From Fusarium oxysporum f. sp. lycopersici 4287 (Eukaryota > Ascomycota > Sordariomycetes > Hypocreales > Nectriaceae), in contig NC_030997.1 in NCBI RefSeq assembly GCF_000149955.1, forward strand, positions 620,001 through 684,000: 64,000 nt of DNA, written 5' to 3'. A model generated the notes under the pieces. That model saw nothing but the letters and a program-made list of their open reading frames with translations. It did no database searches and was not told where the DNA came from. This document shows, piece by piece, positions 1-64,000 of this stretch (its first letter is position 1; every line of letters begins with the position of its first letter). The translations under genes and the position numbers were made by a program.

Positions 1-1283
1 CCAATGGCCTCAAAGCCTTTGTAACGTCAGTGAACTGACTGCCGAGAACATCAGGCGCAGCAGCCATAATAATTTGCATCACGAAACACTCAAGGTTATC
101 GCCCTTCAATAACATCGCAGTATTGAAGACGCCACCAGTGAGATCACCGATATCGACACCCGAGAAGGAGTTCACCTTGCCAGTGTTGCCGCCGATGTTT
201 AAAAGACGAGGATACTTCGCAGCATGCTCTAGAACATCAACGAGGAAGTCAGGAATGGAGAACTCATCTTCAACAGGTCGGCGGTACCAGTTCTCCGGGA
301 TGCGCTCCCAGCCTTGGTTGACCTTGAAGTTGCCAGGCTTGCTGCCTTTGACACCAAAGAAACTGGTAAAGACCTCACGCGAAAGGTATCCTTCAGGATA
401 CTTATCGGAGTGATTGGCCATCATGCGAGGGGGGAAGGAATATGCAGCGGGTGAGACCAGGACTCCAGCAAAGGGCGAATAGAAGAAGTGACTATTGGTC
501 CTTTCCGAATCCTGGAAGCGCTTGTAGTGGAAGGGTGCAAGAGCAGAGTATTGCTCAGGCGCAGGAGTATTTTCGCGGATAGCACTCCAGTACTCCACGA
601 AGCGCTCGAGGATGACATGGAAGTTGTTGCCAGTCACGTAGAGATCTCCTCTGGTGGCGCTGACATCGGACTCATACTTGTTGTGAGTACCGCTGAGGCC
701 AGATGGAGTGCCGAGAATACCGCCACCGTTGAGAACATTCTGACTGAAGCGGCTTGGACCGCCGATGGAGTAGCCGGGGTTAAGGGAGACTGGGTTGCCG
801 TTGAACACGGTACCATAGACGGCGAGGAAACCACCGAGGTCAAGGCTCATGCCATAAACCTCGTTAGTGGCCTTGATGATGTTTTGCATGTCTGCGACAC
901 CGTTTCTCGGAAGGTAGCCATGGTTAGCCAAGGCATTGAGTCCAGGGCAAGGCCCTTGACACTCCATTAGTATTGGCCCCATGTTGAGCAGAAGATGACT
1001 CACCTCTTTGATCGCCGGCTTTGAGGTTGGGAGGCAGGAACTCATGCTCGCCAGAAACACTGATGTGCTGTTTCTTGGCATCGAACTTTGCAGCTCGCTT
1101 CTCCTTCGCGAAGGGGCATTCGCCTGCATCCCTCTTCTCTTCTTGGGAGTAAGGGCATGCTGCAGGGCTTCGCTTCGCGTGCTCTTGATAAGTCTTGAGC
1201 TGCTCGGCGCTCATTTGAGGGAATGCAAGAGCTGTTGGGAACAGGCAGGCTGCTGCGAGCCACGAAGACAGAAAGATCTTCAT
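1..1283 (-). CDS. Secreted heme-thiolate peroxidase (chloroperoxidase/peroxygenase family), 3' end beyond the window
   Basis: Exons are 1283-1004 and 954-<1. The 49-nt intron (1003-955) has a GTGAGT donor and a TACTAAT branch point. The product begins with a hydrophobic signal peptide (MKIFLSSWLAAACLFPTALA), followed by a Cys-containing pro-like stretch. Exon 2 opens with PCPGLNALANHGYLPRNG, whose Cys is the proximal heme-thiolate ligand of family Peroxidase_2. Further on, YESDVSATRGDLYVTGNN matches the distal acid-base region, with Glu in an E-S-D context instead of the usual EHD of chloroperoxidase or EGD of unspecific peroxygenases. The reading frame stays open to the window edge. Such enzymes use H2O2 to halogenate, oxidise or oxygenate substrates outside the cell. 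The substrate cannot be read from sequence. A shorter paralogue lies at 56901. Confidence 0.9.
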
Positions 1284-3424
1284 GATGAAAGGTGAGAGGT
1301 GAAGGAAAACAGGAAGGGAGAAGTGCGGTTGCTGCAGATAGATACTGGAGAGAAACAGCTCCGATTTTTATCCAGTTCCTTGCTTATGCACCTCCCCTTT
1401 ACTTTCTTTTCTTCTTTTCGATGTTTCACACGCCAAATCCTCTCCTTGCAGTCAATCTGAATCGATGACGTTCTGCATTGCTGTCGTGTCTCAGTTGAAC
1501 GCCCCAGCAACACAGATATCAGCCCGTTGAGACAATTCCCAGTTTGTCTCACCAACTGCCGATCTTCATGGCTAACATCTTGGCCATTTGCGATCAGCGC
1601 TACTTCATTGGCTTGGAACAACTCCAATGATGATCTACCAGATTAGATGTAAGCAGTTTGTGGAGTCATGATCTTCATTGGAACTATAATATGGGTATTG
1701 CCGGATTTCCGTTGAGCTAAAGGCAGTCTAATTGAGTTTATTGAATGCTAAACTTATGCTTGCCATTAGACCCTCGTTGATTTGTGAGCCTGAGCCGCAT
1801 GTCCGTGCAATATTGAGCTTTTGGTGTTAAGTAGTAAGGAAAACTACGAAAATGACAACAGAATATCCGTTTTATGACATCAGTCTTAGCACAACGGTAT
1901 CGTTTCTCGTACCTGCCCAGGTCCATCTTGAGCTACAATCTAGGTTAGGTGGTTTACTAAACCTCATAAGAAATAGTCTCGTCTTCAAAGACCTATTTGG
2001 GAATCTCAACTAGTAGCTGAAGGCTGATTAGCCCTGTCAATCTACTGACTTGGTAGACTGGCTATCCTGCTTATGTTCTTTTGAGCCGAAGACATGGAGC
2101 TTTGCTAGAGGCGCAATTATGAGAATTTTATTTTAGACACAAACCCAAGGCACCCTTGTGAAAGGAGGCTAGAGAGGCATCACATCCAGTATGTTCAAGG
2201 TAACGAACTCTCGGAGGCCTTGGGTTCGGTTCTCCCCAGCTTTGCAGATCCTCCTTTCTAGATAACGGACCTTATCTCCGGATCGACGCCAAGAAGGAAA
2301 GCCAGCACTAGTACCCCATGCTGATCGTCGATCCAGCTTAAGCTCTAATACGCCAGCTGCTATTGGTGTGCTTATGGGAGTATAACGCGCTCGGCCCTAG
2401 ATTTAGCATCCCCCATAGGGCAAACGTGCATAGGTGAAGTGTCTGCAATTGCACTTACTTCGATACGAAAGAGTGATTCAAGTAAGGCTATAGCGTAGGC
2501 TGTAGCAGCTCTGTAGATCACAGTTTGGTGACAAATACGAGTTCATGATGCTATTTCTTGAGAGCGGACTTGCTCCGGAAGCTGTGATATCTGGGGATGG
2601 GTAAAGCCCACGACGAGGAAAAGCCCATATCCGCAACTTACATTACCTGGCCGGCGTAGGAGCCTCGAAAGGTACGAGGGAAAATCGTGCTACCGACGAT
2701 AAATCCCAGTGGGTCTCCTATTACCCCCAAGTTGGAAGTCCTAGCATTTTCGTTCATCGCTTGGGGTTGTACATTCTTTTGATATCGATGCAACATCTGT
2801 ATTTCTATTGTCATAAAAACACAATTTCAGGCTCTCAAGCCAAGCCTACTACTACCTATCGAAAACAAGAATTTAAACTCCGCCGTAGAGAATTCACTTA
2901 AAAATACTTTTCCGTCAACCTACCGCTCACAGCCTTTGTTTACACCAAAGGGTTGGCGAGTCAAGTGAGGATAGATTAGTCAAAAGCGCCAAAACTTTTA
3001 TTTTCATAGATTCTAGTATAGATCGCGAATTTTGCGATTGTGATGCACTCCATCTTCTGGGAACTTGTCGCAATATATGTTATTACTAGCAGAGGATGTT
3101 TCACAGAGTAGTCGCTCCAGGCTAACAAAAGGCCGAAAATAGCGACTCGCTCTTTTCCAAAAATACAGCTACAGTCCAAAATGCCGCCCTCGGCTCTGAC
3201 TAAAAGCTGACACAGCAGCAGCGGCAACACATAAATGACTGTTTTAAATGATTGATGAGGTTAGTCCGGACAATTGAGATACAACAAACCGAACGAGCTT
3301 TGGGGCGATTCTCATTGCATGCGATCTAGCCCATTGGCATATAAGAGAGCCTTTTATCGTTGCCATCCTAGCTCATGTCTTGCTATTCAGTAACCTCTTC
3401 TTTCCGACTAATCAGGATCCCATC
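1284..3424. other. Intergenic, no gene recognised
   Basis: About 2.1 kb with only short, unrelated reading frames on both strands. The part nearest 1284 is the promoter of the peroxidase. An AT-rich patch around 2760-2960 and a tRNA B-box-like string near 2222-2237 have no supporting structure. The last 200 bases include a TATA-like ATATAAG near 3340, upstream of the isochorismatase-like gene. Confidence 0.6.
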
Positions 3425-4132
3425 ATGACATCTCCATTCTATGTTCCAGTCTCACTCGATCATACAGCCCTTCTTCTCTCGGACGTTCAATCTCAAATCC
3501 TCCGACGTTTCTCTCAACAAGAGCAGGCCGTTTATCTCAGCAAAATCCAGAAACTTCTCAACATCTTCCGCTCGGAGATTAAATTTCGCCGTGCCTCAAC
3601 CAAGCCAAAGGATTCTCAGTCTCTCTACGACGATGTACCTATGATCATCCACCATACACTTCCCTTCAACATTAACTCAAATGCATTCGTGTCGCCATAT
3701 AACAAGCTCGCAGGCTGGGTAGCAAAGCTCGAAGCAAGTGGTGCATTTGTCAACGCACCTTCTGATCCCCATCGTCCTCACTATGGTGTTCCGGCTGAGC
3801 TAGTGCCTCCCAGGGGTTGGGGCGGAAAAGATGAAATTTTGCTTGGTAAACTACAGCCAAATTGTTTTGGGTCCTCGGATTTGTTGGCTTATCTACGGGC
3901 TCGCGGGGTTAGGCACGTTGTGTTGGTTGGGTTGACGACTATGGGGAGCATACTGAGCAGCGCAAGGGCTGGTGCGGAGTTGGACTTTCATGTTATCTGT
4001 GTTGAGGATGGGATTATTGATGATGACCCTGAGGTCCATGAGTTCATCATGAAGCGTATTCTACCTAAATTTGTTGACGTTGCCGCAGTCAAGGATATCG
4101 TGGGCCTTGGAAAGGAAAAGTCGATGGGCTAA
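3425..4132 (+). CDS. Isochorismatase-like hydrolase with Ser in place of the catalytic Cys
   Basis: Single exon of 235 aa. The ATG at 3425 (MTSPFYVPV) is preferred to the one at 3380 because the extra 15 residues are not family-like. The fold is readable: Asp20 in ALLLSDVQ, Lys142 in GKLQPNCFG, and the nucleophile-elbow segment GLTTMGSILSSARAGAELDF, followed by VICVEDG. In nicotinamidase-type members this elbow carries a Cys (T-x-x-C-V). Here the aligned residue is Ser175, so a Cys-dependent amidase mechanism is doubtful. Isochorismatases proper also lack that Cys, so an ether-hydrolysing, altered or non-catalytic role is possible. No partner gene is adjacent. The downstream neighbour is convergent. 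Confidence 0.8.
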   Translation: MTSPFYVPVSLDHTALLLSDVQSQILRRFSQQEQAVYLSKIQKLLNIFRSEIKFRRASTKPKDSQSLYDDVPMIIHHTLPFNINSNAFVSPYNKLAGWVAKLEASGAFVNAPSDPHRPHYGVPAELVPPRGWGGKDEILLGKLQPNCFGSSDLLAYLRARGVRHVVLVGLTTMGSILSSARAGAELDFHVICVEDGIIDDDPEVHEFIMKRILPKFVDVAAVKDIVGLGKEKSMG

Positions 4133-4271
4133 ATGGCATCATGGTTTTTACACTCGAGACCAAGACTATCGCTTCAATTCAGGATACATATTCTTGTGCC
4201 AGTAAAGTCCCTAACAGTATTGACGCCCGCCATATCTATCATAAAACATATCTCCTAAACTCCAAGCCCAA

Positions 4272-6334
4272 CTATGCATATCTATGTACCAACCTCGGTG
4301 CGCTTGGCATCTGCGTAACACCTCTCGTATGCTCAAGAGCCGGTGCATTCGATCCATCGCTAATGTTTCCACTCTGCAATTGCGTTCCTCTCTGTCTTCT
4401 CCTCTTCCTGATACAAGAAAATATCACGCAAAGGACCAAGATCAGAATAACTCCACCAACAGAAGATGCAGTCGCAATGACAGCCGTCCTGTTCCTATCA
4501 AACCAACTCCTTCCTGATCCTCCTCCTCTGCTACCTGAATCTTCATCATCATCGCAGTTCTGTACGTCAACGGGACATTGACTCGAGCTTCCATCACATG
4601 TCTCTTCGGGATCGCAGGAGGCTGTACTTTCGCGGCAGACTAAACCGCTTGAAGCGACTTGGCATTCGTCAGTGCAGCATCCATCTGTGAGTGGATCGCA
4701 CTCTGCACCGCTACGGAGTTGGCAGGTCGAAGGGTTGCAGCAGGAATCTTCGGGGCATCGTTCTTCACCACCACAGTCGCATGATTCGCCAGGCTCGACG
4801 ATACCATTGCCACATTGACTGTCGTTGATATCGGGCACCTCGTCCTCACTGACCAAGCAACTCGTGTCAACGTGCTCCTCGCCGATGCCAGTGCAGATAG
4901 TGCCGATAGTACATGGCGAAAACTCCTCCAGACCGGGAGAGCTTTGGGGGTTCATGATGTACTGGTTTCGAGCATCGCAGGTTGTCTCACTTCTGGGACA
5001 GCAGTCGTCAGAAGGCGAGTATCCTGAAGTCCCGCAATCGCCTGATGTACAGTCATGAGAAGCTCCAAGGTTATGCGCCAGCTCATGCGCGAAGACTTGC
5101 CATTCCGAAGTCGTGCGGACAACGACGTTCGCAGAAGCTGTACCGCCGCGACCCCATGATGATCCTCGTGATCGATTACACAAACTTCCGATCCAGGCGA
5201 TCCCAACAGTTGAACCGCTTCGACAGGCGCTGAAAAGAGACCAGACAGCGTTATCATCGCGTAGTCTGCCCCTCCATTGTGTGAACAAGTTCAATCGGTC
5301 GTTGATATCGACGTTTGCCGTGCAGGGAAGATTCCAAGGCATCGATCGCGGTGCGTCATTAGGACAAGAAGGATCACTCATGGTCAAGTTCTGAATGGCT
5401 AGTGCGATGTTGAATGTGTCTTCGTAGACTTGGGACGCGATATTCACTTGCGAAATGATGTTATCTCGAGCATCTTGCATGTTGTCGAATTCTGCCGTGT
5501 ATGAGCAGTCGGCGGCAATTCCTATCAAGGCGACTCTTCGTGAGTTTGGACATCCTTCTGTTGATCCAATCACGTCTCTTGGGTCAAACCAATCGTTGAC
5601 GTCCTGTCGGGTCAGTAGAGGATGGTGGGCATCCTGGTCATCGGAAGCCTGGCGGCGTCGGTCATTGTACCTATGGGCCTGACAGGTCGGCTCATCTGAG
5701 GATGATCTTTGCGAAAGACCTCCAAGGCTTTCGTCCCTTGCTTGCTTCCATACTAGCATTCGCTGAGATCTCTTCTTGAGTTGTCCATCTTGAATCTGTC
5801 GTGCCTGGCGATAACTTGAATCCAGGGAAATATGGTGATAAGTACCATCATTTGTGAAGGTGCCTTCAATGACATGTCGGCCTTGACGATATCGCATCAT
5901 TACTCGTGCCCATCCTACTCTTCTTTGCGTCTGCTTCTCATTATCATTCACAAATGCTATACCTTTGTACAACAGAGGTCGCTGGCTCTGAATATCAGTG
6001 ATGGCACCATGGTTGTCTGTGGAGTTGATGTGCTGAACAGTAGTGAGACGAGATACAACATTTCTGGAAGGTTGTAGATTCAGTGTGATTCGCTGACGCT
6101 CATAAGGAACATCAAATTCGACCTGGAATGAAGATGCAGAGTCGAGAGTGTGTGGACTTTGAGAAAAGTCCAATTTCTCTATCGTTGACGATTGATCAAT
6201 GGTATCTCTAGCGAGAGACAACGCTAGATGCACATGTCAGTGTTTCATCATCACGACGCCAGCTATAACATACCTTGTACAGAATACAAAGAGCAGACCT
6301 GAGAAAAGATCAAGAAAAAGGTCAAGAGACTCAT
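4272..6334 (-). CDS. ADAM-type zinc metalloprotease with disintegrin domain and C-terminal membrane anchor
   Basis: Exons 6334-6274 and 6223-4272 give 670 aa. The first exon encodes the signal peptide (MSLLTFFLIFSQVCSLYSV), and the intron has GTATGT and CTAG ends. A prodomain is followed by a reprolysin-type catalytic domain with HELAHNLGASHD (about residues 400-411), the HExxHxxGxxHD zinc site including catalytic Glu. A Cys-rich disintegrin-like region (CGNGIVEPGESCDCGG onward) follows. A single hydrophobic helix near residue 610 (IATASSVGGVILILVLCVIF) is flanked by basic residues (RKRRRQR), giving a type I topology with a short cytoplasmic tail. This architecture is the fungal ADM family of cell-surface proteases or sheddases. 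Substrate unknown. Confidence 0.93.
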
Positions 6335-8217
6335 AGCTATCAGCGTTCCACAGATGTTCACCGTCACAGACCCTTTGAAACAGACATGTCAGAGTGGAAT
6401 TTTGAAGAACCATATATGAAGATCTGACGTCGGATTTAGCAGCTTCAGAGCGGCATGGCCCCCATCTATGACACGGGGACTGTACGCGTTCTCTTGGCCA
6501 GTTAGCGAAGCCAAGACCTAGGTGCGTCTAGGCGGGTTCGGCTTCTTCCAAGGCAGCTGAGCCACTCTGGCCTCGTAATTAAGGTAGTGTGATTTCCTTT
6601 GTTACACAGATTTGGGAGTGCGGATTGTGCGAGGGTTCTTTTTACGGTTATCTCCATGGATATAAGTTTATGGGATCTTGATCTGGGTGTTACTGTCTCA
6701 GCCATGTATTGCTCTGCTATACTGAAACCATATCTACTAACTGATTACCATTCTGTAACTCTGTGGCATTCATGATGTTTTAATTCATGGCTATTAATGA
6801 TACCCTGATAGTCTCAGTTACATCCTCATATTAAGCTTAAATATTTTGTGTGCGGGAAGCCCGGGCTCCGGGCCCCGCCAGGGAGAGGATGACATCGGAG
6901 ATGCTGACAAGGCGACGCCTCCTAAATCCGAAAGGCGAGAACCTTATCCACTCACGGAGTTTCAATGACGCCTGAGCTGACGTATGCCATCTTGGCATTG
7001 AAATTGTCAGCATCACAAATTAAGGCCGCGTGGGCATCACAAAAGCCACTTTCTGTGCTGGAATTAAGTCTAAAACACTTTTTAAGCTTAATCTCGCATT
7101 ATTTCTTGTTTCATTGGTGATTCAAATGGTCATGTCAAGATGAGGCGGGGGGGCAGGCCAAGCCACCAGGGCAGATAATCATAACGTTCAACGACAATGC
7201 AACATAAAAGTCTGGATAAAGAATTAAAAGAAACAGCGGTGAAACCGGCAGGGAGGCAGCCAGGTACCGCGCAGTATTCATCCTACAGCAGTAGCATCAT
7301 ATGCAAGCTGCTGATGCGCTAAATTCTGCAAGCTCAAGAAGCGTTAGAAGACAAGCGTAGAAACGGCAGCGCCCGGATGCGTCAGGGTTTCTGCATCGAA
7401 GAATGCACCGAAGGAATCCACAAAACTCTATGACGCCGATGAAGTGAAGTGCCTATGATCCGCGGCTGGGTATTCATGTAGAAAAGAATCCTTCGATGGC
7501 AATTTCCACTGCCAAATAAGATATGGTTTACAGTGCTTGGCATGGATTCGTCGTCATTTGTGGTGGGAGATGTCTCGGCGGTCTGAGCGGCCAAGGACGC
7601 TTTGTGTCATCAGTCTTCATTAATGGGTGCAGTATATGGTAAGGGCCCCGGATACTCGGATGTACATAGTAAAGCATCATCATCTGAGAAATTTATAAAC
7701 CCTTTTTGCTCAATACCAATCATTATTGCAGTCAGACATGGCGTCGTCAGACTGATCTCGGCCGATAACCAGTCAAAGAAAAGAATTGACTCCACTTCAG
7801 ATTCATGTCCTCCTTTCATTGGATCAATGCAAAATGGAGCAACTGGAAGCGCCAGTCACTTATCAGATAAGATAAGATATCGACTCAAACAATAGATCTA
7901 CCCTGCATGTTCATTGAAATCAACTAATGCCTGATAATCCAAGGGCAAGGAGGATATTGCTCATATGTGTTAATTTGTGTTCTCTACCTTTGTTTTCAGG
8001 CTGAAGTCTCTTTTATCCTCTCAACCTTATCACAGCCTGATAATCCGGCATCACTTATATTGAGCACTGACTATCATTGACTAACCATTGCGTTTAGAGA
8101 GCTCTGTCAGGTGATAGGAAGTAAAACTATTCGACACGGTTTTCTTGATAAATATTGAGTGGGATACGATTATGTCTAATTTAATTACAAGCTCAATACA
8201 CAGTACTAGGCAAGCCT
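6335..8217. other. Intergenic, no gene recognised
   Basis: About 1.9 kb. There is a G/C-rich patch at 6858-6890 (CCCGGGCTCCGGGCCCCGCC) and a G-run at 7146-7152. No reading frame has a recognisable product on either strand. The left end is the promoter of the ADAM gene and the right end is the 3' flank of the dehydrogenase. Confidence 0.6.
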
Positions 8218-9348
8218 TCAAGGTGAGATGAGGACCTGAGATAGAGGGCCGCTGATCTTGGCTGCCTTATCAAATGCCTCCGTAAACTCCTCCATGGGAA
8301 AGTTACCAGCAGTCTGCGCTACATCAAGCTTCAGATACCCTGCCTCCAGCAGCTTGATCATGTTGCGCATATCATCCTTGGTATACATCCACTTCCCCTT
8401 GACCGTAATGTCATTGAGCATGATGAACTGAGTAGGCAGCTTCAGTTCCTCATGTGCGCCCATCAAGCTCACTCGTCCACCGCGGCGAAGCGACATAATA
8501 CAACTCTTGAAATGAGTGCTAGTGACAGCTTTTCCGGGAGAGATGTCAAAGAAAGCATCCGTCAGACCATATTTGGTCAGCTCTTTGACATCTTTCTCGA
8601 CGTTTCCGGTATTCAGAACTGTTCTAATTCGTTCGGAATCCAAAGTTTTCACCTTATCCAGAGTTTCACGGTTGCGACCAACAGCGATGACTTGAGCTCC
8701 CATGGCCAGAGCAGCGAGAACAGCGGCGCTTCCGAAAGTTCCAGCAGCAGGGCTAATGATAACTTTCTCACCAGATCTGATGCCTATATCTTGGAGCCCT
8801 CCGAATGGAACCGAGATGGTCCAAAGATAGGCCAAATCTGCGATTGAGTATCCAAATCCCCCGTCAGCTCGCTTGCCAGTGAGTCGGTTCTCGTCTAATG
8901 GGAAGCAATTCTCCAGAGGAACTTTGGCGTACTCCGCATAGGTACCGTCTCGCCACTCACCCTCCATGAGTTTATTACTCGCGGTGTCAAAGCCTCCGGA
9001 CAGACCATGGAGGATAAGCGAGTTAGGGTTATCTCGCCCCTGAATAAAGCTGTCGAAGAAGACAAGCTGTCCAGGCTTAAGAGAAGTGGCATCAGGCCCG
9101 ACAGCGATAACGCGACCGATGGCGCTAGAACCTATGACGAAAGGCTCAGGGTAGGGATAAGGTTTATGGCCACTGTAAACTCGGTCTGCGTAGGTCAAGA
9201 CTCCAGCTGACAGAACGCGGATCACAGCACTTCCGGGGCATGGCTGAGGAGTATCCTGGGTGACGACTGAGATGTCATAGGGGTCTCGTGTGGAATGAAG
9301 GACCAGTACTTGGTGGATTTTGGGAAGCGATGTAGTTGAAGTTGCCAT
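8218..9348 (-). CDS. MDR-superfamily (GroES-like) NAD(P)-dependent alcohol dehydrogenase/quinone-reductase-like protein
   Basis: Intronless, 376 aa, ATG at 9348. The N-terminal GroES-like barrel (PGSAVIRVLSAGVLTYADRVYSG... IGSSAIGRVIAVGPDATSLKPGQLVFF) is followed by a Rossmann domain with the MDR dinucleotide motif SPAAGTFGSAAVLAALAMGAQVIAVGRN. The catalytic zinc ligands of classical ADH (Cys/His/Cys) are not evident, so it fits the zinc-independent reductase branch. Substrate unknown. It is transcribed divergently from a Zn2Cys6 regulator whose start lies 453 bp away, which suggests that the pair is co-regulated. Confidence 0.88.
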   Translation of the reverse strand: MATSTTSLPKIHQVLVLHSTRDPYDISVVTQDTPQPCPGSAVIRVLSAGVLTYADRVYSGHKPYPYPEPFVIGSSAIGRVIAVGPDATSLKPGQLVFFDSFIQGRDNPNSLILHGLSGGFDTASNKLMEGEWRDGTYAEYAKVPLENCFPLDENRLTGKRADGGFGYSIADLAYLWTISVPFGGLQDIGIRSGEKVIISPAAGTFGSAAVLAALAMGAQVIAVGRNRETLDKVKTLDSERIRTVLNTGNVEKDVKELTKYGLTDAFFDISPGKAVTSTHFKSCIMSLRRGGRVSLMGAHEELKLPTQFIMLNDITVKGKWMYTKDDMRNMIKLLEAGYLKLDVAQTAGNFPMEEFTEAFDKAAKISGPLSQVLISP

Positions 9349-9801
9349 AATGAGCAGAGTCGATTGTTGTCAAGTTGTTTGAGATAAGATGCTTTAGGTT
9401 CTCTGTTTAAAAGAATGGTTTGGTGCTACTTGTTCGTGCGAGGCATATCCTTATATACATTTTCTCCTTATAGCCTCTAACAGCAACTGTCACTTGACTA
9501 TGGTTGTCCACATAGTCAACACCAGCTAAGTTGCTACTCTCGAGCCATCCCTGAGGCGCTGGAAACTACGGTCAGACCAGAAGTATTGGCGGCAATCTAC
9601 CAATCAGGTATGATGAAGCCGGGCCCGGGTTTAAAACCAGTCTACCACCCGATTCATTCATACACGTTCCTTTCCCGGGGCACCCGGACTTAACAGAGTT
9701 TTAAGCCCGACGCCGTATAGCGCATAAGTTCTGTGCGCTCTGTCATTCAGTGGCCGCTTCAGTTCTCTGTTCAAGTCCCCGACTAGTAGTTTAAAGTATC
9801 A
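9349..9801. promoter_or_regulatory. Shared divergent promoter, dehydrogenase / Zn2Cys6 regulator
   Basis: A 453-bp spacer between two divergent start codons. It contains a TATATAC near 9453, a CCGG-GC-CCGG palindrome at 9619-9628, and further CCCGGGG and CCCGG strings at 9674-9687. Confidence 0.55.
9619..9628. promoter_or_regulatory. CCGGGCCCGG palindrome, Leu3-like Zn2Cys6 site
   Basis: The 10-bp palindrome fits CCGG-N2-CCGG (everted CGG half-sites), the arrangement known for yeast Leu3. An identical copy is at 9830-9839, inside codons 10-13 of the adjacent Zn2Cys6 gene. Binding by that regulator (autoregulation) is an inference. Confidence 0.35.
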
Positions 9802-11821
9802 ATGGCCTCTAAAGCTTCCTCGAGTAACGCCGGGCCCGGACGGTACCAAATTCGCTCGTGCAACACCTGCAAAAGTAAGAAGACGCGATGTGACAAGAAC
9901 ACACCATGTTCGTCATGCGCTTCTTCGGGCAGAACATGCACTTACCCACCGATTGGGCCGCGCGTTAGGCGAACGAAAAAAACAATCATGGCTGAGATGG
10001 CCAGTCGCATTGCGAGTTTAGAGCGCAGCCTTGCCGAAGCAACTACGCATGGGAATCTGTCCCGTAACAGTTTCGAACCAAGCACGGCTGCGGATGAGCA
10101 CGACTCGCCCAAAGACTTCCTATTGCACAAGGGTTCGACCGGCCAGTACCTTAATGAAATACTGGTAACTCAAGTCGTTGGTGAAGTGAGTCGTGCTAAT
10201 ACTGTATGATGATCGTGGTACTAATAGGTATCAGGACGAAAGTATTGCAACTGCTCTTGCGACATCGCAGCACGAGCAAAGAGAGCTTCCAAGCTCTCCC
10301 TTTGATGCAATGGGAATTATGTCCTCTCCCTGCTATACCCAGCACCCTTCTGCGTTTCACCCTGGCAAAGCTACCGCCATCGAGCTTTGGAATATCTACC
10401 TGAACAACGTTGAAATCATCCTCGGACTGAAGTTGACGCACATTCCCACCGATGAAGTCAGAGTTTATTCAACTATAGATGACCCTGTCACTGAAAAGTT
10501 TGACGATCTTGCATTTTGCTATAGTATTTACTTTGCAGCGGCTGTGTCACTCGAAGATACTACATCGCTCTTCTTGGATAAGACCACTGAACTTCAGCGT
10601 TTCAAAATGGGCATCGAACAGGCCTTTGCTCATGGTGACCTTTTTAATCGGCCAACATTGACTGGTCTACGAGCTCTAGCTATATACCTCGTGAGTTTAC
10701 TCCACCACTGTCCTCATGTGGCATGCCTAATCATCTGGAATCAAGTCAGCAATCCGCGTTCATAATCGAGGGAAGTCTGTTTGGATTCTCAATGGTCTCG
10801 TCATCCGAGTAGCTCAATCTCTTGGACTCCATAAGGATGGGACTAAGCTTGGCTTGTCACCTTTAGAGTCGGAGCTCCGTCGAAGACTTTGGTGGCATAT
10901 TATTACAAGAGATAGCCGGTCCGGGGAAGACTTCGGTTTGGAAGACCCCAATGATCTGCTATCGACGTCAGACGTCAAGCTACCCTTAAATATTAATGAT
11001 GCTGATATCTTCCCTGAAATGAAGGAGTTGCCAGTCGAACGGACCGAATGGACCTGCATGACGTTCTCGTTGGTCAATGTCGACTTAGCTAAAGCTATGG
11101 AAAAGCTCAAAGCTGGCAACGCTCAGCATCAACACTCAGCAAAGAATGGAGAGACAAAGTCGTTCAAGAAGCGTATACTAAGATCAGGGCCAGACTGGAG
11201 AAGTTAAACCCAGTAACACCGCACCAACGACTTACGGTCCACTGCACAGACTATCTTCTACGGAAGCTCGACTTCGTCACAAACCAACAGTGGCTCTTAT
11301 CGCAGAAGAGGGAGGTCAATGACTCTGTACTAAAAGAAGAAACACTTGCTACTGCGTTGGACATCCTGGAAGCGAGGACAGCTGGCAATAATCCTTTTCT
11401 AGCGCAGTTCTCGTGGGCTAAGAAGGTTCATCCGCAGTACCATGTAACATTATCTGTTCTGTGGTATTTGTGCACTAAACCGCAAGGTCCACACGTCGAC
11501 CGCGCATGGCGGGCTATAAATAGCATCTTCGAGCAGGAGATGGCTTTTGACTTCATTGGTTGTACTGGAGCTAAACCAGCTGTTCTGAAAGCGCTGAGGA
11601 TTAAGGCTGAAACACTGCGGAAGAATCTGGACGCACCAGCCGCAAGGACTGGGCGCAAAATAGACCCTGCTACGTCGACTGAGCTAGAACATATGGAGGA
11701 CCCTTTGAAATTCCTTGAAGGCTTCAATTTCGACGACGAGGTTTTTGAAGATGGAGTTCCATGGTCATCGTGGACTTCGCTCCTTCATGGGCTTCAGGCG
11801 GATCAACCGTTATTCCAATAA
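9802..11821 (+). CDS. Zn2Cys6 transcription factor with fungal-specific TF domain; one apparent 1-base frameshift
   Basis: Exons are 9802-10185, 10235-10690 and 10746-11821, with GTGAGT donors. The N-terminus has the binuclear zinc cluster CNTCKSKKTRCDKNTPCSSCASSGRTC at residues 20-46. A short coiled segment (MAEMASRIASLERSL) follows. Then comes the fungal TF middle homology region, including RRRLWWHIITRDSRSGEDFG. Exon 3 is one base short of a multiple of three. The frame that carries LAKAMEKLK ends within 100 bases, while the continuation SKEWRDKVVQEAYTKIRARL is in another frame. The lesion lies between about 11110 and 11145, and I find no usable intron there. It is either a real frameshift that removes the C-terminal third or a sequence error. 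Divergent from the dehydrogenase at 8218. Confidence 0.82.
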
Positions 11822-12092
11822 GCCGGCAGATATTTCTTTTCTGACCTACGAGACGTATCTATACAGGTGGTGATAGAATAGTAATTATATGAACATGCGG
11901 CACCAGAAACAGTATCACAGTGTGAGTGGCTGCAGTAAGCTCATCCTGGACTGTGGCCGTCACGGCGTTGCAGAGCCACTTCCTTAATTCCGAAATCCGT
12001 AAGTCCGACTCCTTAGCTTATAAGGCGATGAATATTGGATGCACCAGAATTCTGACAGATCTTCCTGTGTGTGAGTCTACATTTCAGGAAAG

Positions 12093-12937
12093 ATGGTAAC
12101 TATCCTAGTTACTGGTGCAAACCGCGGGATTGGTTATGCCATTGTGCAAGCCATCGCTACCCGCCTCCCTTCATCCACTATCGTGCTTGGGTGTCGCAGA
12201 AATGATGCAGCACAAGAAGCGATTGAATCACTAATTGATAGTGGAATCAAAGGTAAACTCGGCTTTGTTGAGTTGGATATTGAGAACGACGCTTCTATCG
12301 AAGCAGCCGTGGCATCTCTGGAGCGAGAATATGGGAAACTGGACGGTATGTGTTCTGATCATTGACTGAATCGGAGAGCTGACCACGACAGTTCTGATCA
12401 ACAACGCTGGCAAAGTTGAGCGAAGATCATCAGATAATCTGGCGGATATCCGAGGAGCATCCAACTCTTGCTACAACAACCTCATCACCAGCAACGCTGT
12501 TGTTACGCATGCCTTTGGTAAACTGCTAAGAAAGTGCTCCGAGCCAAGAGTCATCATGATCTCGAGTGCTCGCGGCAGTATGGCCAGAACAAACAACAAA
12601 GAGGTTCGTGACCGAAGAGACATCATGTGCAAACGCTCATCTTTGCTAGCTCCCTCCTGTTGCCAACATTGACTATTGCGTCTCCAAAGTTGGTCTCAAT
12701 ATGCTTATGCTGCACTTGCAGGCCGCGGAGAACCATAGTAATAACGGAACCAATATCACTTTCTGGGCTGTAAGCCCAGGACACTGCAAGACGGCTTTTA
12801 ATGGCTACAAGGGCAGGAAAGACCCCTTAGAAGGGGCCGAGGCAGTGGTGAGGTTGCTTGAGTCGACCAAGGGGGACATTGAACCTGGGACATTTTGGGA
12901 GTATGAGAATGGTAGCTTTCAGCAAGTTCCTTGGTAA
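12093..12937 (+). CDS. Short-chain dehydrogenase/reductase (SDR)
   Basis: Exons 12093-12345, 12392-12603 and 12650-12937 give 250 aa in a consistent frame. Cofactor motif TGANRGIGYAIVQAI sits at the N-terminus, followed by INNAGK, the catalytic Ser region VIMISSARGS and the active-site YCVSK. The tail AVSPGHCKTAFNGYKG is typical of classical SDRs. The second intron uses a GTTCGT donor. It lies downstream of one Zn2Cys6 gene and convergent with another. The order of regulators and reductases suggests a small catabolic or detoxification unit. Substrate unknown. Confidence 0.88.
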
Positions 12938-13015
12938 GTTAACTTGGAATGTTGGCAGAAACATATTAGAACAGTAGCACAATACTAATATTCGAGTCTA
13001 CCTCTTTCCACGTCA

Positions 13016-14851
13016 TCAAGAAGGCTCCAGACTGTTAAGGAACCCAATGAGCCAATCACCCCCAAATTTCAGGTCGATCTCATGAGCACGTCTAGTTTTC
13101 ATCGCTTGAACTGCTTCAACGCAAATGTTCTCTAGTACTTCCGTCTTCCGTGAGGGCAACTCCTTAGCAACTTCTCCAAACCATGCGAGAGCTCTCTCGA
13201 TGAGATTGCTATCCCGCTCAAAGTCCGCGTGCTGGAGATCATGTAGGTTGTTGGCAGTCAGGAGTACCATTGAAGAAATGTAGGTACAAGTCGAGACCCT
13301 ATATATATTAGTGCTGGTTAAGTGTCGTCGTGTGGAAGCACTTACCATTTCAACCAGCAATATTTCGGCACAACATACTCGAATAGGATCATGAAGTCTC
13401 TCGCTTGTCCTACCAATGAGTTCCAATCGCTTGGCAGTTGTAATGTGCCCACTCCTCTGCCATGATCACGTAAAACGCCGACCCATTGCTCATCCCAAGC
13501 ATGTGCCCTTGTTATTAACATCAAGGATAGAAGACTATTTGTATGAAGAATGCAGAAGAAAGCACCGACTGAAGGGTTATTACTCGTAGTTGTAATGACG
13601 TCAGCAGCACCGAAATCTGATGGCACTGAGGCTTTCCAGTTGTTCAGTGCGAGCACGATATTCTCTCTTTTCAACCTTCGTTCTTCAGGTGTCCGTTTCC
13701 AGGCGCGAGTTGAATAGAGGTGGTCGTAGATGTCACCCTGGATGCTGGCAAGCTGGACCCGGGCGAGGAAATAGTCCATAGTGGTGCTACCGTCGATACT
13801 CGTAACTACACCAGCGCTAGAGTCACCGTTGTTAACAGTACTGAATGACATAGGGAAGTCAAGATCGATGTCCTCGTCGATTTGGATAGATGGCTGTTGG
13901 GCGCGGAGGCTGAGATCCTTATCAACGATGTATGCTAGCCAGAAGACGCGGGCATGTTGTTGTCTTTCAACAGGATCAAGATGCGCAGAATAGGCACGGT
14001 TATGTAGACCGATCTTGTGTATAAGACGCATCGCTGTTGATATAATGACCAAGGCCGGCGTAGAGTCGTGTCCAGTTTGTAGCAGCATAGCCATTCCAAT
14101 TAGCGTCTGAATATTAATGAGCTGAGTCTGGCTTAGCGTTATAGCCCATAGAACCGATTGAGCGTGGCTCAGATAGCTTTCTGTAGTGCCATACGGAGTG
14201 CCAATGCTGTTGCTTTCGGGCATCTGTTGCAGTGCCATGGCTAGCACGACATTGATCGCAGCCCAGACGACTGGGTCGCGCTGTTTCGGTTCGAGAGCGT
14301 AGGTTTCTCCAACAAGTCGTAGAAGAGTATCGGAATGGAAGAGAGGCAATAACGAGTTAACAGTATTGAGATAGATGCCAATCATGTGCATCGTCTGTTG
14401 AAGGGGCGGGAGTTTAAGAGAGTGGCGTATCTTTCTGACTTGAGCGAGGTCATCTTTGTAGTCTGCTTGGGGCGATGGCGCAGACGCAACTAATGCAATC
14501 TCTGTTGCCTGTTTGTACTGAGCCTACATCTTGACATTAACTTCTGTTCACCGCATGATTCTGCAGTACAGTACCAGTTGCTGTTGTAGCTCTTGCATCT
14601 GCGCTTGGAGGTTCCGGATTTCATCCTCCTTTTGAGGCTCATCATCTTGCAGAACTTTGGGCTTCCATTTTCGACTACGCGCAGTGTGTGTGCAATTAGC
14701 CTTGTAATTGACACAATTTGAGCATTTAGGCTGCAGCCCATCACACTTGATCTTTCGTGTATAACAGAGGTCGCACGCCTGATCGCCAATTAGCAAGCCA
14801 TCTGTATATACTGTTGAATATTACTTTTCGTGGTCGGTTGTTCGATTGCAT
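13016..14851 (-). CDS. Zn2Cys6 transcription factor
   Basis: Exons 14851-14825, 14778-14575, 14523-13346 and 13298-13016 give 563 aa with no frame break. The tiny first exon encodes MQSNNRPRK, and its 46-nt intron brings it directly onto ACDLCYTRKIKCDGLQPKC, the zinc cluster (C-x2-C-x6-C, then CSNCVNYKANC). A coiled coil (EIRNLQAQMQELQQQL) follows as dimerisation segment. The middle homology region reads GIYLNTVNSLLPLFHSDTLL and RVFWLAYIVDKDLSLRAQQP. The gene is divergent from the SDR at 15285, across a promoter rich in palindromes, and is the natural candidate to bind them. That link is an inference. Confidence 0.9.
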
Positions 14852-14921
14852 ATTGAACTTTTGGTATGGTAGCGGGCATTAGCTGCGAAAGGTGGGAAGC
14901 GGTTTAAAGTGATGACAATGC

Positions 14922-15120
14922 TTCCATGGAGGGAGGTTATAGTGTCCAGCCGCTTCCGCGGAAGCGGAGTTGGCTGACAAAGCGCATATTTCTAAGAATA
15001 AGCTTTCCATCAACTCCATTGTTTCTGTGACTATGCCGTTTTCGGCTTCCATGGAAGTTTCACTTCCAATTGTCTTCTGCCTTGGTCATGATAGAGCTGA
15101 TGTGTAATGCCTTCCATGGA
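14922..15120. promoter_or_regulatory. Cluster of four TTCC-NN-GGA(A) palindromes in the divergent regulator/SDR promoter (14852-15284)
   Basis: Four related sites lie within 200 bp: TTCCATGGA at 14922-14930, the perfect 18-bp palindrome CCGCTTCCGCGGAAGCGG at 14950-14967, CTTCCATGGAAG at 15046-15057, and TTCCATGGA at 15112-15120. The core TCCGCGGA (14955-14962) is identical to the yeast Pdr1/Pdr3 response element, and the other three differ by CG to AT in the centre. Such everted half-sites are typical Zn2Cys6 targets. They lie between the Zn2Cys6 gene ending at 14851 and the SDR starting at 15285. Confidence 0.55.
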
Positions 15121-15284
15121 GTAGGCTGAATATTCAAATGGCGCTTGAATAAGGGCTTCTCGGCGAAGTAGTACAACTCCATCTGGAACAGGCATTTATA
15201 TAAAGTCCCCAGATTACCATCAATTAGGTATCTTCACAACTACTTCAACAGATTCATTGCAAGCAACATTCTTTAAGAGTAACC

Positions 15285-16196
15285 ATGGATAACTTTGTCT
15301 CTTTCACTAAAACCTGGCATAACAAACCCTACCCCTCCATTGACCCAACTCGCCCGGAGCTCAGTGCAGCCGGTAAATTTGTCGCGATTACTGGTGGTGG
15401 TACAGGTATTGGCAGGTCAATCGCTATTGCCTTTGCGCAAGCTGGAGCATCAACCATCGCTATCCTCGGAAGACGTCTCGATAGACTTGAGACAGCTGCA
15501 GCCGAGATCGCAGAGGCCAGTGGAGGCAAAACAAATGTCATCTTTGAGGCCGTCGACATCAGCCAGCGTAGCAAATTAGATGCTGCGGTTCCAAACCTTG
15601 TCAAGAAAGCGGATGGCGCTAAGGTTGATATCCTGATCAGCAACGCCGGCGTTTCTCCCGATGTGGGAGCAGTCGTCGGTTTCGATGAAGCGGAGTTTCG
15701 TCGGGGCATCGAACTCAACGTCATTGGCGCCTTCAACACCCTCCAGTCCTTCGGTCCTTTTCTAACCAGCAATGCCTACATCTTCAATACATCAACCGGA
15801 ATGGTGCACCTGAGGCCGATCGCTCAAGGCTGGGCGTATACTGCCGTCAAAGCCGCCGTCTTCAAGATGTTCGAGTACCTGCAGGACGATAATCCCGAGT
15901 GGCACGTTGTCCAGATTCAGCCTGGCGTCATTCGCACTGAGCTGAATGAGAGGTTTGATGTTGTCGGGCAGGATGATCGTAAGTCACCTTGAACCTTTTG
16001 TGGATTACTAGCTGACTGGTTATATGTAGCTGCGCTTGCAGCTCAATTCTATGTTTGGCTTGCGTCACCAGAGGCGGAGTTTCTCAAGGGTAAATTTGTC
16101 TGGGTGAACTGGGATGTCGATGAGCTGAAGGCTCGCGCTGATGAGATAAAAAACTCTCTTCTTTTCAAGGTGATTCTTAACGGTGTACCCATGTGA
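15285..16196 (+). CDS. Short-chain dehydrogenase/reductase (SDR)
   Basis: Exons 15285-15978 and 16030-16196 give 286 aa. A 30-residue leader precedes the cofactor motif ITGGGTGIGRSIAIAFAQAG. ISNAGV, FNTSTGMV and the active-site YTAVK follow, and the C-terminus is LASPEAEFLKGKFVWVNWDVDEL, typical of fungal classical SDRs of about 280 aa. The promoter carries the palindrome cluster shared with the divergent Zn2Cys6 gene. The downstream cysteine dioxygenase is convergent. Substrate cannot be assigned. Confidence 0.9.
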
Positions 16197-16381
16197 GGGA
16201 CAGACCTTTCCCGACCTTGCCGGATGTCAAATTTCACTAGGTCATAGACGATGTGTTGCTCTTCACATAGATTCGATAAATATTATACGGTCGCGAAATG
16301 GAATCAATGTCTATTCTCCGTATCTTTTATGGCAGGGTATCAATGTATGTAAGGACTATCTCAAACTCTTCCAGATATTAA

Positions 16382-17146
16382 TTAGCGAGCTTCGGCTCTT
16401 GCCATGAAGCTTGCACGACCCGTTGACTCGTCGAAGACATTGTAACCGATATCAGCAGCATTTGGCGGAGTGTATACTAATACATGTTAGTTAGCAATTC
16501 AATGCGAAGTCATAGAAGCTTTGGAACTTACTGTGCAAAGATACGGCCACTTGGGTAGGGTGAGGGTTATGCACTCGGTGAAGACCAATGTCGTCTGAGA
16601 TATATGTGACTTGATCGGCTTGGTGGGTATTGGCACTCTTGATCGACAGAGGGCGGTCTTCGCAACCCTTCTCAGGCATGTTGTAGATGGTTTCTGTCAA
16701 CTCGCCTGCCAGCACTTTGAGGATACAGTGGGCATTGGCGTGATCGTGAATGGGTGAACCTTTTCCTGGGTTCCAGACTAATAAGAGCTTTGGGGAGTTA
16801 GTATCGCAAACAGTCAATGATCTAGAATACTCACGATATTGGCTTTGTGATTGATGTTGACAATCGCATTGCGTGTGTAGTTCTTCTCTGGACAGTTGTG
16901 ATAATAGCGTGCCCAATCGTTAGGGTTTGATGTGTATTTTCTCGCTAAGGAAATGAGGTAGTCCTCATCGATATCCTCGCAGCCAATACCACCCTCCTCT
17001 CCTAAATGAGCTTTGACATCGCGGACGAAGTCATCCAGAGAGTAAGTTTCGGGCTCTTTAAAGTCGGTGTAGGAAGTGAAGCCTTGGTGAGATGATTGAC
17101 ACGGTGTAAGTGGCAGAGGGGCAAATCGTGTTGAGACTGCAGCCAT
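16382..17146 (-). CDS. Cysteine dioxygenase
   Basis: Exons 17146-16835, 16787-16532 and 16476-16382 give 220 aa, the usual size. The enzyme oxidises L-cysteine to cysteine sulfinate with O2 and Fe(II) in the cytosol. The cupin motif SPIHDHANAHCILKVLAG supplies two of the three iron-binding His and the Cys that forms the Cys-Tyr cross-link. DDIGLHRVHNP supplies the third His, and the Tyr of SLHIYTPP is the cross-link partner. The start at 17146 (MAAVSTRFAPL) has a good context. Upstream sequence in frame has no ATG. It may be unrelated to the SDR/regulator unit beside it. Confidence 0.95.
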
Positions 17147-18018
17147 TGTGGTAGAGTTCAAATAGTGGTGTGAAATAAATAGATACGATAATAATCTTGG
17201 GTCTTGAGGTGCAGAAGTACTGAATCAGTTTGAACTGTTTAATTACAGGCCGGTTTGCACAATGTTATCAAGGTGCTATCTATAATAGAGCCGCATCTTC
17301 AATCGCCGAACCATCATTCAAGGGTCAATCTCGTACCAGTGTCTTCGGGGATTCAAGCGGTGCATTGATTGGCTCATGACCGAGACTTCAGATAAGGGTG
17401 AATCAGTCCGCCAGGATCTTGATCGGCGATTGAAGGCCCTGCATGAAAATAGTAACGTTCAAATCGCTTGTTGAACCAACCCTCCTCGCGATATTATAGA
17501 GAGAATACTTTTAGATTGCCCAAGGATAATCATGAAGGGACTAAAACTATCTCAGCTTCTACTTCTCTATGAGGTCGATGTAGAATGATGAATGGGAAAG
17601 AGAACAATGGGATTCTCGGCTTGAGATTGTAGATCATGTGGATATCTTCGGCTTATTGGTTGTTATCGACTGGCCAAGACGTGGCCTGATATCAGCTTAT
17701 CAGTGCATTGACCACTCACAAGCTCGAGTCAGATCATCCTGTCCCCACTCAACATTCTTCAACTTCGTGTTTGCTTCTGCAGTTGAGATAGCATGATACA
17801 TATGCACATTCGTTCAATCAATCAATCAATCGTCTAATCTCTTTTTTGGCCGCTGCAAGTTGTATCATATGCTTGGTTCAATCTAACGATTCTCCATGAG
17901 GCTCATGCCTTGATTGCGCAATCTGTGCTGATCAAACCCTGCATATCTTTCAATCGCCGACTCACCCGAATCCACCTCCTTCTGATATCCCATCCTTACC
18001 GACTCACCGCAGATCATC
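17147..18018. other. Intergenic, divergent promoter of cysteine dioxygenase and a Zn2Cys6 gene
   Basis: 872 bp without a convincing reading frame. A short AATC repeat (CAATCAATCAATC) lies at 17815-17829. No clear transcription-factor palindrome was seen. Confidence 0.55.
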
Positions 18019-20025
18019 ATGACAGTCTCAACAACCGGATCAGTCAAATCAACCGGCATAGCAAGTCTCGCTTGCGTCGTCTGCAGAAAGCAGCACCTCA
18101 AGTGCGATGCGGGGAAACCCTCGTGTTCGCGTTGCAAAGAGACAGAGCAAGTATGCTACTACGAACCATCGCGACGTGGTGGACGTCGCAAGAAGCATCG
18201 TTCGCCAGCCGAGGAACTGCAGCAGAGAAGTAGACAGCCCGTGATGCAGACTTCTCAAGGCGACCAACAATCTTCATATGTGGATTGCGTAACTGTTAAT
18301 CCCATCAGTTTACCGATTACTCCGACATCTTCTTCCCAGGAATTACCGTCATCTGGAATAAGTCAGAGCACAGCTACCAGCAATGACTTGGTTGGAAGTG
18401 TCGCCCGACACACCCGTCAATCACCCCGAGGCGCAAATGTGCAGACCCAACGACGGATTAGCGACGACCAAACCCCTGCTCAACAACCTCAACCTCAAAA
18501 CGATAATGTCATGTCATATCTAACGCATCTTGACCCTAACATCATTACACAAACCTTTGGTAGCAATAGCTTGGGGAGTCTCAATACTCCCGTACAGCCT
18601 TGTTCCGACGGCGATCGCCTGCTTCGACTGTACTATGAGAACTTTCACAATGCTCATCCCTTCCTCGTTCCAAGTTCGGTGTTCACATCGCGGAACTATC
18701 CCCCATATTTGCGTCGCATGGTTGAATTTGCAGGATCTCACTACGCCTCTTCTGGGCCAGACGCACAGCTGCGCGCTGAAGTCGCGACTGATATGATGTC
18801 CGCCATCGAAACCTCGACTTACATGGTTCAGTCGCTTCTGATCTACTCTATCCTTTTGTTCTTCAGTCGCGATCTCGATACCGCGAACAGAACATTCGGC
18901 CAATGTACGCAAATGGCCATGGATTTGGGCATGCATCGCGAAGACTTTGCATCGTCGAGACAGCTTGATAATCCGATTGAGGCCGAAAGTCTGAGGAGAA
19001 CTTGGTGGGAGATTTATGTCACTGACATCTCCATGGCTATCCCTCCCAAAACAATGATCCTGCGATGCAGCAGTACGCCGCCCAAGGTCCTCTTACCATG
19101 TGAAGAAGCATTCTATAATGGCCGGTTAGACATCCCCCCGTCACACCATGTTCTTGAGTTCAAGAGGCGGGTGCTCTCAACAGGCGACGTTGCCTTCTCC
19201 TCATTCAGCTATCGCATCGAAGCTGCGACGATTCTAGGACGTGTCTTGCTGCTGAATCAGTTGAAGAACAGTAGCCATGACCATACGCAGTCCATCGAGA
19301 ACGCCCTTCTTAGCTGGTCGAACCATCTGCCTTCTGGAAAGTTGGAGATCGTTGATTCGTATGGTAACATCGATGAGATGATGTTCCAGGCACATATGAT
19401 CATCGCCTTAGCCAGCATGCTATTACATCTTCCGCGAAGTAATCTCTACCCACTGCTAGCGGATGTCAAGGACCCCTTCCTGCCTTTTGCGCAGAACCAT
19501 CCTCTTTCATCATCAACAAGTCTGATCCAAGGCATCAAAGCAACAGACGCTTCAAGAAGAATATCAGATTGCATATCGCTCTGCCCCAATGTACCAAAGC
19601 ATACACCATTTGTCATTCCAGCGCTCGCACTATGCGGCTTCATCCAAATAGCAACCTCCCAAGGCCATCCTGACGAATGCTTCGAACATCACTACAACCG
19701 CGTCACCCTCGTTCTCGGATGCCTCAAGAGCGCCCGGCGCATGTGGCGCATGGCAGAAGCAGAATACGACCGCCTTCGCTGCTGCGCTTCAGAACTCATC
19801 GCCGACGCCATGGATAGGATGAATGCACTGCCTTTATCGCAGACAATACCAAACTCATCTTCTTCAATGCCTGCAACATCTGACCAGGGAGGAGATCTAA
19901 CGTTGGTTTCGCCGGCGCGCGGGAACGCTGACTCGGGATTGCCAAGATTTGATCCTCTCTTTCTGGATCCTGTTTGTTATGATTATTCGTTGTTCAGCGC
20001 TTTGCCCGACTTTCATAGCTCTTAG
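18019..20025 (+). CDS. Zn2Cys6 transcription factor, XlnR-like type
   Basis: Intronless, 668 aa. The zinc cluster is CVVCRKQHLKCDAGKPSC plus CKETEQVC (residues 19-46). A basic linker (RRGGRRKKHRS) and a long Ser/Gln/Pro-rich stretch (residues 65-165) follow. The fungal TF middle region includes LLRLYYENFHNAHPFLVPSS and SLRRTWWEIYVTDISMA. The family controls carbon or secondary metabolism. The target genes cannot be read from the sequence. No divergent partner other than the cysteine dioxygenase is adjacent. Confidence 0.9.
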   Translation: MTVSTTGSVKSTGIASLACVVCRKQHLKCDAGKPSCSRCKETEQVCYYEPSRRGGRRKKHRSPAEELQQRSRQPVMQTSQGDQQSSYVDCVTVNPISLPITPTSSSQELPSSGISQSTATSNDLVGSVARHTRQSPRGANVQTQRRISDDQTPAQQPQPQNDNVMSYLTHLDPNIITQTFGSNSLGSLNTPVQPCSDGDRLLRLYYENFHNAHPFLVPSSVFTSRNYPPYLRRMVEFAGSHYASSGPDAQLRAEVATDMMSAIETSTYMVQSLLIYSILLFFSRDLDTANRTFGQCTQMAMDLGMHREDFASSRQLDNPIEAESLRRTWWEIYVTDISMAIPPKTMILRCSSTPPKVLLPCEEAFYNGRLDIPPSHHVLEFKRRVLSTGDVAFSSFSYRIEAATILGRVLLLNQLKNSSHDHTQSIENALLSWSNHLPSGKLEIVDSYGNIDEMMFQAHMIIALASMLLHLPRSNLYPLLADVKDPFLPFAQNHPLSSSTSLIQGIKATDASRRISDCISLCPNVPKHTPFVIPALALCGFIQIATSQGHPDECFEHHYNRVTLVLGCLKSARRMWRMAEAEYDRLRCCASELIADAMDRMNALPLSQTIPNSSSSMPATSDQGGDLTLVSPARGNADSGLPRFDPLFLDPVCYDYSLFSALPDFHSS

Positions 20026-20444
20026 GCTGCGTTTTACTGTTTGGAAAAGTGGAAAAAGCATACCCTGCAAGGCGATATTGACTCTACTCATTTTTGAAGC
20101 ACCGATGTGCGATTTTTTCTCAATAAACGGTTTCTAAAAGAACGTCTCAGAAAATGCCTTCCGATTGACCATCATGCAGCTCCCAAATTTTCGAGGTCGT
20201 TTCATTGGTCGCAGGGCACACCTAATAGTGCTAAGCGCCAGAAGGCATTTTGTCAGGCGCATTCACAGCCTCATCACAGCCCATTGTATTTTGACCTTCA
20301 AACTCTCCAGCAGGGTTCCTCTGGCCTACAATTTCTTTTCTTATCGCCGAAAACTCAATTTAACGGGCATCAAGACACTATCTAGCACTTTAATACTGAT
20401 CCCTTTACCCAGTGCCTCTCGATCCTCGTTTTATCATCGCCAAT
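20026..20444. other. Intergenic between Zn2Cys6 gene and HET gene
   Basis: 419 bp, the 3' flank of one gene and the promoter of the next. No feature recognised. Confidence 0.5.
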
Positions 20445-22394
20445 ATGTCCACTAAAGACCTGTATCAGACCCCGCTCGACACCTCAAAACCTGAGATAAG
20501 ACTATTAGAGATAGTTGAGGACAACGGTGTTGTCTCATGTAAATTGCACACCGTCACTTTCAGCAAACAACTACGCTTTGCTGCGCTATCCTACGTATGG
20601 GGAAGTGCAGCCGACAGGGTCAACATCAACATCGACGGCGTTGGGGTTCCCGTTTCAAAGAGTCTCGCCCGCGCGTTGAAGGAAGTTCGAGGCTATTGGC
20701 AATATGAGTTTCCCAATAGAGATCAATCCAAATTCAGAATCTGGGTCGACGCTGTTTGTATCAACCAAGCCGATGCTGCAGAGCGTACTGAACAAGTCAT
20801 GCTCATGCGCGACATCTACTCATCAGCTGATCTTGTACTTGGTTGGTTAGGTTCTGAAGAGGACGATAAAATCTTGACAGCTATCACGACTATCATGGTC
20901 TTGAGCAAAGCCTTCAGGGCAGCAAAGTGGGAGGTTGATAACCTGATGAACCTGGAGTGGTTGAGAACTTGTGGTCTTACAAAAGAACCTGAATGCGACA
21001 AGTTCTGGGCATCGCTCGATGATCTCGCGTTGCTCCCATACTGGCGACGCGTCTGGATCTTGCAGGAAAACGTCTTGGCCTCAACATTATTCTACATTGC
21101 CCCACGAGTCTGTATCGAGTACAGGTCTCTCATGAACGTGTGCCGCATGTTTGACATTCTTTCCCTCAAACTGACTGAAAAGCAAGTAACGAAACCAAAC
21201 TTTGTCCCAAGCCATATTTGGATGAAGTTTTGTCCACCTAGAGGTACCGGTTTCATTCACCTACGAAACATTATCCGTTTCGATGTTGCCAAGATTATGT
21301 ACAAGGACAAAACCACAAAGAGTCAAGAAGAGCGACAACGAACGGCGGTTCAACTTTCCGCATTTGGTGGTACACTCGAAGCTACAGATCCCAAAGACCA
21401 CATCTACGGCCTTCTGGGTCTTAGCTCACTGCCCCTTAGCCCGGACTACACCAAGAGCGTCAGAGATGTATATGTAGATTACTGCAAGGCGGTACTAGAA
21501 ACTATTGGGAACAGCGGCAGGAGAGAAGTGCAATTTCTTCGAGATGCTGGATCGGGTGTCTTCGAAGATCCTCTGAGGCTGCCATCCTGGGCACCGCAAT
21601 TTCCATCAAGAGCGACCGACAACCCGACTTTGATGTTTGATGGAGAGTTCGAACTTACTCGAATCGTCCCTAATATTCCACGGCCAAACATCGCGGATGC
21701 CAAGTTGCACCTATTCGGTGTGAAATTACAAACGTTAAAGAAGGTCGGAGGGAACCCAGAGATCCGAAATCTCCAGAAGGGAGGCGATCTTGCCGACTGG
21801 ATACAAAACTATATCAATCGCATACCGTTCTATCCAACTAAGATCCCTTCAATTTGGGCCCTATTTCTAGTGGTCGCGAGGATGCAGAAACTGGCCTTGG
21901 ATACACCGAGCATGTTGCTATTGCTTAACTTCACGAAGCGACTAGACCTCCAAGTTCCAGAAAGCGATCGACCACGAGGTGTTACGACATACTTCCAGAC
22001 ACGTGAGGCTGACGGTCTTTCCGTCATGATAGTTCAGGATGGGGGAAATAACCCTGAAATGATGGGATGTATTTCGCCGTTGATCGGCGGGCCTGATGCA
22101 CTGAAGGCGAGGATGTTTGATGTCGATGCTCAGCAGGTGTTTATGATGAAGCGAAACTACCATACGAGGTTATATGAAACCGATGCTGGATATTTGGGAA
22201 TGGGGCCACAGAACTGCAAAGTTGGAGATGTCATCTGCATTGTAGATGGTTACGAGGATCTTGTTCTGTTGCGGAAGCGTGGAGATGATTATGAATACGT
22301 TGGACCATGTCTGGCTTATGGAATTACGGATATGTATATAAAGAGAAAACTTCAGGATAGGGAGGTGGCGGTCGAGACATTTCATCTGGTATAG
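20445..22394 (+). CDS. HET-domain (heterokaryon incompatibility) protein
   Basis: Intronless, 649 aa, ATG at 20445 (MSTKDLYQTPLD). The N-terminal half contains the HET domain: FAALSYVWGSAADRV, IWVDAVCINQADAAERTEQV, MRDIYSSADLVLGWLG, YWRRVWILQENVLA and the closing DHIYGLLGL. The C-terminal half ends with the common tail pattern GDVICIVDGYEDLVLLRKRGDDYEYVG. HET proteins trigger programmed cell death after fusion of unlike fungal cells. The domain is TIR-like. The recognition specificity of this copy is unknown. No NLR or partner gene is adjacent. Confidence 0.95.
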   Translation: MSTKDLYQTPLDTSKPEIRLLEIVEDNGVVSCKLHTVTFSKQLRFAALSYVWGSAADRVNINIDGVGVPVSKSLARALKEVRGYWQYEFPNRDQSKFRIWVDAVCINQADAAERTEQVMLMRDIYSSADLVLGWLGSEEDDKILTAITTIMVLSKAFRAAKWEVDNLMNLEWLRTCGLTKEPECDKFWASLDDLALLPYWRRVWILQENVLASTLFYIAPRVCIEYRSLMNVCRMFDILSLKLTEKQVTKPNFVPSHIWMKFCPPRGTGFIHLRNIIRFDVAKIMYKDKTTKSQEERQRTAVQLSAFGGTLEATDPKDHIYGLLGLSSLPLSPDYTKSVRDVYVDYCKAVLETIGNSGRREVQFLRDAGSGVFEDPLRLPSWAPQFPSRATDNPTLMFDGEFELTRIVPNIPRPNIADAKLHLFGVKLQTLKKVGGNPEIRNLQKGGDLADWIQNYINRIPFYPTKIPSIWALFLVVARMQKLALDTPSMLLLLNFTKRLDLQVPESDRPRGVTTYFQTREADGLSVMIVQDGGNNPEMMGCISPLIGGPDALKARMFDVDAQQVFMMKRNYHTRLYETDAGYLGMGPQNCKVGDVICIVDGYEDLVLLRKRGDDYEYVGPCLAYGITDMYIKRKLQDREVAVETFHLV

Positions 22395-22515
22395 GTTGAA
22401 CTTGTTCTACTAATAGGGATCATCCACTGGGACTTAGCATTACACTCTCTTATCTTTATATACACTATGACGCCGCTTCCTACCACAACCCACTACAGCA
22501 GGCTCTAGCCTGTTA

Positions 22516-22587
22516 TCTTCCGTAGTATAGTGGTCAGTATGCAAGCTTGTCACGCTTGAGACCCGGGTTCAATTCCCGGCGGGAGAG
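22516..22587 (+). tRNA. tRNA-Asp (anticodon GUC)
   Basis: 72 nt without an intron. The acceptor arm TCTTCCG (22516-22522) pairs with CGGGAGA (22580-22586), with one T-G pair. The D region contains AGTATAGTGGTCAGTAT. The anticodon arm CAAGC / GCTTG encloses TTGTCAC, with anticodon GTC at 22549-22551. The T arm CCGGG TTCAATT CCCGG is intact. Confidence 0.95.
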
Positions 22588-22617
22588 ATCCAGCCACCTG
22601 CAATATGCAGGTCATTC

Positions 22618-22632
22618 TTTTTTGCTTTTTTT
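22618..22632 (+). terminator. RNA polymerase III poly-T terminator of tRNA-Asp
   Basis: T6 at 22618-22623 and T7 at 22626-22632, about 30 bases after the tRNA. A 7-bp hairpin, ACCTGCA-ATA-TGCAGGT (22596-22612), lies between the tRNA and the T runs. Confidence 0.75.
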
Positions 22633-23812
22633 CTCATCGGTATTTAAAGTTGTATTTGGCGATGGTATGTTGCCATTGCGATAGAATTGACTTTTTGGCC
22701 CCGATGGTTTGACCGTTTTGTTAACGTCTGCCTGTTGGACTAAACTTCAATTAAAACACTTTAGAAAAGTTAAATATTAATGCCAGATCTATTAATTCTA
22801 AAGCTTAGGATCCTCCTCCGCCTTTGCAACAGCTTCAACATTAGACAGAATAGACTCCTCCAAGCTTGTCCAACCAGGTCGGCCTAAATCCTTCAGAAGC
22901 TGCTCAGCCTTGTCTCTTGGCTCGATCTCATTGGGGTCCTCTCCACCTGAGAAGTTTTCAGGGAATGTCCTATTAGGAAAGTTCTTTCTAAGAATATCCA
23001 GGATCGCATCCCAGCTGAAGCGACCGGCGAAGCCAAAAATACGCTGTTCCTTGACATGATCAAAGATAGCAGCTGCAACGTGAAGTCGGCCTGTGTCCTC
23101 GACGTCAATGTAGTATTCTATGTCGATATTAGTACATAATCATCACCATAATATGCTCGAGACTCACGAGGGACGATAAGGCTGTGGAATGGTGTTACTT
23201 GTCCCTTGAAGAGCAGCACTGGAAGGCCAGAGCTACTAGGGTATCCCTGGTTCACGGGATCAATTGAGCTTCCCCAGTTGAAGTTGGGAAGGACTATTAT
23301 CGCTCAGTCAGTGGTAGCGATATACAATTCTGTTGGATATCTTACCGGTGTTAACGACCAATTCAGGCTTCTCGCTTCGGTGTTCCTTGTGATACTTCCA
23401 GATAGCCTGTTCTGCCTGTGCTTTGCTTGCCGCATACACAGCACCACGTCGGTCGGGCGTGTAAGGAGGATCAGCCCACGCCTTCTTGATCGCACCTTCA
23501 GACCAGCTCTCTTCAGTCACCTTGACACCGGGAACATCGCGCTGAGAGACGACAGCGGCAGAAGATGATGAGGTGAAGACGAATCGCTTCACGCTGGGCT
23601 CTGCATAAGCGGCCTTGATTGCCGCGACGGCGAAGCTAATGACGCCAGGAATAACATTATTAGGATCAGCGTCCATAGACATAATTGACGCAGTATGCGC
23701 AATGACAGCGGCCCCTGTAGTTGTTGCATTAGTCACATATCACTTTATCGACGCAAAGAACTAGTTCCTACCTTTGGCGGCCTCAGTCAAAGCTTTCTCA
23801 TCTGTCAAGTCT

Positions 23813-23820
23813 GCCACCGC
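23813..23820. repeat. Target-site duplication, left copy (GCCACCGC)
   Basis: Identical to 24580-24587 and directly abuts the left terminal inverted repeat. Confidence 0.92.
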
Positions 23821-24579
23821 CAGGGTTCAAATCCATACCACGAAATCCACATATGGATCCATAATGTGGATCCATATCCATTCCATTCCATTCCACGTGG
23901 GCTTCAGCATTTCCATATCCACGCCACGAAGCCCCTTCCACATGTTCCACATGTGGAAATCGTGGAATATTTTAGGTGGGGTTCGAAAATACCTTGATTT
24001 CCTTGTGAAATCCCGCATATCCTAAGTACTTTCTATCACCCACAACAACACAACATCGATTTGCCACCCCATTTTCCTCCGTACACAATGAGTCCATTCT
24101 GGGGGCTTCACTGTTACTCGCGTTACTACCCCAAATCGAAATGGCCACTCCCCATCCTACCAAGTCAACCACATCCGTTCCAGAACGAACAGAAGAGGAC
24201 AATCAACGGCTCTTTCAGCTCTACAAAAGCTGGATCTTGACGGAGAGAGACGGCAAGGCGCGTCTATAGGTATATCGGTTCGGCTACGAATATCCAGCAT
24301 AACAAGAAACAGGAACGTCGGTGGGTGTGTTGCCTTTGCGTCAAGCAACGGCGGATTTTAATGGACCAATGACAAAAACATTGACGTCACCGAGGGCGGG
24401 CGGGACCCATTAATTACCATTGTTGGACGAAGTAGGTTTCCATTCCACGAATTCCACAATATGGATCCATTTCCATAATGGATCCATTTCCACCCATTCC
24501 ACATCGAAATTATTAGTCAGCATCCATATCCACGCCATATTCACAAATGTGTCGTGGAGTGTCGTGGATTTGAACCCTG
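23821..24579. mobile_element. 759-bp hAT-superfamily non-autonomous transposon
   Basis: The ends are perfect 15-bp terminal inverted repeats, CAGGGTTCAAATCCA at 23821-23835 and its complement at 24565-24579. They are flanked by an 8-bp target-site duplication, GCCACCGC. CAGGG ends and 8-bp duplications are hallmarks of hAT elements. Both subterminal regions hold repeated TGGATCCAT/CCATTCCA motifs, with GGATCC at 23855, 23868, 24463 and 24480, and CCACG/CGTGG motifs, plausible transposase-binding repeats. A remnant of transposase N-terminal coding sequence is present inside on the + strand. The identical duplications and TIRs suggest a recent insertion. Confidence 0.92.
24141..24362 (+). pseudogene. 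Remnant of hAT transposase N-terminus inside the element
   Basis: An ATG at 24141 opens a short frame (MATPHPTKSTTSVPERTEED...) ending in TAG at 24267-24269. After one or two frame changes the sequence reads RFGYE, then IQHNKKQERRWVCCLCVKQ. The W-V-C-x2-C pattern resembles the start of the BED-type zinc finger of fungal hAT transposases. No DDE domain follows, so the element appears to be an internally deleted derivative of an autonomous copy. Confidence 0.5.
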
Positions 24580-24587
24580 GCCACCGC
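24580..24587. repeat. Target-site duplication, right copy (GCCACCGC)
   Basis: Identical to 23813-23820 and directly abuts the right terminal inverted repeat. Confidence 0.92.
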
Positions 24588-24791
24588 GACAAGCTCGAAG
24601 TTTCCTTGGCCGTATTGTTTATCAAATGCAGCTGTGAGCCACGAATTCTTCTCGACGTCACGAACAGTTCCGCGAACCTTGTAGCCATACTCGAGAAATT
24701 GTTTGGCGACATGAGAGCCGAGAAGGCCGTTGACTCCAGTCACGAGGACTAGAGAGCCTTTGGGGATAGAGGGATTATCGAGTGGGGCCAT

Positions 24792-26674
24792 TCTTGTTAG
24801 ATGTTGTCTAAATGATGAGAGTAACTAGAACTGATTCTATTGTGTGGATACTTGGCGTATTTATATACCTCCTCGCTGAAGGACTCACCGCATAACCCCT
24901 GCACGGTTGTTGATGCAATATGGCCTTAGTGTGACTTGATTGTCCGCAAGTCCGCAGAGAGTTTCGCATGTTTTGAGCCCTATCAACGGGCATAATGCCT
25001 GATTTGTATTGGTGCTGCGCGCTAAGTTTCAGCATTTATAATCCACCTCGGCAAGATTGAAACATCCGGGACGGTTTTATGACTAGATGGATTACTGATC
25101 ATCTCCTTCTTGATCATCATAGCTATTCACAGCAGTAATTCTTGCGACTTCGACTTCTTCCCTCGGGGTTCTTGTTCCCTCGGCAGTTGCTCTGTGGGGA
25201 CAGGTGGAGCCCGCGGCGAGCGAATAGTGGACTTTCATGCTTTGTAGCAGGGGTCTTGAATCGTCACAAAAAGCAATATCCTTGCACTGAAAACTCAACC
25301 GATAAAACATACAGTTTCAACCAGCTGATACTGGAGGGCCTCAAGATATTAACAGCATCGCCTTGACCTTAGCTATGTCTATATTGTTAAATCCTTAAAG
25401 TATTTCCCAACGCTCTAAAGGCGTGTTAACATGGTCGAGCAGTAGCGTTCATCTGCCGTTGATATAGTGTTCCTGGCTGCACGGTGTCCATACTTTTTTG
25501 ACTCACCTTTCGTTCTTATCTAACCGCTGATCAAACGTCATGCAAGGAAAGCTCATTTGTCGAGGGACATTGAACTTTGTCAGCCTCAAAATCCAGACCA
25601 CGCTCATCCAATTAAGCAGCATGATACTCAATTGACAGTTCAGTCTGACAACCTGCACTCCAACTATGCTCTCTTGAGTATAGCATCAAACTCCCCAATC
25701 ATCATCCCAGGCTCAGGAGGTTTCTACATCAGCTGATATATCTTTAAAAGTATTAATAGTTTAACACTATACTGAATCTAGGCCAGCCTCATTTCTCCGC
25801 ATTCAGCGTCTTCTCCATTTCGCACTTAGAGTTTTCCCCAATCTCAGATCGTAGGCGATTCCCCCGCAACCCCGTTCAGGTCTTGGCCTTTTGAACCTTT
25901 TCACGCTTATTTACGCCGCTTTCATCATACCTCAAGCCACGACAATTTCCAAGACCGATACTACATCGGGCCTTGCAATTGATGTAATTTGCAACCACCA
26001 AGAAAATCACCAAGACATGGTTTAATCTTCATTGCGTCATGGGGTGAATCGTTGCCACAGAGAACCTACTGGATGCTGGAAGAGATGACGATAAATGCTT
26101 GGCGTTACATATGACCTGATAGCAAAAGCTGACATGGAAGTGATTATGTAGAACCACTTAGGTTATCGAATATAATCAAGGTGCGAAACTAAGGCACTGT
26201 AGGTATGGTGGGAGAAGGTGACCCTTTCGCAAAACGATATTCCGTCTCTGAAGGGTAGCTATGAGTCAATATTCGAATGCCAATCAGTTTATAAACCTAA
26301 TGATATCACCCTCAATGGCCCCTTTGCTAGTGCTTAGTCTCAGTCAAGTCTTTGGACGAGTATGTACAAGATTGATCAGATCAACTCGCACAAAGTTAAG
26401 ATTTTCCCCTATACTTTCTTCAGAGGACTATAAGCACGCCGCTTTGTTTGAATACAAAAGCATTTGCTCCAAGGACAATCATACGACAACATTATGTATT
26501 ACATACGAAGATGACGGTGGGATGGAAGAAGATACGAGCTAGAGTTTGGACAAAACTTTTCAATTTAGATTAAATATCTATCTAGACTTCATCCAACAAC
26601 TCTTATCCATAATATGAAAAATGTCAACTCAGTTCTCGTCAAGTCAATTCAAGATGGACAGCAGATTGAAGGCT
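24792..26674. other. Intergenic, no gene recognised
   Basis: About 1.9 kb between the reductase pseudogene promoter and the 3' end of the MFS gene. Only short reading frames without recognisable domains. Moderately AT-rich from 25300 to 26650. Confidence 0.6.
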
Positions 26675-28212
26675 CTAGAGAGTATACAGGTATCGAGGGT
26701 TGTGCTCGCCGAGCTCAGCAATCTCCTCCTCAGTCTTGCCCTCCATGCGCCAGTCCTCTTGACCAGAAAGCTTTCTCTTGTTAAGACGCTTGAAGTGGAG
26801 GTAGACGGCAGTGTGAATGCAGACAGCAAGGGCAAGCATGCCAATAGAGGCACCGTAGCCGGGACGATAATGGGGCTCGTATTCGTTGCTGAACAGGAAA
26901 GGGGCGGCAACACCAGCTGAGTTTCCAATGGTGATGAAGATACCGCTAGCGAAGGCACGCTTGCCATATCGCGGCTGATTGACAGTGATCCAAGCCATAC
27001 CAGATCCAGAGCCGGTCCAGAGACCGATAGCAACAATGAAGCATCCAGCGTAGCTCATGGCAGTGCTTTGGTTGGCAATCAGAAGAATGTAGCCGACTAT
27101 CATAGTCAAGCCTCCTCCAATGCAGAAAAGTCCTCGCTGTTGGGTTCGGTCACTGATGTTGGCACAGATCAGATAGGTGACGAAGCCCACGGCGTACACA
27201 GGGACTGTGAGACCCTGGACTTGCTTGTCGGTCCATTGGCCCATTTGCTTGATGATGGTTGGCAAGAAGACACTGAAGCTGTAAAGGACTGAGTGACTAC
27301 AGTATTGAGCAATGGAGAGAGCCCAAATGGTCCAGTCCTTGGCTCCAGCGATGACGTCTTCCTTGTGCATCTCCTGACCAGATGTTGTTTGACCAATCTC
27401 CGCTGCTCGCAGGTCCAAGAGGTTCTGTCGGTCCTCCTCAGTGAGAAACTTGGCGGTTGCGGGAGTGTTTGGCAGGATCCAGGGGATGAAAACGGCTGTC
27501 AGGACGGTGGGGATACCGTTGATAGTGAGAATCCATCGCCAGGCTCGCCATCCGGCAGCACCCTCTTGAGGGCCATCCCAGTTGTCGAGCTCACCGATAC
27601 CGAGGGCAACGAGACCACCAACGGCTCCGGAGATGGCAGAGATGGAATAGAAGTACGCATTGCGAAGTGAGATGTGCTTCTTGTGATAGAAGGTGGTCAG
27701 GTACAGCCTAGAAATGACCATGGTCAGATGCATATCACGAAATGGAGAAGTCCAACACTCACATGATGCCTGGGAAGAGACCAGCCTCAAAGAAACCGAG
27801 AAGCAGGCGGCAAGCAACCATTGAGCCAAAGTTGTTGACGAAACCTGTGCAAATGGCCACAATACCCCAGAAGAAAACGAGACCGGCAATGTATCGTGCA
27901 GGCTGCAGCTTCTTGATGATAAGGTTGGAGGGAGTTTCAAACAGCTAAGATCAAGTCAGCGGGCTGTCTCATGAGGTGGATATGGCATTGATGCGACTTA
28001 CACAGTAGGTAACAAAGAGAATCGACACGCAGATTTGAAATTGATCTCTTGTGAGGCCAAGTTCCTCCTCGAGACCATAGAGACGAGCGTTGCCGATACT
28101 AACTATATCGAATTGTCAGTATTGGTAGGGCTGGATGTTTCAGACCAAACTCACCTCGATCCATGAAGTTCATCAGGTAGATCCAGCAGACACAAGGAAT
28201 GATACGTCGATC
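26675..28212 (-). CDS. MFS transporter, Dal5/allantoate-permease (ACS) type, 5' end in a sequence gap
   Basis: Visible exons are <28212-28155, 28102-28002, 27944-27763 and 27707-26675. The N-terminal start lies in the 287-base N run. The protein reads RRIIPCVCWIYLMNFMDR as the first helix. Then come the ACS-family signature GLTRDQFQICVSILFVTYCLFETPSN, a central loop (FLTEEDRQNLLDLRAAE) and a second six-helix bundle (YCSHSVLYSFSVFLPTIIKQMG onward). The C-terminus is cytosolic and charged (GKTEEEIAELGEHNPRYLYTL). Homologues import anionic small molecules such as allantoate, nicotinate or dipeptides. The specific substrate is unknown. Confidence 0.92.
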
Positions 28213-28499
28213 NNNNNNNNNNNNNNNNNNNNNNNNNNNNNNNNNNNNNNNNNNNNNNNNNNNNNNNNNNNNNNNNNNNNNNNNNNNNNNNNNNNNNNNN
28301 NNNNNNNNNNNNNNNNNNNNNNNNNNNNNNNNNNNNNNNNNNNNNNNNNNNNNNNNNNNNNNNNNNNNNNNNNNNNNNNNNNNNNNNNNNNNNNNNNNNN
28401 NNNNNNNNNNNNNNNNNNNNNNNNNNNNNNNNNNNNNNNNNNNNNNNNNNNNNNNNNNNNNNNNNNNNNNNNNNNNNNNNNNNNNNNNNNNNNNNNNNN
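28213..28499. other. Assembly gap (287 N)
   Basis: Run of N covering the start codon and perhaps 40-60 N-terminal codons of the MFS gene. Confidence 0.99.
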
Positions 28500-31296
28500 T
28501 GTTTCTTAAACAAAAGAGATACTTGAGTTCATTTCTAGGTCCCTGGCGACTCTGTCTCACGGTCTCCCTTTCTTTAACGTCACACGGCTGCGTTTGTATA
28601 GGGGCCCCGGCACAGACCGGTATGTGTGTACCAATGTCCCAGGCCTTTCTAATCCAGGATTCGAACGGAACCCTCGTCCCATAGGATCCCTGGAGCCCCC
28701 AGACCCGCAAGAAGTAAAAGAAGCAGTCATGTGTGGTCTCTTGTTTGGGGAGACAAGAGTCGAAAGCTGGGGAAAAAGAGGGATGCATAGGGGGGCTAAG
28801 CTTTTGCGGAGCACGCGGAGTAAATCCTGTTACGACGGGAATACCAATTTCGCCAAGCAATAGCCAAGGTGTTAGTGGGTGGGAACGAATATGAATCTGA
28901 TACCCACACAAAACATAAAGCATTGGAGCTCGTTATCAGGTGAGCATTACCCCAGCGACTTGGCGGTACTTGGCATCTTGTATGAGGAAGTCATAATAAC
29001 GCATCCCAATCTTGGCGAGTAAGCTTGGTTGGTTCGTCGATGCTGTTTGTTGCTCTTGGCTGCAATGACTCGGTCAAATGGAATGCACTCTTATTTAGGC
29101 AAGATGGTCAATAAACTTGGCGGTTATATGCATCAAAGTCTCTCCTGTGTCAGTGATGACATCTGTTCCAAGAATGACAATCTCTGCCTCCACGTGCTTG
29201 GAAAGATGTGATATTCCCTTCCCCTCACCCTCTCGACATGTCCCAACAATGCACGCTGATGCTTTTAGCCTTTAGATGACACGTGGAACTCGCGTGGCTC
29301 AGATTCTCTCACTTCTCCGATCCTGGTTTCTGTCTCGGTAGCATTTTAGCTAATGAGTTTATCTTTGTTGTATGTAAGAGTTACAAGATCTGACTCCTCA
29401 TAGGGCGGGCTAAAACAAGGCTCGGGTGGCAATTCTCCGATCACGTTTCTGGCTTCTCCGCATCCGGCAATCAATGCCCGAGACGCTAAACGAGCCCTAA
29501 ATTGAGCCTTAATTTTCTTGTATGTTACAGCGCTGTCACTTGCCCAGACACAGCATCAGAGTTGGAGTTTGTCTTGGAAGCCAAGAGAGAGGCGCTCATC
29601 TTCCAAGACTTTGTTACCGAGGTTTTGGACAGATCTTGATCCCGGACGAGCGGAGCAAATCAAATCTGATTGAATTGTTGGGGTTGTTTCGTAATGTGCC
29701 CAGGCGCTGATGATGCTTAGTTGTCAAAATGTGAGATTTGCAACATTGCAGATTTGACAGATGTCACCCTATACAAATCATTACTATACACCAACAAATT
29801 AAAATTATTAATCATATTTGTAATGTGAATGCCGAATTCGCCATCAAATTTAACAGTTTTCTCTTAATTGCCGAGTGAGGTTTTGATGATTCACTCGTGA
29901 CGCTCATGGGAATAACATAGAACTCACTCGAAGCTGTTCAAACCACCAGCTACCTGACAGCCGACACGCTCACCTTCTTTGTGTCAATGCTGATTGGCCA
30001 AAGTATCGGTCTTTGCCATCCATGTCTTCGGTTACCGGCGATTTTAGACCCCATCACCGCCGGACGGCTTGTTCACCGTTTCCGGGGCAAGGTCTGGGGT
30101 TGCCATGCATACAGTTATCAACATGGACATCTGAATCCATGCGATTCTCGTTCGGATGTGATGATCCAGGACTCGGAGTTACGGTGAGCCAATTGACGGG
30201 CGCTTACCTCAGTCTAGAGAATATCTTGGTACGTGAGACATGCATTTCTCAACAAGCCAAAGGTTACATGCATTGCTTGGCAATAACCCCTAATATTAAC
30301 ACAGCCCGCGGGCCTCATCATTGGCAGTTGCGTGGAGTGCCATGCCAACAATCCAAGCTCATGCGAAATATGGCGATGAACTGGCGGGACGCTCACTTAG
30401 AGCACGGCCTTCAAGGTCCACTGTCACAAAATCCGCTTATCTGCCCCAGATTATAACGTTTAGAAGCAAGATGCTTTCGCTATCGTATGAGCCCCAAAAA
30501 TGGGTACGGGATCTTGGGTAATGGCTTGGCGAAATGCTTACCTCGTACAGCGTGGCTGTCGGGATTGGAAATGAAGTTGGGTCTCTCGAGCGAGGCTGAA
30601 TTCGTGCAACATGCTAATTTCAATACGAATTTCTGGGCGCAAATTTCGACAACCAAGTTTTGAGCCCTTTCAGCTTATGTCTCAGTCCTTTATGTACAGC
30701 AGCGGGCTCTGCCATGCTGTTCTTTGAGCGCGCTTCGCGAGATCGAGTAGGTATTGTGACCGCACCAGCGTTTGTCAATATTCTATCAAGTGCCGACGAA
30801 TGAGTCAGAGCGATCTGTCAAAACGATCAATGAGTGTAAGTTAGAGATACCGGACCGTTACACAGATAAGCTATCCACCCCGGCCCGGATCTGACGTTTC
30901 CTTTAGAGGTTCGATCAGCAAAAAGGTCTACACATGACGATCGCTAGCGCGACGCGTTACCTTTGGAGGCAAGAGGGGAACCGCGTTTAATAACCTCCAA
31001 AGGCAAGGCTTTGGTGATGTTTCCCCTCTCATGCACAAAACATTGGGGTTCTTGGTGGCATTTGGGTAAGATTATCAGGAACAAAAGTCAAAAAAACACC
31101 AACCGGGCCGGTCGTGAAGTTTATCTTGCATCGTCGATGTCATTAGAAGGCGCAACGTCATCGGTCACCTTCCACGGCCCTTCGCCAACTTACTTCTGTT
31201 TATATATAAACTTGGGAGTCTTTGGTGATATTTTGTGTTCATGCCAAGTCACACCGCCACTAGATTTGAGCCTCATAGACAATCGACACCGCAACA
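28500..31296. other. Long intergenic region, no gene recognised
   Basis: About 2.8 kb. Reading frames such as 30013-30456 (+) lack known domains, typical codon flow and intron structure. The last part is the promoter of the copper amine oxidase, with TATATATAAA at 31201-31210 and GATA-type motifs (AGATAA near 30864; TTATCA, i.e. TGATAA, near 31073) that would suit nitrogen control. Confidence 0.55.
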
Positions 31297-33456
31297 ATGA
31301 CCGCTGCATCGCCTCATCCGTTTGACCCTCTGTCGCCCGAGGAGATTTCGAGGGTCAGTCAATCATCAATGAATAATCCTCAATCTCAGCAATGATAAGC
31401 TGAGATATCTAGGCTTCACGCATCGTGCGCCCCCACTTTGGCGGTCATGACCCCAACTTCCGTGTCATCACTCTTCTCGAGCCCGCCAAGAAGGAAATGA
31501 TCACTTATCTCGAAAAAGAGCACCTCAATCAACCCATTGACCATGCGCCAACTCGCCATGCTCGGGTGGAGGCTTCCATCAAAGCCGAAACCGAAGGGAA
31601 TCACCTTTTTGAGCTTATCGTCGATCTTGACACTGACAAAGTTGTCAAGAAGCAGCATGTTGAAGGGAAGCATTCTTACATCGACACTGATTACATGAAA
31701 GCTGTTGAAGCTGCTTGTCTCGCCAATGAAGAGGTCCAGGCTCTGATAAAGACTCTTGATCTCCCTGCAGGCGCGACTGTTGTCGTTGAACCGTGGGCTT
31801 ATGCGACGGATGGAATGAACGATATGACTCATCGAGTCAGCATGGTAGGCTTTTCTTGGCTTCGTGGGTGCTTGGTATACTAAATCTGAGCAGTGCTGGT
31901 TCTATGTACGGCTGTTGGAGAACCCCAATGCGAACTATTACGCTTATCCTTTGGATGTATGCGCCGAGGTATCCGAGTCTCTTAGGGTCATGAAAGTTTA
32001 CCGTCTACCAACAACACCAGACGAAAGAGCAAACAACGAGAAAAGGCCATTTGATCGCCGAAGAGTCCACTCTGCTGCCACTAGCGAATACCATCCCGAC
32101 TTGCGACCAAACCCCAGGACTACTACCAAGCCACTACATGTAACTCAGCCCGAAGGTCCTTCATTCCATATCGAAGGCAATCGTCTGACCTGGGAGAAAT
32201 GGGAGCTCCGAGTTGGCTTCAACTACCGAGAGGGTCTCACTCTCCATGACGTTCGATATGATGGACGAAGCCTGTTCTATCGCCTTTCGTTGGCTGAGAT
32301 GTTCGTACCATACGGCGATCCACGAGCCCCATATCCACGAAAGGCTGCATTCGACCTTGGTAATGATGGCGCCGGTATCAATGCCCAATAACCTCCAGCT
32401 TGGTTGTGATTGCCTTGGGACGATCAAGTACTTCGACGCTTATCACAATACGTCATCGGCGAGCCTCTGAAGTTGCCCAATGTTGTCTGCTGTCACGAAC
32501 AAGATGACGGAATTCTTTGGAAGCATACCAACTTCCGCACGAATGTTCCGGTCGTAACTCGTTCTCGAATTTTGGTCCTGCAGACTATAATAACTGTGAC
32601 CAACTACGAGTATATCTTTGCCTGGCACTTTAGTCAAGATGCTTCCATCTTCTATGAGGTTCGGGCAACAGGCATTCTCTCCACTGCGCCAACCTCTATA
32701 GATCACAAGGGGACGTATCTTTATGGAAATATCGTGGCACCCGGAGTTCTCGCACCATATCATCAGCATCTTTTCAGTCTTCGCATTGACCCTACAATTG
32801 ACGGCCATGCCAACTCACTCGTGGTTGAAGAGTCCAAGCCACTTCCCATCGATGATCCAGCCGTTCATAATCCTTTCGGCGTAGGCTATGTGACCGAGAG
32901 TCAAACGGTCGAAGAGGAAGGAGGCTTTGATCTTGACTTTACGAAAGCGCGTACCTTTAAATTCGTCAACGAGAATAAGATTAACCCCATCACCGGTACG
33001 CCAGTCGGCTTCAAGCTTATGCCCTTCTACAGCCAGATGCTTCTCGCGCACCCTGAATCCTTCCATGCCAAGCGCTCGGAGTTTGCGGAGCATGCGGTGT
33101 GGGTGACCAGGTATGAAGACAACGATCATTTCCCTGCGGGTAAATACACGATGCAATCAGCCGGAGGCGACGGCTTGGCGTCTGTAATTGCGAGGCGCCG
33201 AAACACCGGAGTTACTCATTCCGTGAGGAATGAGGATATTGTCATTTGGCATACTTTCGGCTCCACTCATAACCCGCGTATTGAGGATTGGCCTGTTATG
33301 CCGAGTGAGAAGATGATGGTTGGGTTGAAGCCGGTGAACTTCTTCTCTGGAAATCCGGGGTTGGATGTTGCTCCTTCCACACAGGAGAAGAATAAAAGTG
33401 TCCTTTATACAGGAGAGGAAAAGAAAGACCCTGGGTGCTGTGCTTCAAAGCTGTAA
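31297..33456 (+). CDS. Copper amine oxidase with two offsetting 1-base frameshifts
   Basis: Exons 31297-31353, 31413-31844 and 31894-33456 give 684 codons if the two indels cancel. The enzyme oxidises primary amines to aldehydes plus NH3 and H2O2. The catalytic Asp is in RKAAFDLGNDGAG. The Tyr that becomes topaquinone is in TNYEY. Copper His residues are HQH (followed by LFSLRIDPTIDG) and the His of STHNPRIEDWPVMP. As written, a surplus base in the CCC at 32384-32386 gives a TAA at 32389-32391. The conserved NNLQLGCDCLGTIKYFD is then read in the +1 frame. A base is missing near 32458-32461, before GEPLKLPNVVCCHEQDDG. Both sit in short homopolymers, so sequencing error is as likely as real decay. 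Confidence 0.9.
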
Positions 33457-33938
33457 AGGCAAATCGTGGTTCGATAATGGGTTTGACAATTCACAATAGA
33501 GAGTTGGCGAACAGAGGATGTCAGCCTTGCTGAGGCCCTTCGTAAGGTTGAGTGACTTCCATTCTAGCGGGCAGTGTATATTTGACTGCTGATATTGCTT
33601 CTTGCGGCTTGTCCCCTGGTCCCTCGTAATCAGAGTTCTTGATCTTCCGGTTTTCCATTTAGGTTAACTTAGGATAACTTATAATGGTTTAGGATAACTT
33701 TGTAAACTATAACTCTCTGACTAGTTTGTTTCCAGCTTGCAATCAAGCCTCGAAAAGTACCATTCATTCTAGTCATTGTGCTATGTCTGTGATCTGTGCG
33801 GATCATGGTCCACTCTATACCAACCAAACTTGTTTTATGAGCTGATCCAAGGTTGGAAAGCGTCGAGTATATTACCCTCGGGATACTAGTCAGCGCTATT
33901 CAGCAATGTCCATGCCCTCTTTGTCGGTAGATTTTCCG
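33457..33938. other. Intergenic; short TAGGATAACTT repeat
   Basis: 482 bp. TTAGGATAACTT occurs twice at about 33668-33705, next to a related GGTTAACTT. No gene seen. Confidence 0.5.
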
Positions 33939-35137
33939 CTATAGATCGCAATGACTACTGAAAGTGGGGAGGTTAAATTCTAAGATAAGGCTTCCATTAT
34001 CCCGTAACACTTGACCGATCTCTGACCACTCCTCCCCGCGCCTGTGATTTGGCTCATCGTTAAATATTTCGTCTCCGAAAAGATAATCCATTCGCAGGCC
34101 AAGAGTCCAACCCTTTTGCCTTAGGCGCATGGGTATCTTAGCAAGCCACTCCATCAACCCCATCGGACATCCCCTGTCGTCTCTGGGAGCATTAAGCAGC
34201 CGAGTCATCAGATCAAATCCAAGGAAAGCAAGTTCGTCCGTGTTCAGTCCGTCGATAAATGCATCTTTAATGTATGCATTGGATGAAAACCACATACTAT
34301 CAGGAGACCGTAATCCGTTATCCGGAATAAACTTGCCTGTCTCGGTGACTGTTTCGGGCGATCTGTCGGGCAGCCAAGAATCGGCGAGATGAGTGAAAAT
34401 AGCACCATAGAGGTCTTTCATGTAATATTAAACGCACCGAAGTGCTTCGGCCTCGCCGCGACTGACCTCTTGAAAGCTAAGGCAACTAACTTGTCAATGA
34501 CCTTGAGCTCCAGCGAGTCTTCGAGATAATGTATCTTGGATACAAGCTCATATCTCAGAAAAGCTCGGAATAGGCGCTTTCTTTCAACGTCTCTGAGCGC
34601 ATCTACCCTGAGGATATCGATGCCAATGGGCTGGCCTCTAAACTGCAGCTGGTCGACATTGGAATAAGGGCTTGGCATACACAGATAAGCGCGAGACGGA
34701 TAGGTTGATGTGGCCTTTGTGATATAGTCCTCGATATATCTTGCAAGTCGAGTGTAGAGTCTGTCAAGTCGATCGATAGTAACCGAATCGTAGTGTAGGA
34801 ATGGATTCTAAAGGTGCCCTTCCCTCCATTTCTCACTGTGTAGCCACGGGTTCTTCAAAGGGAATTTTGCAACGACCAGAGCATCTTGGAGTAGGCCTCC
34901 AGGAGGCTCAGCTTGAAGGTGAGCCCTTTGAATGTCCTCTTTCGATTCGCGATAATGCTGAAGGATTTTAGGTGATGCAGAGAGAAGCGGTTTGATGTTT
35001 GATCTGGTCCTGAGGTGAAGCAGGATCATCACATTGATCTCGGGCGGAAGAGAAGAGAAACAATCCATGATGGGGTTGATCTTACCTAAGCTTGGGGTGG
35101 CGGCGAAGACTTGGTTTTGTCGTTGAACGGCGTTCAT
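33939..35137 (-). pseudogene. F-box-like protein gene with in-frame stop and frameshift
   Basis: The N-terminus has an F-box-like motif (FSSLPPEINVMILLHLRTRS, then LLSASPKILQHYRESKEDIQ), as in many Fusarium F-box proteins of about 400 aa. The frame is interrupted by TAG at 34810-34808, after SEKWREGHL. It continues in the same frame with NPFLHYDSVTIDRLDRLYTR. A second lesion near 34420-34430 shifts the frame between HFGAFNIT and MKDLYGAIFTHLADSWL. The whole span is one base short of a multiple of three, in line with a 1-base deletion. No intron explains either break. CAG to TAG would be a C-to-T change, but no wider RIP pattern is visible. Confidence 0.72.
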
Positions 35138-35567
35138 CTTATTTTTGGTTTAGATCGCGTTGTTGTTGTTGCCTGGAGGCTGGATGAATAGATGGGTTGG
35201 TAGAAGGATGGTCGCTTTATAGACTTGTGGAGATATGCGTTCAATAAAAATACACTTTTTACAATTGCCGTAAAGTAAAGCATGATGCGCAGTCGAATTA
35301 ACTCTATGTGCGAGACAAACACAAATTCTCTTCAATATAAAGTCAGTTTTGCTCACCAAGTATCGACTGGCCTTATACTGCGGTATCAGCCTCATTTGCG
35401 AACCACCACAAGGCAGAAAGTGGCGTTACAGCTCACTTGAAACATGTAAAAAATTACTTCCCCGCTTCCTTTAAAATCTCAAGAAGAAGAGAAAGAACTC
35501 TGCCCGCAGAAACATTGAGACTGTCACCTGATCTCTTTTACTCATCCCAAGACACGCCGCAACCAAG
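35138..35567. other. Intergenic, divergent promoter of F-box and HET genes
   Basis: 430 bp; no recognisable element apart from AT-rich stretches. Confidence 0.5.
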
Positions 35568-38110
35568 ATGTCAAGTTCAGATGACTCAGACAGTAGCATC
35601 ATAGTCTCCGATGAATCGGATATCGAAAGCATTATCAGCGAATCTGAGGGAGATGAAGAGGCGGGCTTCGACGAAATTGACGATCAGTTTTCTGATAGCG
35701 ATGATGGCAATCAGGTTTCTGGGTCTGTATTCCCTGAGGGAACCGAAAGTGCTCTCAACTGTGTGTATAAATCTGCTGAATTTCACATAAACAAAGGGGA
35801 GATTAATGCGCTACAGTAATGTTCTTCGCTGGCGGCAGCATCGCTGGTGCCATTGCCCAGACTTTCGACACCAATAGGACTACTGATCAGCCCATGGTTC
35901 AGGCTGCTGGTGTGTCAAGCCTACTTGTATGCCTTTTCGATGAGCCTTATCTAATCCTACTTCCAGAAACGGAGAACGATATGGACAGCGTGGATCTTGG
36001 CAGTGATGATATTAGCACTGAGGTCCATGCGAATATCTCACACACTCAAACGGATGCTTTCCCCAACACCAGGAATTCCTCGGTAGCCAACACAACCGCG
36101 CCATATACAAACAAAGCATCGAATGCTGTACGGGCTCTGGAAGCCAAGATTGCCCGTGACATAGGCCGCAATCATCTAAGCATGCCTTTACCAGGACAAA
36201 CCTATGGAACAAAGTCTAACACAACTACTCGACTTGTCCAGGTGCCCCATAATCCAGGTTTCCTGGAATGTCTAGGTTGGCGTCTTCGACGTACATTCCT
36301 TCAGCCGAATATATATACCCCTTTGCCCTCTCCCTCACACATCCGCGTGCTTTTCATCCAGCCTGGAGTGAATGAGGACACTCTGGTGGCCTCGTTCGAA
36401 CTCTTGGATTTGAACGCAGCAAACATTCGATTTGAAGCTATTTCTTACCAGTGGAGTGAGTGCGGTGGCCAGAAAGCGTCAATGCGTCTTGGAGGTGAGC
36501 AAATGTCTATCAACGCGTATCTCCGAAATATTCTGCTTCATCTTCGGCGCGAACAACATATTCGGGTTATGTGGGCCGATGCATTGTGTATCAACCAATC
36601 TGACCACGCGGAACGTCTACAGCAAGTCAGCATAATGCAGAAGATATATTCCCAAGCATTCAGAGTCATCGGTTTTGTTGGCAAGGACTACACTCATGCG
36701 GGTATGTGCTTCAATGCCATCAAAGCTTTGACTTCAGCATGGTTCGAAGTTCGGAAAAGCTTTGGCCAAGATGATAGTACCTTCAACACCTGGTAACATT
36801 TATGGCCGTTTTATGAACGAGGCTTCTATGGGTCGAATCGTTGAGGTATTTCAGAGTGGCTATTGGAAGCGGTTATGGGTGGTCCAAGAATTAGTTTCCT
36901 CCCGTCGTGCAATCATTCGATGGGGAGACGCGAAATGTCCTGGACTTTGCTAGGGCTCGCAGCGACTCTGATCAGGAACAACAAAAGCTTGATGACAATG
37001 TTCAATCGTATCGATAAGTCAAAAAAGTCTCCTGTCCCTTTCCAAGGAAGCCCGGACGCTCGGACTGGTCTGATGAACGCTTATCTCATGTATCGAATGT
37101 CTTCAACCCAGTTTCGAGGCGATTCAATGTCGTTTTTGGATGTCCTCCGACTGACGCGGAATTTCGATGTTTCAGAACGTTTGGATCGAATATACGCTAT
37201 TTTAGGCCTTCCGAGTCGACACACGGGGCCAGGACGCACGTCTATACCTCCAGACTATCGCCTACTCCCAGATGGGTTATACAGTCGCGTCTTTTACTGG
37301 GTCTATCAAACTCATGATGAACCCCTTGAGATCCTCTCCGCGATCCGACATACTTCGCTATTTTACCCTGACTTTCCAACATGGATACCACGTTGGCATG
37401 TGAAACCAATCAGGAGCATTGGTATCTCTCATAGAGCTAGTATGAAGTTTGATGCGTCAGCTGGTTGGAAACCAAAACCTCCGGCAAAGCTTGCTTGGAG
37501 TAGAAACGAGCGACATTTGATCCTCCAGGGATTTGTCCTCGCATCTGTAACATCTGCTCACCGAGTGTTTCCTACAGCAAGCACGAAGGATCCCCTATCC
37601 CGTCATAAGAAACTCAAAACACACAATACCGGGCTGAATCACTGGCTGAACGTGCATGTGCGTAGCCATGATGATATACAAGCTCGATTACCTCTCATCT
37701 TGACAGCTGGTCAAGATTGGTACGGCAACATCTTGAAGGAGCAGAATAGTATAGATGAGCATACTGCATCGTTTGTAAAGTGGAGTCAGGGGTACTTCAG
37801 AAACGCGAGGCCTTGTGATGAAGAGGCTGTTAGATACGGACAGGCTGTGAACAACGTGTGTCGCGACCGACAAATATTCACCGCGACGAACTGCTTGCTG
37901 GGACTTGGGCCTAATCTTCTTAGGAAAGGCGATTTGGTATGTGTTGTTGCTGGAGGTCCGGTTCCTTATATTCTACGACCTTTGGGTGATGATACGTTTT
38001 ACTTTGTTGGAGAGTGCTATGTGGCTGGATACATGTTTGGAGAGGCCGTGGCGGAATGGAGGTCACAAGCACAGGCTTCCTTGAGCTTGCGAATATTTAC
38101 CTTGAGGTAG
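35568..38110 (+). CDS. HET-domain protein with acidic N-terminus and two offsetting frameshifts
   Basis: Exon 1 is 35568-35760 and exon 2 starts at 35817. A further 57-nt, in-frame GTGTGT...CCAG intron is possible at 35910-35966. The N-terminus is very acidic (MSSSDDSDSSIIVSDESD). The HET domain follows: FEAISYQWSECGGQ, MWADALCINQSDHAERLQQV and MQKIYSQAFRVIGFVG. The frame carrying STFNTW stops at TAA 36794-36796. YWKRLWVVQELVSSRRAI is read one base on. The original frame returns near 36940 (MSWTLLGLAATLIRNN) and runs to DRIYAILGLP and the stop at 38108-38110. The total length is then a multiple of three (828 aa). HET proteins mediate vegetative incompatibility or cell death. This copy is broken as assembled. 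Confidence 0.85.
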
Positions 38111-38550
38111 AGTCATGGTCTTACCCACCTGCTCTACGACTAGATTAAAAGTCACCATCTCTTGAAAGCTGACTCACAACGCGAGACTAGTGATTGAGAC
38201 CTTGATTCAGTTAGACCCCGTAGCCTATGTGATTCCCTGTCACTAGTACGACGCTATTGGATTATAGGAATTGGAGTACCTCAAGCACTGTCACGCATTA
38301 TAATACTACTGGTAATCCTGTCTCTCGCCCGCACCGAATATCCCTAAAACCAGATATATGCCGGCATATATGGGAGGTCTTAGCAGTTGCCGTCTAGAAA
38401 TCTATTCGTGATTCAAGTAGGTCCTTTTTCTATTTTAGCCGTGTCTTTCTGTGACCTCTTCCAACTTAACCCTCGCAAAAGCCAGAACCTTGAAACCACC
38501 AATCGTTTTTAAACATAATTTAGCACTTTCTACCTTGAAGCATCTTCAAA
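38111..38550. other. Intergenic
   Basis: 440 bp between the HET gene and a small reading frame. ATATATGCCGGCATATAT (38353-38370) is an 18-bp perfect palindrome of unknown role. Confidence 0.45.
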
Positions 38551-38817
38551 ATGCCGCGCAAAACGGAGGATTATTTCACCAACCACGTTGGAAAACAGTA
38601 CTATGTCCACTTCATTGATGATTACTTGATTGCAGATTCATTAAAGTTCGTCGACGCTCTGCGGTGGCACTTTGGCCAGGAGGCAGAGGGGAACAGAGAT
38701 TGGAGTCTTACCGGACCTGTTAATGGCAAATGGCGTATCCACGCATGGGTCCAGAGAGACGTTATCACTCAACTCCGAACTAGCACGTCGTACACACACG
38801 ACACAGGGCTGGCCTAA
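38551..38817 (+). CDS. Small hypothetical protein, 88 aa
   Basis: ATG with an AAAATG context at 38551. The product MPRKTEDYFTNHVGKQYYVHF... is balanced in composition, with aromatic residues and a central LKFVDALRWHFGQEAEGNRDW. It has no signal peptide, transmembrane helix or motif I recognise. It could be a real orphan gene, the end of a larger decayed gene, or chance. The surroundings hold mainly decayed genes. Confidence 0.4.
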   Translation: MPRKTEDYFTNHVGKQYYVHFIDDYLIADSLKFVDALRWHFGQEAEGNRDWSLTGPVNGKWRIHAWVQRDVITQLRTSTSYTHDTGLA

Positions 38818-39918
38818 TGGAATGTTCCACTAGTGAGCGATAGAGCTCGGTGTGGTAGCGCCGTGCGAGATTCCGGAAGACCTCGATTAGATTACTTACA
38901 TCTATATACAAGCAATTACTTGTAGACATGGTGTTTGCACGGTGACAACTATTGAATTCGCTCCGGTTGGTTTTCTTTAATAATTATAACTGCGCTATAT
39001 GCTGAACCCAGCTATTTGACTGTGGAAACGAGTATATTCAGGCGCCTAGTGAAGTTATTTGCTGTTAGGTACCCTACACCTAGACATTCGGAAGTGGAGA
39101 AGCAAAGGGCGAGAAAATGATTGGATCATGTGCGGTAGCGGAGCGGAAGAACGAAAGCCTCATCTTGAGACACGGCAACTGGCGAATGAGAACAGTAAAC
39201 AGCCAGAGACCTCCAGAAGTACAAAATGACAACATTGAATAAAGGAACAAGAAGAAGCAAATTACCTAATAAGAAGCGACCTTTCTGAAGGAAGAGAGAG
39301 TTTTCATCACCGTGCACGTTGACTAGTCCGCCTCATCTCAATCTCGCCGAGCCCAGCAAAAAAACTCTGCACTCGCTAAACAAACAGCTTAGTCACTGTA
39401 TCCACAATACCTCTCTATAAAAGTCTGCTCTGTCGCCAACCATTTGGGCTTTTCTTCTTTTCTTCTTCATGTCGACAATACTTCAGAGAATCATTTCTAT
39501 AGTATTCGACCTTCTCTTGGTTCCCTAAAAGAGCCACAGATCCCACCCTGGTTGATGAATGAATATCCTCGATGCCCTAGAGTGAATACCCCTTTTGGTC
39601 CTCTCGATCTGTCCGCAAGGATGGCGGTGGTTGCTCTTTGAGTGGCCGCTGTATAGAGAGATGTTACTCTTGATGATCTCGGCCCCCAGAGCGGTCTGCC
39701 CTCGGGCGCGCTTTTGGGGCGGGCATTGATGGACGTCTGACAGGCTTCTTTTTTCGTTGCTTTCTGAGGCTTGCCTTGGTAGTGAGGAAGAAATGTGAAC
39801 ATTATGAACTGCACTGATACTCTCATCCTATTGAGCGTTGTAGGTGATGGGTTCCCAAATCACGCCCAATTGACGAGAGCGAGAGGTAGCAGCTCCTGTA
39901 TAACTGAAGCTGACTGCA
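38818..39918. other. Intergenic, no gene recognised
   Basis: About 1.1 kb between a small reading frame and the 3' end of the hydrolase pseudogene. Only unsupported short frames. Confidence 0.5.
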
Positions 39919-41973
39919 CTACTCCATGATAACAGGAATGATCAAATGGCTGTTGTACTTCCCTCCTGTGTGAACATGATGCCGCCCGATATTCTCATCT
40001 TCTGGTTCTGTCAAGCGACACAAGTCAGTCTCAGGTAGGCACATGTCATGTCCAGAATCGTTCAGCGCTATGCCCTCACCAGCAGCAAACACAGCCCAAT
40101 CGGCCAGATGGGGATCTTAATGCGGACAGTTGTACCTGGAGTAATGGGCTGTCGAACGCGGTGGCTGTAAAAACGTCTGTCTCGTGTGACGAGTCGTCGG
40201 ACACAATAGGTCCGCCCTCTGCATTGAGAGAGATGTGGTGTGAAGCTCGGAGGAAGCCCTGCGGACCCCAGGTTTTGGCCGTGTTTACATCAGGTACCTG
40301 GTCAATAGCAACAGGACAAGGATAGTTGAGATGTGAGAGCTGCCGGCCTTTGTTGTCGATCTTGCGGATCTGCACAACGACGTCGAAGTTGTCATGATCA
40401 GGGCATGACATAAGTAACACTGCTTTGGGGTAGCCAGCCAGCTCAGTTGTGACGTCAAACTTAGCTGTAAAGGTCTGGCATTCGTTGAGTCCCATGTATG
40501 TTTTTGAGGTGGCCAAGACTTACCAATCCATTACTCAAACTCCTTCCTTCATAGGAGTTTATGTATTCCTGATTTGGTTCTAGATCCACCAGCGTTCCTG
40601 TTGTTCCATCAAGGTATAGAGTTCGAAGCCTTTGTCTTGTAAGCGGATAACTCCGCTCAGGCCTCTCGACAACAGTCGTGGCGGAACTCCTATCTGCCTC
40701 AAAGCCAAGCAGTTACAGCCGGACACGAGGCGTTGAGAATTCCCAGCTGGTCTTGTTGCCTGTGCAAGGCTTGCAATAAAAGTCGAAAAACTGCTGAAGT
40801 TCATCCGAGACGGATGGTCGATACATGTCGTGCCCTTGTCAGTCAACAGTTAATCTGCCATGTTCGGCCATGGGTATATGTGAGATTACGCAGCATCATA
40901 TGAGAAGAAGGAAAGAAAGCAGTATTGCTTACACTCTTGGAATGGATGGACTCGAAGCCATCTCTTTTCGGTCTTGGCTTATCGGAAAGTCTGGAACGAG
41001 CCATAAGTGTGCAGCATGCTTGAGTATGAAGCAACAACATACATAGGAATATTGTCGATGTTCTCAACAGGAATTCTCTTGTCCTCCCAGTAGTCTTCGT
41101 ACAGTGGACGTTTCTCGAGCATGGCACCAACATTCTCAACACCTTCAGGCCCCGCAAACCCGTTTGAGATCATTCGGTGAAGGCCAGGGATATGTGGGCG
41201 TCCTCCTCTGGCAACATAGTGACGAAACAGACCCGTATAACCTTCCCAGGGAGCGATGGCTTTCAGTGCAGGATAGTGCATTCTTAAAGCAAAGTTGATT
41301 TGCGAAATGGCCAACCATGAATTTCCTGCCATAACGATGGAGCCATTGCACCAAGGCTGTTTAGACAGCCAATCGATAACATCGTAAATATCCTCTGCTT
41401 CTTGAATGCCCCAGCGCGCAATGACTCCTTCGCTATGACAGCACCACGAGCATAAGTGTTCAACACAGCATAGCCACGTTCAGCCCACTCGGGCAGGGAT
41501 CTGGGGCCTCGAACTTTTCATAGCTTGATATGCAATCGAGTGCGATTCCCGCTCGATAGGGTGCCATAAAGTCGTAATTTTAAGGACCAGTCCCAGTCTT
41601 ACCATGCAGCTNNNNNNNNNNNNNNNNNNNNNNNNNNNNNNNNNNNNNNNNNNNNNNNNNNNNNNNNNNNNNNNNNNNNNNNNNNNNNNNNNNNNNNNNN
41701 NNNNNNNNNNNGTGTATCTGATGTACGGGCGTAGATATCTGCGTATAGACCATTACCCATCGCGAACCGTAATGGCTCAGTCACGCTCATATATAGTTTG
41801 TACACCGAATGGCCTTCGACCCGGAAAGCGGACATGGCCTGCTTCTAGAACTCGACGTCCCGGGTTGAAACCGTCATAGTTGTAACGGGGATGCTCAGAT
41901 GCTGGAGTGATTTTTGATATGATGGCATCGGGGAATAGTGGGGTTTGACAGGCGGGTGAGTAGTTGGTATCAT
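39919..41973 (-). pseudogene. CocE/NonD (S15, X-Pro dipeptidyl-peptidase-like) hydrolase pseudogene
   Basis: Homology is clear from end to end: YDGFNPGRRVLEAGHVRFPG near the start, the nucleophile elbow MAGNSWLAISQINFA, APWEGYTGLFRHYVARGG and RLRTLYLDGTTGTLV. A PepX_C-type beta domain (FDVVVQIRKIDNKGR... IPIWPIGLCFAAGEGIAL, RLTEPEDENIGRHHVHTGG) ends at TAG 39921-39919. Lesions include stops at 41777-41779 (TGA), 40979-40981 (TAA) and 40713-40715 (TAA). The frame also changes near 41930, 41745, 41480 and 41440. A 100-N gap removes part of the N-terminal half. The stops include transversions, so this is not RIP alone. The intact family hydrolyses ester or amide bonds of small substrates. Confidence 0.9.
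41612..41711. other. Assembly gap (100 N)
   Basis: Exactly 100 N, the conventional length for a gap of unknown size; it lies inside the hydrolase pseudogene. Confidence 0.99.
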
Positions 41974-42437
41974 TTCAATATATGAAAGGGTGAGATGATT
42001 TGATCAAGTGCAGTCTTCTAGAAGATGCAGATGGAATAGAACCATGTAGCGCACCTAAAGACCATCTTATAAGATGCTTCTGAGTTGGACATATTCCTAT
42101 TCAGCTTCTCCACTCTTAGACAGCTGGACCTGCCGCCGGGCTGGCATAAGGGTTCTCGGCAGTTGCTACTGCATATCTAAGCCAGCTCAAAGCCGTCTTA
42201 CCCATGCCAGGGCACACAAGGCTAGTTGGCAGACTTGACCGATTTTAGTTAGAGGCTATCGGGATACCGACGGAATGAGATCGGAAGTTCCGTAATCTAT
42301 AATAATGATGTTTCTCTCATTGACTTTTAATAATTTTCCAGAGCTTTCCTTAACCGATCAATATCAGTACTCCGTCCTTCAAATCTATACACGGCCATCT
42401 GTCGCTCCATATCTGCCGTCACTCATATATGGGCGCC
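41974..42437. other. Intergenic, left border of the putative biosynthetic cluster
   Basis: 464 bp between the divergent hydrolase pseudogene and the scytalone-dehydratase-like gene. No specific site recognised. Confidence 0.5.
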
Positions 42438-43104
42438 ATGGTTACTTCAAGAGTCGATCCCGCTGGTTAGTGGCCTTCGAGCCAATCACTACCTTTCGAT
42501 CTGAGCGAACGATGTTAATAAACTATATAAAATAGATGCCCTGCAGGTTGCTGCAATTACTTTCGACTGGGGAGACAGCCTCGATGCAAAGGTTTGTACG
42601 GTCATTCCATGTTAAGGACCAAACTTATCTAACCGACTTGCAGGACTGGGATCGCCTGGCCAGCATCGTCGCCCCAGAACTGGTTGTATGAGTTCCCGAA
42701 AAAAAAACACTTAAACATTATTCTGCTAATATGATATCCTCAAGGTCGATTATACCGTCGTGACGGGTGAAAAGTGGGATGCCATGCCAGCTAAAGACTT
42801 TGTCGCCATGGTTTCAGACCCAGGATTTGTTGGCGACGCTCTTGTTGACAGCCAGCATTTTATCGGGGCTTCCAAATATGAAGTTCTCTCAGATGGCCGT
42901 ATAGTTGGTACTCACCAGCTCCGAGCTGCCCACCAGCGATATACAGGGCCTGATAAGAAGACTGTTGAGGCCAAGGGCCACTGCCATGCTGTTATGCAAC
43001 ATACTTATGCAAAGGTTGATGGCGAATGGAAGTTGGCGGGCTTAAAGCCGACCATGTACTGGAATGAGCATGATTTTTCTAAGATTTTCAAAGGAAGCCA
43101 GTAA
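42438..43104 (+). CDS. Scytalone dehydratase-like (SnoaL/NTF2-fold) enzyme
   Basis: Exons 42438-42465, 42536-42591, 42644-42685 and 42745-43104 give 161 aa. The ATG sits in GCGCCATGG. The first intron has a GTTAGT donor. The protein follows scytalone dehydratase along its length: TFDWGDSLDAKDWDRLASIVAPELVVDY, AMPAKDFVAMVSDPGFVGD, DSQHFIGAS, HQLRAAHQRYTGPD, GHCHAVMQHTYAKVDGEWKLAGLKP and HDFSKIF. The active-site His pair (QHFIG, AAHQRY) and the Tyr of VVDY are kept. From memory of the melanin enzyme, the Tyr before SKDW is Leu here, and the SAN triplet is AVM. It is therefore probably a dehydratase or cyclase for another substrate. It opens the cluster. Confidence 0.85.
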
Positions 43105-43647
43105 AGTGTGTTTATAATACGCGATAGCTCGAATAGAGTTCAAGCACTTTTCTAATCAATGCCGTTCATACCCTTGATGTCCAGATAAACCCCGATCGTT
43201 GATGTTGAGAAATGCGTCTTAACGGCTAAGATCAAAGCAAACTCTACTTCTCATCTCCCTCGTTTCATGCCTGGATAAACACGGTATATAGTGCTAATGC
43301 ATATAGAAAAGAGAATTTAGTCTGATCGAAGTAAAACTGGAGTAAAACTCCGAGCTGCATGTGACAGTCAAAGCGCGTTACTTATCATCACCAAGACTGC
43401 GCCCGTTCACGCTAGAAAGCATAACGTGATAGGCAAGTTTGCGCCATGACCTTTCTGTTCGAAACATCACCATCTTGAAACTAAGGTTAATGTACCAAAA
43501 TAAGGTTCAAGACGGAAATACAACGTCAATGCGCAGGACCCCAGATGCCGTCTCCTCGTGGCTTATAACTACCAAGACAGGTTTCCAGAAATATTCCAAG
43601 GCTTGGTTTCCTTCACGACATTCATTTAACTTCTACACTCTTTAATC
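43105..43647. other. Intergenic
   Basis: 543 bp upstream of the MFS exporter. No supported gene. Confidence 0.5.
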
Positions 43648-45482
43648 ATGTCTGATAGATCTTCGTGTGAGCATAGCGAAAGGGCCAATGAAGTTAGAAG
43701 TGAAGTTCAGGGGAATAGTAAGGTGTCTATGAAGAGTTTGCTGTTATTACTTGTAAGTGCTATCTTCATCCTCTTTCACAATTGTGAGCTGAGAATTGCT
43801 TCTAGTCGATCAATCTGGTATACTTCGTCCATGTTGCCAATGTCGTTGGATCTGGTGCCTTGACCAGAGACATCTCCGCTGTTGTTGGCGGCTCCCACGA
43901 TTCTGTCTGGTACAGTGAAGTGATCGCAATCTTGACAGCCCTTCTTGGCATTCCTGCTTCTCAAGCCGCCGATCTCTGGGGTCGCAAGACGATACTCGTT
44001 TGCTTAACGAGCTGTGGCTTTGTCGGGTCTCTCATTATCGCCAAAGCTTCATCTTCCGGTACGGTCATAGCTGGATTTGCGGTTTCAGGCATCTCATTCG
44101 GTGCGCAGCCGCTTCTCCATGCCATTTCTTCTGAGGTCGTTGCTCGCAAGTATCGTCCTTGGGCGCAGGGCAGTATCAATGTATCAGCTTCTCTAGGAGC
44201 CATTATCGGCCTTTTGATTGGTGGCGTGTTGACTAGACATGAGCATCATGATGGCTTCCGGGCCTACTGGTATATGGTTGCTGGCATATATGCAGTTGCG
44301 ACAGTCGCATGTCAATTCTTTTACAACCCGCCTCCAAGAGCCTTGGAAATTGTTCTCAGCGTACCAGAGAAAATGCGTAACCTGGACTGGGTCGGGTACG
44401 GCTTCTTGACTCCTGCGCTTGTCCTCTTCTGCATGTCTCTCGCTTGGAGTGGGAACCCATATTCATGGACAGACGCCCATGTACTGGCCACATTTCTCAT
44501 TGGTGTACTTTCGGGAGTGGCCCTTATCGTCTATGAGACATCGATCAAAAAGAACGGCATGTTTCATCATCGTCTCTTTCGCGATCGGAACTTTGCACTA
44601 GCTTTGGGTTGCATCTTTGCTGAGGGCATGGCATTCCACTGTGGTAACAACTATTTCGCCTTTGAAGTCAGTGTTCTCTTTGCAACCGATAATCTTATCA
44701 TTGGGGCCCAGTACGGCATGGCCTTCATAGCTCTGGGTATTTCTGCCATCATGAGCGGTATATGGTGCTCCATCAGTAAGGCTTTGCGTTTCCCGATTAT
44801 CCTGGCCTTTGGCTTCAAGATCCTGTTTATGGTCCTGATGGCTACTGTCTCCAAGTCCACACCTCAAGCCCTCATCTGGATATACCCCATAACTCTAGGT
44901 CTCGGATTGGGTATTTGCATGCCAGCGCTGATTACAGTAGCTCATTTTGCAACACCTCGAGAATTGATCGCGATTACATCCGGTCTTATGATCTCTATCA
45001 GAAGTGTGGGAGGATCTATTGGGTTGGCCGTATTCAACGCTATCTTCTCTAATGGGCTCTCATCCAACTTGGGACCCAAGATATCTCATGCCGTCTTGCC
45101 ACTTGGCTTCCCCGAAAGGGAGTTGCTTCAACTCATACCCGTCCTTGCCCATAACGATACAGTGGCGCTCAAACAGATTCACGGCATTTCTCCAGAAATA
45201 ATTCACGCCGGGGTCGATGGTCTTCTGGAAGCTTACCGTGTAAGCTTTCGCGGTGTCTGGTTGACCACTGCGAGTCTATGTCTCGTCGCTAGCATCGGTG
45301 AGTGGATAACAAAGACAAGTGAACCTCAGGGAGAATTTGATTGCTAATCATTCATCTTAGCCGGTTTCTTTCTACGCGATTCCACTGAGAAGATTGCTTC
45401 CCAGATCGACGCGCCCATTGCACCGGATACAGAGGTTGTAGAGATCAAGAAGAGGACAAAGATTCCAGGCGATTCTGCTTAG
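43648..45482 (+). CDS. MFS efflux transporter, TRI12/siderophore-transporter-like
   Basis: Exons 43648-43752, 43806-45297 and 45361-45482 give 572 aa. About 12-14 hydrophobic helices follow a short polar N-terminus. LWGRKTILVCLTSCGFVGSLIIA matches the loop 2-3 signature of drug:H+ antiporters. AQGSINVSASLGAIIGLLIGGVL is the antiporter motif C-like segment. The central loop carries the FHHRLFRDRNFALALGC pattern common in TRI12-type pumps. Such pumps export the product of an adjacent toxin or metabolite cluster, or give self-protection. Here it lies between a dehydratase-like gene and a DMATS gene, so export of the cluster product is the simplest inference. Confidence 0.9.
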
Positions 45483-45774
45483 GAGGCTATACATCCCGTG
45501 ATAGGGACATTTCAGAGTTGTAAACTTTAGTACGATAGTGCAAGACATTAATTCCATTTCTTTATTATTAGCCACGTTTCTCCAACATTGCAATGCCCAT
45601 TCAAGGAAACCTCACAAATGGTGCCACATATGTTGTCATGTACACCCCTTTCTTATGGGAAAAGTTGAATGAGACAAAGGTATGCTCAGTTGGTGTCGTG
45701 ACCGTATCATCAATGACATCACTCCCACTAAAGCTATTAGCATCACGGTCATAAGAAAGATCAGTGATTACTTA

Positions 45775-47016
45775 CTATGCATCCGACACAATCTTCTGGT
45801 ATGTGCCCTCAGCACCCCAAGCCCATCCTCTTTTACGGAAGACCTTCTCCATTGCTTCGGTAGCATCCTTGTCGCTCTTGAAGTATTGGTTCAAAGGCAC
45901 ATAAATCTTGACCTCAGGGATGCCTTGATCAGGCCTAAGTTCCCAGCTGAAGCACGCTCCGCTGACATTAGGCTTATTCTCCAAGATCTTCTTTGAGAAC
46001 TTCTCATCGAATTCCTTGTCCTCTGGCTCGTTTATGAGGATATGCCACATATCACGAAGAACCGCTAGACCATCCATTGTTGTTTTGTCTGTGATTTGAC
46101 CTCCCAGGGTGACGTGCTGTACAACTGCTTCCCAGGTGTTGGACTGAGGTTCGATGTAGATTTTGACTCGGGCACCTTCTTCCGGACTTACGCAGTCGAT
46201 ACCAATAACCACAGTTAGCGGTGGGTCTTGGTACAACTTCCTCTGGTACCGCTCGATCATGTCGATAGCTGGTCCAAACGATGGACCAAGGGGATCAAGT
46301 CGTCGGATGAGATCAAATCCAGCTCTATCCGAGTTTTGCTTTGCTGTCATCCACTTGATAACAGGGTAGAAATATGCCTTCATAGTCTGCTTGTCCTCCT
46401 TGAGATCAAAGGCCAGAAACACCTTAGGTATGCGAATAGTGTCCTTCGGCATCTTCTCCGCTAAAATCACAGCATCTTCTTCGGATGGATAGAATTCGGC
46501 GGCAAACTGATTGAACCAGCGGAGATCAGCACCCGTCTTCTCGGCAATTCTTGGAATGGGATCTTCAGTGACACCATCTGAGCCTGGAAACACGGGTTCG
46601 TAGCAGAAACGGACGTATGAATTGCCGCCGTCACTATTGTTGAGGCTGGTTTCGAATGGTGAGCCATTCGGGGTCAAGAGTGATCTTGCACGATCTTTTG
46701 TAGGGGCGCGCCCCATGCTCGGAAGAATATAGGTGTCAAGGAACTCGAGATGAGCAGCTTGTTGTTCGGGAGTGTAATCTCCAACGGATTTGAGAAGAGA
46801 TGCGAGAACCGGTTTGGTGTGTTTCGTCCAGAAGGCTATGCCATCTTCTTTGGCTTTGAGATCTGAGGGCTTATTACTGGTAAGTTAATTCGGTCAGTAT
46901 ATGAGGTATGCTCGGATTTTTTTGTCACACCTTTCTCCTGTGCTTTGAAGAGCTTCTTCTTGGTCCGTTGATGCTGCAGACATTTTAAGAGTAAGAGGCT
47001 CTAATGTCGATGCCAT
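45775..47016 (-). CDS. DMATS-type aromatic prenyltransferase
   Basis: Exons 47016-46931 and 46876-45775 give 395 aa. ABBA-fold prenyltransferases transfer dimethylallyl or longer prenyl groups to aromatic acceptors without metal. GIAFWTKHTKPVLASLLKSVGDY is the N-terminal signature. GSPFETSLNN holds the likely acceptor-binding Glu, and YVRFCYEPV, ARVKIYIEP and GIPEVKIYVPL carry the Arg/Lys/Tyr that bind the diphosphate. It is short compared with typical members (420-470 aa), mainly at the ends. A second ATG (MSAASTDQEE) lies 11 codons in. Tryptophan-derived and other phenolic acceptors are possible; no NRPS, TDC or PKS is nearby. It shares a 338-bp promoter with the divergent epoxide hydrolase. 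Confidence 0.93.
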
Positions 47017-47354
47017 ATTGCGAAGAGCTGTGATCTTGGTAGCTAGATTGGGTTATGAGCGAAGGTTATCAGCGCTGCCTGCTTTGCTGGAGATGATTTT
47101 GTCACTGCTGTGATGCTCTATCCGAGACAGCCGTAGGGGCTAAGTTCTGACGGCGGGGCCAGTGAATAACCCTTGTCAGTGAGAGAGATAGGCACCAGCT
47201 CACTGAGTTTTAGCGCACAGCTACGCGCAGCTTTTATAGCTCTGACTTGCAGTCCTTTCTTGACTCGGACAAAGCGGTCCAAAGAATCACAGTTCAATTA
47301 GTATCTCGCTTCTGATTCGCAAATTTCGTTGCTAACGCTTACTCCATGTGAATC
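47017..47354. promoter_or_regulatory. Divergent promoter, DMATS / epoxide hydrolase
   Basis: 338 bp. It contains CGG-N6-CGG (47266-47268 and 47275-47277), a possible Zn2Cys6 site, and a TTTTATAG near 47232. Regulation is not proven. Confidence 0.45.
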
Positions 47355-48393
47355 ATGGACAATGTCGACAAGCGATTCACCACCAGCGATGGTGACACCT
47401 ATGCCTACGACTACATCCCGGCCAAGGACAACAAAGAAACGTTTCTCTTCATTCACGGTTGCCCTTCTTCGCGCTACGACTGGCGATACCAATTTGAGGA
47501 CCTCTCAGAGGCAGGTTACGGGGTTATTGCCCCAGATTGTCTCGGCTATGGCGATTCTGACAAATGCGCCGACCTTGAAGCTTACAATTTGAAGCGTCTC
47601 AGTGGGCACTTCATAGAATTGCTAGATCAGGAGAAGATTAGCAAGGTCATTGGCGTCTCGCATGACTGGGGATCTATGGTCATGTCTCGAGTTGTTGTTT
47701 GGCATCCTGAGAGATTTTCCAAGCTGGTGTTCATGTCTGCGGGCTATACAGCGCCTGGAGTGTTCTTTGACATTGATGGACTGAATGTCTGGAGTCAGAA
47801 GGAGCTTGGGTATATGCAATTGGGTTACTGGTACTTCTTCAACTCATATGATGCCGAGCGAGTCATCCTTGACCATGTATTTGCTTAACCCAGTATTCTG
47901 TCAAGCAAATTCGACTGACTACTTACAGTTGGAGTCATTCTTCCACCTCGCATACGCCGACGACAACGCCCTCTGGATAACAGGCCTTGCGGCCATTAAT
48001 GGAACGCGAGAATGGCTGACCTCCGACAAGACATGTCCCCTCCCTCCATTTCTCACAGAAAGGGACAAGACCCGCTGGCTTGAGATAAACAGACGAAAGG
48101 GCACCATCAAAGGTCTACTCAACTACTACCGTTGTCTCATGCGTGGAATACAGGCGGAGGATGAGGATCCACTGACAGATGAGCAACGCACACTCAAAGT
48201 TCCAGTTCTCGGCATCTGCGGCGGTGGAGATATGGTGACACGGGCGGATCAAATTGGGAGGGGTATCACACCATATGCAAGCAAGGGCTACAAAGAAGTG
48301 GTTCTCGAAGGAGCGGGACACTGGATCATGCTTGAGAGACGTGCCGAAGTTACAAATGTCTTGGTGGAATTTGTCCGTGAGGATTCATCATGA
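47355..48393 (+). CDS. Epoxide hydrolase-type alpha/beta hydrolase
   Basis: Exons 47355-47876 and 47929-48393 give 328 aa. LFIHGCPSSRYDWRYQ contains the HGxP oxyanion motif. GVSHDWGSMVMSRVV has Asp as nucleophile in the Sm-x-Nu-x-Sm elbow, the hallmark of epoxide hydrolases and haloalkane dehalogenases rather than esterases. The cap region includes two Tyr (GYWYFFNSY), and the catalytic His is in GAGHWIMLERRAEV. A likely role in the cluster is opening an epoxide made by the P450 or peroxygenase, giving a diol. No signal peptide. Confidence 0.92.
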
Positions 48394-48955
48394 ACTGCTG
48401 GGTTACAATACTGGTTATCACGGCATCATGTAGATAGTTAGGGGAGGACCAAGCGGGAATTTACAAAAGTACCAATTTATCTTGGAAACTTGGCTTGCAT
48501 GATCCTACATCAAGATCACAAGTTTGAGGGATTAGATTACAATATGCATATGCGTCGCTGCATTCATCCTCTTCTGATGTTCTCTGCCAAGATTTTTATT
48601 CTGCTGCCTTGTCATCTGCGGGGTGAAGGATCAACGTCCATGTTCTATCTATGCGGGGTGTCAACGTTGTAAGCGGGGATATCCTGTGGGGAAGTGAAAT
48701 CAGGACCATGAAACATGCCATTGGAGGGGTTAATTAGAAAGGACTAGGGAAGAGGAGATGATCTGTTAGACTTTCAATGTGTTGATGCATGCTCAAGAGT
48801 CGGTCTACTGAGACATTTGGTTCTGGCCTATCGTGTTTGGGCGTATGTTGCGATCGGATTTGACATTCCTGTCACTCATTGCTCTATCGGGACATGACTG
48901 AGACTAATTTCTTACAGTTTGCTCTACATACATGCCGAGATCTATCTATGCCATT
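48394..48955. other. Intergenic between convergent hydrolase and P450 genes
   Basis: 562 bp, 3' flanks of both genes. Nothing recognised. Confidence 0.5.
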
Positions 48956-50705
48956 TCAAGCATGGTTCCTCTTCTTGAGCGTAATAAGAAATCGTCCGCA
49001 TGGCTCGTCAATTGTAACCTTGCGAACATTCTCCGGTCTCTCGTCCAATCTCTCAAAGTCATAATCCATAAGCAGATGCGTCAGCGTAAGCTTAAGCAAG
49101 TTGCTTGTGAAGAACCTTCCAGGGCAAGCTCCCCTTCCAAGCCCAAAATTCAAGAAATCCGGTGAGATGTCCGTCATCCTAGGATGCTCAGGATCTTCCA
49201 TTGATCGACGAGGATTAAACCCGCCAGGGTATGTCCTCTCATCTCTCTGATAGGCCTTGATAGGTGCAGCAAGGATGGCACCCTGCGGCACATGGATGCC
49301 GTTGGAGAAAGTGAAGCCGCCCTGTTTACCCACGGCTCGCTCAATGCCCGTCTCACCGATTGGGTTGTAACGAATGCTCTCTCGGATGAGTGAGTCCATT
49401 AACGGCAGCCTTTGGAAGAATTCATGTGAAAATGCATCGCCTTTGGCCATTTCCTGGCTTATCTCGGCACGCAAGTCGCTGATCATGGCTTCGTAGTCGC
49501 CTGCGGGGAGTGAGATGAGGTCATATACCAAATTGGTCATTGTGACGAGGTTAGTGTACGATTGGACAAAATTTAGAACCATCATTCTGGCGACGATGAC
49601 CATTGGTTCGTACTCTGATGGGCCGTTGGGGTCCTTTTTGGCGGCCAGGATGATGGCGCTCAACATATCATTCTGGAAATATCAGCCGCTGTCAAGAATA
49701 TAGATCTTAGACCTTACAGGCAGATCCGGTTCAATGTCCTTTTCTTCGGCCGCATCAATGATAGCCATGCGCTCCTTCAGCACGGGCGTAGCGTGCTTGG
49801 CAGCTGTCTCAATGCATCGCATCAACGGGCGGCACATGTAAGGCAGCAGAAGCCTGTATAATGTCAGCATCCTATCACTGCAATCGACAAGAAACCATTG
49901 TCTTGGGGCTGCTTACGGGCGAAGAAATGGTGGGATAAATCGGGCGTACAGCGCTGACGCAAAGAATGTGGCGGCGTATTCAGCTGTAGCATCTCTGTAC
50001 TCTTTGTTGTCACACAAAGGCTGACCTGAGATAATACGGTTGGCAGATCTGCTGAGAATAGCACTTGCTGTATCCCACATATTTATCTGCACAACACCAT
50101 TGGAGTCAAGCTTTGAGGCGACATTGTCATCCAGAGCAGCCTTCATCTCCTCATTGACCATGGGCATTTTGTCTGCGACCTTCTGGTAGAGCTCTTTGTG
50201 AACAACATTTCTGTAGACGGGGTGAATGACGATATGAGGACCAAGGGTAGTGTAGTCAGGTACAAGGGCTTGGAGAGTATATCTCTTGAGAGAAATGTCA
50301 TTCTCAGGTTGTTTGACATATTCATTCAGCAGCTGCTTTGGCACCATGAGCATGAAGCCCGTGCTGCAGTGGAGGATTGGAACGAGCTGAATACCTCCAT
50401 GGCCAGCTTCAAGAATCTAATCTTATAAGCTTTGGACCCCAAAGGGCAAACAGTGTAGCCTACCTTGCGATGAGTCTCCTTGAAATATTCTTGAGACTTA
50501 AGAGCAACTTCATATGATGCCTTCATGAATATACCGACACTTTCGTATCACCAGCCCAGTTGAACTTCTGGTAATCCTTGGAGAGTGCCGCTTGAAAAGC
50601 AGGTTGCATGAGGTGTAGCAGCCATGCTGCAGTGGTGCCAATGATTGTGTAAACAACAACCCGAGGCAGAAACGCCTGGACGGTAGTAGCAAGATCAACA
50701 GCCAT
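48956..50705 (-). CDS. Cytochrome P450 with one apparent 1-base deletion in exon 1
   Basis: Exons 50705-50464, 50416-49917, 49853-49718 and 49672-48956. The N-terminus is a membrane anchor (VVVYTIIGTTAAWLLHLM). The body reads ILEAGHGGIQLVPILH, RESIRYNP (ExxR of helix K) and FLNFGLGRGACPGRFF (heme Cys), ending in CGRFLITLKKRNHA. Exons 2-4 are clean (451 codons), but exon 1 has 242 nt where 243 are needed. The frame breaks near 50528-50535 between FNWAGDTKVSVY and FMKASYEVALKSQEYF. The type resembles fungal P450s in indole or terpenoid pathways. It is divergent from the UbiA gene and presumably oxidises the prenylated scaffold. If the deletion is real the enzyme is lost. Confidence 0.9.
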
Positions 50706-51414
50706 TGTGACAAAGCCTGAGATTGGAAAGAATGATGAATTGTCCCAAAAGTGGAGGCTAAAGCTGCTTGTAAAGGTCTCACTAAGATGAGGGATGAGGT
50801 CAAGGGTAAAAGAATGTTGACTGGAACAAAGACCACAATACCTTGTTAATCCCCGCCCCACCTCGAGGATGTAACCGTCACTTTTTAGGATCCAACCCAA
50901 AGAATTTGGGGAGCCAATTACTTGTGTGAGAATGCTGCCGCCTGATGACGATCGATTTTGTTCTGTATGCAAGAGTCCTATCTAGGGTCGGATCGACTTC
51001 TTGGAAATATCTCGTCATGATTCAGAGTCTGCTTCAGGACTTCGCTTACATGACGAGGGCGGACAACCTTGCTCGGAGATATCCTTGTCGCAGGGCGTGG
51101 GAGGCTTGGGATGCATCAGTTACATGCTTTTGGCGGGACTTACTGATGGCTCTTGATCAATGATGGAACAGCTTGGCGAGAGGAGTTAGGTCGGAGTGGC
51201 CGTGGATCACTGGTAGACTTGCTATTTGATGCCGAAGCCGACAGGCGTCAGTGAAAGCGGGAGGAATTGTCGGTGATTGTCCGCGTGAAAGCATGACAGC
51301 CCATCCTAAGTTGTAATTCTCTTCTCGCCCTTATGACGTTTATTTGCCTAGTACCTTTCCTTTGACAACCTTTCCATCTGCTGATCACACTCTCGGCTTG
51401 GTTCAACATCAAAC
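50706..51414. promoter_or_regulatory. Divergent promoter, P450 / UbiA-type enzyme
   Basis: 709 bp. It contains CGG-N5-CCG at 51192-51202 (CGGAGTGGCCG), plus other single CGG sites. No long reading frame makes sense in it. Confidence 0.4.
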
Positions 51415-52415
51415 ATGTCCAGGACGAATACCTTCTACAGCCTCGGTGTAATGCCTGCATTGATGGGACTGGGCCATCTGGCTCCAGCCATAGGTGCTAT
51501 ACAGACTGCAACCGGCTCGTATCACTTTCCTGTGAGGCTACTTGGACTCATTGGTACCATATCAGCTGTTGTTGACTGCAAGTCATACTCTTAACTCTAT
51601 TCAATTCCATCCGAAGAATATGCTACTGACAATCCCCTCTGTAGCCATGGACACATACAAAGATCTCTCACCATCAAACCGACCTGCCAAGTGGATATGG
51701 AATCTTTGGGTATACGGTCTCTGGGCCATTGTCCTGGCCTGTACTGCAACGTTAGACCTTCACACAATATACGACATATATCGTGTCCTACCTCTTGGTC
51801 TGGCTTGGGGAATCCCTTGCGTCCCATTGTACTCAATCTCCAAGGGGTGGATTCTAAGCAAGCCCAAAACTCTGGTAAGCTCAACACTCATTCTATGCAC
51901 ATGACATATCCTTACACTTTTAGCTCTTTGAAGCAAAGTCTTTGGTAGTCGCATTCTGTATGGCAAGTGTTTGTGCCGAAGCCAGCATGGCTTATTGCTG
52001 TCGACAAAAGGAGTACCAATGTGCGAGCAGAGATTTACGAGCAAGAAGCTTTTATCTCGCCGTCTTATACCAATTCTTCCGTGAGACATCATGCGACATC
52101 AGAGATATTCCGGAGGATACCAAGGAAGGTCTCAAAACATTGCCGGTCAAGCTTGGCAAACAGAACACAGTATTACTCTTGGCTACGGTAGGCGTTTTAG
52201 CCGAATCACTACTCACTCACGGTATCGACATAACAACGTCAGGAATTAACGTGAAAGCGCCATTGATTGCCCGTGCATTCTTACGAGTTGGTCTGACAAT
52301 GACGTCGTATTGGCAAGTCTTGAGGTTCCCCAGGCAGAACTCATGGGCTTGGGGGTCTATGTCACTTCTGGGACTGGCTCCGGTGCTTTTTGCACAAGCT
52401 GCTCTTCGTGACTGA
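51415..52415 (+). CDS. UbiA-superfamily membrane prenyltransferase or terpene cyclase
   Basis: Exons 51415-51577, 51645-51874 and 51924-52415 give 294 aa. The first intron must use a GC donor (GCAAGT...GTAG). Only that splice keeps the frame and builds the first Asp-rich motif, DSMDTYKD (D-x2-D-x3-D), followed by NRPAKW. The second motif is DIRDIPED, followed by TKEGLKTLPVKLGKQ, as in UbiA proteins. Hydrophobic segments (LWAIVLACTATLDL, VLLLATVGVLAESLL, SLLGLAPVLFAQAAL) fit a multi-helix bundle with both motifs on the same face. Members join prenyl diphosphates to acceptors. Some fungal ones (FmaTC of fumagillin) cyclise farnesyl diphosphate. With no PKS or aromatic-acid maker nearby, cyclase activity is a fair hypothesis. 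Confidence 0.88.
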
Positions 52416-52711
52416 CTGAACAACATCGAGGGGACGATTCTGGAAATCTCGAAAATTTATTAAGCCTGCATATGAAGATCGTGATGCGAACAACCGGGGA
52501 GTTTTGGAGATGCCCTTAGATATAGATAGCGATTGAATAGAGTGCAATCTGACAACGTCTCAATATCTCACAGTTTTCATCGAAGAAAGTGTCATGCTAT
52601 ATCAAGATCCTTTCATCGGACAAACAAAGTCGCTACCTCATCTAATCCGAAAGTTGAGTCTAAACTATTCAAGCTATCACAGCCCCTCCCAGCTGAAGAT
52701 AAAGATCACTG

Positions 52712-54377
52712 TCAAAGTTTAGGCGCTCTGCCAGCATGGCTGAGCTGCTCAAGGTAATCCATCAAGTCTGTCCACATCTCTTGCGGCAACGAGTTGGAAA
52801 ACCAAGTGTTCCCTTCATAGTCCTTACCAACCACTACAAACACGCTCGATATGGCGGAGACAGTATTGTGTCCGGGATCAGAAGCTTGATAATACACAGG
52901 ATGTCCCCTCTTCCCCCTTCTAGACTCAGGGCGTACCTCCTGTTCTATCGCGGGACTGAAGTCCAGCTTCTCAGCAAGGTCACCCTTGGTCCAATTTGAC
53001 ATGAACTGGGCAGCCATGTTGGTGCTTCCAAAGACGACGGGCATACTGTTCGTCTTCATAGACTCCACTGAGAGCGCCGTTGAGGCTTTCAGCTGTTCCT
53101 CTGTGGTCTGTGCTTGTATGGCCTCTCGTACTTGGAGAGCAAGTTTCCCCAGTGGTAGGTCCAAGATTTCGTTGGCGCGACAGAACACAAAGGCATTGGT
53201 AGGAGAGTTCTGCACGTATGCCTTGTCTGGCAAGAACACCGATCGGGCTCGACTTCGAGGGTCAACAGCCATGATAGTTGCCAGCTCCCGATTCGTGCCC
53301 CGACCTTGATACTTGGCTAGCATGAGACAAGAGAGAGCGGCGAAGATATCACCCTCGCTGATGAAAGGCTTGTCATTTATGGCTTCCTCTTCTAGGTGGC
53401 TCCTAGCTTGCTGCATCATCCTTCTAATTGTATCTTTCGGGATGCACAGAGTCCGCGACCGAATGTTGCCGGATCTCCACGATTCATACAAGCTCCGTAA
53501 GCCCCAGACTTTGAAACGCCAGCCATCAAGGATCTTATCTGCAAGAACATGGGGCTCCTTGCGTGGCGATTTGAGCATATCGTCAAACACATCTTTCCGG
53601 TATCCTGGCATTGGGATAACAGCTTCTGGCTTCCCGGCCAAGACCTGACTCCAAGCCTCGAATATGGCAGACAACCCCATCAGGTCAGTTGTTACATGGG
53701 AAAATGTCAAGTTGACAAGAGTGCCGTCAGTGAAGGTTTGCACATGGAGACAGAATTGAGGGATGTCAGAGTGAACAAAATCGTCCATGTTGCGGGGCGT
53801 CTCGGGGCGGAGTCCAAGAGCACAGAATTCTTTCGGTCCAGTATAAGTAGAGATACTCCCGGTTGGCTTGGGTAGTCTGGAAGCCAGCGGATGTTCTGAC
53901 ATTGGGGTTTCAAACTCTTCTTTGGTGAAATAAACTGCTGGCCGGTCGTTTGTAAATTCTCGTGGAACATGTATTTCGAGTCCGCCATCTGGCTGTATGC
54001 GGGTCAATATCGAGAAACTTCGTGGAGCCGTGAGAGCATACCCTTTGCCGAAACCTTCCACCTAATCTCCGCCATCCCTCCATTTCAAAGAGCTTGGACA
54101 GAGCGTCGCTCAGTTTATGGGGGTTCAATACGTCTTCAAACTGCAAAGTCCATACCAATACGATTCCCCGCGCCGCTGCAGTATCGTCGAACAAGTGCAC
54201 CGGAATGATGTCATCTGACTCAACAGTGTCCGGGAGAGGATGTCGCTCTTCCTTCTTGGAGAAAGGTAGGTAATTGAGCAAAGCCGACATTGCCGTTGAG
54301 AATACAAACTTTGCAAATTGGTGCAATGACTGCCATGATACGGGGGAAATTTGTTGATCTGTACGAGTTGCCGCCAT
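52712..54377 (-). CDS. BAHD-like acyltransferase (trichothecene 3-O-acetyltransferase family) with one surplus base
   Basis: ATG at 54377 (MAATRTDQQISPVSW). The span is one base too long for a multiple of three. Frame 1 covers LFDDTAAARGIVLVWTLQFEDVLNPHKLSDALSKLFEMEGWRRLGGRF, and frame 2 takes over at GKGYALTAPRSFSILTRIQP (near 54045-54053, at a TTT run). The catalytic HxxxD is FSHVTTDLMG. The DFGWG position appears as DFSPA. About 554 aa if corrected. The family acylates hydroxyl groups of secondary metabolites with acyl-CoA in the cytosol. Here it would esterify an alcohol made by the P450, hydrolase or SDR. It shares a divergent promoter with the glycosyltransferase. Confidence 0.87.
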
Positions 54378-54746
54378 GATAACAAGCGAGATGCCAAGCT
54401 GGATGGCAAGGTAGCATGCAAAGGATTACATTCCCTGCTCTTCCTCTGTGGTGCGGGGTTTTGGATGCCCCTCCTCTACCCTAGCAAGGCAGCAGTTTAA
54501 GGATTGGCTAATCTTTTCAAAGGATAGAGCTCCAAGGCAAGGTAGTTTGAATGGCTGACGAGCTGGAGGAGCTGGTGGAATTGGTTAAGCGAAGTTCACC
54601 TAGTTCAATGTACAACATGAGTTGACGCGGAGGCAAGCAGACACCTGCCTTGGTTTTCTGTGCAGAGAAATGTGAGGCAATTCACTGTCTTTTTAAGTAA
54701 CCTGTGAATAGTGTCAGAAATAATTGCAGTGAACATAGGGTTCGCC
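54378..54746. promoter_or_regulatory. Divergent promoter, acyltransferase / UDP-glycosyltransferase
   Basis: 369 bp between the two start codons. No clear palindromic site recognised. Confidence 0.4.
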
Positions 54747-56429
54747 ATGTTTGCCCGGCTCCTCTTATTTACAACCTTGCTCGCTGTGTCTCTGGCTTAC
54801 TTCCTATCCCGCGAGACCTCGACAGAACATGCGCCATATGTCCAAGGAAGAAACAAAACCGTGCTTTTCCTCACAAACAGCGAGCATGGTCTATCCAATG
54901 TGCACCTTGCAACTGCATCGGCGATACTAGAGAATTACCCAGATGTAGAAGTTTATTTTGCTTCATTTTCGTCTATTGAGCAAAAGTTGGAACGAGTTTC
55001 CTCATTCGCCAAGATCAAATCTCCTCATGCGAGAGCCATCGTTTTCCACGGTCTCACCGGTCTGACATTTGTGCAGGCAATCGCCAAAGAAGGTCGAAGC
55101 TTCATCTCCCCTCCAGGATGGAGAGGTATCGCTACTTTGGCAGAGCACATACAGCTTTGGATATCGCCATGGACATTTGAAGATCATGTATACTTGTACA
55201 AAGAGCTTGGTAGCATTATCGATGAGGTCGACCCAGCAGTTATCGTGCTCGACAGTTGGTTCCGGCCAGCTATAGATGCCACGCGAAAGAGGAATAGGCA
55301 GCATGCCTTCATCACGCCGAATACTCTTGTAGATCATTTCTTAGGTATACAGCCGCTCTGGACCAGGTTATGGAAATACCCTGCGTAAGTCGCTTGCGTC
55401 AACTGAGATTGGCTGATCCTAATAGCAATAGCCCATCGTCAGGCTTTCTCTCGCCGATTCCTCTGGTGAAAATCCCAGAAAATGTATACATGAATATTCG
55501 TTATATCTACAGCGCAATGTTTACGCCAGATGCTTCAAAAAAGAAAGCTCGACTTCAAGAGATTGGTCTAGGAGAACCTATGAACTTGTTCGGAATGAAT
55601 CGGCTAGGTGTTCCATGGATTACCCAAAACACACAAGGCGCCATGATCTCAGTTGAAGTTATTCCGCCAAATGTCACCTGTGCTGGGCCAATCATCCTAT
55701 CAGGGCCGCCAGCTCATCAACAAGATCCTCAAACTGCAACTTGGCTCAAGAAAGCCCCTACAGTTCTCATTAATCTCGGTAGTAATCTTGCTGTAGGTCA
55801 TGAAGAATACAATAATTTCACAGGTAGCTGATGTTTGGCAGTATGACCAAAGTCGTGCTGAAGTCATGGCGATCGCCATAGCGGCGTTACTATCCTCTAC
55901 TAATTACCAGGTCTTGTGGAAATTTAATAAGCTGGGGGACTTCTCTGATGATTTCTTGGTGCACTTGAAGCCCTACCTCGACAACGAGCGACTAAAAATG
56001 CCAAGTTGGCTTGTAGCAGACCCGTCGTCACTTCTCGATACTGGGAACATTGTTACTTCAGTGCATCATGGCGGTTCAAACTGCTATCACGAAGCCCTCG
56101 CGTAAGTAAATGCTCAAGACTACTCGGCAGACAACCTCTGACCATCGCAAAGAGCCGGTGTTACGCAAGTTATACTTCCTCTATGGGCCGATCTTTATAA
56201 CTACGCTGCTCTAGCTGAGACAAGTGGCATTGGGGTTTGGGGTTGTAAGGATTCAACGCCCAACTGGATGAGTGAGTGTTTGTTGGATGCTTTCATGGAA
56301 GGAATAGATGGTTGTGGTGAGAGTCTCTTACAGCGACGAGCAAAATGGCTGGGTGATAGGATTAAAGCAGGGAAGAAGGGGCGTGATGTAGCAGCTGATG
56401 AGATTGCCAAACTGGCATACGTGAAATGA
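54747..56429 (+). CDS. UDP-glycosyltransferase (GT1-like), membrane-anchored
   Basis: Exons 54747-55384, 55432-55792, 55824-56101 and 56153-56429 give 517 aa. The N-terminus MFARLLLFTTLLAVSLAYFL is a signal anchor. TVLFLTNSEHGLSNVHLATA starts the acceptor-binding domain. The donor domain has LINLGSN and the PSPG-like region [38 protein letters not shown] (His, Glu and Asp in place). The second intron would be only 31 nt (GTAGGT...TTTCACAG) but restores the frame exactly. Otherwise a 1-base insertion must be assumed there. A role in glycosylating the cluster product, for storage, resistance or final form, is inferred from position. Confidence 0.88.
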
Positions 56430-56900
56430 TCAGAGGGGTCTCAGTAGAGCTTCTGCAAGGCAAACAAATCCAAGAATGCTAGGTTCTGGTTCATTTTATG
56501 CTGCTAAGCAGAATCCACTCGATAAAGCATTTTTTATCAATGTGTTTGTCCCTGTCTTGCTGTTCCGTGATCATAGAGCTGAGTATCTCGTGATGGAGCC
56601 AAGTACCATCTGATTACATAGAATGCAAGCGCCTCAATCAGCACGCTACCTGTAAAGTGGTCCGTTTGCTTCACTAATGCCCCTGTAAGCGATACGCCTG
56701 CTATACGCTTGCCGCTAGTTAATAATACGCCTCTAATACGCAATACGCCAACCAAGAACAGCGTATTCTTTCGACAGGATTAGACGCAGAAATAGAAGTT
56801 ACCGCAGTAATAAAAGAGATAAAAAGCGTTAAATATGTGTCTCTCTCCCTGATTCTAGAAGAAGAGTTACTTCCAACCCCAAATAGTATTGTTTTGCAGA
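56430..56900. other. Intergenic with ATACGC repeats
   Basis: 471 bp upstream of the peroxygenase gene. See the repeat at 56692-56748. No gene. Confidence 0.5.
56692..56748. repeat. Five copies of ATACGC in 57 bp
   Basis: ATACGC at 56692, 56703, 56725, 56736 and 56743, irregularly spaced. It may be a decayed microsatellite or a regulatory repeat upstream of the peroxygenase. Confidence 0.5.
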
Positions 56901-57782
56901 ATGAGAGCTTTTCTTTTTTCCTCAGCATTCTTCGCAATCGTGGCATCTGCCATGCCAGATCCAAAGGGTCATGAGTTCCGCGCCGCAGGACCCTACGACA
57001 GTAAGCCTTTCATATTAGACTGGAAAACTGACCAAAATGTTAACATTGTGTCTCACTACAGGTCGATCACCATGCCCAGGCCTCAACGCTCTCGCCAACC
57101 ACGGTTACCTTCCACGCGATGGTGCAAACATCAATTACGACATGATCAATCATGCAGCCCAAGCCGCTTATCATTTCGAAGATGGCTTCTACATCGATGC
57201 CGTCAACATGGTGTTTCAGCTTGATATCTCCACCACAAGCCGACCCAACGAAACGTTCCATCTCCGAGACCTGGCTCAACATGACCAGATCGAGGTCGAT
57301 GGCTCTCTCACTCGAAACGACATCTTCTTCGGCGATGATTTGCACTTCGATGCTACTGTCTTTGATCCCGTCGCACGCGATCTTGGGCTGGATAAGATTA
57401 GCCGTAAAGATAAATTTGTCACAATCGAAACAGCGGCCAAAGCAACGAAAAATCGACTCGACCTTGCCAAACGTGTCAATCCGGAGTTTAATGACTCTGT
57501 ACATCAACACAAGACGGAATATGGCACTACTGCACTCTATCTTCTGACATTGTGGGATGAGCACCAAAAGGCAGCACCAAAGCATTGGGTTAAAGCATTA
57601 CTTGGTAAGACCGCTCTCTCAATTTTGAGGCTTAATTCTGTAGTGATATGGGCTAACTAGTTGCAGGCGAGGACAGGATTGCTTATAGAGAGGGATATAA
57701 TAAAGGGAAATCGGTCAAGACGAATAAGCAAGTCGGTGCTATGACTCAAGCTGTTCGAGCGGTCGTTGGGTGGAAACCTTAG
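56901..57782 (+). CDS. Secreted heme-thiolate peroxidase/peroxygenase (short type)
   Basis: Exons 56901-57000, 57062-57604 and 57667-57782 give 252 aa. Signal peptide MRAFLFSSAFFAIVASAMP. RSPCPGLNALANHGYLPRDG carries the proximal Cys, and EVDGSLTRNDIFFGDD the distal Glu. The size fits the short unspecific-peroxygenase group. With H2O2 such enzymes hydroxylate or epoxidise terpenes, aromatics and alkanes, and some halogenate. It sits inside the cluster beside the epoxide hydrolase, P450 and glycosyltransferase, but as a secreted protein it might act on exported product or be unrelated. A longer relative is at the left window edge. Confidence 0.92.
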
Positions 57783-58206
57783 TTGAAGATCTATTTACAG
57801 ACTTAGGGGAAGACAGATAAAATTTGAATGCTATAATTATCTGTGAGATAAGTTCTCAAAATACACTTTACTACGGGACTGTTAATTATACTTTGTATAA
57901 GAGTTAATCGTGCCAAATAATTCTACCACGTTAGAAGGAGACCCAATACCCCTCCTCGTCATTGCAGAATGACAACCATGAAAGGACTACTATGCCACCT
58001 TGCCTTGAAATGGACAACACGCATCGATGGACGACACAATATGCACCGCGACAAGAACTTATCGCTATTAATTCTCTTTCAAAAGTTCGGATTCAATGAC
58101 GTAGCGTGACGTCTTCAGTACGTGCTCATGACGCCCGTATCTCTGACGATATTACCACTCGACTCCCGTTCCCATGAACCAGATCAAACCTCATTGCAAC
58201 ACCACC
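57783..58206. other. Intergenic
   Basis: 424 bp. A CGTGACGTC-type string near 58106-58114 resembles a CRE/ATF site (TGACGTC) upstream of the SDR. Confidence 0.45.
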
Positions 58207-59034
58207 ATGATGCCTAAAACAGCCGTCGTCAGCGGCGGAGCCCGTGGTATCGGCCGTACCCTCGCACGTTATTTCCTTGAAAAACACTACCGTGTCTTTA
58301 TCCTCGACATAGACGAGCAAGAACTTACTCACACAACACGCACGCATCTCAAGTCCTACTACGACTCCAAAGCTGTTGACTCAGCCATCTGCGACTTACG
58401 CAACACAGATGAGATTTACGATAGAATCCAACAAGCAGCCAAATTTCTGGACGGCCATATTGACGTTGTCATCAACAATGGCGGTATTGCGTCACCGCAT
58501 TGGAAAGATGGCAAGACTATGGCTGATCGAGAGACGTTGAAGGAGTGGCAAGCGTACATTGAGACGAACCTCACGGCGCCATTTGTGGTCTCTCAGGCTT
58601 GTATCCCGTTCATGAAGAATGAGAAGGATACGGGGCCTGTTACGGATGATAGTCATAGCACTGCTGGGCCTTGCATCATCAACGTGGGATCGTTCCGCGC
58701 AAAGCAGAGCGATCCAAACCAAGAAGGCTATGCATCCGCAAAGGCTGGTCTGTTGGGTCTTACGCACAGCATGGCTGTTAGTCTGCAGCCCTTTGGGATC
58801 AGGGTGAATCTGGTTGCGCCGGGTCGTATCAAGGCAGGTCATGAGTCGAAGGAGGGTGATGAGAAGGGTGTTGAGTGGGCGCATTTGAACGAGGATAAGG
58901 ACGTTGAGGATCACCTTACGAATAGGGCCGGAAGACCGTTAGATATTGCTCAGGCTGTTGAGTATCTGGTCAACGCTGGCTTTGTGACAGGTCAGGATCT
59001 CATTGTCGATGGAGGCGCAGTCATGATCAAGTAG
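58207..59034 (+). CDS. Short-chain dehydrogenase/reductase (classical SDR)
   Basis: Intronless, 275 aa from the ATG at 58207 (MMPKTAVVSGG). An upstream in-frame ATG at 58174 adds 11 residues and is less likely. VSGGARGIGRTLARYFLE binds NAD(P). VVINNGGIAS replaces the usual NNAG with NNGG. NVGSFRAKQS holds the catalytic Ser, YASAK the Tyr/Lys, and IRVNLVAPGRI and VTGQDLIVDGGAV complete the fold. It is the last oxidoreductase of the putative cluster on this side; membership is uncertain. Confidence 0.92.
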   Translation: MMPKTAVVSGGARGIGRTLARYFLEKHYRVFILDIDEQELTHTTRTHLKSYYDSKAVDSAICDLRNTDEIYDRIQQAAKFLDGHIDVVINNGGIASPHWKDGKTMADRETLKEWQAYIETNLTAPFVVSQACIPFMKNEKDTGPVTDDSHSTAGPCIINVGSFRAKQSDPNQEGYASAKAGLLGLTHSMAVSLQPFGIRVNLVAPGRIKAGHESKEGDEKGVEWAHLNEDKDVEDHLTNRAGRPLDIAQAVEYLVNAGFVTGQDLIVDGGAVMIK

Positions 59035-59346
59035 TTCAAGTACAAGCCAAAAGTCATCACGTCACAGTCACGAGAGAAATAAAAGTGTTCGTAATCATTC
59101 ATATTCATATTATACTCATACAGAGCATTAGCGTTAAAGTATTTCTTTGAGTGGAGTTGTGACTGTTTCATCAGTCAGGGTATAAGATAGGCTTCTTCCA
59201 AAGCTGCATTAGTCGGTTGAACCGTTCAGGAATCTTTCATCCTGCAAGTTCAAGTTCAAGTTTGTGAGTGGAGATGTTATGTCATAGATCAAAGGAACCG
59301 CTTTGATCATCCCGTAAAAACGCCTCATGTACTGTTTGTTCCTCGC
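59035..59346. other. Intergenic between convergent genes
   Basis: 312 bp; probable right border of the cluster. Nothing recognised. Confidence 0.5.
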
Positions 59347-61327
59347 TTAGTCGACACCGCTGTCAGAGTCGTCAACAACAGCCGGCTTCGGCTTGGTCTC
59401 TGTAGCTGTAGCTGTAGCTAGTCTCAGGGGGCCCAGGGCAGGGCCGAGTCGTGCTCCCGGGGCGGGCCACTTGTTGGGGCCGAGAATTTGAGGCTTGTTT
59501 CTGTGATCGTGTTAGTATGCGGTACTTGCATACGGTGTCAAGGGACCGGGCAGTGGGGACGTACGCTTGCTCCTCGGCGGCAGCATCCTTCTTCTTTTGC
59601 TCTTCCTTTTGTTGTTTGCGGAGAGCACGGCGAGCATCCTTTTCCTTACGCTCAGCAGCGCGCTTCTCCTTCTCCTCAATACGCTTCTTGGCCTCGGCGA
59701 GCTTTCGCTCCTTCTCCTGGACATCAGCGCGTCTCTTCTCATCAGCCTTGCGCTTCTCCTCCAGACGCTTCTTCTCTTCGAGCTTTCGCTCTTCCTCAAT
59801 ACGTCGCTCCTCTTCAAGACGCTTCTCCTCCTCGATTCTCTTCTTCTCCTCAAGTCTCTCGCGCTCCTTCTCCTTCTCGCGCTCCTCGGCGGCCTTTCGT
59901 CGACTCTCGGCCTTCAGCTTCTTCTCTGCAAGGCGACGCTTCTCTTCGACCAACTTCTTCTTCTCCTCGAGCTTACGCTTCTCCTCAGCGCGTTTCTTCT
60001 CTTCAGCACGTCGCCTGTCCTCGGCTCTCTTCTTCTCATCAAGCTTCTTCTGTTCCTCGAGTCGCTCTCTCTCACGCTCCTTCTCCATCTCCTCAATCCT
60101 CTTCTTCTCTTCAACCTTTCGCTTCTCCTCTAAGCGGATACGTTCGCGCTCATTCTCCTTCTCGCGTTCACGCTCTCTCTGCCGTTCCTCTTCTCTCTCG
60201 CGCTCCTTCTCATGCATCCTCAACTTCTCCTTCTCAGGATCTGAGCCTGGGCTTGGACTCTTGATCTTCATTGAGGCTCGGGCTGATTCGTAGTCCTTGT
60301 ACCGGTCCCTTCGGTTGTCGTTGTCAAGTTGGCTGAGATGTCGGCTATGGCGTCGCTCTCTTGCGCGTTCAGGATCAACACTTCTGGTGTATGACCTCTC
60401 CTTCTCGCCGCGGTCAGAGTCACTGTTCTTGGGGGTAGCTGCCTTGCGCTCGTTGTGCAGTCGTCGACGCTCTGCTCTCCGAGCCTCCCGGTCCTCATCG
60501 CGACGTTTGTCTTCTTCAGGAGCGCGAGGAGTGTGGCTATGTGAGGCTCGTGAGTGCTCACGACTACTCTTGTGTCGCCTCTCACCGTCCACGCGACTAG
60601 ATCTCCTCTCGCGTTCGGCATACTCAGGATCGCGATGCCTGATGGAGGCAGAGGTAGAGTGTCTCTTGTCAAGAGTAGGTCGTTCTCTCATAGACCTGCG
60701 CTTCTCCCTCTCCCGTTCCTTGTCCTCTTCATCACTTCGTCCAAGGAACCTCCGTGAGAGGCGACGAGACTCCTTCTCATCGCTTCTCTCTTCTCTCTCC
60801 TCACCTTCGCGTCGCTTGTGTCGTCTGTGTCGCGTGCTTGGACTACCTGCTCGGCTTCTGTCACGAGTATGGCGGTCTTTCTCAGTGCGACCACGCTCTT
60901 CATGTTCCCTGTGTCGACGACGACGTTCTGATCTTCTGGCCTCCCGCTCCTCGGGTGTCTCGGTTTCAGACCGATGACGCCTGACCCTTCGGTCGGGACG
61001 TAGAGTCGGTTCATCCGCCGCCTCCGGGCTGACCTTATCTCTGTTGAGCCATTGTCGCCACGACGACTGACGCTTCTCCTGGACAGGCCTCTCAACAACA
61101 GGCCTGCCCAAAGTCGGTCTACCCAGCGTGGGTCTGTTGACCACCAACCCGGGATCGTCTACCTTGTAGGCAGGAGGGGGCTCAATGAAATCGACAGTGT
61201 TCTGAGAAGTGTCACTGTCAGACTCGTCATCAGTGAAGACCTCCCAGTCAGACACGTCACGGACGACGGGAGCGGGAGCTTTGGCGGCAGAAATCCCTGG
61301 ACCTTTGACACGACTCTGATGGGCCAT
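59347..61327 (-). CDS. Highly charged Glu/Lys/Arg-rich coiled-coil protein, function unknown
   Basis: Exons 61327-59565 and 59500-59347 give 638 aa. The intron has GTACGT and a TACTAAC branch, and splicing gives the C-terminus ANKPQILGPNKWPAPG... DDSDSGVD. An acidic N-terminus (VSDWEVFTDDESDSDTSQNTVDF) with TLGR repeats is followed by an Arg/Ser-rich middle (RRHREHEERGRTEKDRH). A 250-residue EEKKRLEE-type single alpha helix or coiled coil covers about residues 360-590. Such proteins occur across Fusarium, but no function can be assigned. Low-complexity frames on the opposite strand are shadows. Confidence 0.85.
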
Positions 61328-63233
61328 AGCAGTCTGTGAGACGATGTGTTAGAGGATTAATGATACGATCATGAGTGGGGGTTTATTATTACCTAGGCAA
61401 CCCAACCCAAGAGACGTAAATAGTGCAGTGCAGAGTTGAAAGATTTCAAGGGGGCTGGCGGGCGTGATGCCTGCTAGATAGGATAGTTAAGGAAGATTTG
61501 GTCACTGACGCGACACGACAAGGCCCGGAAATTACTCTTCAGCCACGTGGGGCGTTTTGTTCAAGGGTCTATGTAAATAAAGCGTCACCACTAATTTCTC
61601 GCCGTTCCAACGGCCTGTGCGCTATGTTTTGTCTGTTTTTGTTTGTTCTTGTTGACCAAGAGACATGAAATATCTCAAGATCAGATTCTTTCAGTTTTTC
61701 CAACTCAGCCTGGACGATGCTGAGTTAAAAATAATGTTGTTTTGAGAAGAGCGGTGAGCATTGACAAGTCATGGGGTGTGGCTAGATGGGTCATGAGGTT
61801 TGACTGGATGGTTATCGAGGGGGGTTGTGGCTGGTGATATCTGAGGAAGAGGGTGTGTGGCTGGGGAAATTGCGCAATTTAAACTGTCTAACTTGAACAA
61901 TTCTCGTGTTATTCTCGTGTCCTTGCCTGATATCTGAGAGAGAAAAGAGGCGAAAAGTAAGAAACTGAAACAGAGACTCTTATACAATTCGAGAAAAGAC
62001 TCGCCAAACTTGCTGAGTGACTCATACTGGAGTCATGCGCTGGTGAAGTTTTGGATCATGTACGTGTCAAGCCACATCGCCATCTGCGATAGGCTGCTAG
62101 ATCTGAGCTAAACTTGGAAGTGGAGATAGCGGTAACGGACGGGCTAGATCCCGTTTAGCTCCGAGCCGAGGTGAGTCTAAATAATCCCTCACCAAATGTT
62201 GACGACAGCTGTTTCAGATTATTGCTTTGTTGTTCATGCCTCTAAGCAAATAACACGATATTATGACTCTGAACGAGACACATCGACAAGAGGGTGACTC
62301 AGTTGGAGGGGAGGGAGTTGGAGGGTGCCAAAGTTGGAGGATAGGTAGCAGATTCGAAGCAACATGCATGAGACAAATTCTGCAGCATCAACTCACTGAA
62401 ACAAGGCAAATGGTTCGATATATGCATGATTGAGACTCGTGACAACTTGCAGCGTCTCTGTTGATCAGTGGTCGCATGAACCGTCCGTCTTTATTGGTGA
62501 ATGCGAGCTTTAACTTCCAGAAGTGAGCACCCGTTAATGCCGTGCATATGCAAGCTTGCACAGACTTATCCACAGCGGGTGTTTTTGGAGGATTCGTTGG
62601 GGAAGTGGCAGAGCATCCACATGAGGATCAATCGAGTTCCAGTGGCTTATTGTAATCATTCCAAAAATACGCACAAAGCCGTCTGTTCTGGGGTTCGAAC
62701 ACGCGAACTTGAAAAAGTAAAATTCTGCGCATTTTGCTCTCCATGATATGTTGGTTGATATTGCGACTGAGCAAGAATTAGTTCAACCTCCGAAGCAAAC
62801 GAGGAATTCGTCGTCAACCATCTAAATCACAGTCTTTTGAGTAAGTTGCTCGGAGACATAAGTTTTGAAAAAGAATACAAACATCGCTTGACTCGATCGA
62901 CAACTCTTTCACCCTCAAATCGACATTTGTGTGAACAATTGCGAAACCTGCTTCTCTACAGGGTAGCTTCACCCAAGGAACAAACGCGTCACGTCGCGCG
63001 AGTGCTTGGCTTCTAAAAGGAATGACCTGTGAAACCGAGCATACCTTTCAAATTCACATCAATTGTGGCATTTTAAAATTAAAAAGTTGTAAAGTGAAGT
63101 TGGGTTCTATGCCCATTCAATTGCTGTATATTCTTCATTGCTCGAGGTCGAGGTGAGTAAATAAATGATGATAATTACAAGAAAAGTTCAATCGCGCTGT
63201 GTCGCGTCGCGATTTGACTACAGCCAACGCTCT
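61328..63233. other. Intergenic, no gene recognised
   Basis: About 1.9 kb: promoter of the coiled-coil gene on the left and 3' flank of the CBM1 gene on the right. No supported reading frame or RNA gene. Confidence 0.55.
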
Positions 63234-64000
63234 TTACTGGACATAGCGACGAACACGGCTGTTGGAGCCAATGCACTGGGAGTAATAGTCGTTCATCTTC
63301 TTGCAAGAAGATCCAGAAGGGCACGTGGTAGCACCAGTCCAGTTCTTGCCTCCGCATTGACCGTACATCTGAGCGGTGGAGGAACCCGTGGAAGAGGAGG
63401 AGTCGGCGGCAGCCTCAATCTCATCGTCGCAGTCGCCAGTAGCGACGGGCTTCTCCTCAGTCTTGGAAGGAGTAGCGTCCGTTTCCTCCTCGCAGTCGTC
63501 GGAACCGACAGGCTTGACCTCAGCATTCGCTACGGGCTCAGCCTCAGTCTCCTCGGGGTAATCGGGAAGGGCCTCTTGCTCGTTGACAGCCTCAGGGGTG
63601 GTCTCAGGAGCAGTCTCGGGGGTGCTCTCGGGAGTAGTCTCAGGCGTAGCGGGAGTGGTCTCGGTAGCATCATTGCCAGACTCGGGGCTTTGAGATGGGG
63701 CGGAATCAGAGCCAGATCCGGAGTTGGAGCCGGAACCAACGTTGGCGGGTCCAACGCTACCAAGGACAAGAGCAGTGACTTCGCTGGCAGAGACGGGGGT
63801 GATGATATTGTCCTTGTTCTTTGCAACAGCGTCAAGACCGCTCTCACCCTTCAAAGAGGGAATGTCACCGCTGCTGGTAGCAGAGTTGGGCACGCAAGCA
63901 CGGCCAAGGGCAGATTGACAAGCAGAAGCATCGCTCTCATCAGCAACGAAGAGGGTGTTGACGGAAGCAGCCTCCTTGGTGATGGGAGTGTCGACACCAT
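63234..64000 (-). CDS. Secreted protein with C-terminal CBM1 cellulose-binding domain, 5' end beyond the window
   Basis: The frame is open from the window edge to TAA at 63236-63234. The visible part has a Cys-containing segment ([17 protein letters not shown]), then a long Ser/Thr/Pro/Glu-rich linker with TPE-type repeats and acidic clusters carrying single Cys ([16 protein letters not shown]). It ends in a CBM1, [34 protein letters not shown], with the typical Cys pairs and aromatic face. The catalytic or other N-terminal module is not in view, so it could be a carbohydrate-active enzyme or a non-catalytic wall or effector protein. Confidence 0.88.

Follow-up and report, generated by a model that had tools for sequence, protein, structure and literature searches.

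What would Fusarium oxysporum f. sp. lycopersici 4287 make with a run of ten metabolism genes that holds two prenyl-attaching enzymes of unrelated kinds, a DMATS and a UbiA-superfamily member, and neither a PKS nor an NRPS? The genes (g1 to g10 in order) occupy positions 42,438–59,034 of the window, the 64,000-nucleotide stretch of DNA analysed here, to which all coordinates refer. Both the kinds and the positions of the ten genes in the original prediction were borne out by a Pfam match for every one of them. The same search of the ten genes returned no PKS, NRPS or terpene synthase domain, as had been predicted for the first two, and the scaffold-making candidates within the cluster are the two prenyltransferase-family genes. 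Nine of the ten have intact frames after ordinary splicing, the P450 gene being the exception, and the 19 introns were removed at ordinary borders (18 GT-AG and one GC-AG, the latter in the UbiA gene). A second copy of the cluster in the genome was considered and rejected: the UbiA protein, the only one of its type found there, matches its own exons only, and the DMATS family occurs at three places on three contigs.

The two prenyl-attaching enzymes

The DMATS-type aromatic prenyltransferase g3 (45601–47016, reverse strand; 439 aa, 2 introns), a core member, scores 300.1 bits against Trp_DMAT PF11991 (cut-off 25, E 3.5e-89) and 319 bits against TIGR03429 (cut-off 163.85), and the test for the ABBA prenyltransferase barrel recognises it. 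Its best matches in F. oxysporum and F. verticillioides share 88–90% identity with it, FVER14953_12218 among them at 89%, and its sequence marks it as the orthologue of DMATS4 (FVEG_12218) of F. verticillioides. Its E104, invariant in 23 aligned rows, falls on what we take to be the catalytic Glu of FgaPT2 (E89). At the positions of FgaPT2 K174 and R244, whose numbering and roles we likewise assume, the alignment to 3i4x places F and V, with a one-residue gap beside the first. These replacements, together with a score of 153.1 bits against the 740.75-bit cut-off of the TIGR03430 equivalog, led us to reject an FgaPT2-like L-tryptophan C4 dimethylallyltransferase. The orthologue of g3 is also only 22–23% identical to DMATS1 of F. 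fujikuroi (PDB 8day, 8daz, 8db0, 8db1), which differs further in giving reverse N-prenylated tryptophan, according to the accessible text of PMC5675463. The flavanone prenyltransferases FgPT1 and FoPT1 were set aside as equivalents at this same distance, FgPT1 being DMATS1-like (it shares 89% identity with DMATS1 and 82% with FoPT1 in the available part of the source).

The DMATS is not new, because it is the orthologue of an enzyme named in 2013, when DMATS4 was catalogued as an orphan Fusarium 'key enzyme' (PMC3694855). DMATS4 was also found in F. oxysporum V64-1, and its expression is low throughout the three conditions of Table 5 (PMC5675463). In their accessible parts, these accounts of the F. 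verticillioides and F. fujikuroi locus name the DMATS alone, with low expression and no product, and do not describe UbiA, epoxide hydrolase, acyltransferase or glycosyltransferase partners. The set had been described as unrecognised among known pathways; this holds in that the literature searched contains no characterised equivalent, but not for the DMATS itself, already known as orphan DMATS4.

The UbiA-superfamily membrane enzyme g6 (51415–52415, forward strand; 294 aa, 2 introns, the first a GC-AG intron at 51578–51644), also a core member, has the two Asp-rich motifs of that superfamily, its PF01040 score of 20.5 bits (E 3.3e-4) lying below the 34.2-bit cut-off; 21 of its 37 relatives carry the domain in the database. 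Its predicted structure is a moderate model only (pLDDT 67). Motif I, VDSMDTYKD (residues 53–61), and motif II, CDIRDIPED (residues 188–196), are kept in relatives, and D54/D57/D61 and D189/D192/D196 are invariant in 15 relatives chosen for complete models, while motif I is incomplete or missing in six further relatives of a wider alignment. As given in the accessible text of PMC9835599, UbiA prenyltransferases bear NDxxDxxxD and DxxxD, and UbiA-type terpene cyclases NxxxG/AxxxD plus QDxxDxxxD. The aspartates and motif II of the former are present in g6, but Val53, invariant in the 15 relatives, replaces the Asn of motif I. From the cyclase signature g6 departs by this same Val for Asn, by an Asp at the G/A position and by a motif II that starts with Cys188 instead of Gln. 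Judged by its motifs, g6 thus fits neither the characterised UbiA-type terpene cyclases nor, strictly, the UbiA prenyltransferases.

Other genes of the locus and their promoters

Four more genes complete the core. The product of g4 (47355–48393, forward strand; 328 aa, 1 intron) is an epoxide-hydrolase-type alpha/beta hydrolase (Abhydrolase_1, E 3.3e-21) whose best PDB match is EphA 5cw2; HGxP, HDWG and GHW are kept in the alignment, and we take HGxP, the HDWG nucleophile elbow and a catalytic His to be motifs of epoxide hydrolases. The cytochrome P450 gene g5 (48956–50705, reverse strand) belongs to the core by position. The P450 call survives as to the domain, since PF00067 matches the piece after the frame change with 92.4 bits (E 3.6e-26) and that piece contains FGLGRGACPG, but not as a single clean frame: the N-terminal reading leaves frame near 50,535–50,546, and we left the model unmended. 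No convincing intron was found at this point. The sole GT-AG solution noticed, a 44-nt intron, would remove a stretch that seems coding in the nearest P450 paralogue of the genome (32% identical, same contig; alignment judged by eye), and the frame change may reflect genuine damage to the gene or a fault of the assembly. The acyltransferase gene g7 (52712–54377, reverse strand; 1 intron), again core by position, matches Transferase PF02458 (E 4.1e-10) and carries HVTTD, an HxxxD motif, and sequence search at E <= 0.001 gave no PDB relative for it. The family-1 glycosyltransferase g8 (54747–56429, forward strand; 511 aa, 3 introns) matches UDPGT with E 2.1e-5; some of its relatives carry the label SdnJ.

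Upstream of these lie two probable outer members on the forward strand. The first, g1 (42438–43104; 161 aa, 3 introns, with an additional in-frame ATG at 42429), is a scytalone-dehydratase-family (SnoaL) protein that matches Scytalone_dh PF02982 with 199.6 bits (E 3.6e-59) and is homologous over nearly its full length to scytalone dehydratase (1std, 3std; 161.6 bits). The earlier description of it as scytalone-dehydratase-like is kept at the level of the family but not at the active site: Y30, S129 and N131, which we take to be active-site residues of scytalone dehydratase, become L, A and M in the alignment to 1std/3std, replacements on which an ordinary scytalone dehydratase was rejected. 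The second, g2 (43648–45482; 572 aa, 2 introns), is an MFS transporter (MFS_1, 85.9 bits, E 3.3e-24; TRI12, 46.7 bits). Downstream of the core, also on the forward strand, g9 (56901–57782; 252 aa, 2 introns) is a probable outer member of haem-thiolate peroxygenase-like type (Peroxidase_2 PF01328, E 2.7e-45), whose closest relatives of solved structure are the UPO of Marasmius rotula and an artificial UPO and whose N-terminus, by inspection and not by a predictor, resembles a secretion signal. The single-exon g10 (58174–59034; 286 aa), a short-chain dehydrogenase/reductase (adh_short_C2, E 1.2e-38), is a candidate member.

The three divergent promoters proposed earlier do exist, as head-to-head pairs with intergenic spaces of 338 bp (g3/g4, 47017–47354), 709 bp (g5/g6, 50706–51414) and 369 bp (g7/g8, 54378–54746). 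When exact k-mers of 7 to 11 were counted in these and in all seven intergenic spaces against 60 dinucleotide shuffles, no common motif emerged from either set, k-mer frequencies being close to those of the shuffles: two 7-mers are common to all three divergent promoters (1.8 expected), and the largest excess is one 9-mer in three of the seven spaces (0.3 expected). A shared promoter motif was consequently discarded as evidence of co-regulation.

Linkage in other fungi and the proposed pathway

Three probes were searched for homologues, UbiA (37 matches), DMATS (46 matches) and the glycosyltransferase (24 rows compared among 120 listed), and contigs were counted as shared when the match tables gave them identical lengths, which is a proxy. 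UbiA and DMATS relatives have seven contigs in common, UbiA and glycosyltransferase relatives four, and DMATS and glycosyltransferase relatives four, F. torreyae and Mariannaea being present in all three pairings. In five of the seven assemblies comparable by locus tag the spacing of these relatives equals that of the window: F. torreyae (010235 glycosyltransferase, 010237 UbiA, 010240 DMATS), NRRL 66182 (_380/_383), F. torulosum (05703/05708), Neonectria punicea (005810/005812) and F. decemcellulare (g6323/g6321). The DMATS–UbiA pair is linked in Nectriaceae and also in the Leotiomycete Cadophora gregata, the sixth assembly, where the interval is one gene shorter. In the seventh, F. sarcochroum, UbiA and glycosyltransferase lie on separate short contigs, and for Stipitochalara, Rhexocercosporidium and Mariannaea the sharing concerns a multi-megabase contig, which does not show adjacency. 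Pairwise identities of UbiA and DMATS, uncorrected for species phylogeny, correlate with r=0.65 (9 sources, 36 pairs), or r=0.86 (7 sources, 21 pairs) when two sources with fragmentary UbiA are dropped. Relatives of both enzymes occur in Onygenales, and those of the DMATS also in lichen metagenome assemblies.

Because the tag spacing of DMATS, UbiA and glycosyltransferase is kept in five of seven assemblies, the six genes DMATS–epoxide hydrolase–P450–UbiA–acyltransferase–glycosyltransferase are well supported as one unit, the conservation of g4, g5 and g7 being deduced from the spacing since the searches covered the other three. Scattered homologues had been named as what would speak against a cluster; spacing conserved across genera favours one for g3–g8. 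Joint function, originally argued from proximity and divergent promoters, is accordingly retained for this core, but the promoters lack a common motif and g1, g2, g9 and g10 are weaker members, whose conservation evidence is short-range or absent and in no case extends outside Fusarium.

We put at about one in two the probability that the locus is an old, patchily kept, orphan biosynthetic cluster whose six-gene core follows a route from prenylation through oxidation to acylation and glycosylation. In the membrane, UbiA would take a prenyl diphosphate as donor and attach its chain to a small acceptor of primary or shikimate origin; the soluble DMATS would prenylate that aromatic core once more, the core probably being something other than free L-tryptophan bound as in FgaPT2. 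Oxidation of a double bond in a prenyl group would fall to the P450, possibly assisted by the peroxygenase and the SDR, the epoxide-hydrolase-type enzyme would open or cyclise the epoxide, the PF02458 enzyme would acylate a hydroxyl, the glycosyltransferase would add a sugar and the MFS protein would export the product. A prenylated, epoxidised, hydrolysed, acylated and glycosylated compound is a reasonable expectation from this predicted chemistry; the acceptor, the donor length, the order of the steps, the membership of the outer genes and the presence of the same in-between genes elsewhere are what we infer, whereas the identities of the genes and the kept spacing of DMATS, UbiA and glycosyltransferase are shown. 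The core very probably makes a natural product absent from the literature searched. In that literature, largely without subscription papers, the accessible texts (including PMC10455296, PMC11990136, PMC10512309 and PMC11509758) contain no characterised cluster that combines these genes. The mfm cluster for drimane-phthalides (PMC10882540) resembles it in a DMATS-type enzyme acting on a phenolic non-indole acceptor, in P450s and in an SDR. It differs by its NR-PKS, its Pyr4-type cyclase and its transcription factors, and a UbiA-like prenyltransferase, as far as the available text goes, is missing from its cluster group. Fusarochromanone or fusarochromene was considered as a possible product; the accessible text of one paper on the subject contains neither 'gene cluster' nor 'prenyl'.

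The membership of the outer genes leads to a reading that we hold only slightly short of an even chance, and which is compatible with the others: a conserved core g3–g8 beside mere neighbours, namely a stress or xenobiotic gene g1, perhaps g2, and the tailing oxidoreductases g9 and g10. FVEG_12220, the SnoaL-like F. verticillioides gene in the position of g1, is induced by BOA, oxindole and chlorzoxazone (log2 5.1–6.0), and FVEG_12214–12219 are unnamed in the accessible main text of the paper concerned; among FVEG_12214–12217, 12219 and 12220, the available texts of the literature searched yielded 12220 only. The spacing evidence, moreover, is limited to g3–g8. On the other hand, FVEG_12220 lies two tags from DMATS4, as g1 does from g3, which makes it by position a putative g1 orthologue, and g8 and g9 adjoin in eight public models, where the peroxygenase is fused to the glycosyltransferase (8 among the 120 glycosyltransferase relatives listed), although all eight are from Fusarium. 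Epoxide hydrolases, acyltransferases, glycosyltransferases, MFS proteins and peroxygenases are common detoxifying enzyme types, and with the induction of FVEG_12220 they would suit a cluster that acts on plant phenolics or other xenobiotics and makes no product. We regard this as improbable, given that prenyltransferases of two families are unusual in a detoxification set and that the two stay close in Nectriaceae and Cadophora.

That g6 is instead a non-canonical class I terpene cyclase on FPP or GGPP, like Fma-TC in fumagillin and Tps1A in Antrodia, with the P450, epoxide hydrolase, acyltransferase and glycosyltransferase decorating its product and the DMATS making a separate or later-joined aromatic part, appears unlikely. 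The Fma-TC and Antrodia tps1/tps2 clusters do contain a methyltransferase and a P450 along with such a cyclase (PMC9835599), and g6 lacks the canonical Asn of motif I; its motifs nevertheless differ from theirs, and the accessible account of those clusters describes no DMATS. The idea survives the mismatch because the reference list of PMC11745945 includes one more subgroup of cyclases, whose motif I is of another kind. Somewhat less doubtful, though still less likely than not, is a decaying cluster inactive in 4287 through its broken P450, which could hold alongside any other reading: the frame change falls in a region that looks coding in the paralogue, and DMATS4 varies among F. fujikuroi strains (PMC5675463), but nine of ten genes are intact and the break could be accounted for by the 44-nt intron or by a fault of the assembly.

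One tentative reading makes the locus the representative of a class of pathway not yet described: a divergent UbiA subfamily (VDSxDxYKD ... CDxRDIxED) would perform the first prenylation, ether-forming or cyclisation step on a primary metabolite and a non-tryptophan DMATS would complete the skeleton, with PKS, NRPS and canonical terpene synthase all absent. The reaction of the g6 subfamily lies beyond prediction from known motifs, and genome mining that starts from PKSs, NRPSs or canonical terpene synthases would have its focus elsewhere than on this product. The six core genes are a defined set that could be reconstituted heterologously, and the conserved neighbourhood suggests that DMATS4 works not alone but with a UbiA-family enzyme, an epoxide hydrolase, an acyltransferase and a glycosyltransferase.

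Gene models and setting of the ten-gene block

The ten adjacent genes of the original prediction (42,438-59,034) were confirmed by gene models, with introns cut out at splice borders, and by Pfam checks on all ten, but the frame of the P450 is interrupted, leaving nine clean models. The window occupies 620001-684000 of its contig (C12) in a genome of 61.2 Mb and 71 contigs. In the P450 gene (48,956-50,705, minus strand) the first ~55 codons and the remainder lie in different frames, changing near 50,535-50,546. A 44-nt GT-AG intron could connect both frames but would remove a stretch that, by eye, is apparently coding in the closest paralogue (32% identity, C12:752,490), and we therefore left the interruption, which may be a lesion or an assembly error, as read. 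This paralogue (C12:752490-753725, ORF of 520 aa) lies ~82 kb away on the same contig. Within 48956-49681 the I-helix region reads NFVQSYTNLV, lacking the usual acid-alcohol pair.

The UbiA model requires a GC-AG intron (51,578-51,644), and the residues across its junction are identical in relatives from several genera. Public models P0001 (from F. oxysporum, standing for 71 grouped sequences), P0016 and P0019 omit ~8 residues there, with motif I's first Asp among them, probably through an annotation error. The best UbiA match is an F. oxysporum entry (97% identity), those of DMATS are F. oxysporum and F. verticillioides entries (88-90%), and the listed glycosyltransferase (GT) matches include F. 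oxysporum (92-94%) and F. acutatum (91%); our GT model (511 aa) equals the F. torulosum and F. acutatum models in size.

No pathway regulator lies inside the cluster, as the original prediction states; a Zn2Cys6 factor lies 22 kb off (17,986-20,025). Left of the block, a 166-aa open stretch (40982-41711) adjoins a run of 100 N (41612-41711) and hits the X-Pro dipeptidyl-peptidase family Peptidase_S15 over residues 64-149 of 262. A heterokaryon incompatibility (HET) domain gene (35807-38110) carries PF06985 (72 bits, 35807-36793) and goes on in another frame from 36848, where Pfam gave no match. The minus-strand ORF at 4275-6236, with Reprolysin (M12B) and Disintegrin domains and a transmembrane-like segment, is an ADAM-type metalloprotease. 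At the right border, a minus-strand ORF of extreme charged repeats (R/E/K; 59372-61348) had no Pfam match.

Conservation of the core and of the outer genes

The core runs DMATS, epoxide hydrolase, P450, UbiA, acyltransferase, GT. Equal-sized contigs in the match tables served as a proxy for a common contig among 37 UbiA relatives, 46 DMATS matches and 24 GT matches (120 listed of 366). Seven of the 37 UbiA relatives apparently share a contig with a DMATS relative and, against those 24 GT matches, at least four with a GT relative, as do at least four DMATS matches. Sharing in Stipitochalara, Rhexocercosporidium and Mariannaea is weak evidence, since these contigs are megabases long.

Locus-tag spacing equals that of the window in five of seven comparable assemblies: F. 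torreyae (GT 010235, UbiA 010237, DMATS 010240), Fusarium sp. NRRL 66182 (UbiA 380, DMATS 383), F. torulosum (DMATS 05703, GT 05708), Neonectria punicea (UbiA 005810, GT 005812) and F. decemcellulare (UbiA g6323, GT g6321). Cadophora gregata (UbiA 006520, DMATS 006522) has one intervening gene fewer, and in F. sarcochroum UbiA 11131 and GT 5399 lie on two separate short contigs. F. nematophilum and F. avenaceum were left out, their GT in the same tag series being a distant paralogue (50-52%). Cadophora, Stipitochalara and Rhexocercosporidium are Leotiomycetes, and Mariannaea belongs to the Nectriaceae. DMATS relatives extend to Onygenales and to metagenome assemblies from lichens (Bathelium, and Trypethelium of the Dothideomycetes), and UbiA relatives to Blastomyces, with no linkage seen there. 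DMATS and UbiA pairwise identities correlate (0.65, nine sources; 0.86 over seven, two with fragmentary UbiA sequences dropped), which species phylogeny alone could produce. It is firmly supported that the six-gene core behaves as a unit of inheritance, DMATS, UbiA and GT having been followed directly in other species.

Support is thinner for the outer genes. At least eight of the best 120 of 366 GT relatives, all from Fusarium, are fused to a Peroxidase_2 domain (P0087, P0088, P0089, P0091, P0092, P0094, P0102, P0136; window counterpart 54747-57782), most likely as gene-model fusions of two adjoining genes. In the two inspected, P0087 and P0136, the C-terminal end resembles the window's peroxygenase-like protein, so that both genes adjoin there. 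The SnoaL-like F. verticillioides gene FVEG_12220, likened to our scytalone-dehydratase-family gene by tag position and type, lies two tags from DMATS FVEG_12218, as far as the two gene types are apart in the window. The chance that the outer genes include one or more mere neighbours, which the conserved-cluster reading allows, is somewhat below even.

Biosynthetic interpretation

The original interpretation is supported in part; the divergent promoters, compared with shuffles, had no motif tying them together, so any coordinate control is hypothetical. We regard the block as a conserved biosynthetic cluster (probability about 0.9). With roughly even odds, the pathway would in outline combine prenylation, oxidation, opening of an epoxide, acylation and glycosylation, the simplest chemistry employing all six core genes, in which UbiA or DMATS may build the skeleton. 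That UbiA instead acts as a terpene cyclase seems unlikely.

The window DMATS is identified with 'DMATS4' on the basis of its 89% match to an F. verticillioides entry numbered 12218; FVEG_12218 bears that name in Wiemann 2013 and is absent from F. fujikuroi IMI 58289 (PMC3694855). Niehaus 2017 places it in seven of nine F. fujikuroi strains and F. oxysporum V64-1, with values of 0.0-4.1 in three conditions, against mostly 9-12 for the gibberellin gene DTC1 under low nitrogen and in rice, and lists no product for it (PMC5675463). FVEG_12220 shows log2 inductions of 5.1-6.0 by BOA, 2-oxindole and chlorzoxazone (PMC10512309), and MfmD demonstrates farnesylation of a phenolic oxygen by a DMATS-type enzyme (PMC10882540). 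Overall, this orphan fungal cluster is unusual in pairing two prenyltransferase families, and it has no synthase for a scaffold.
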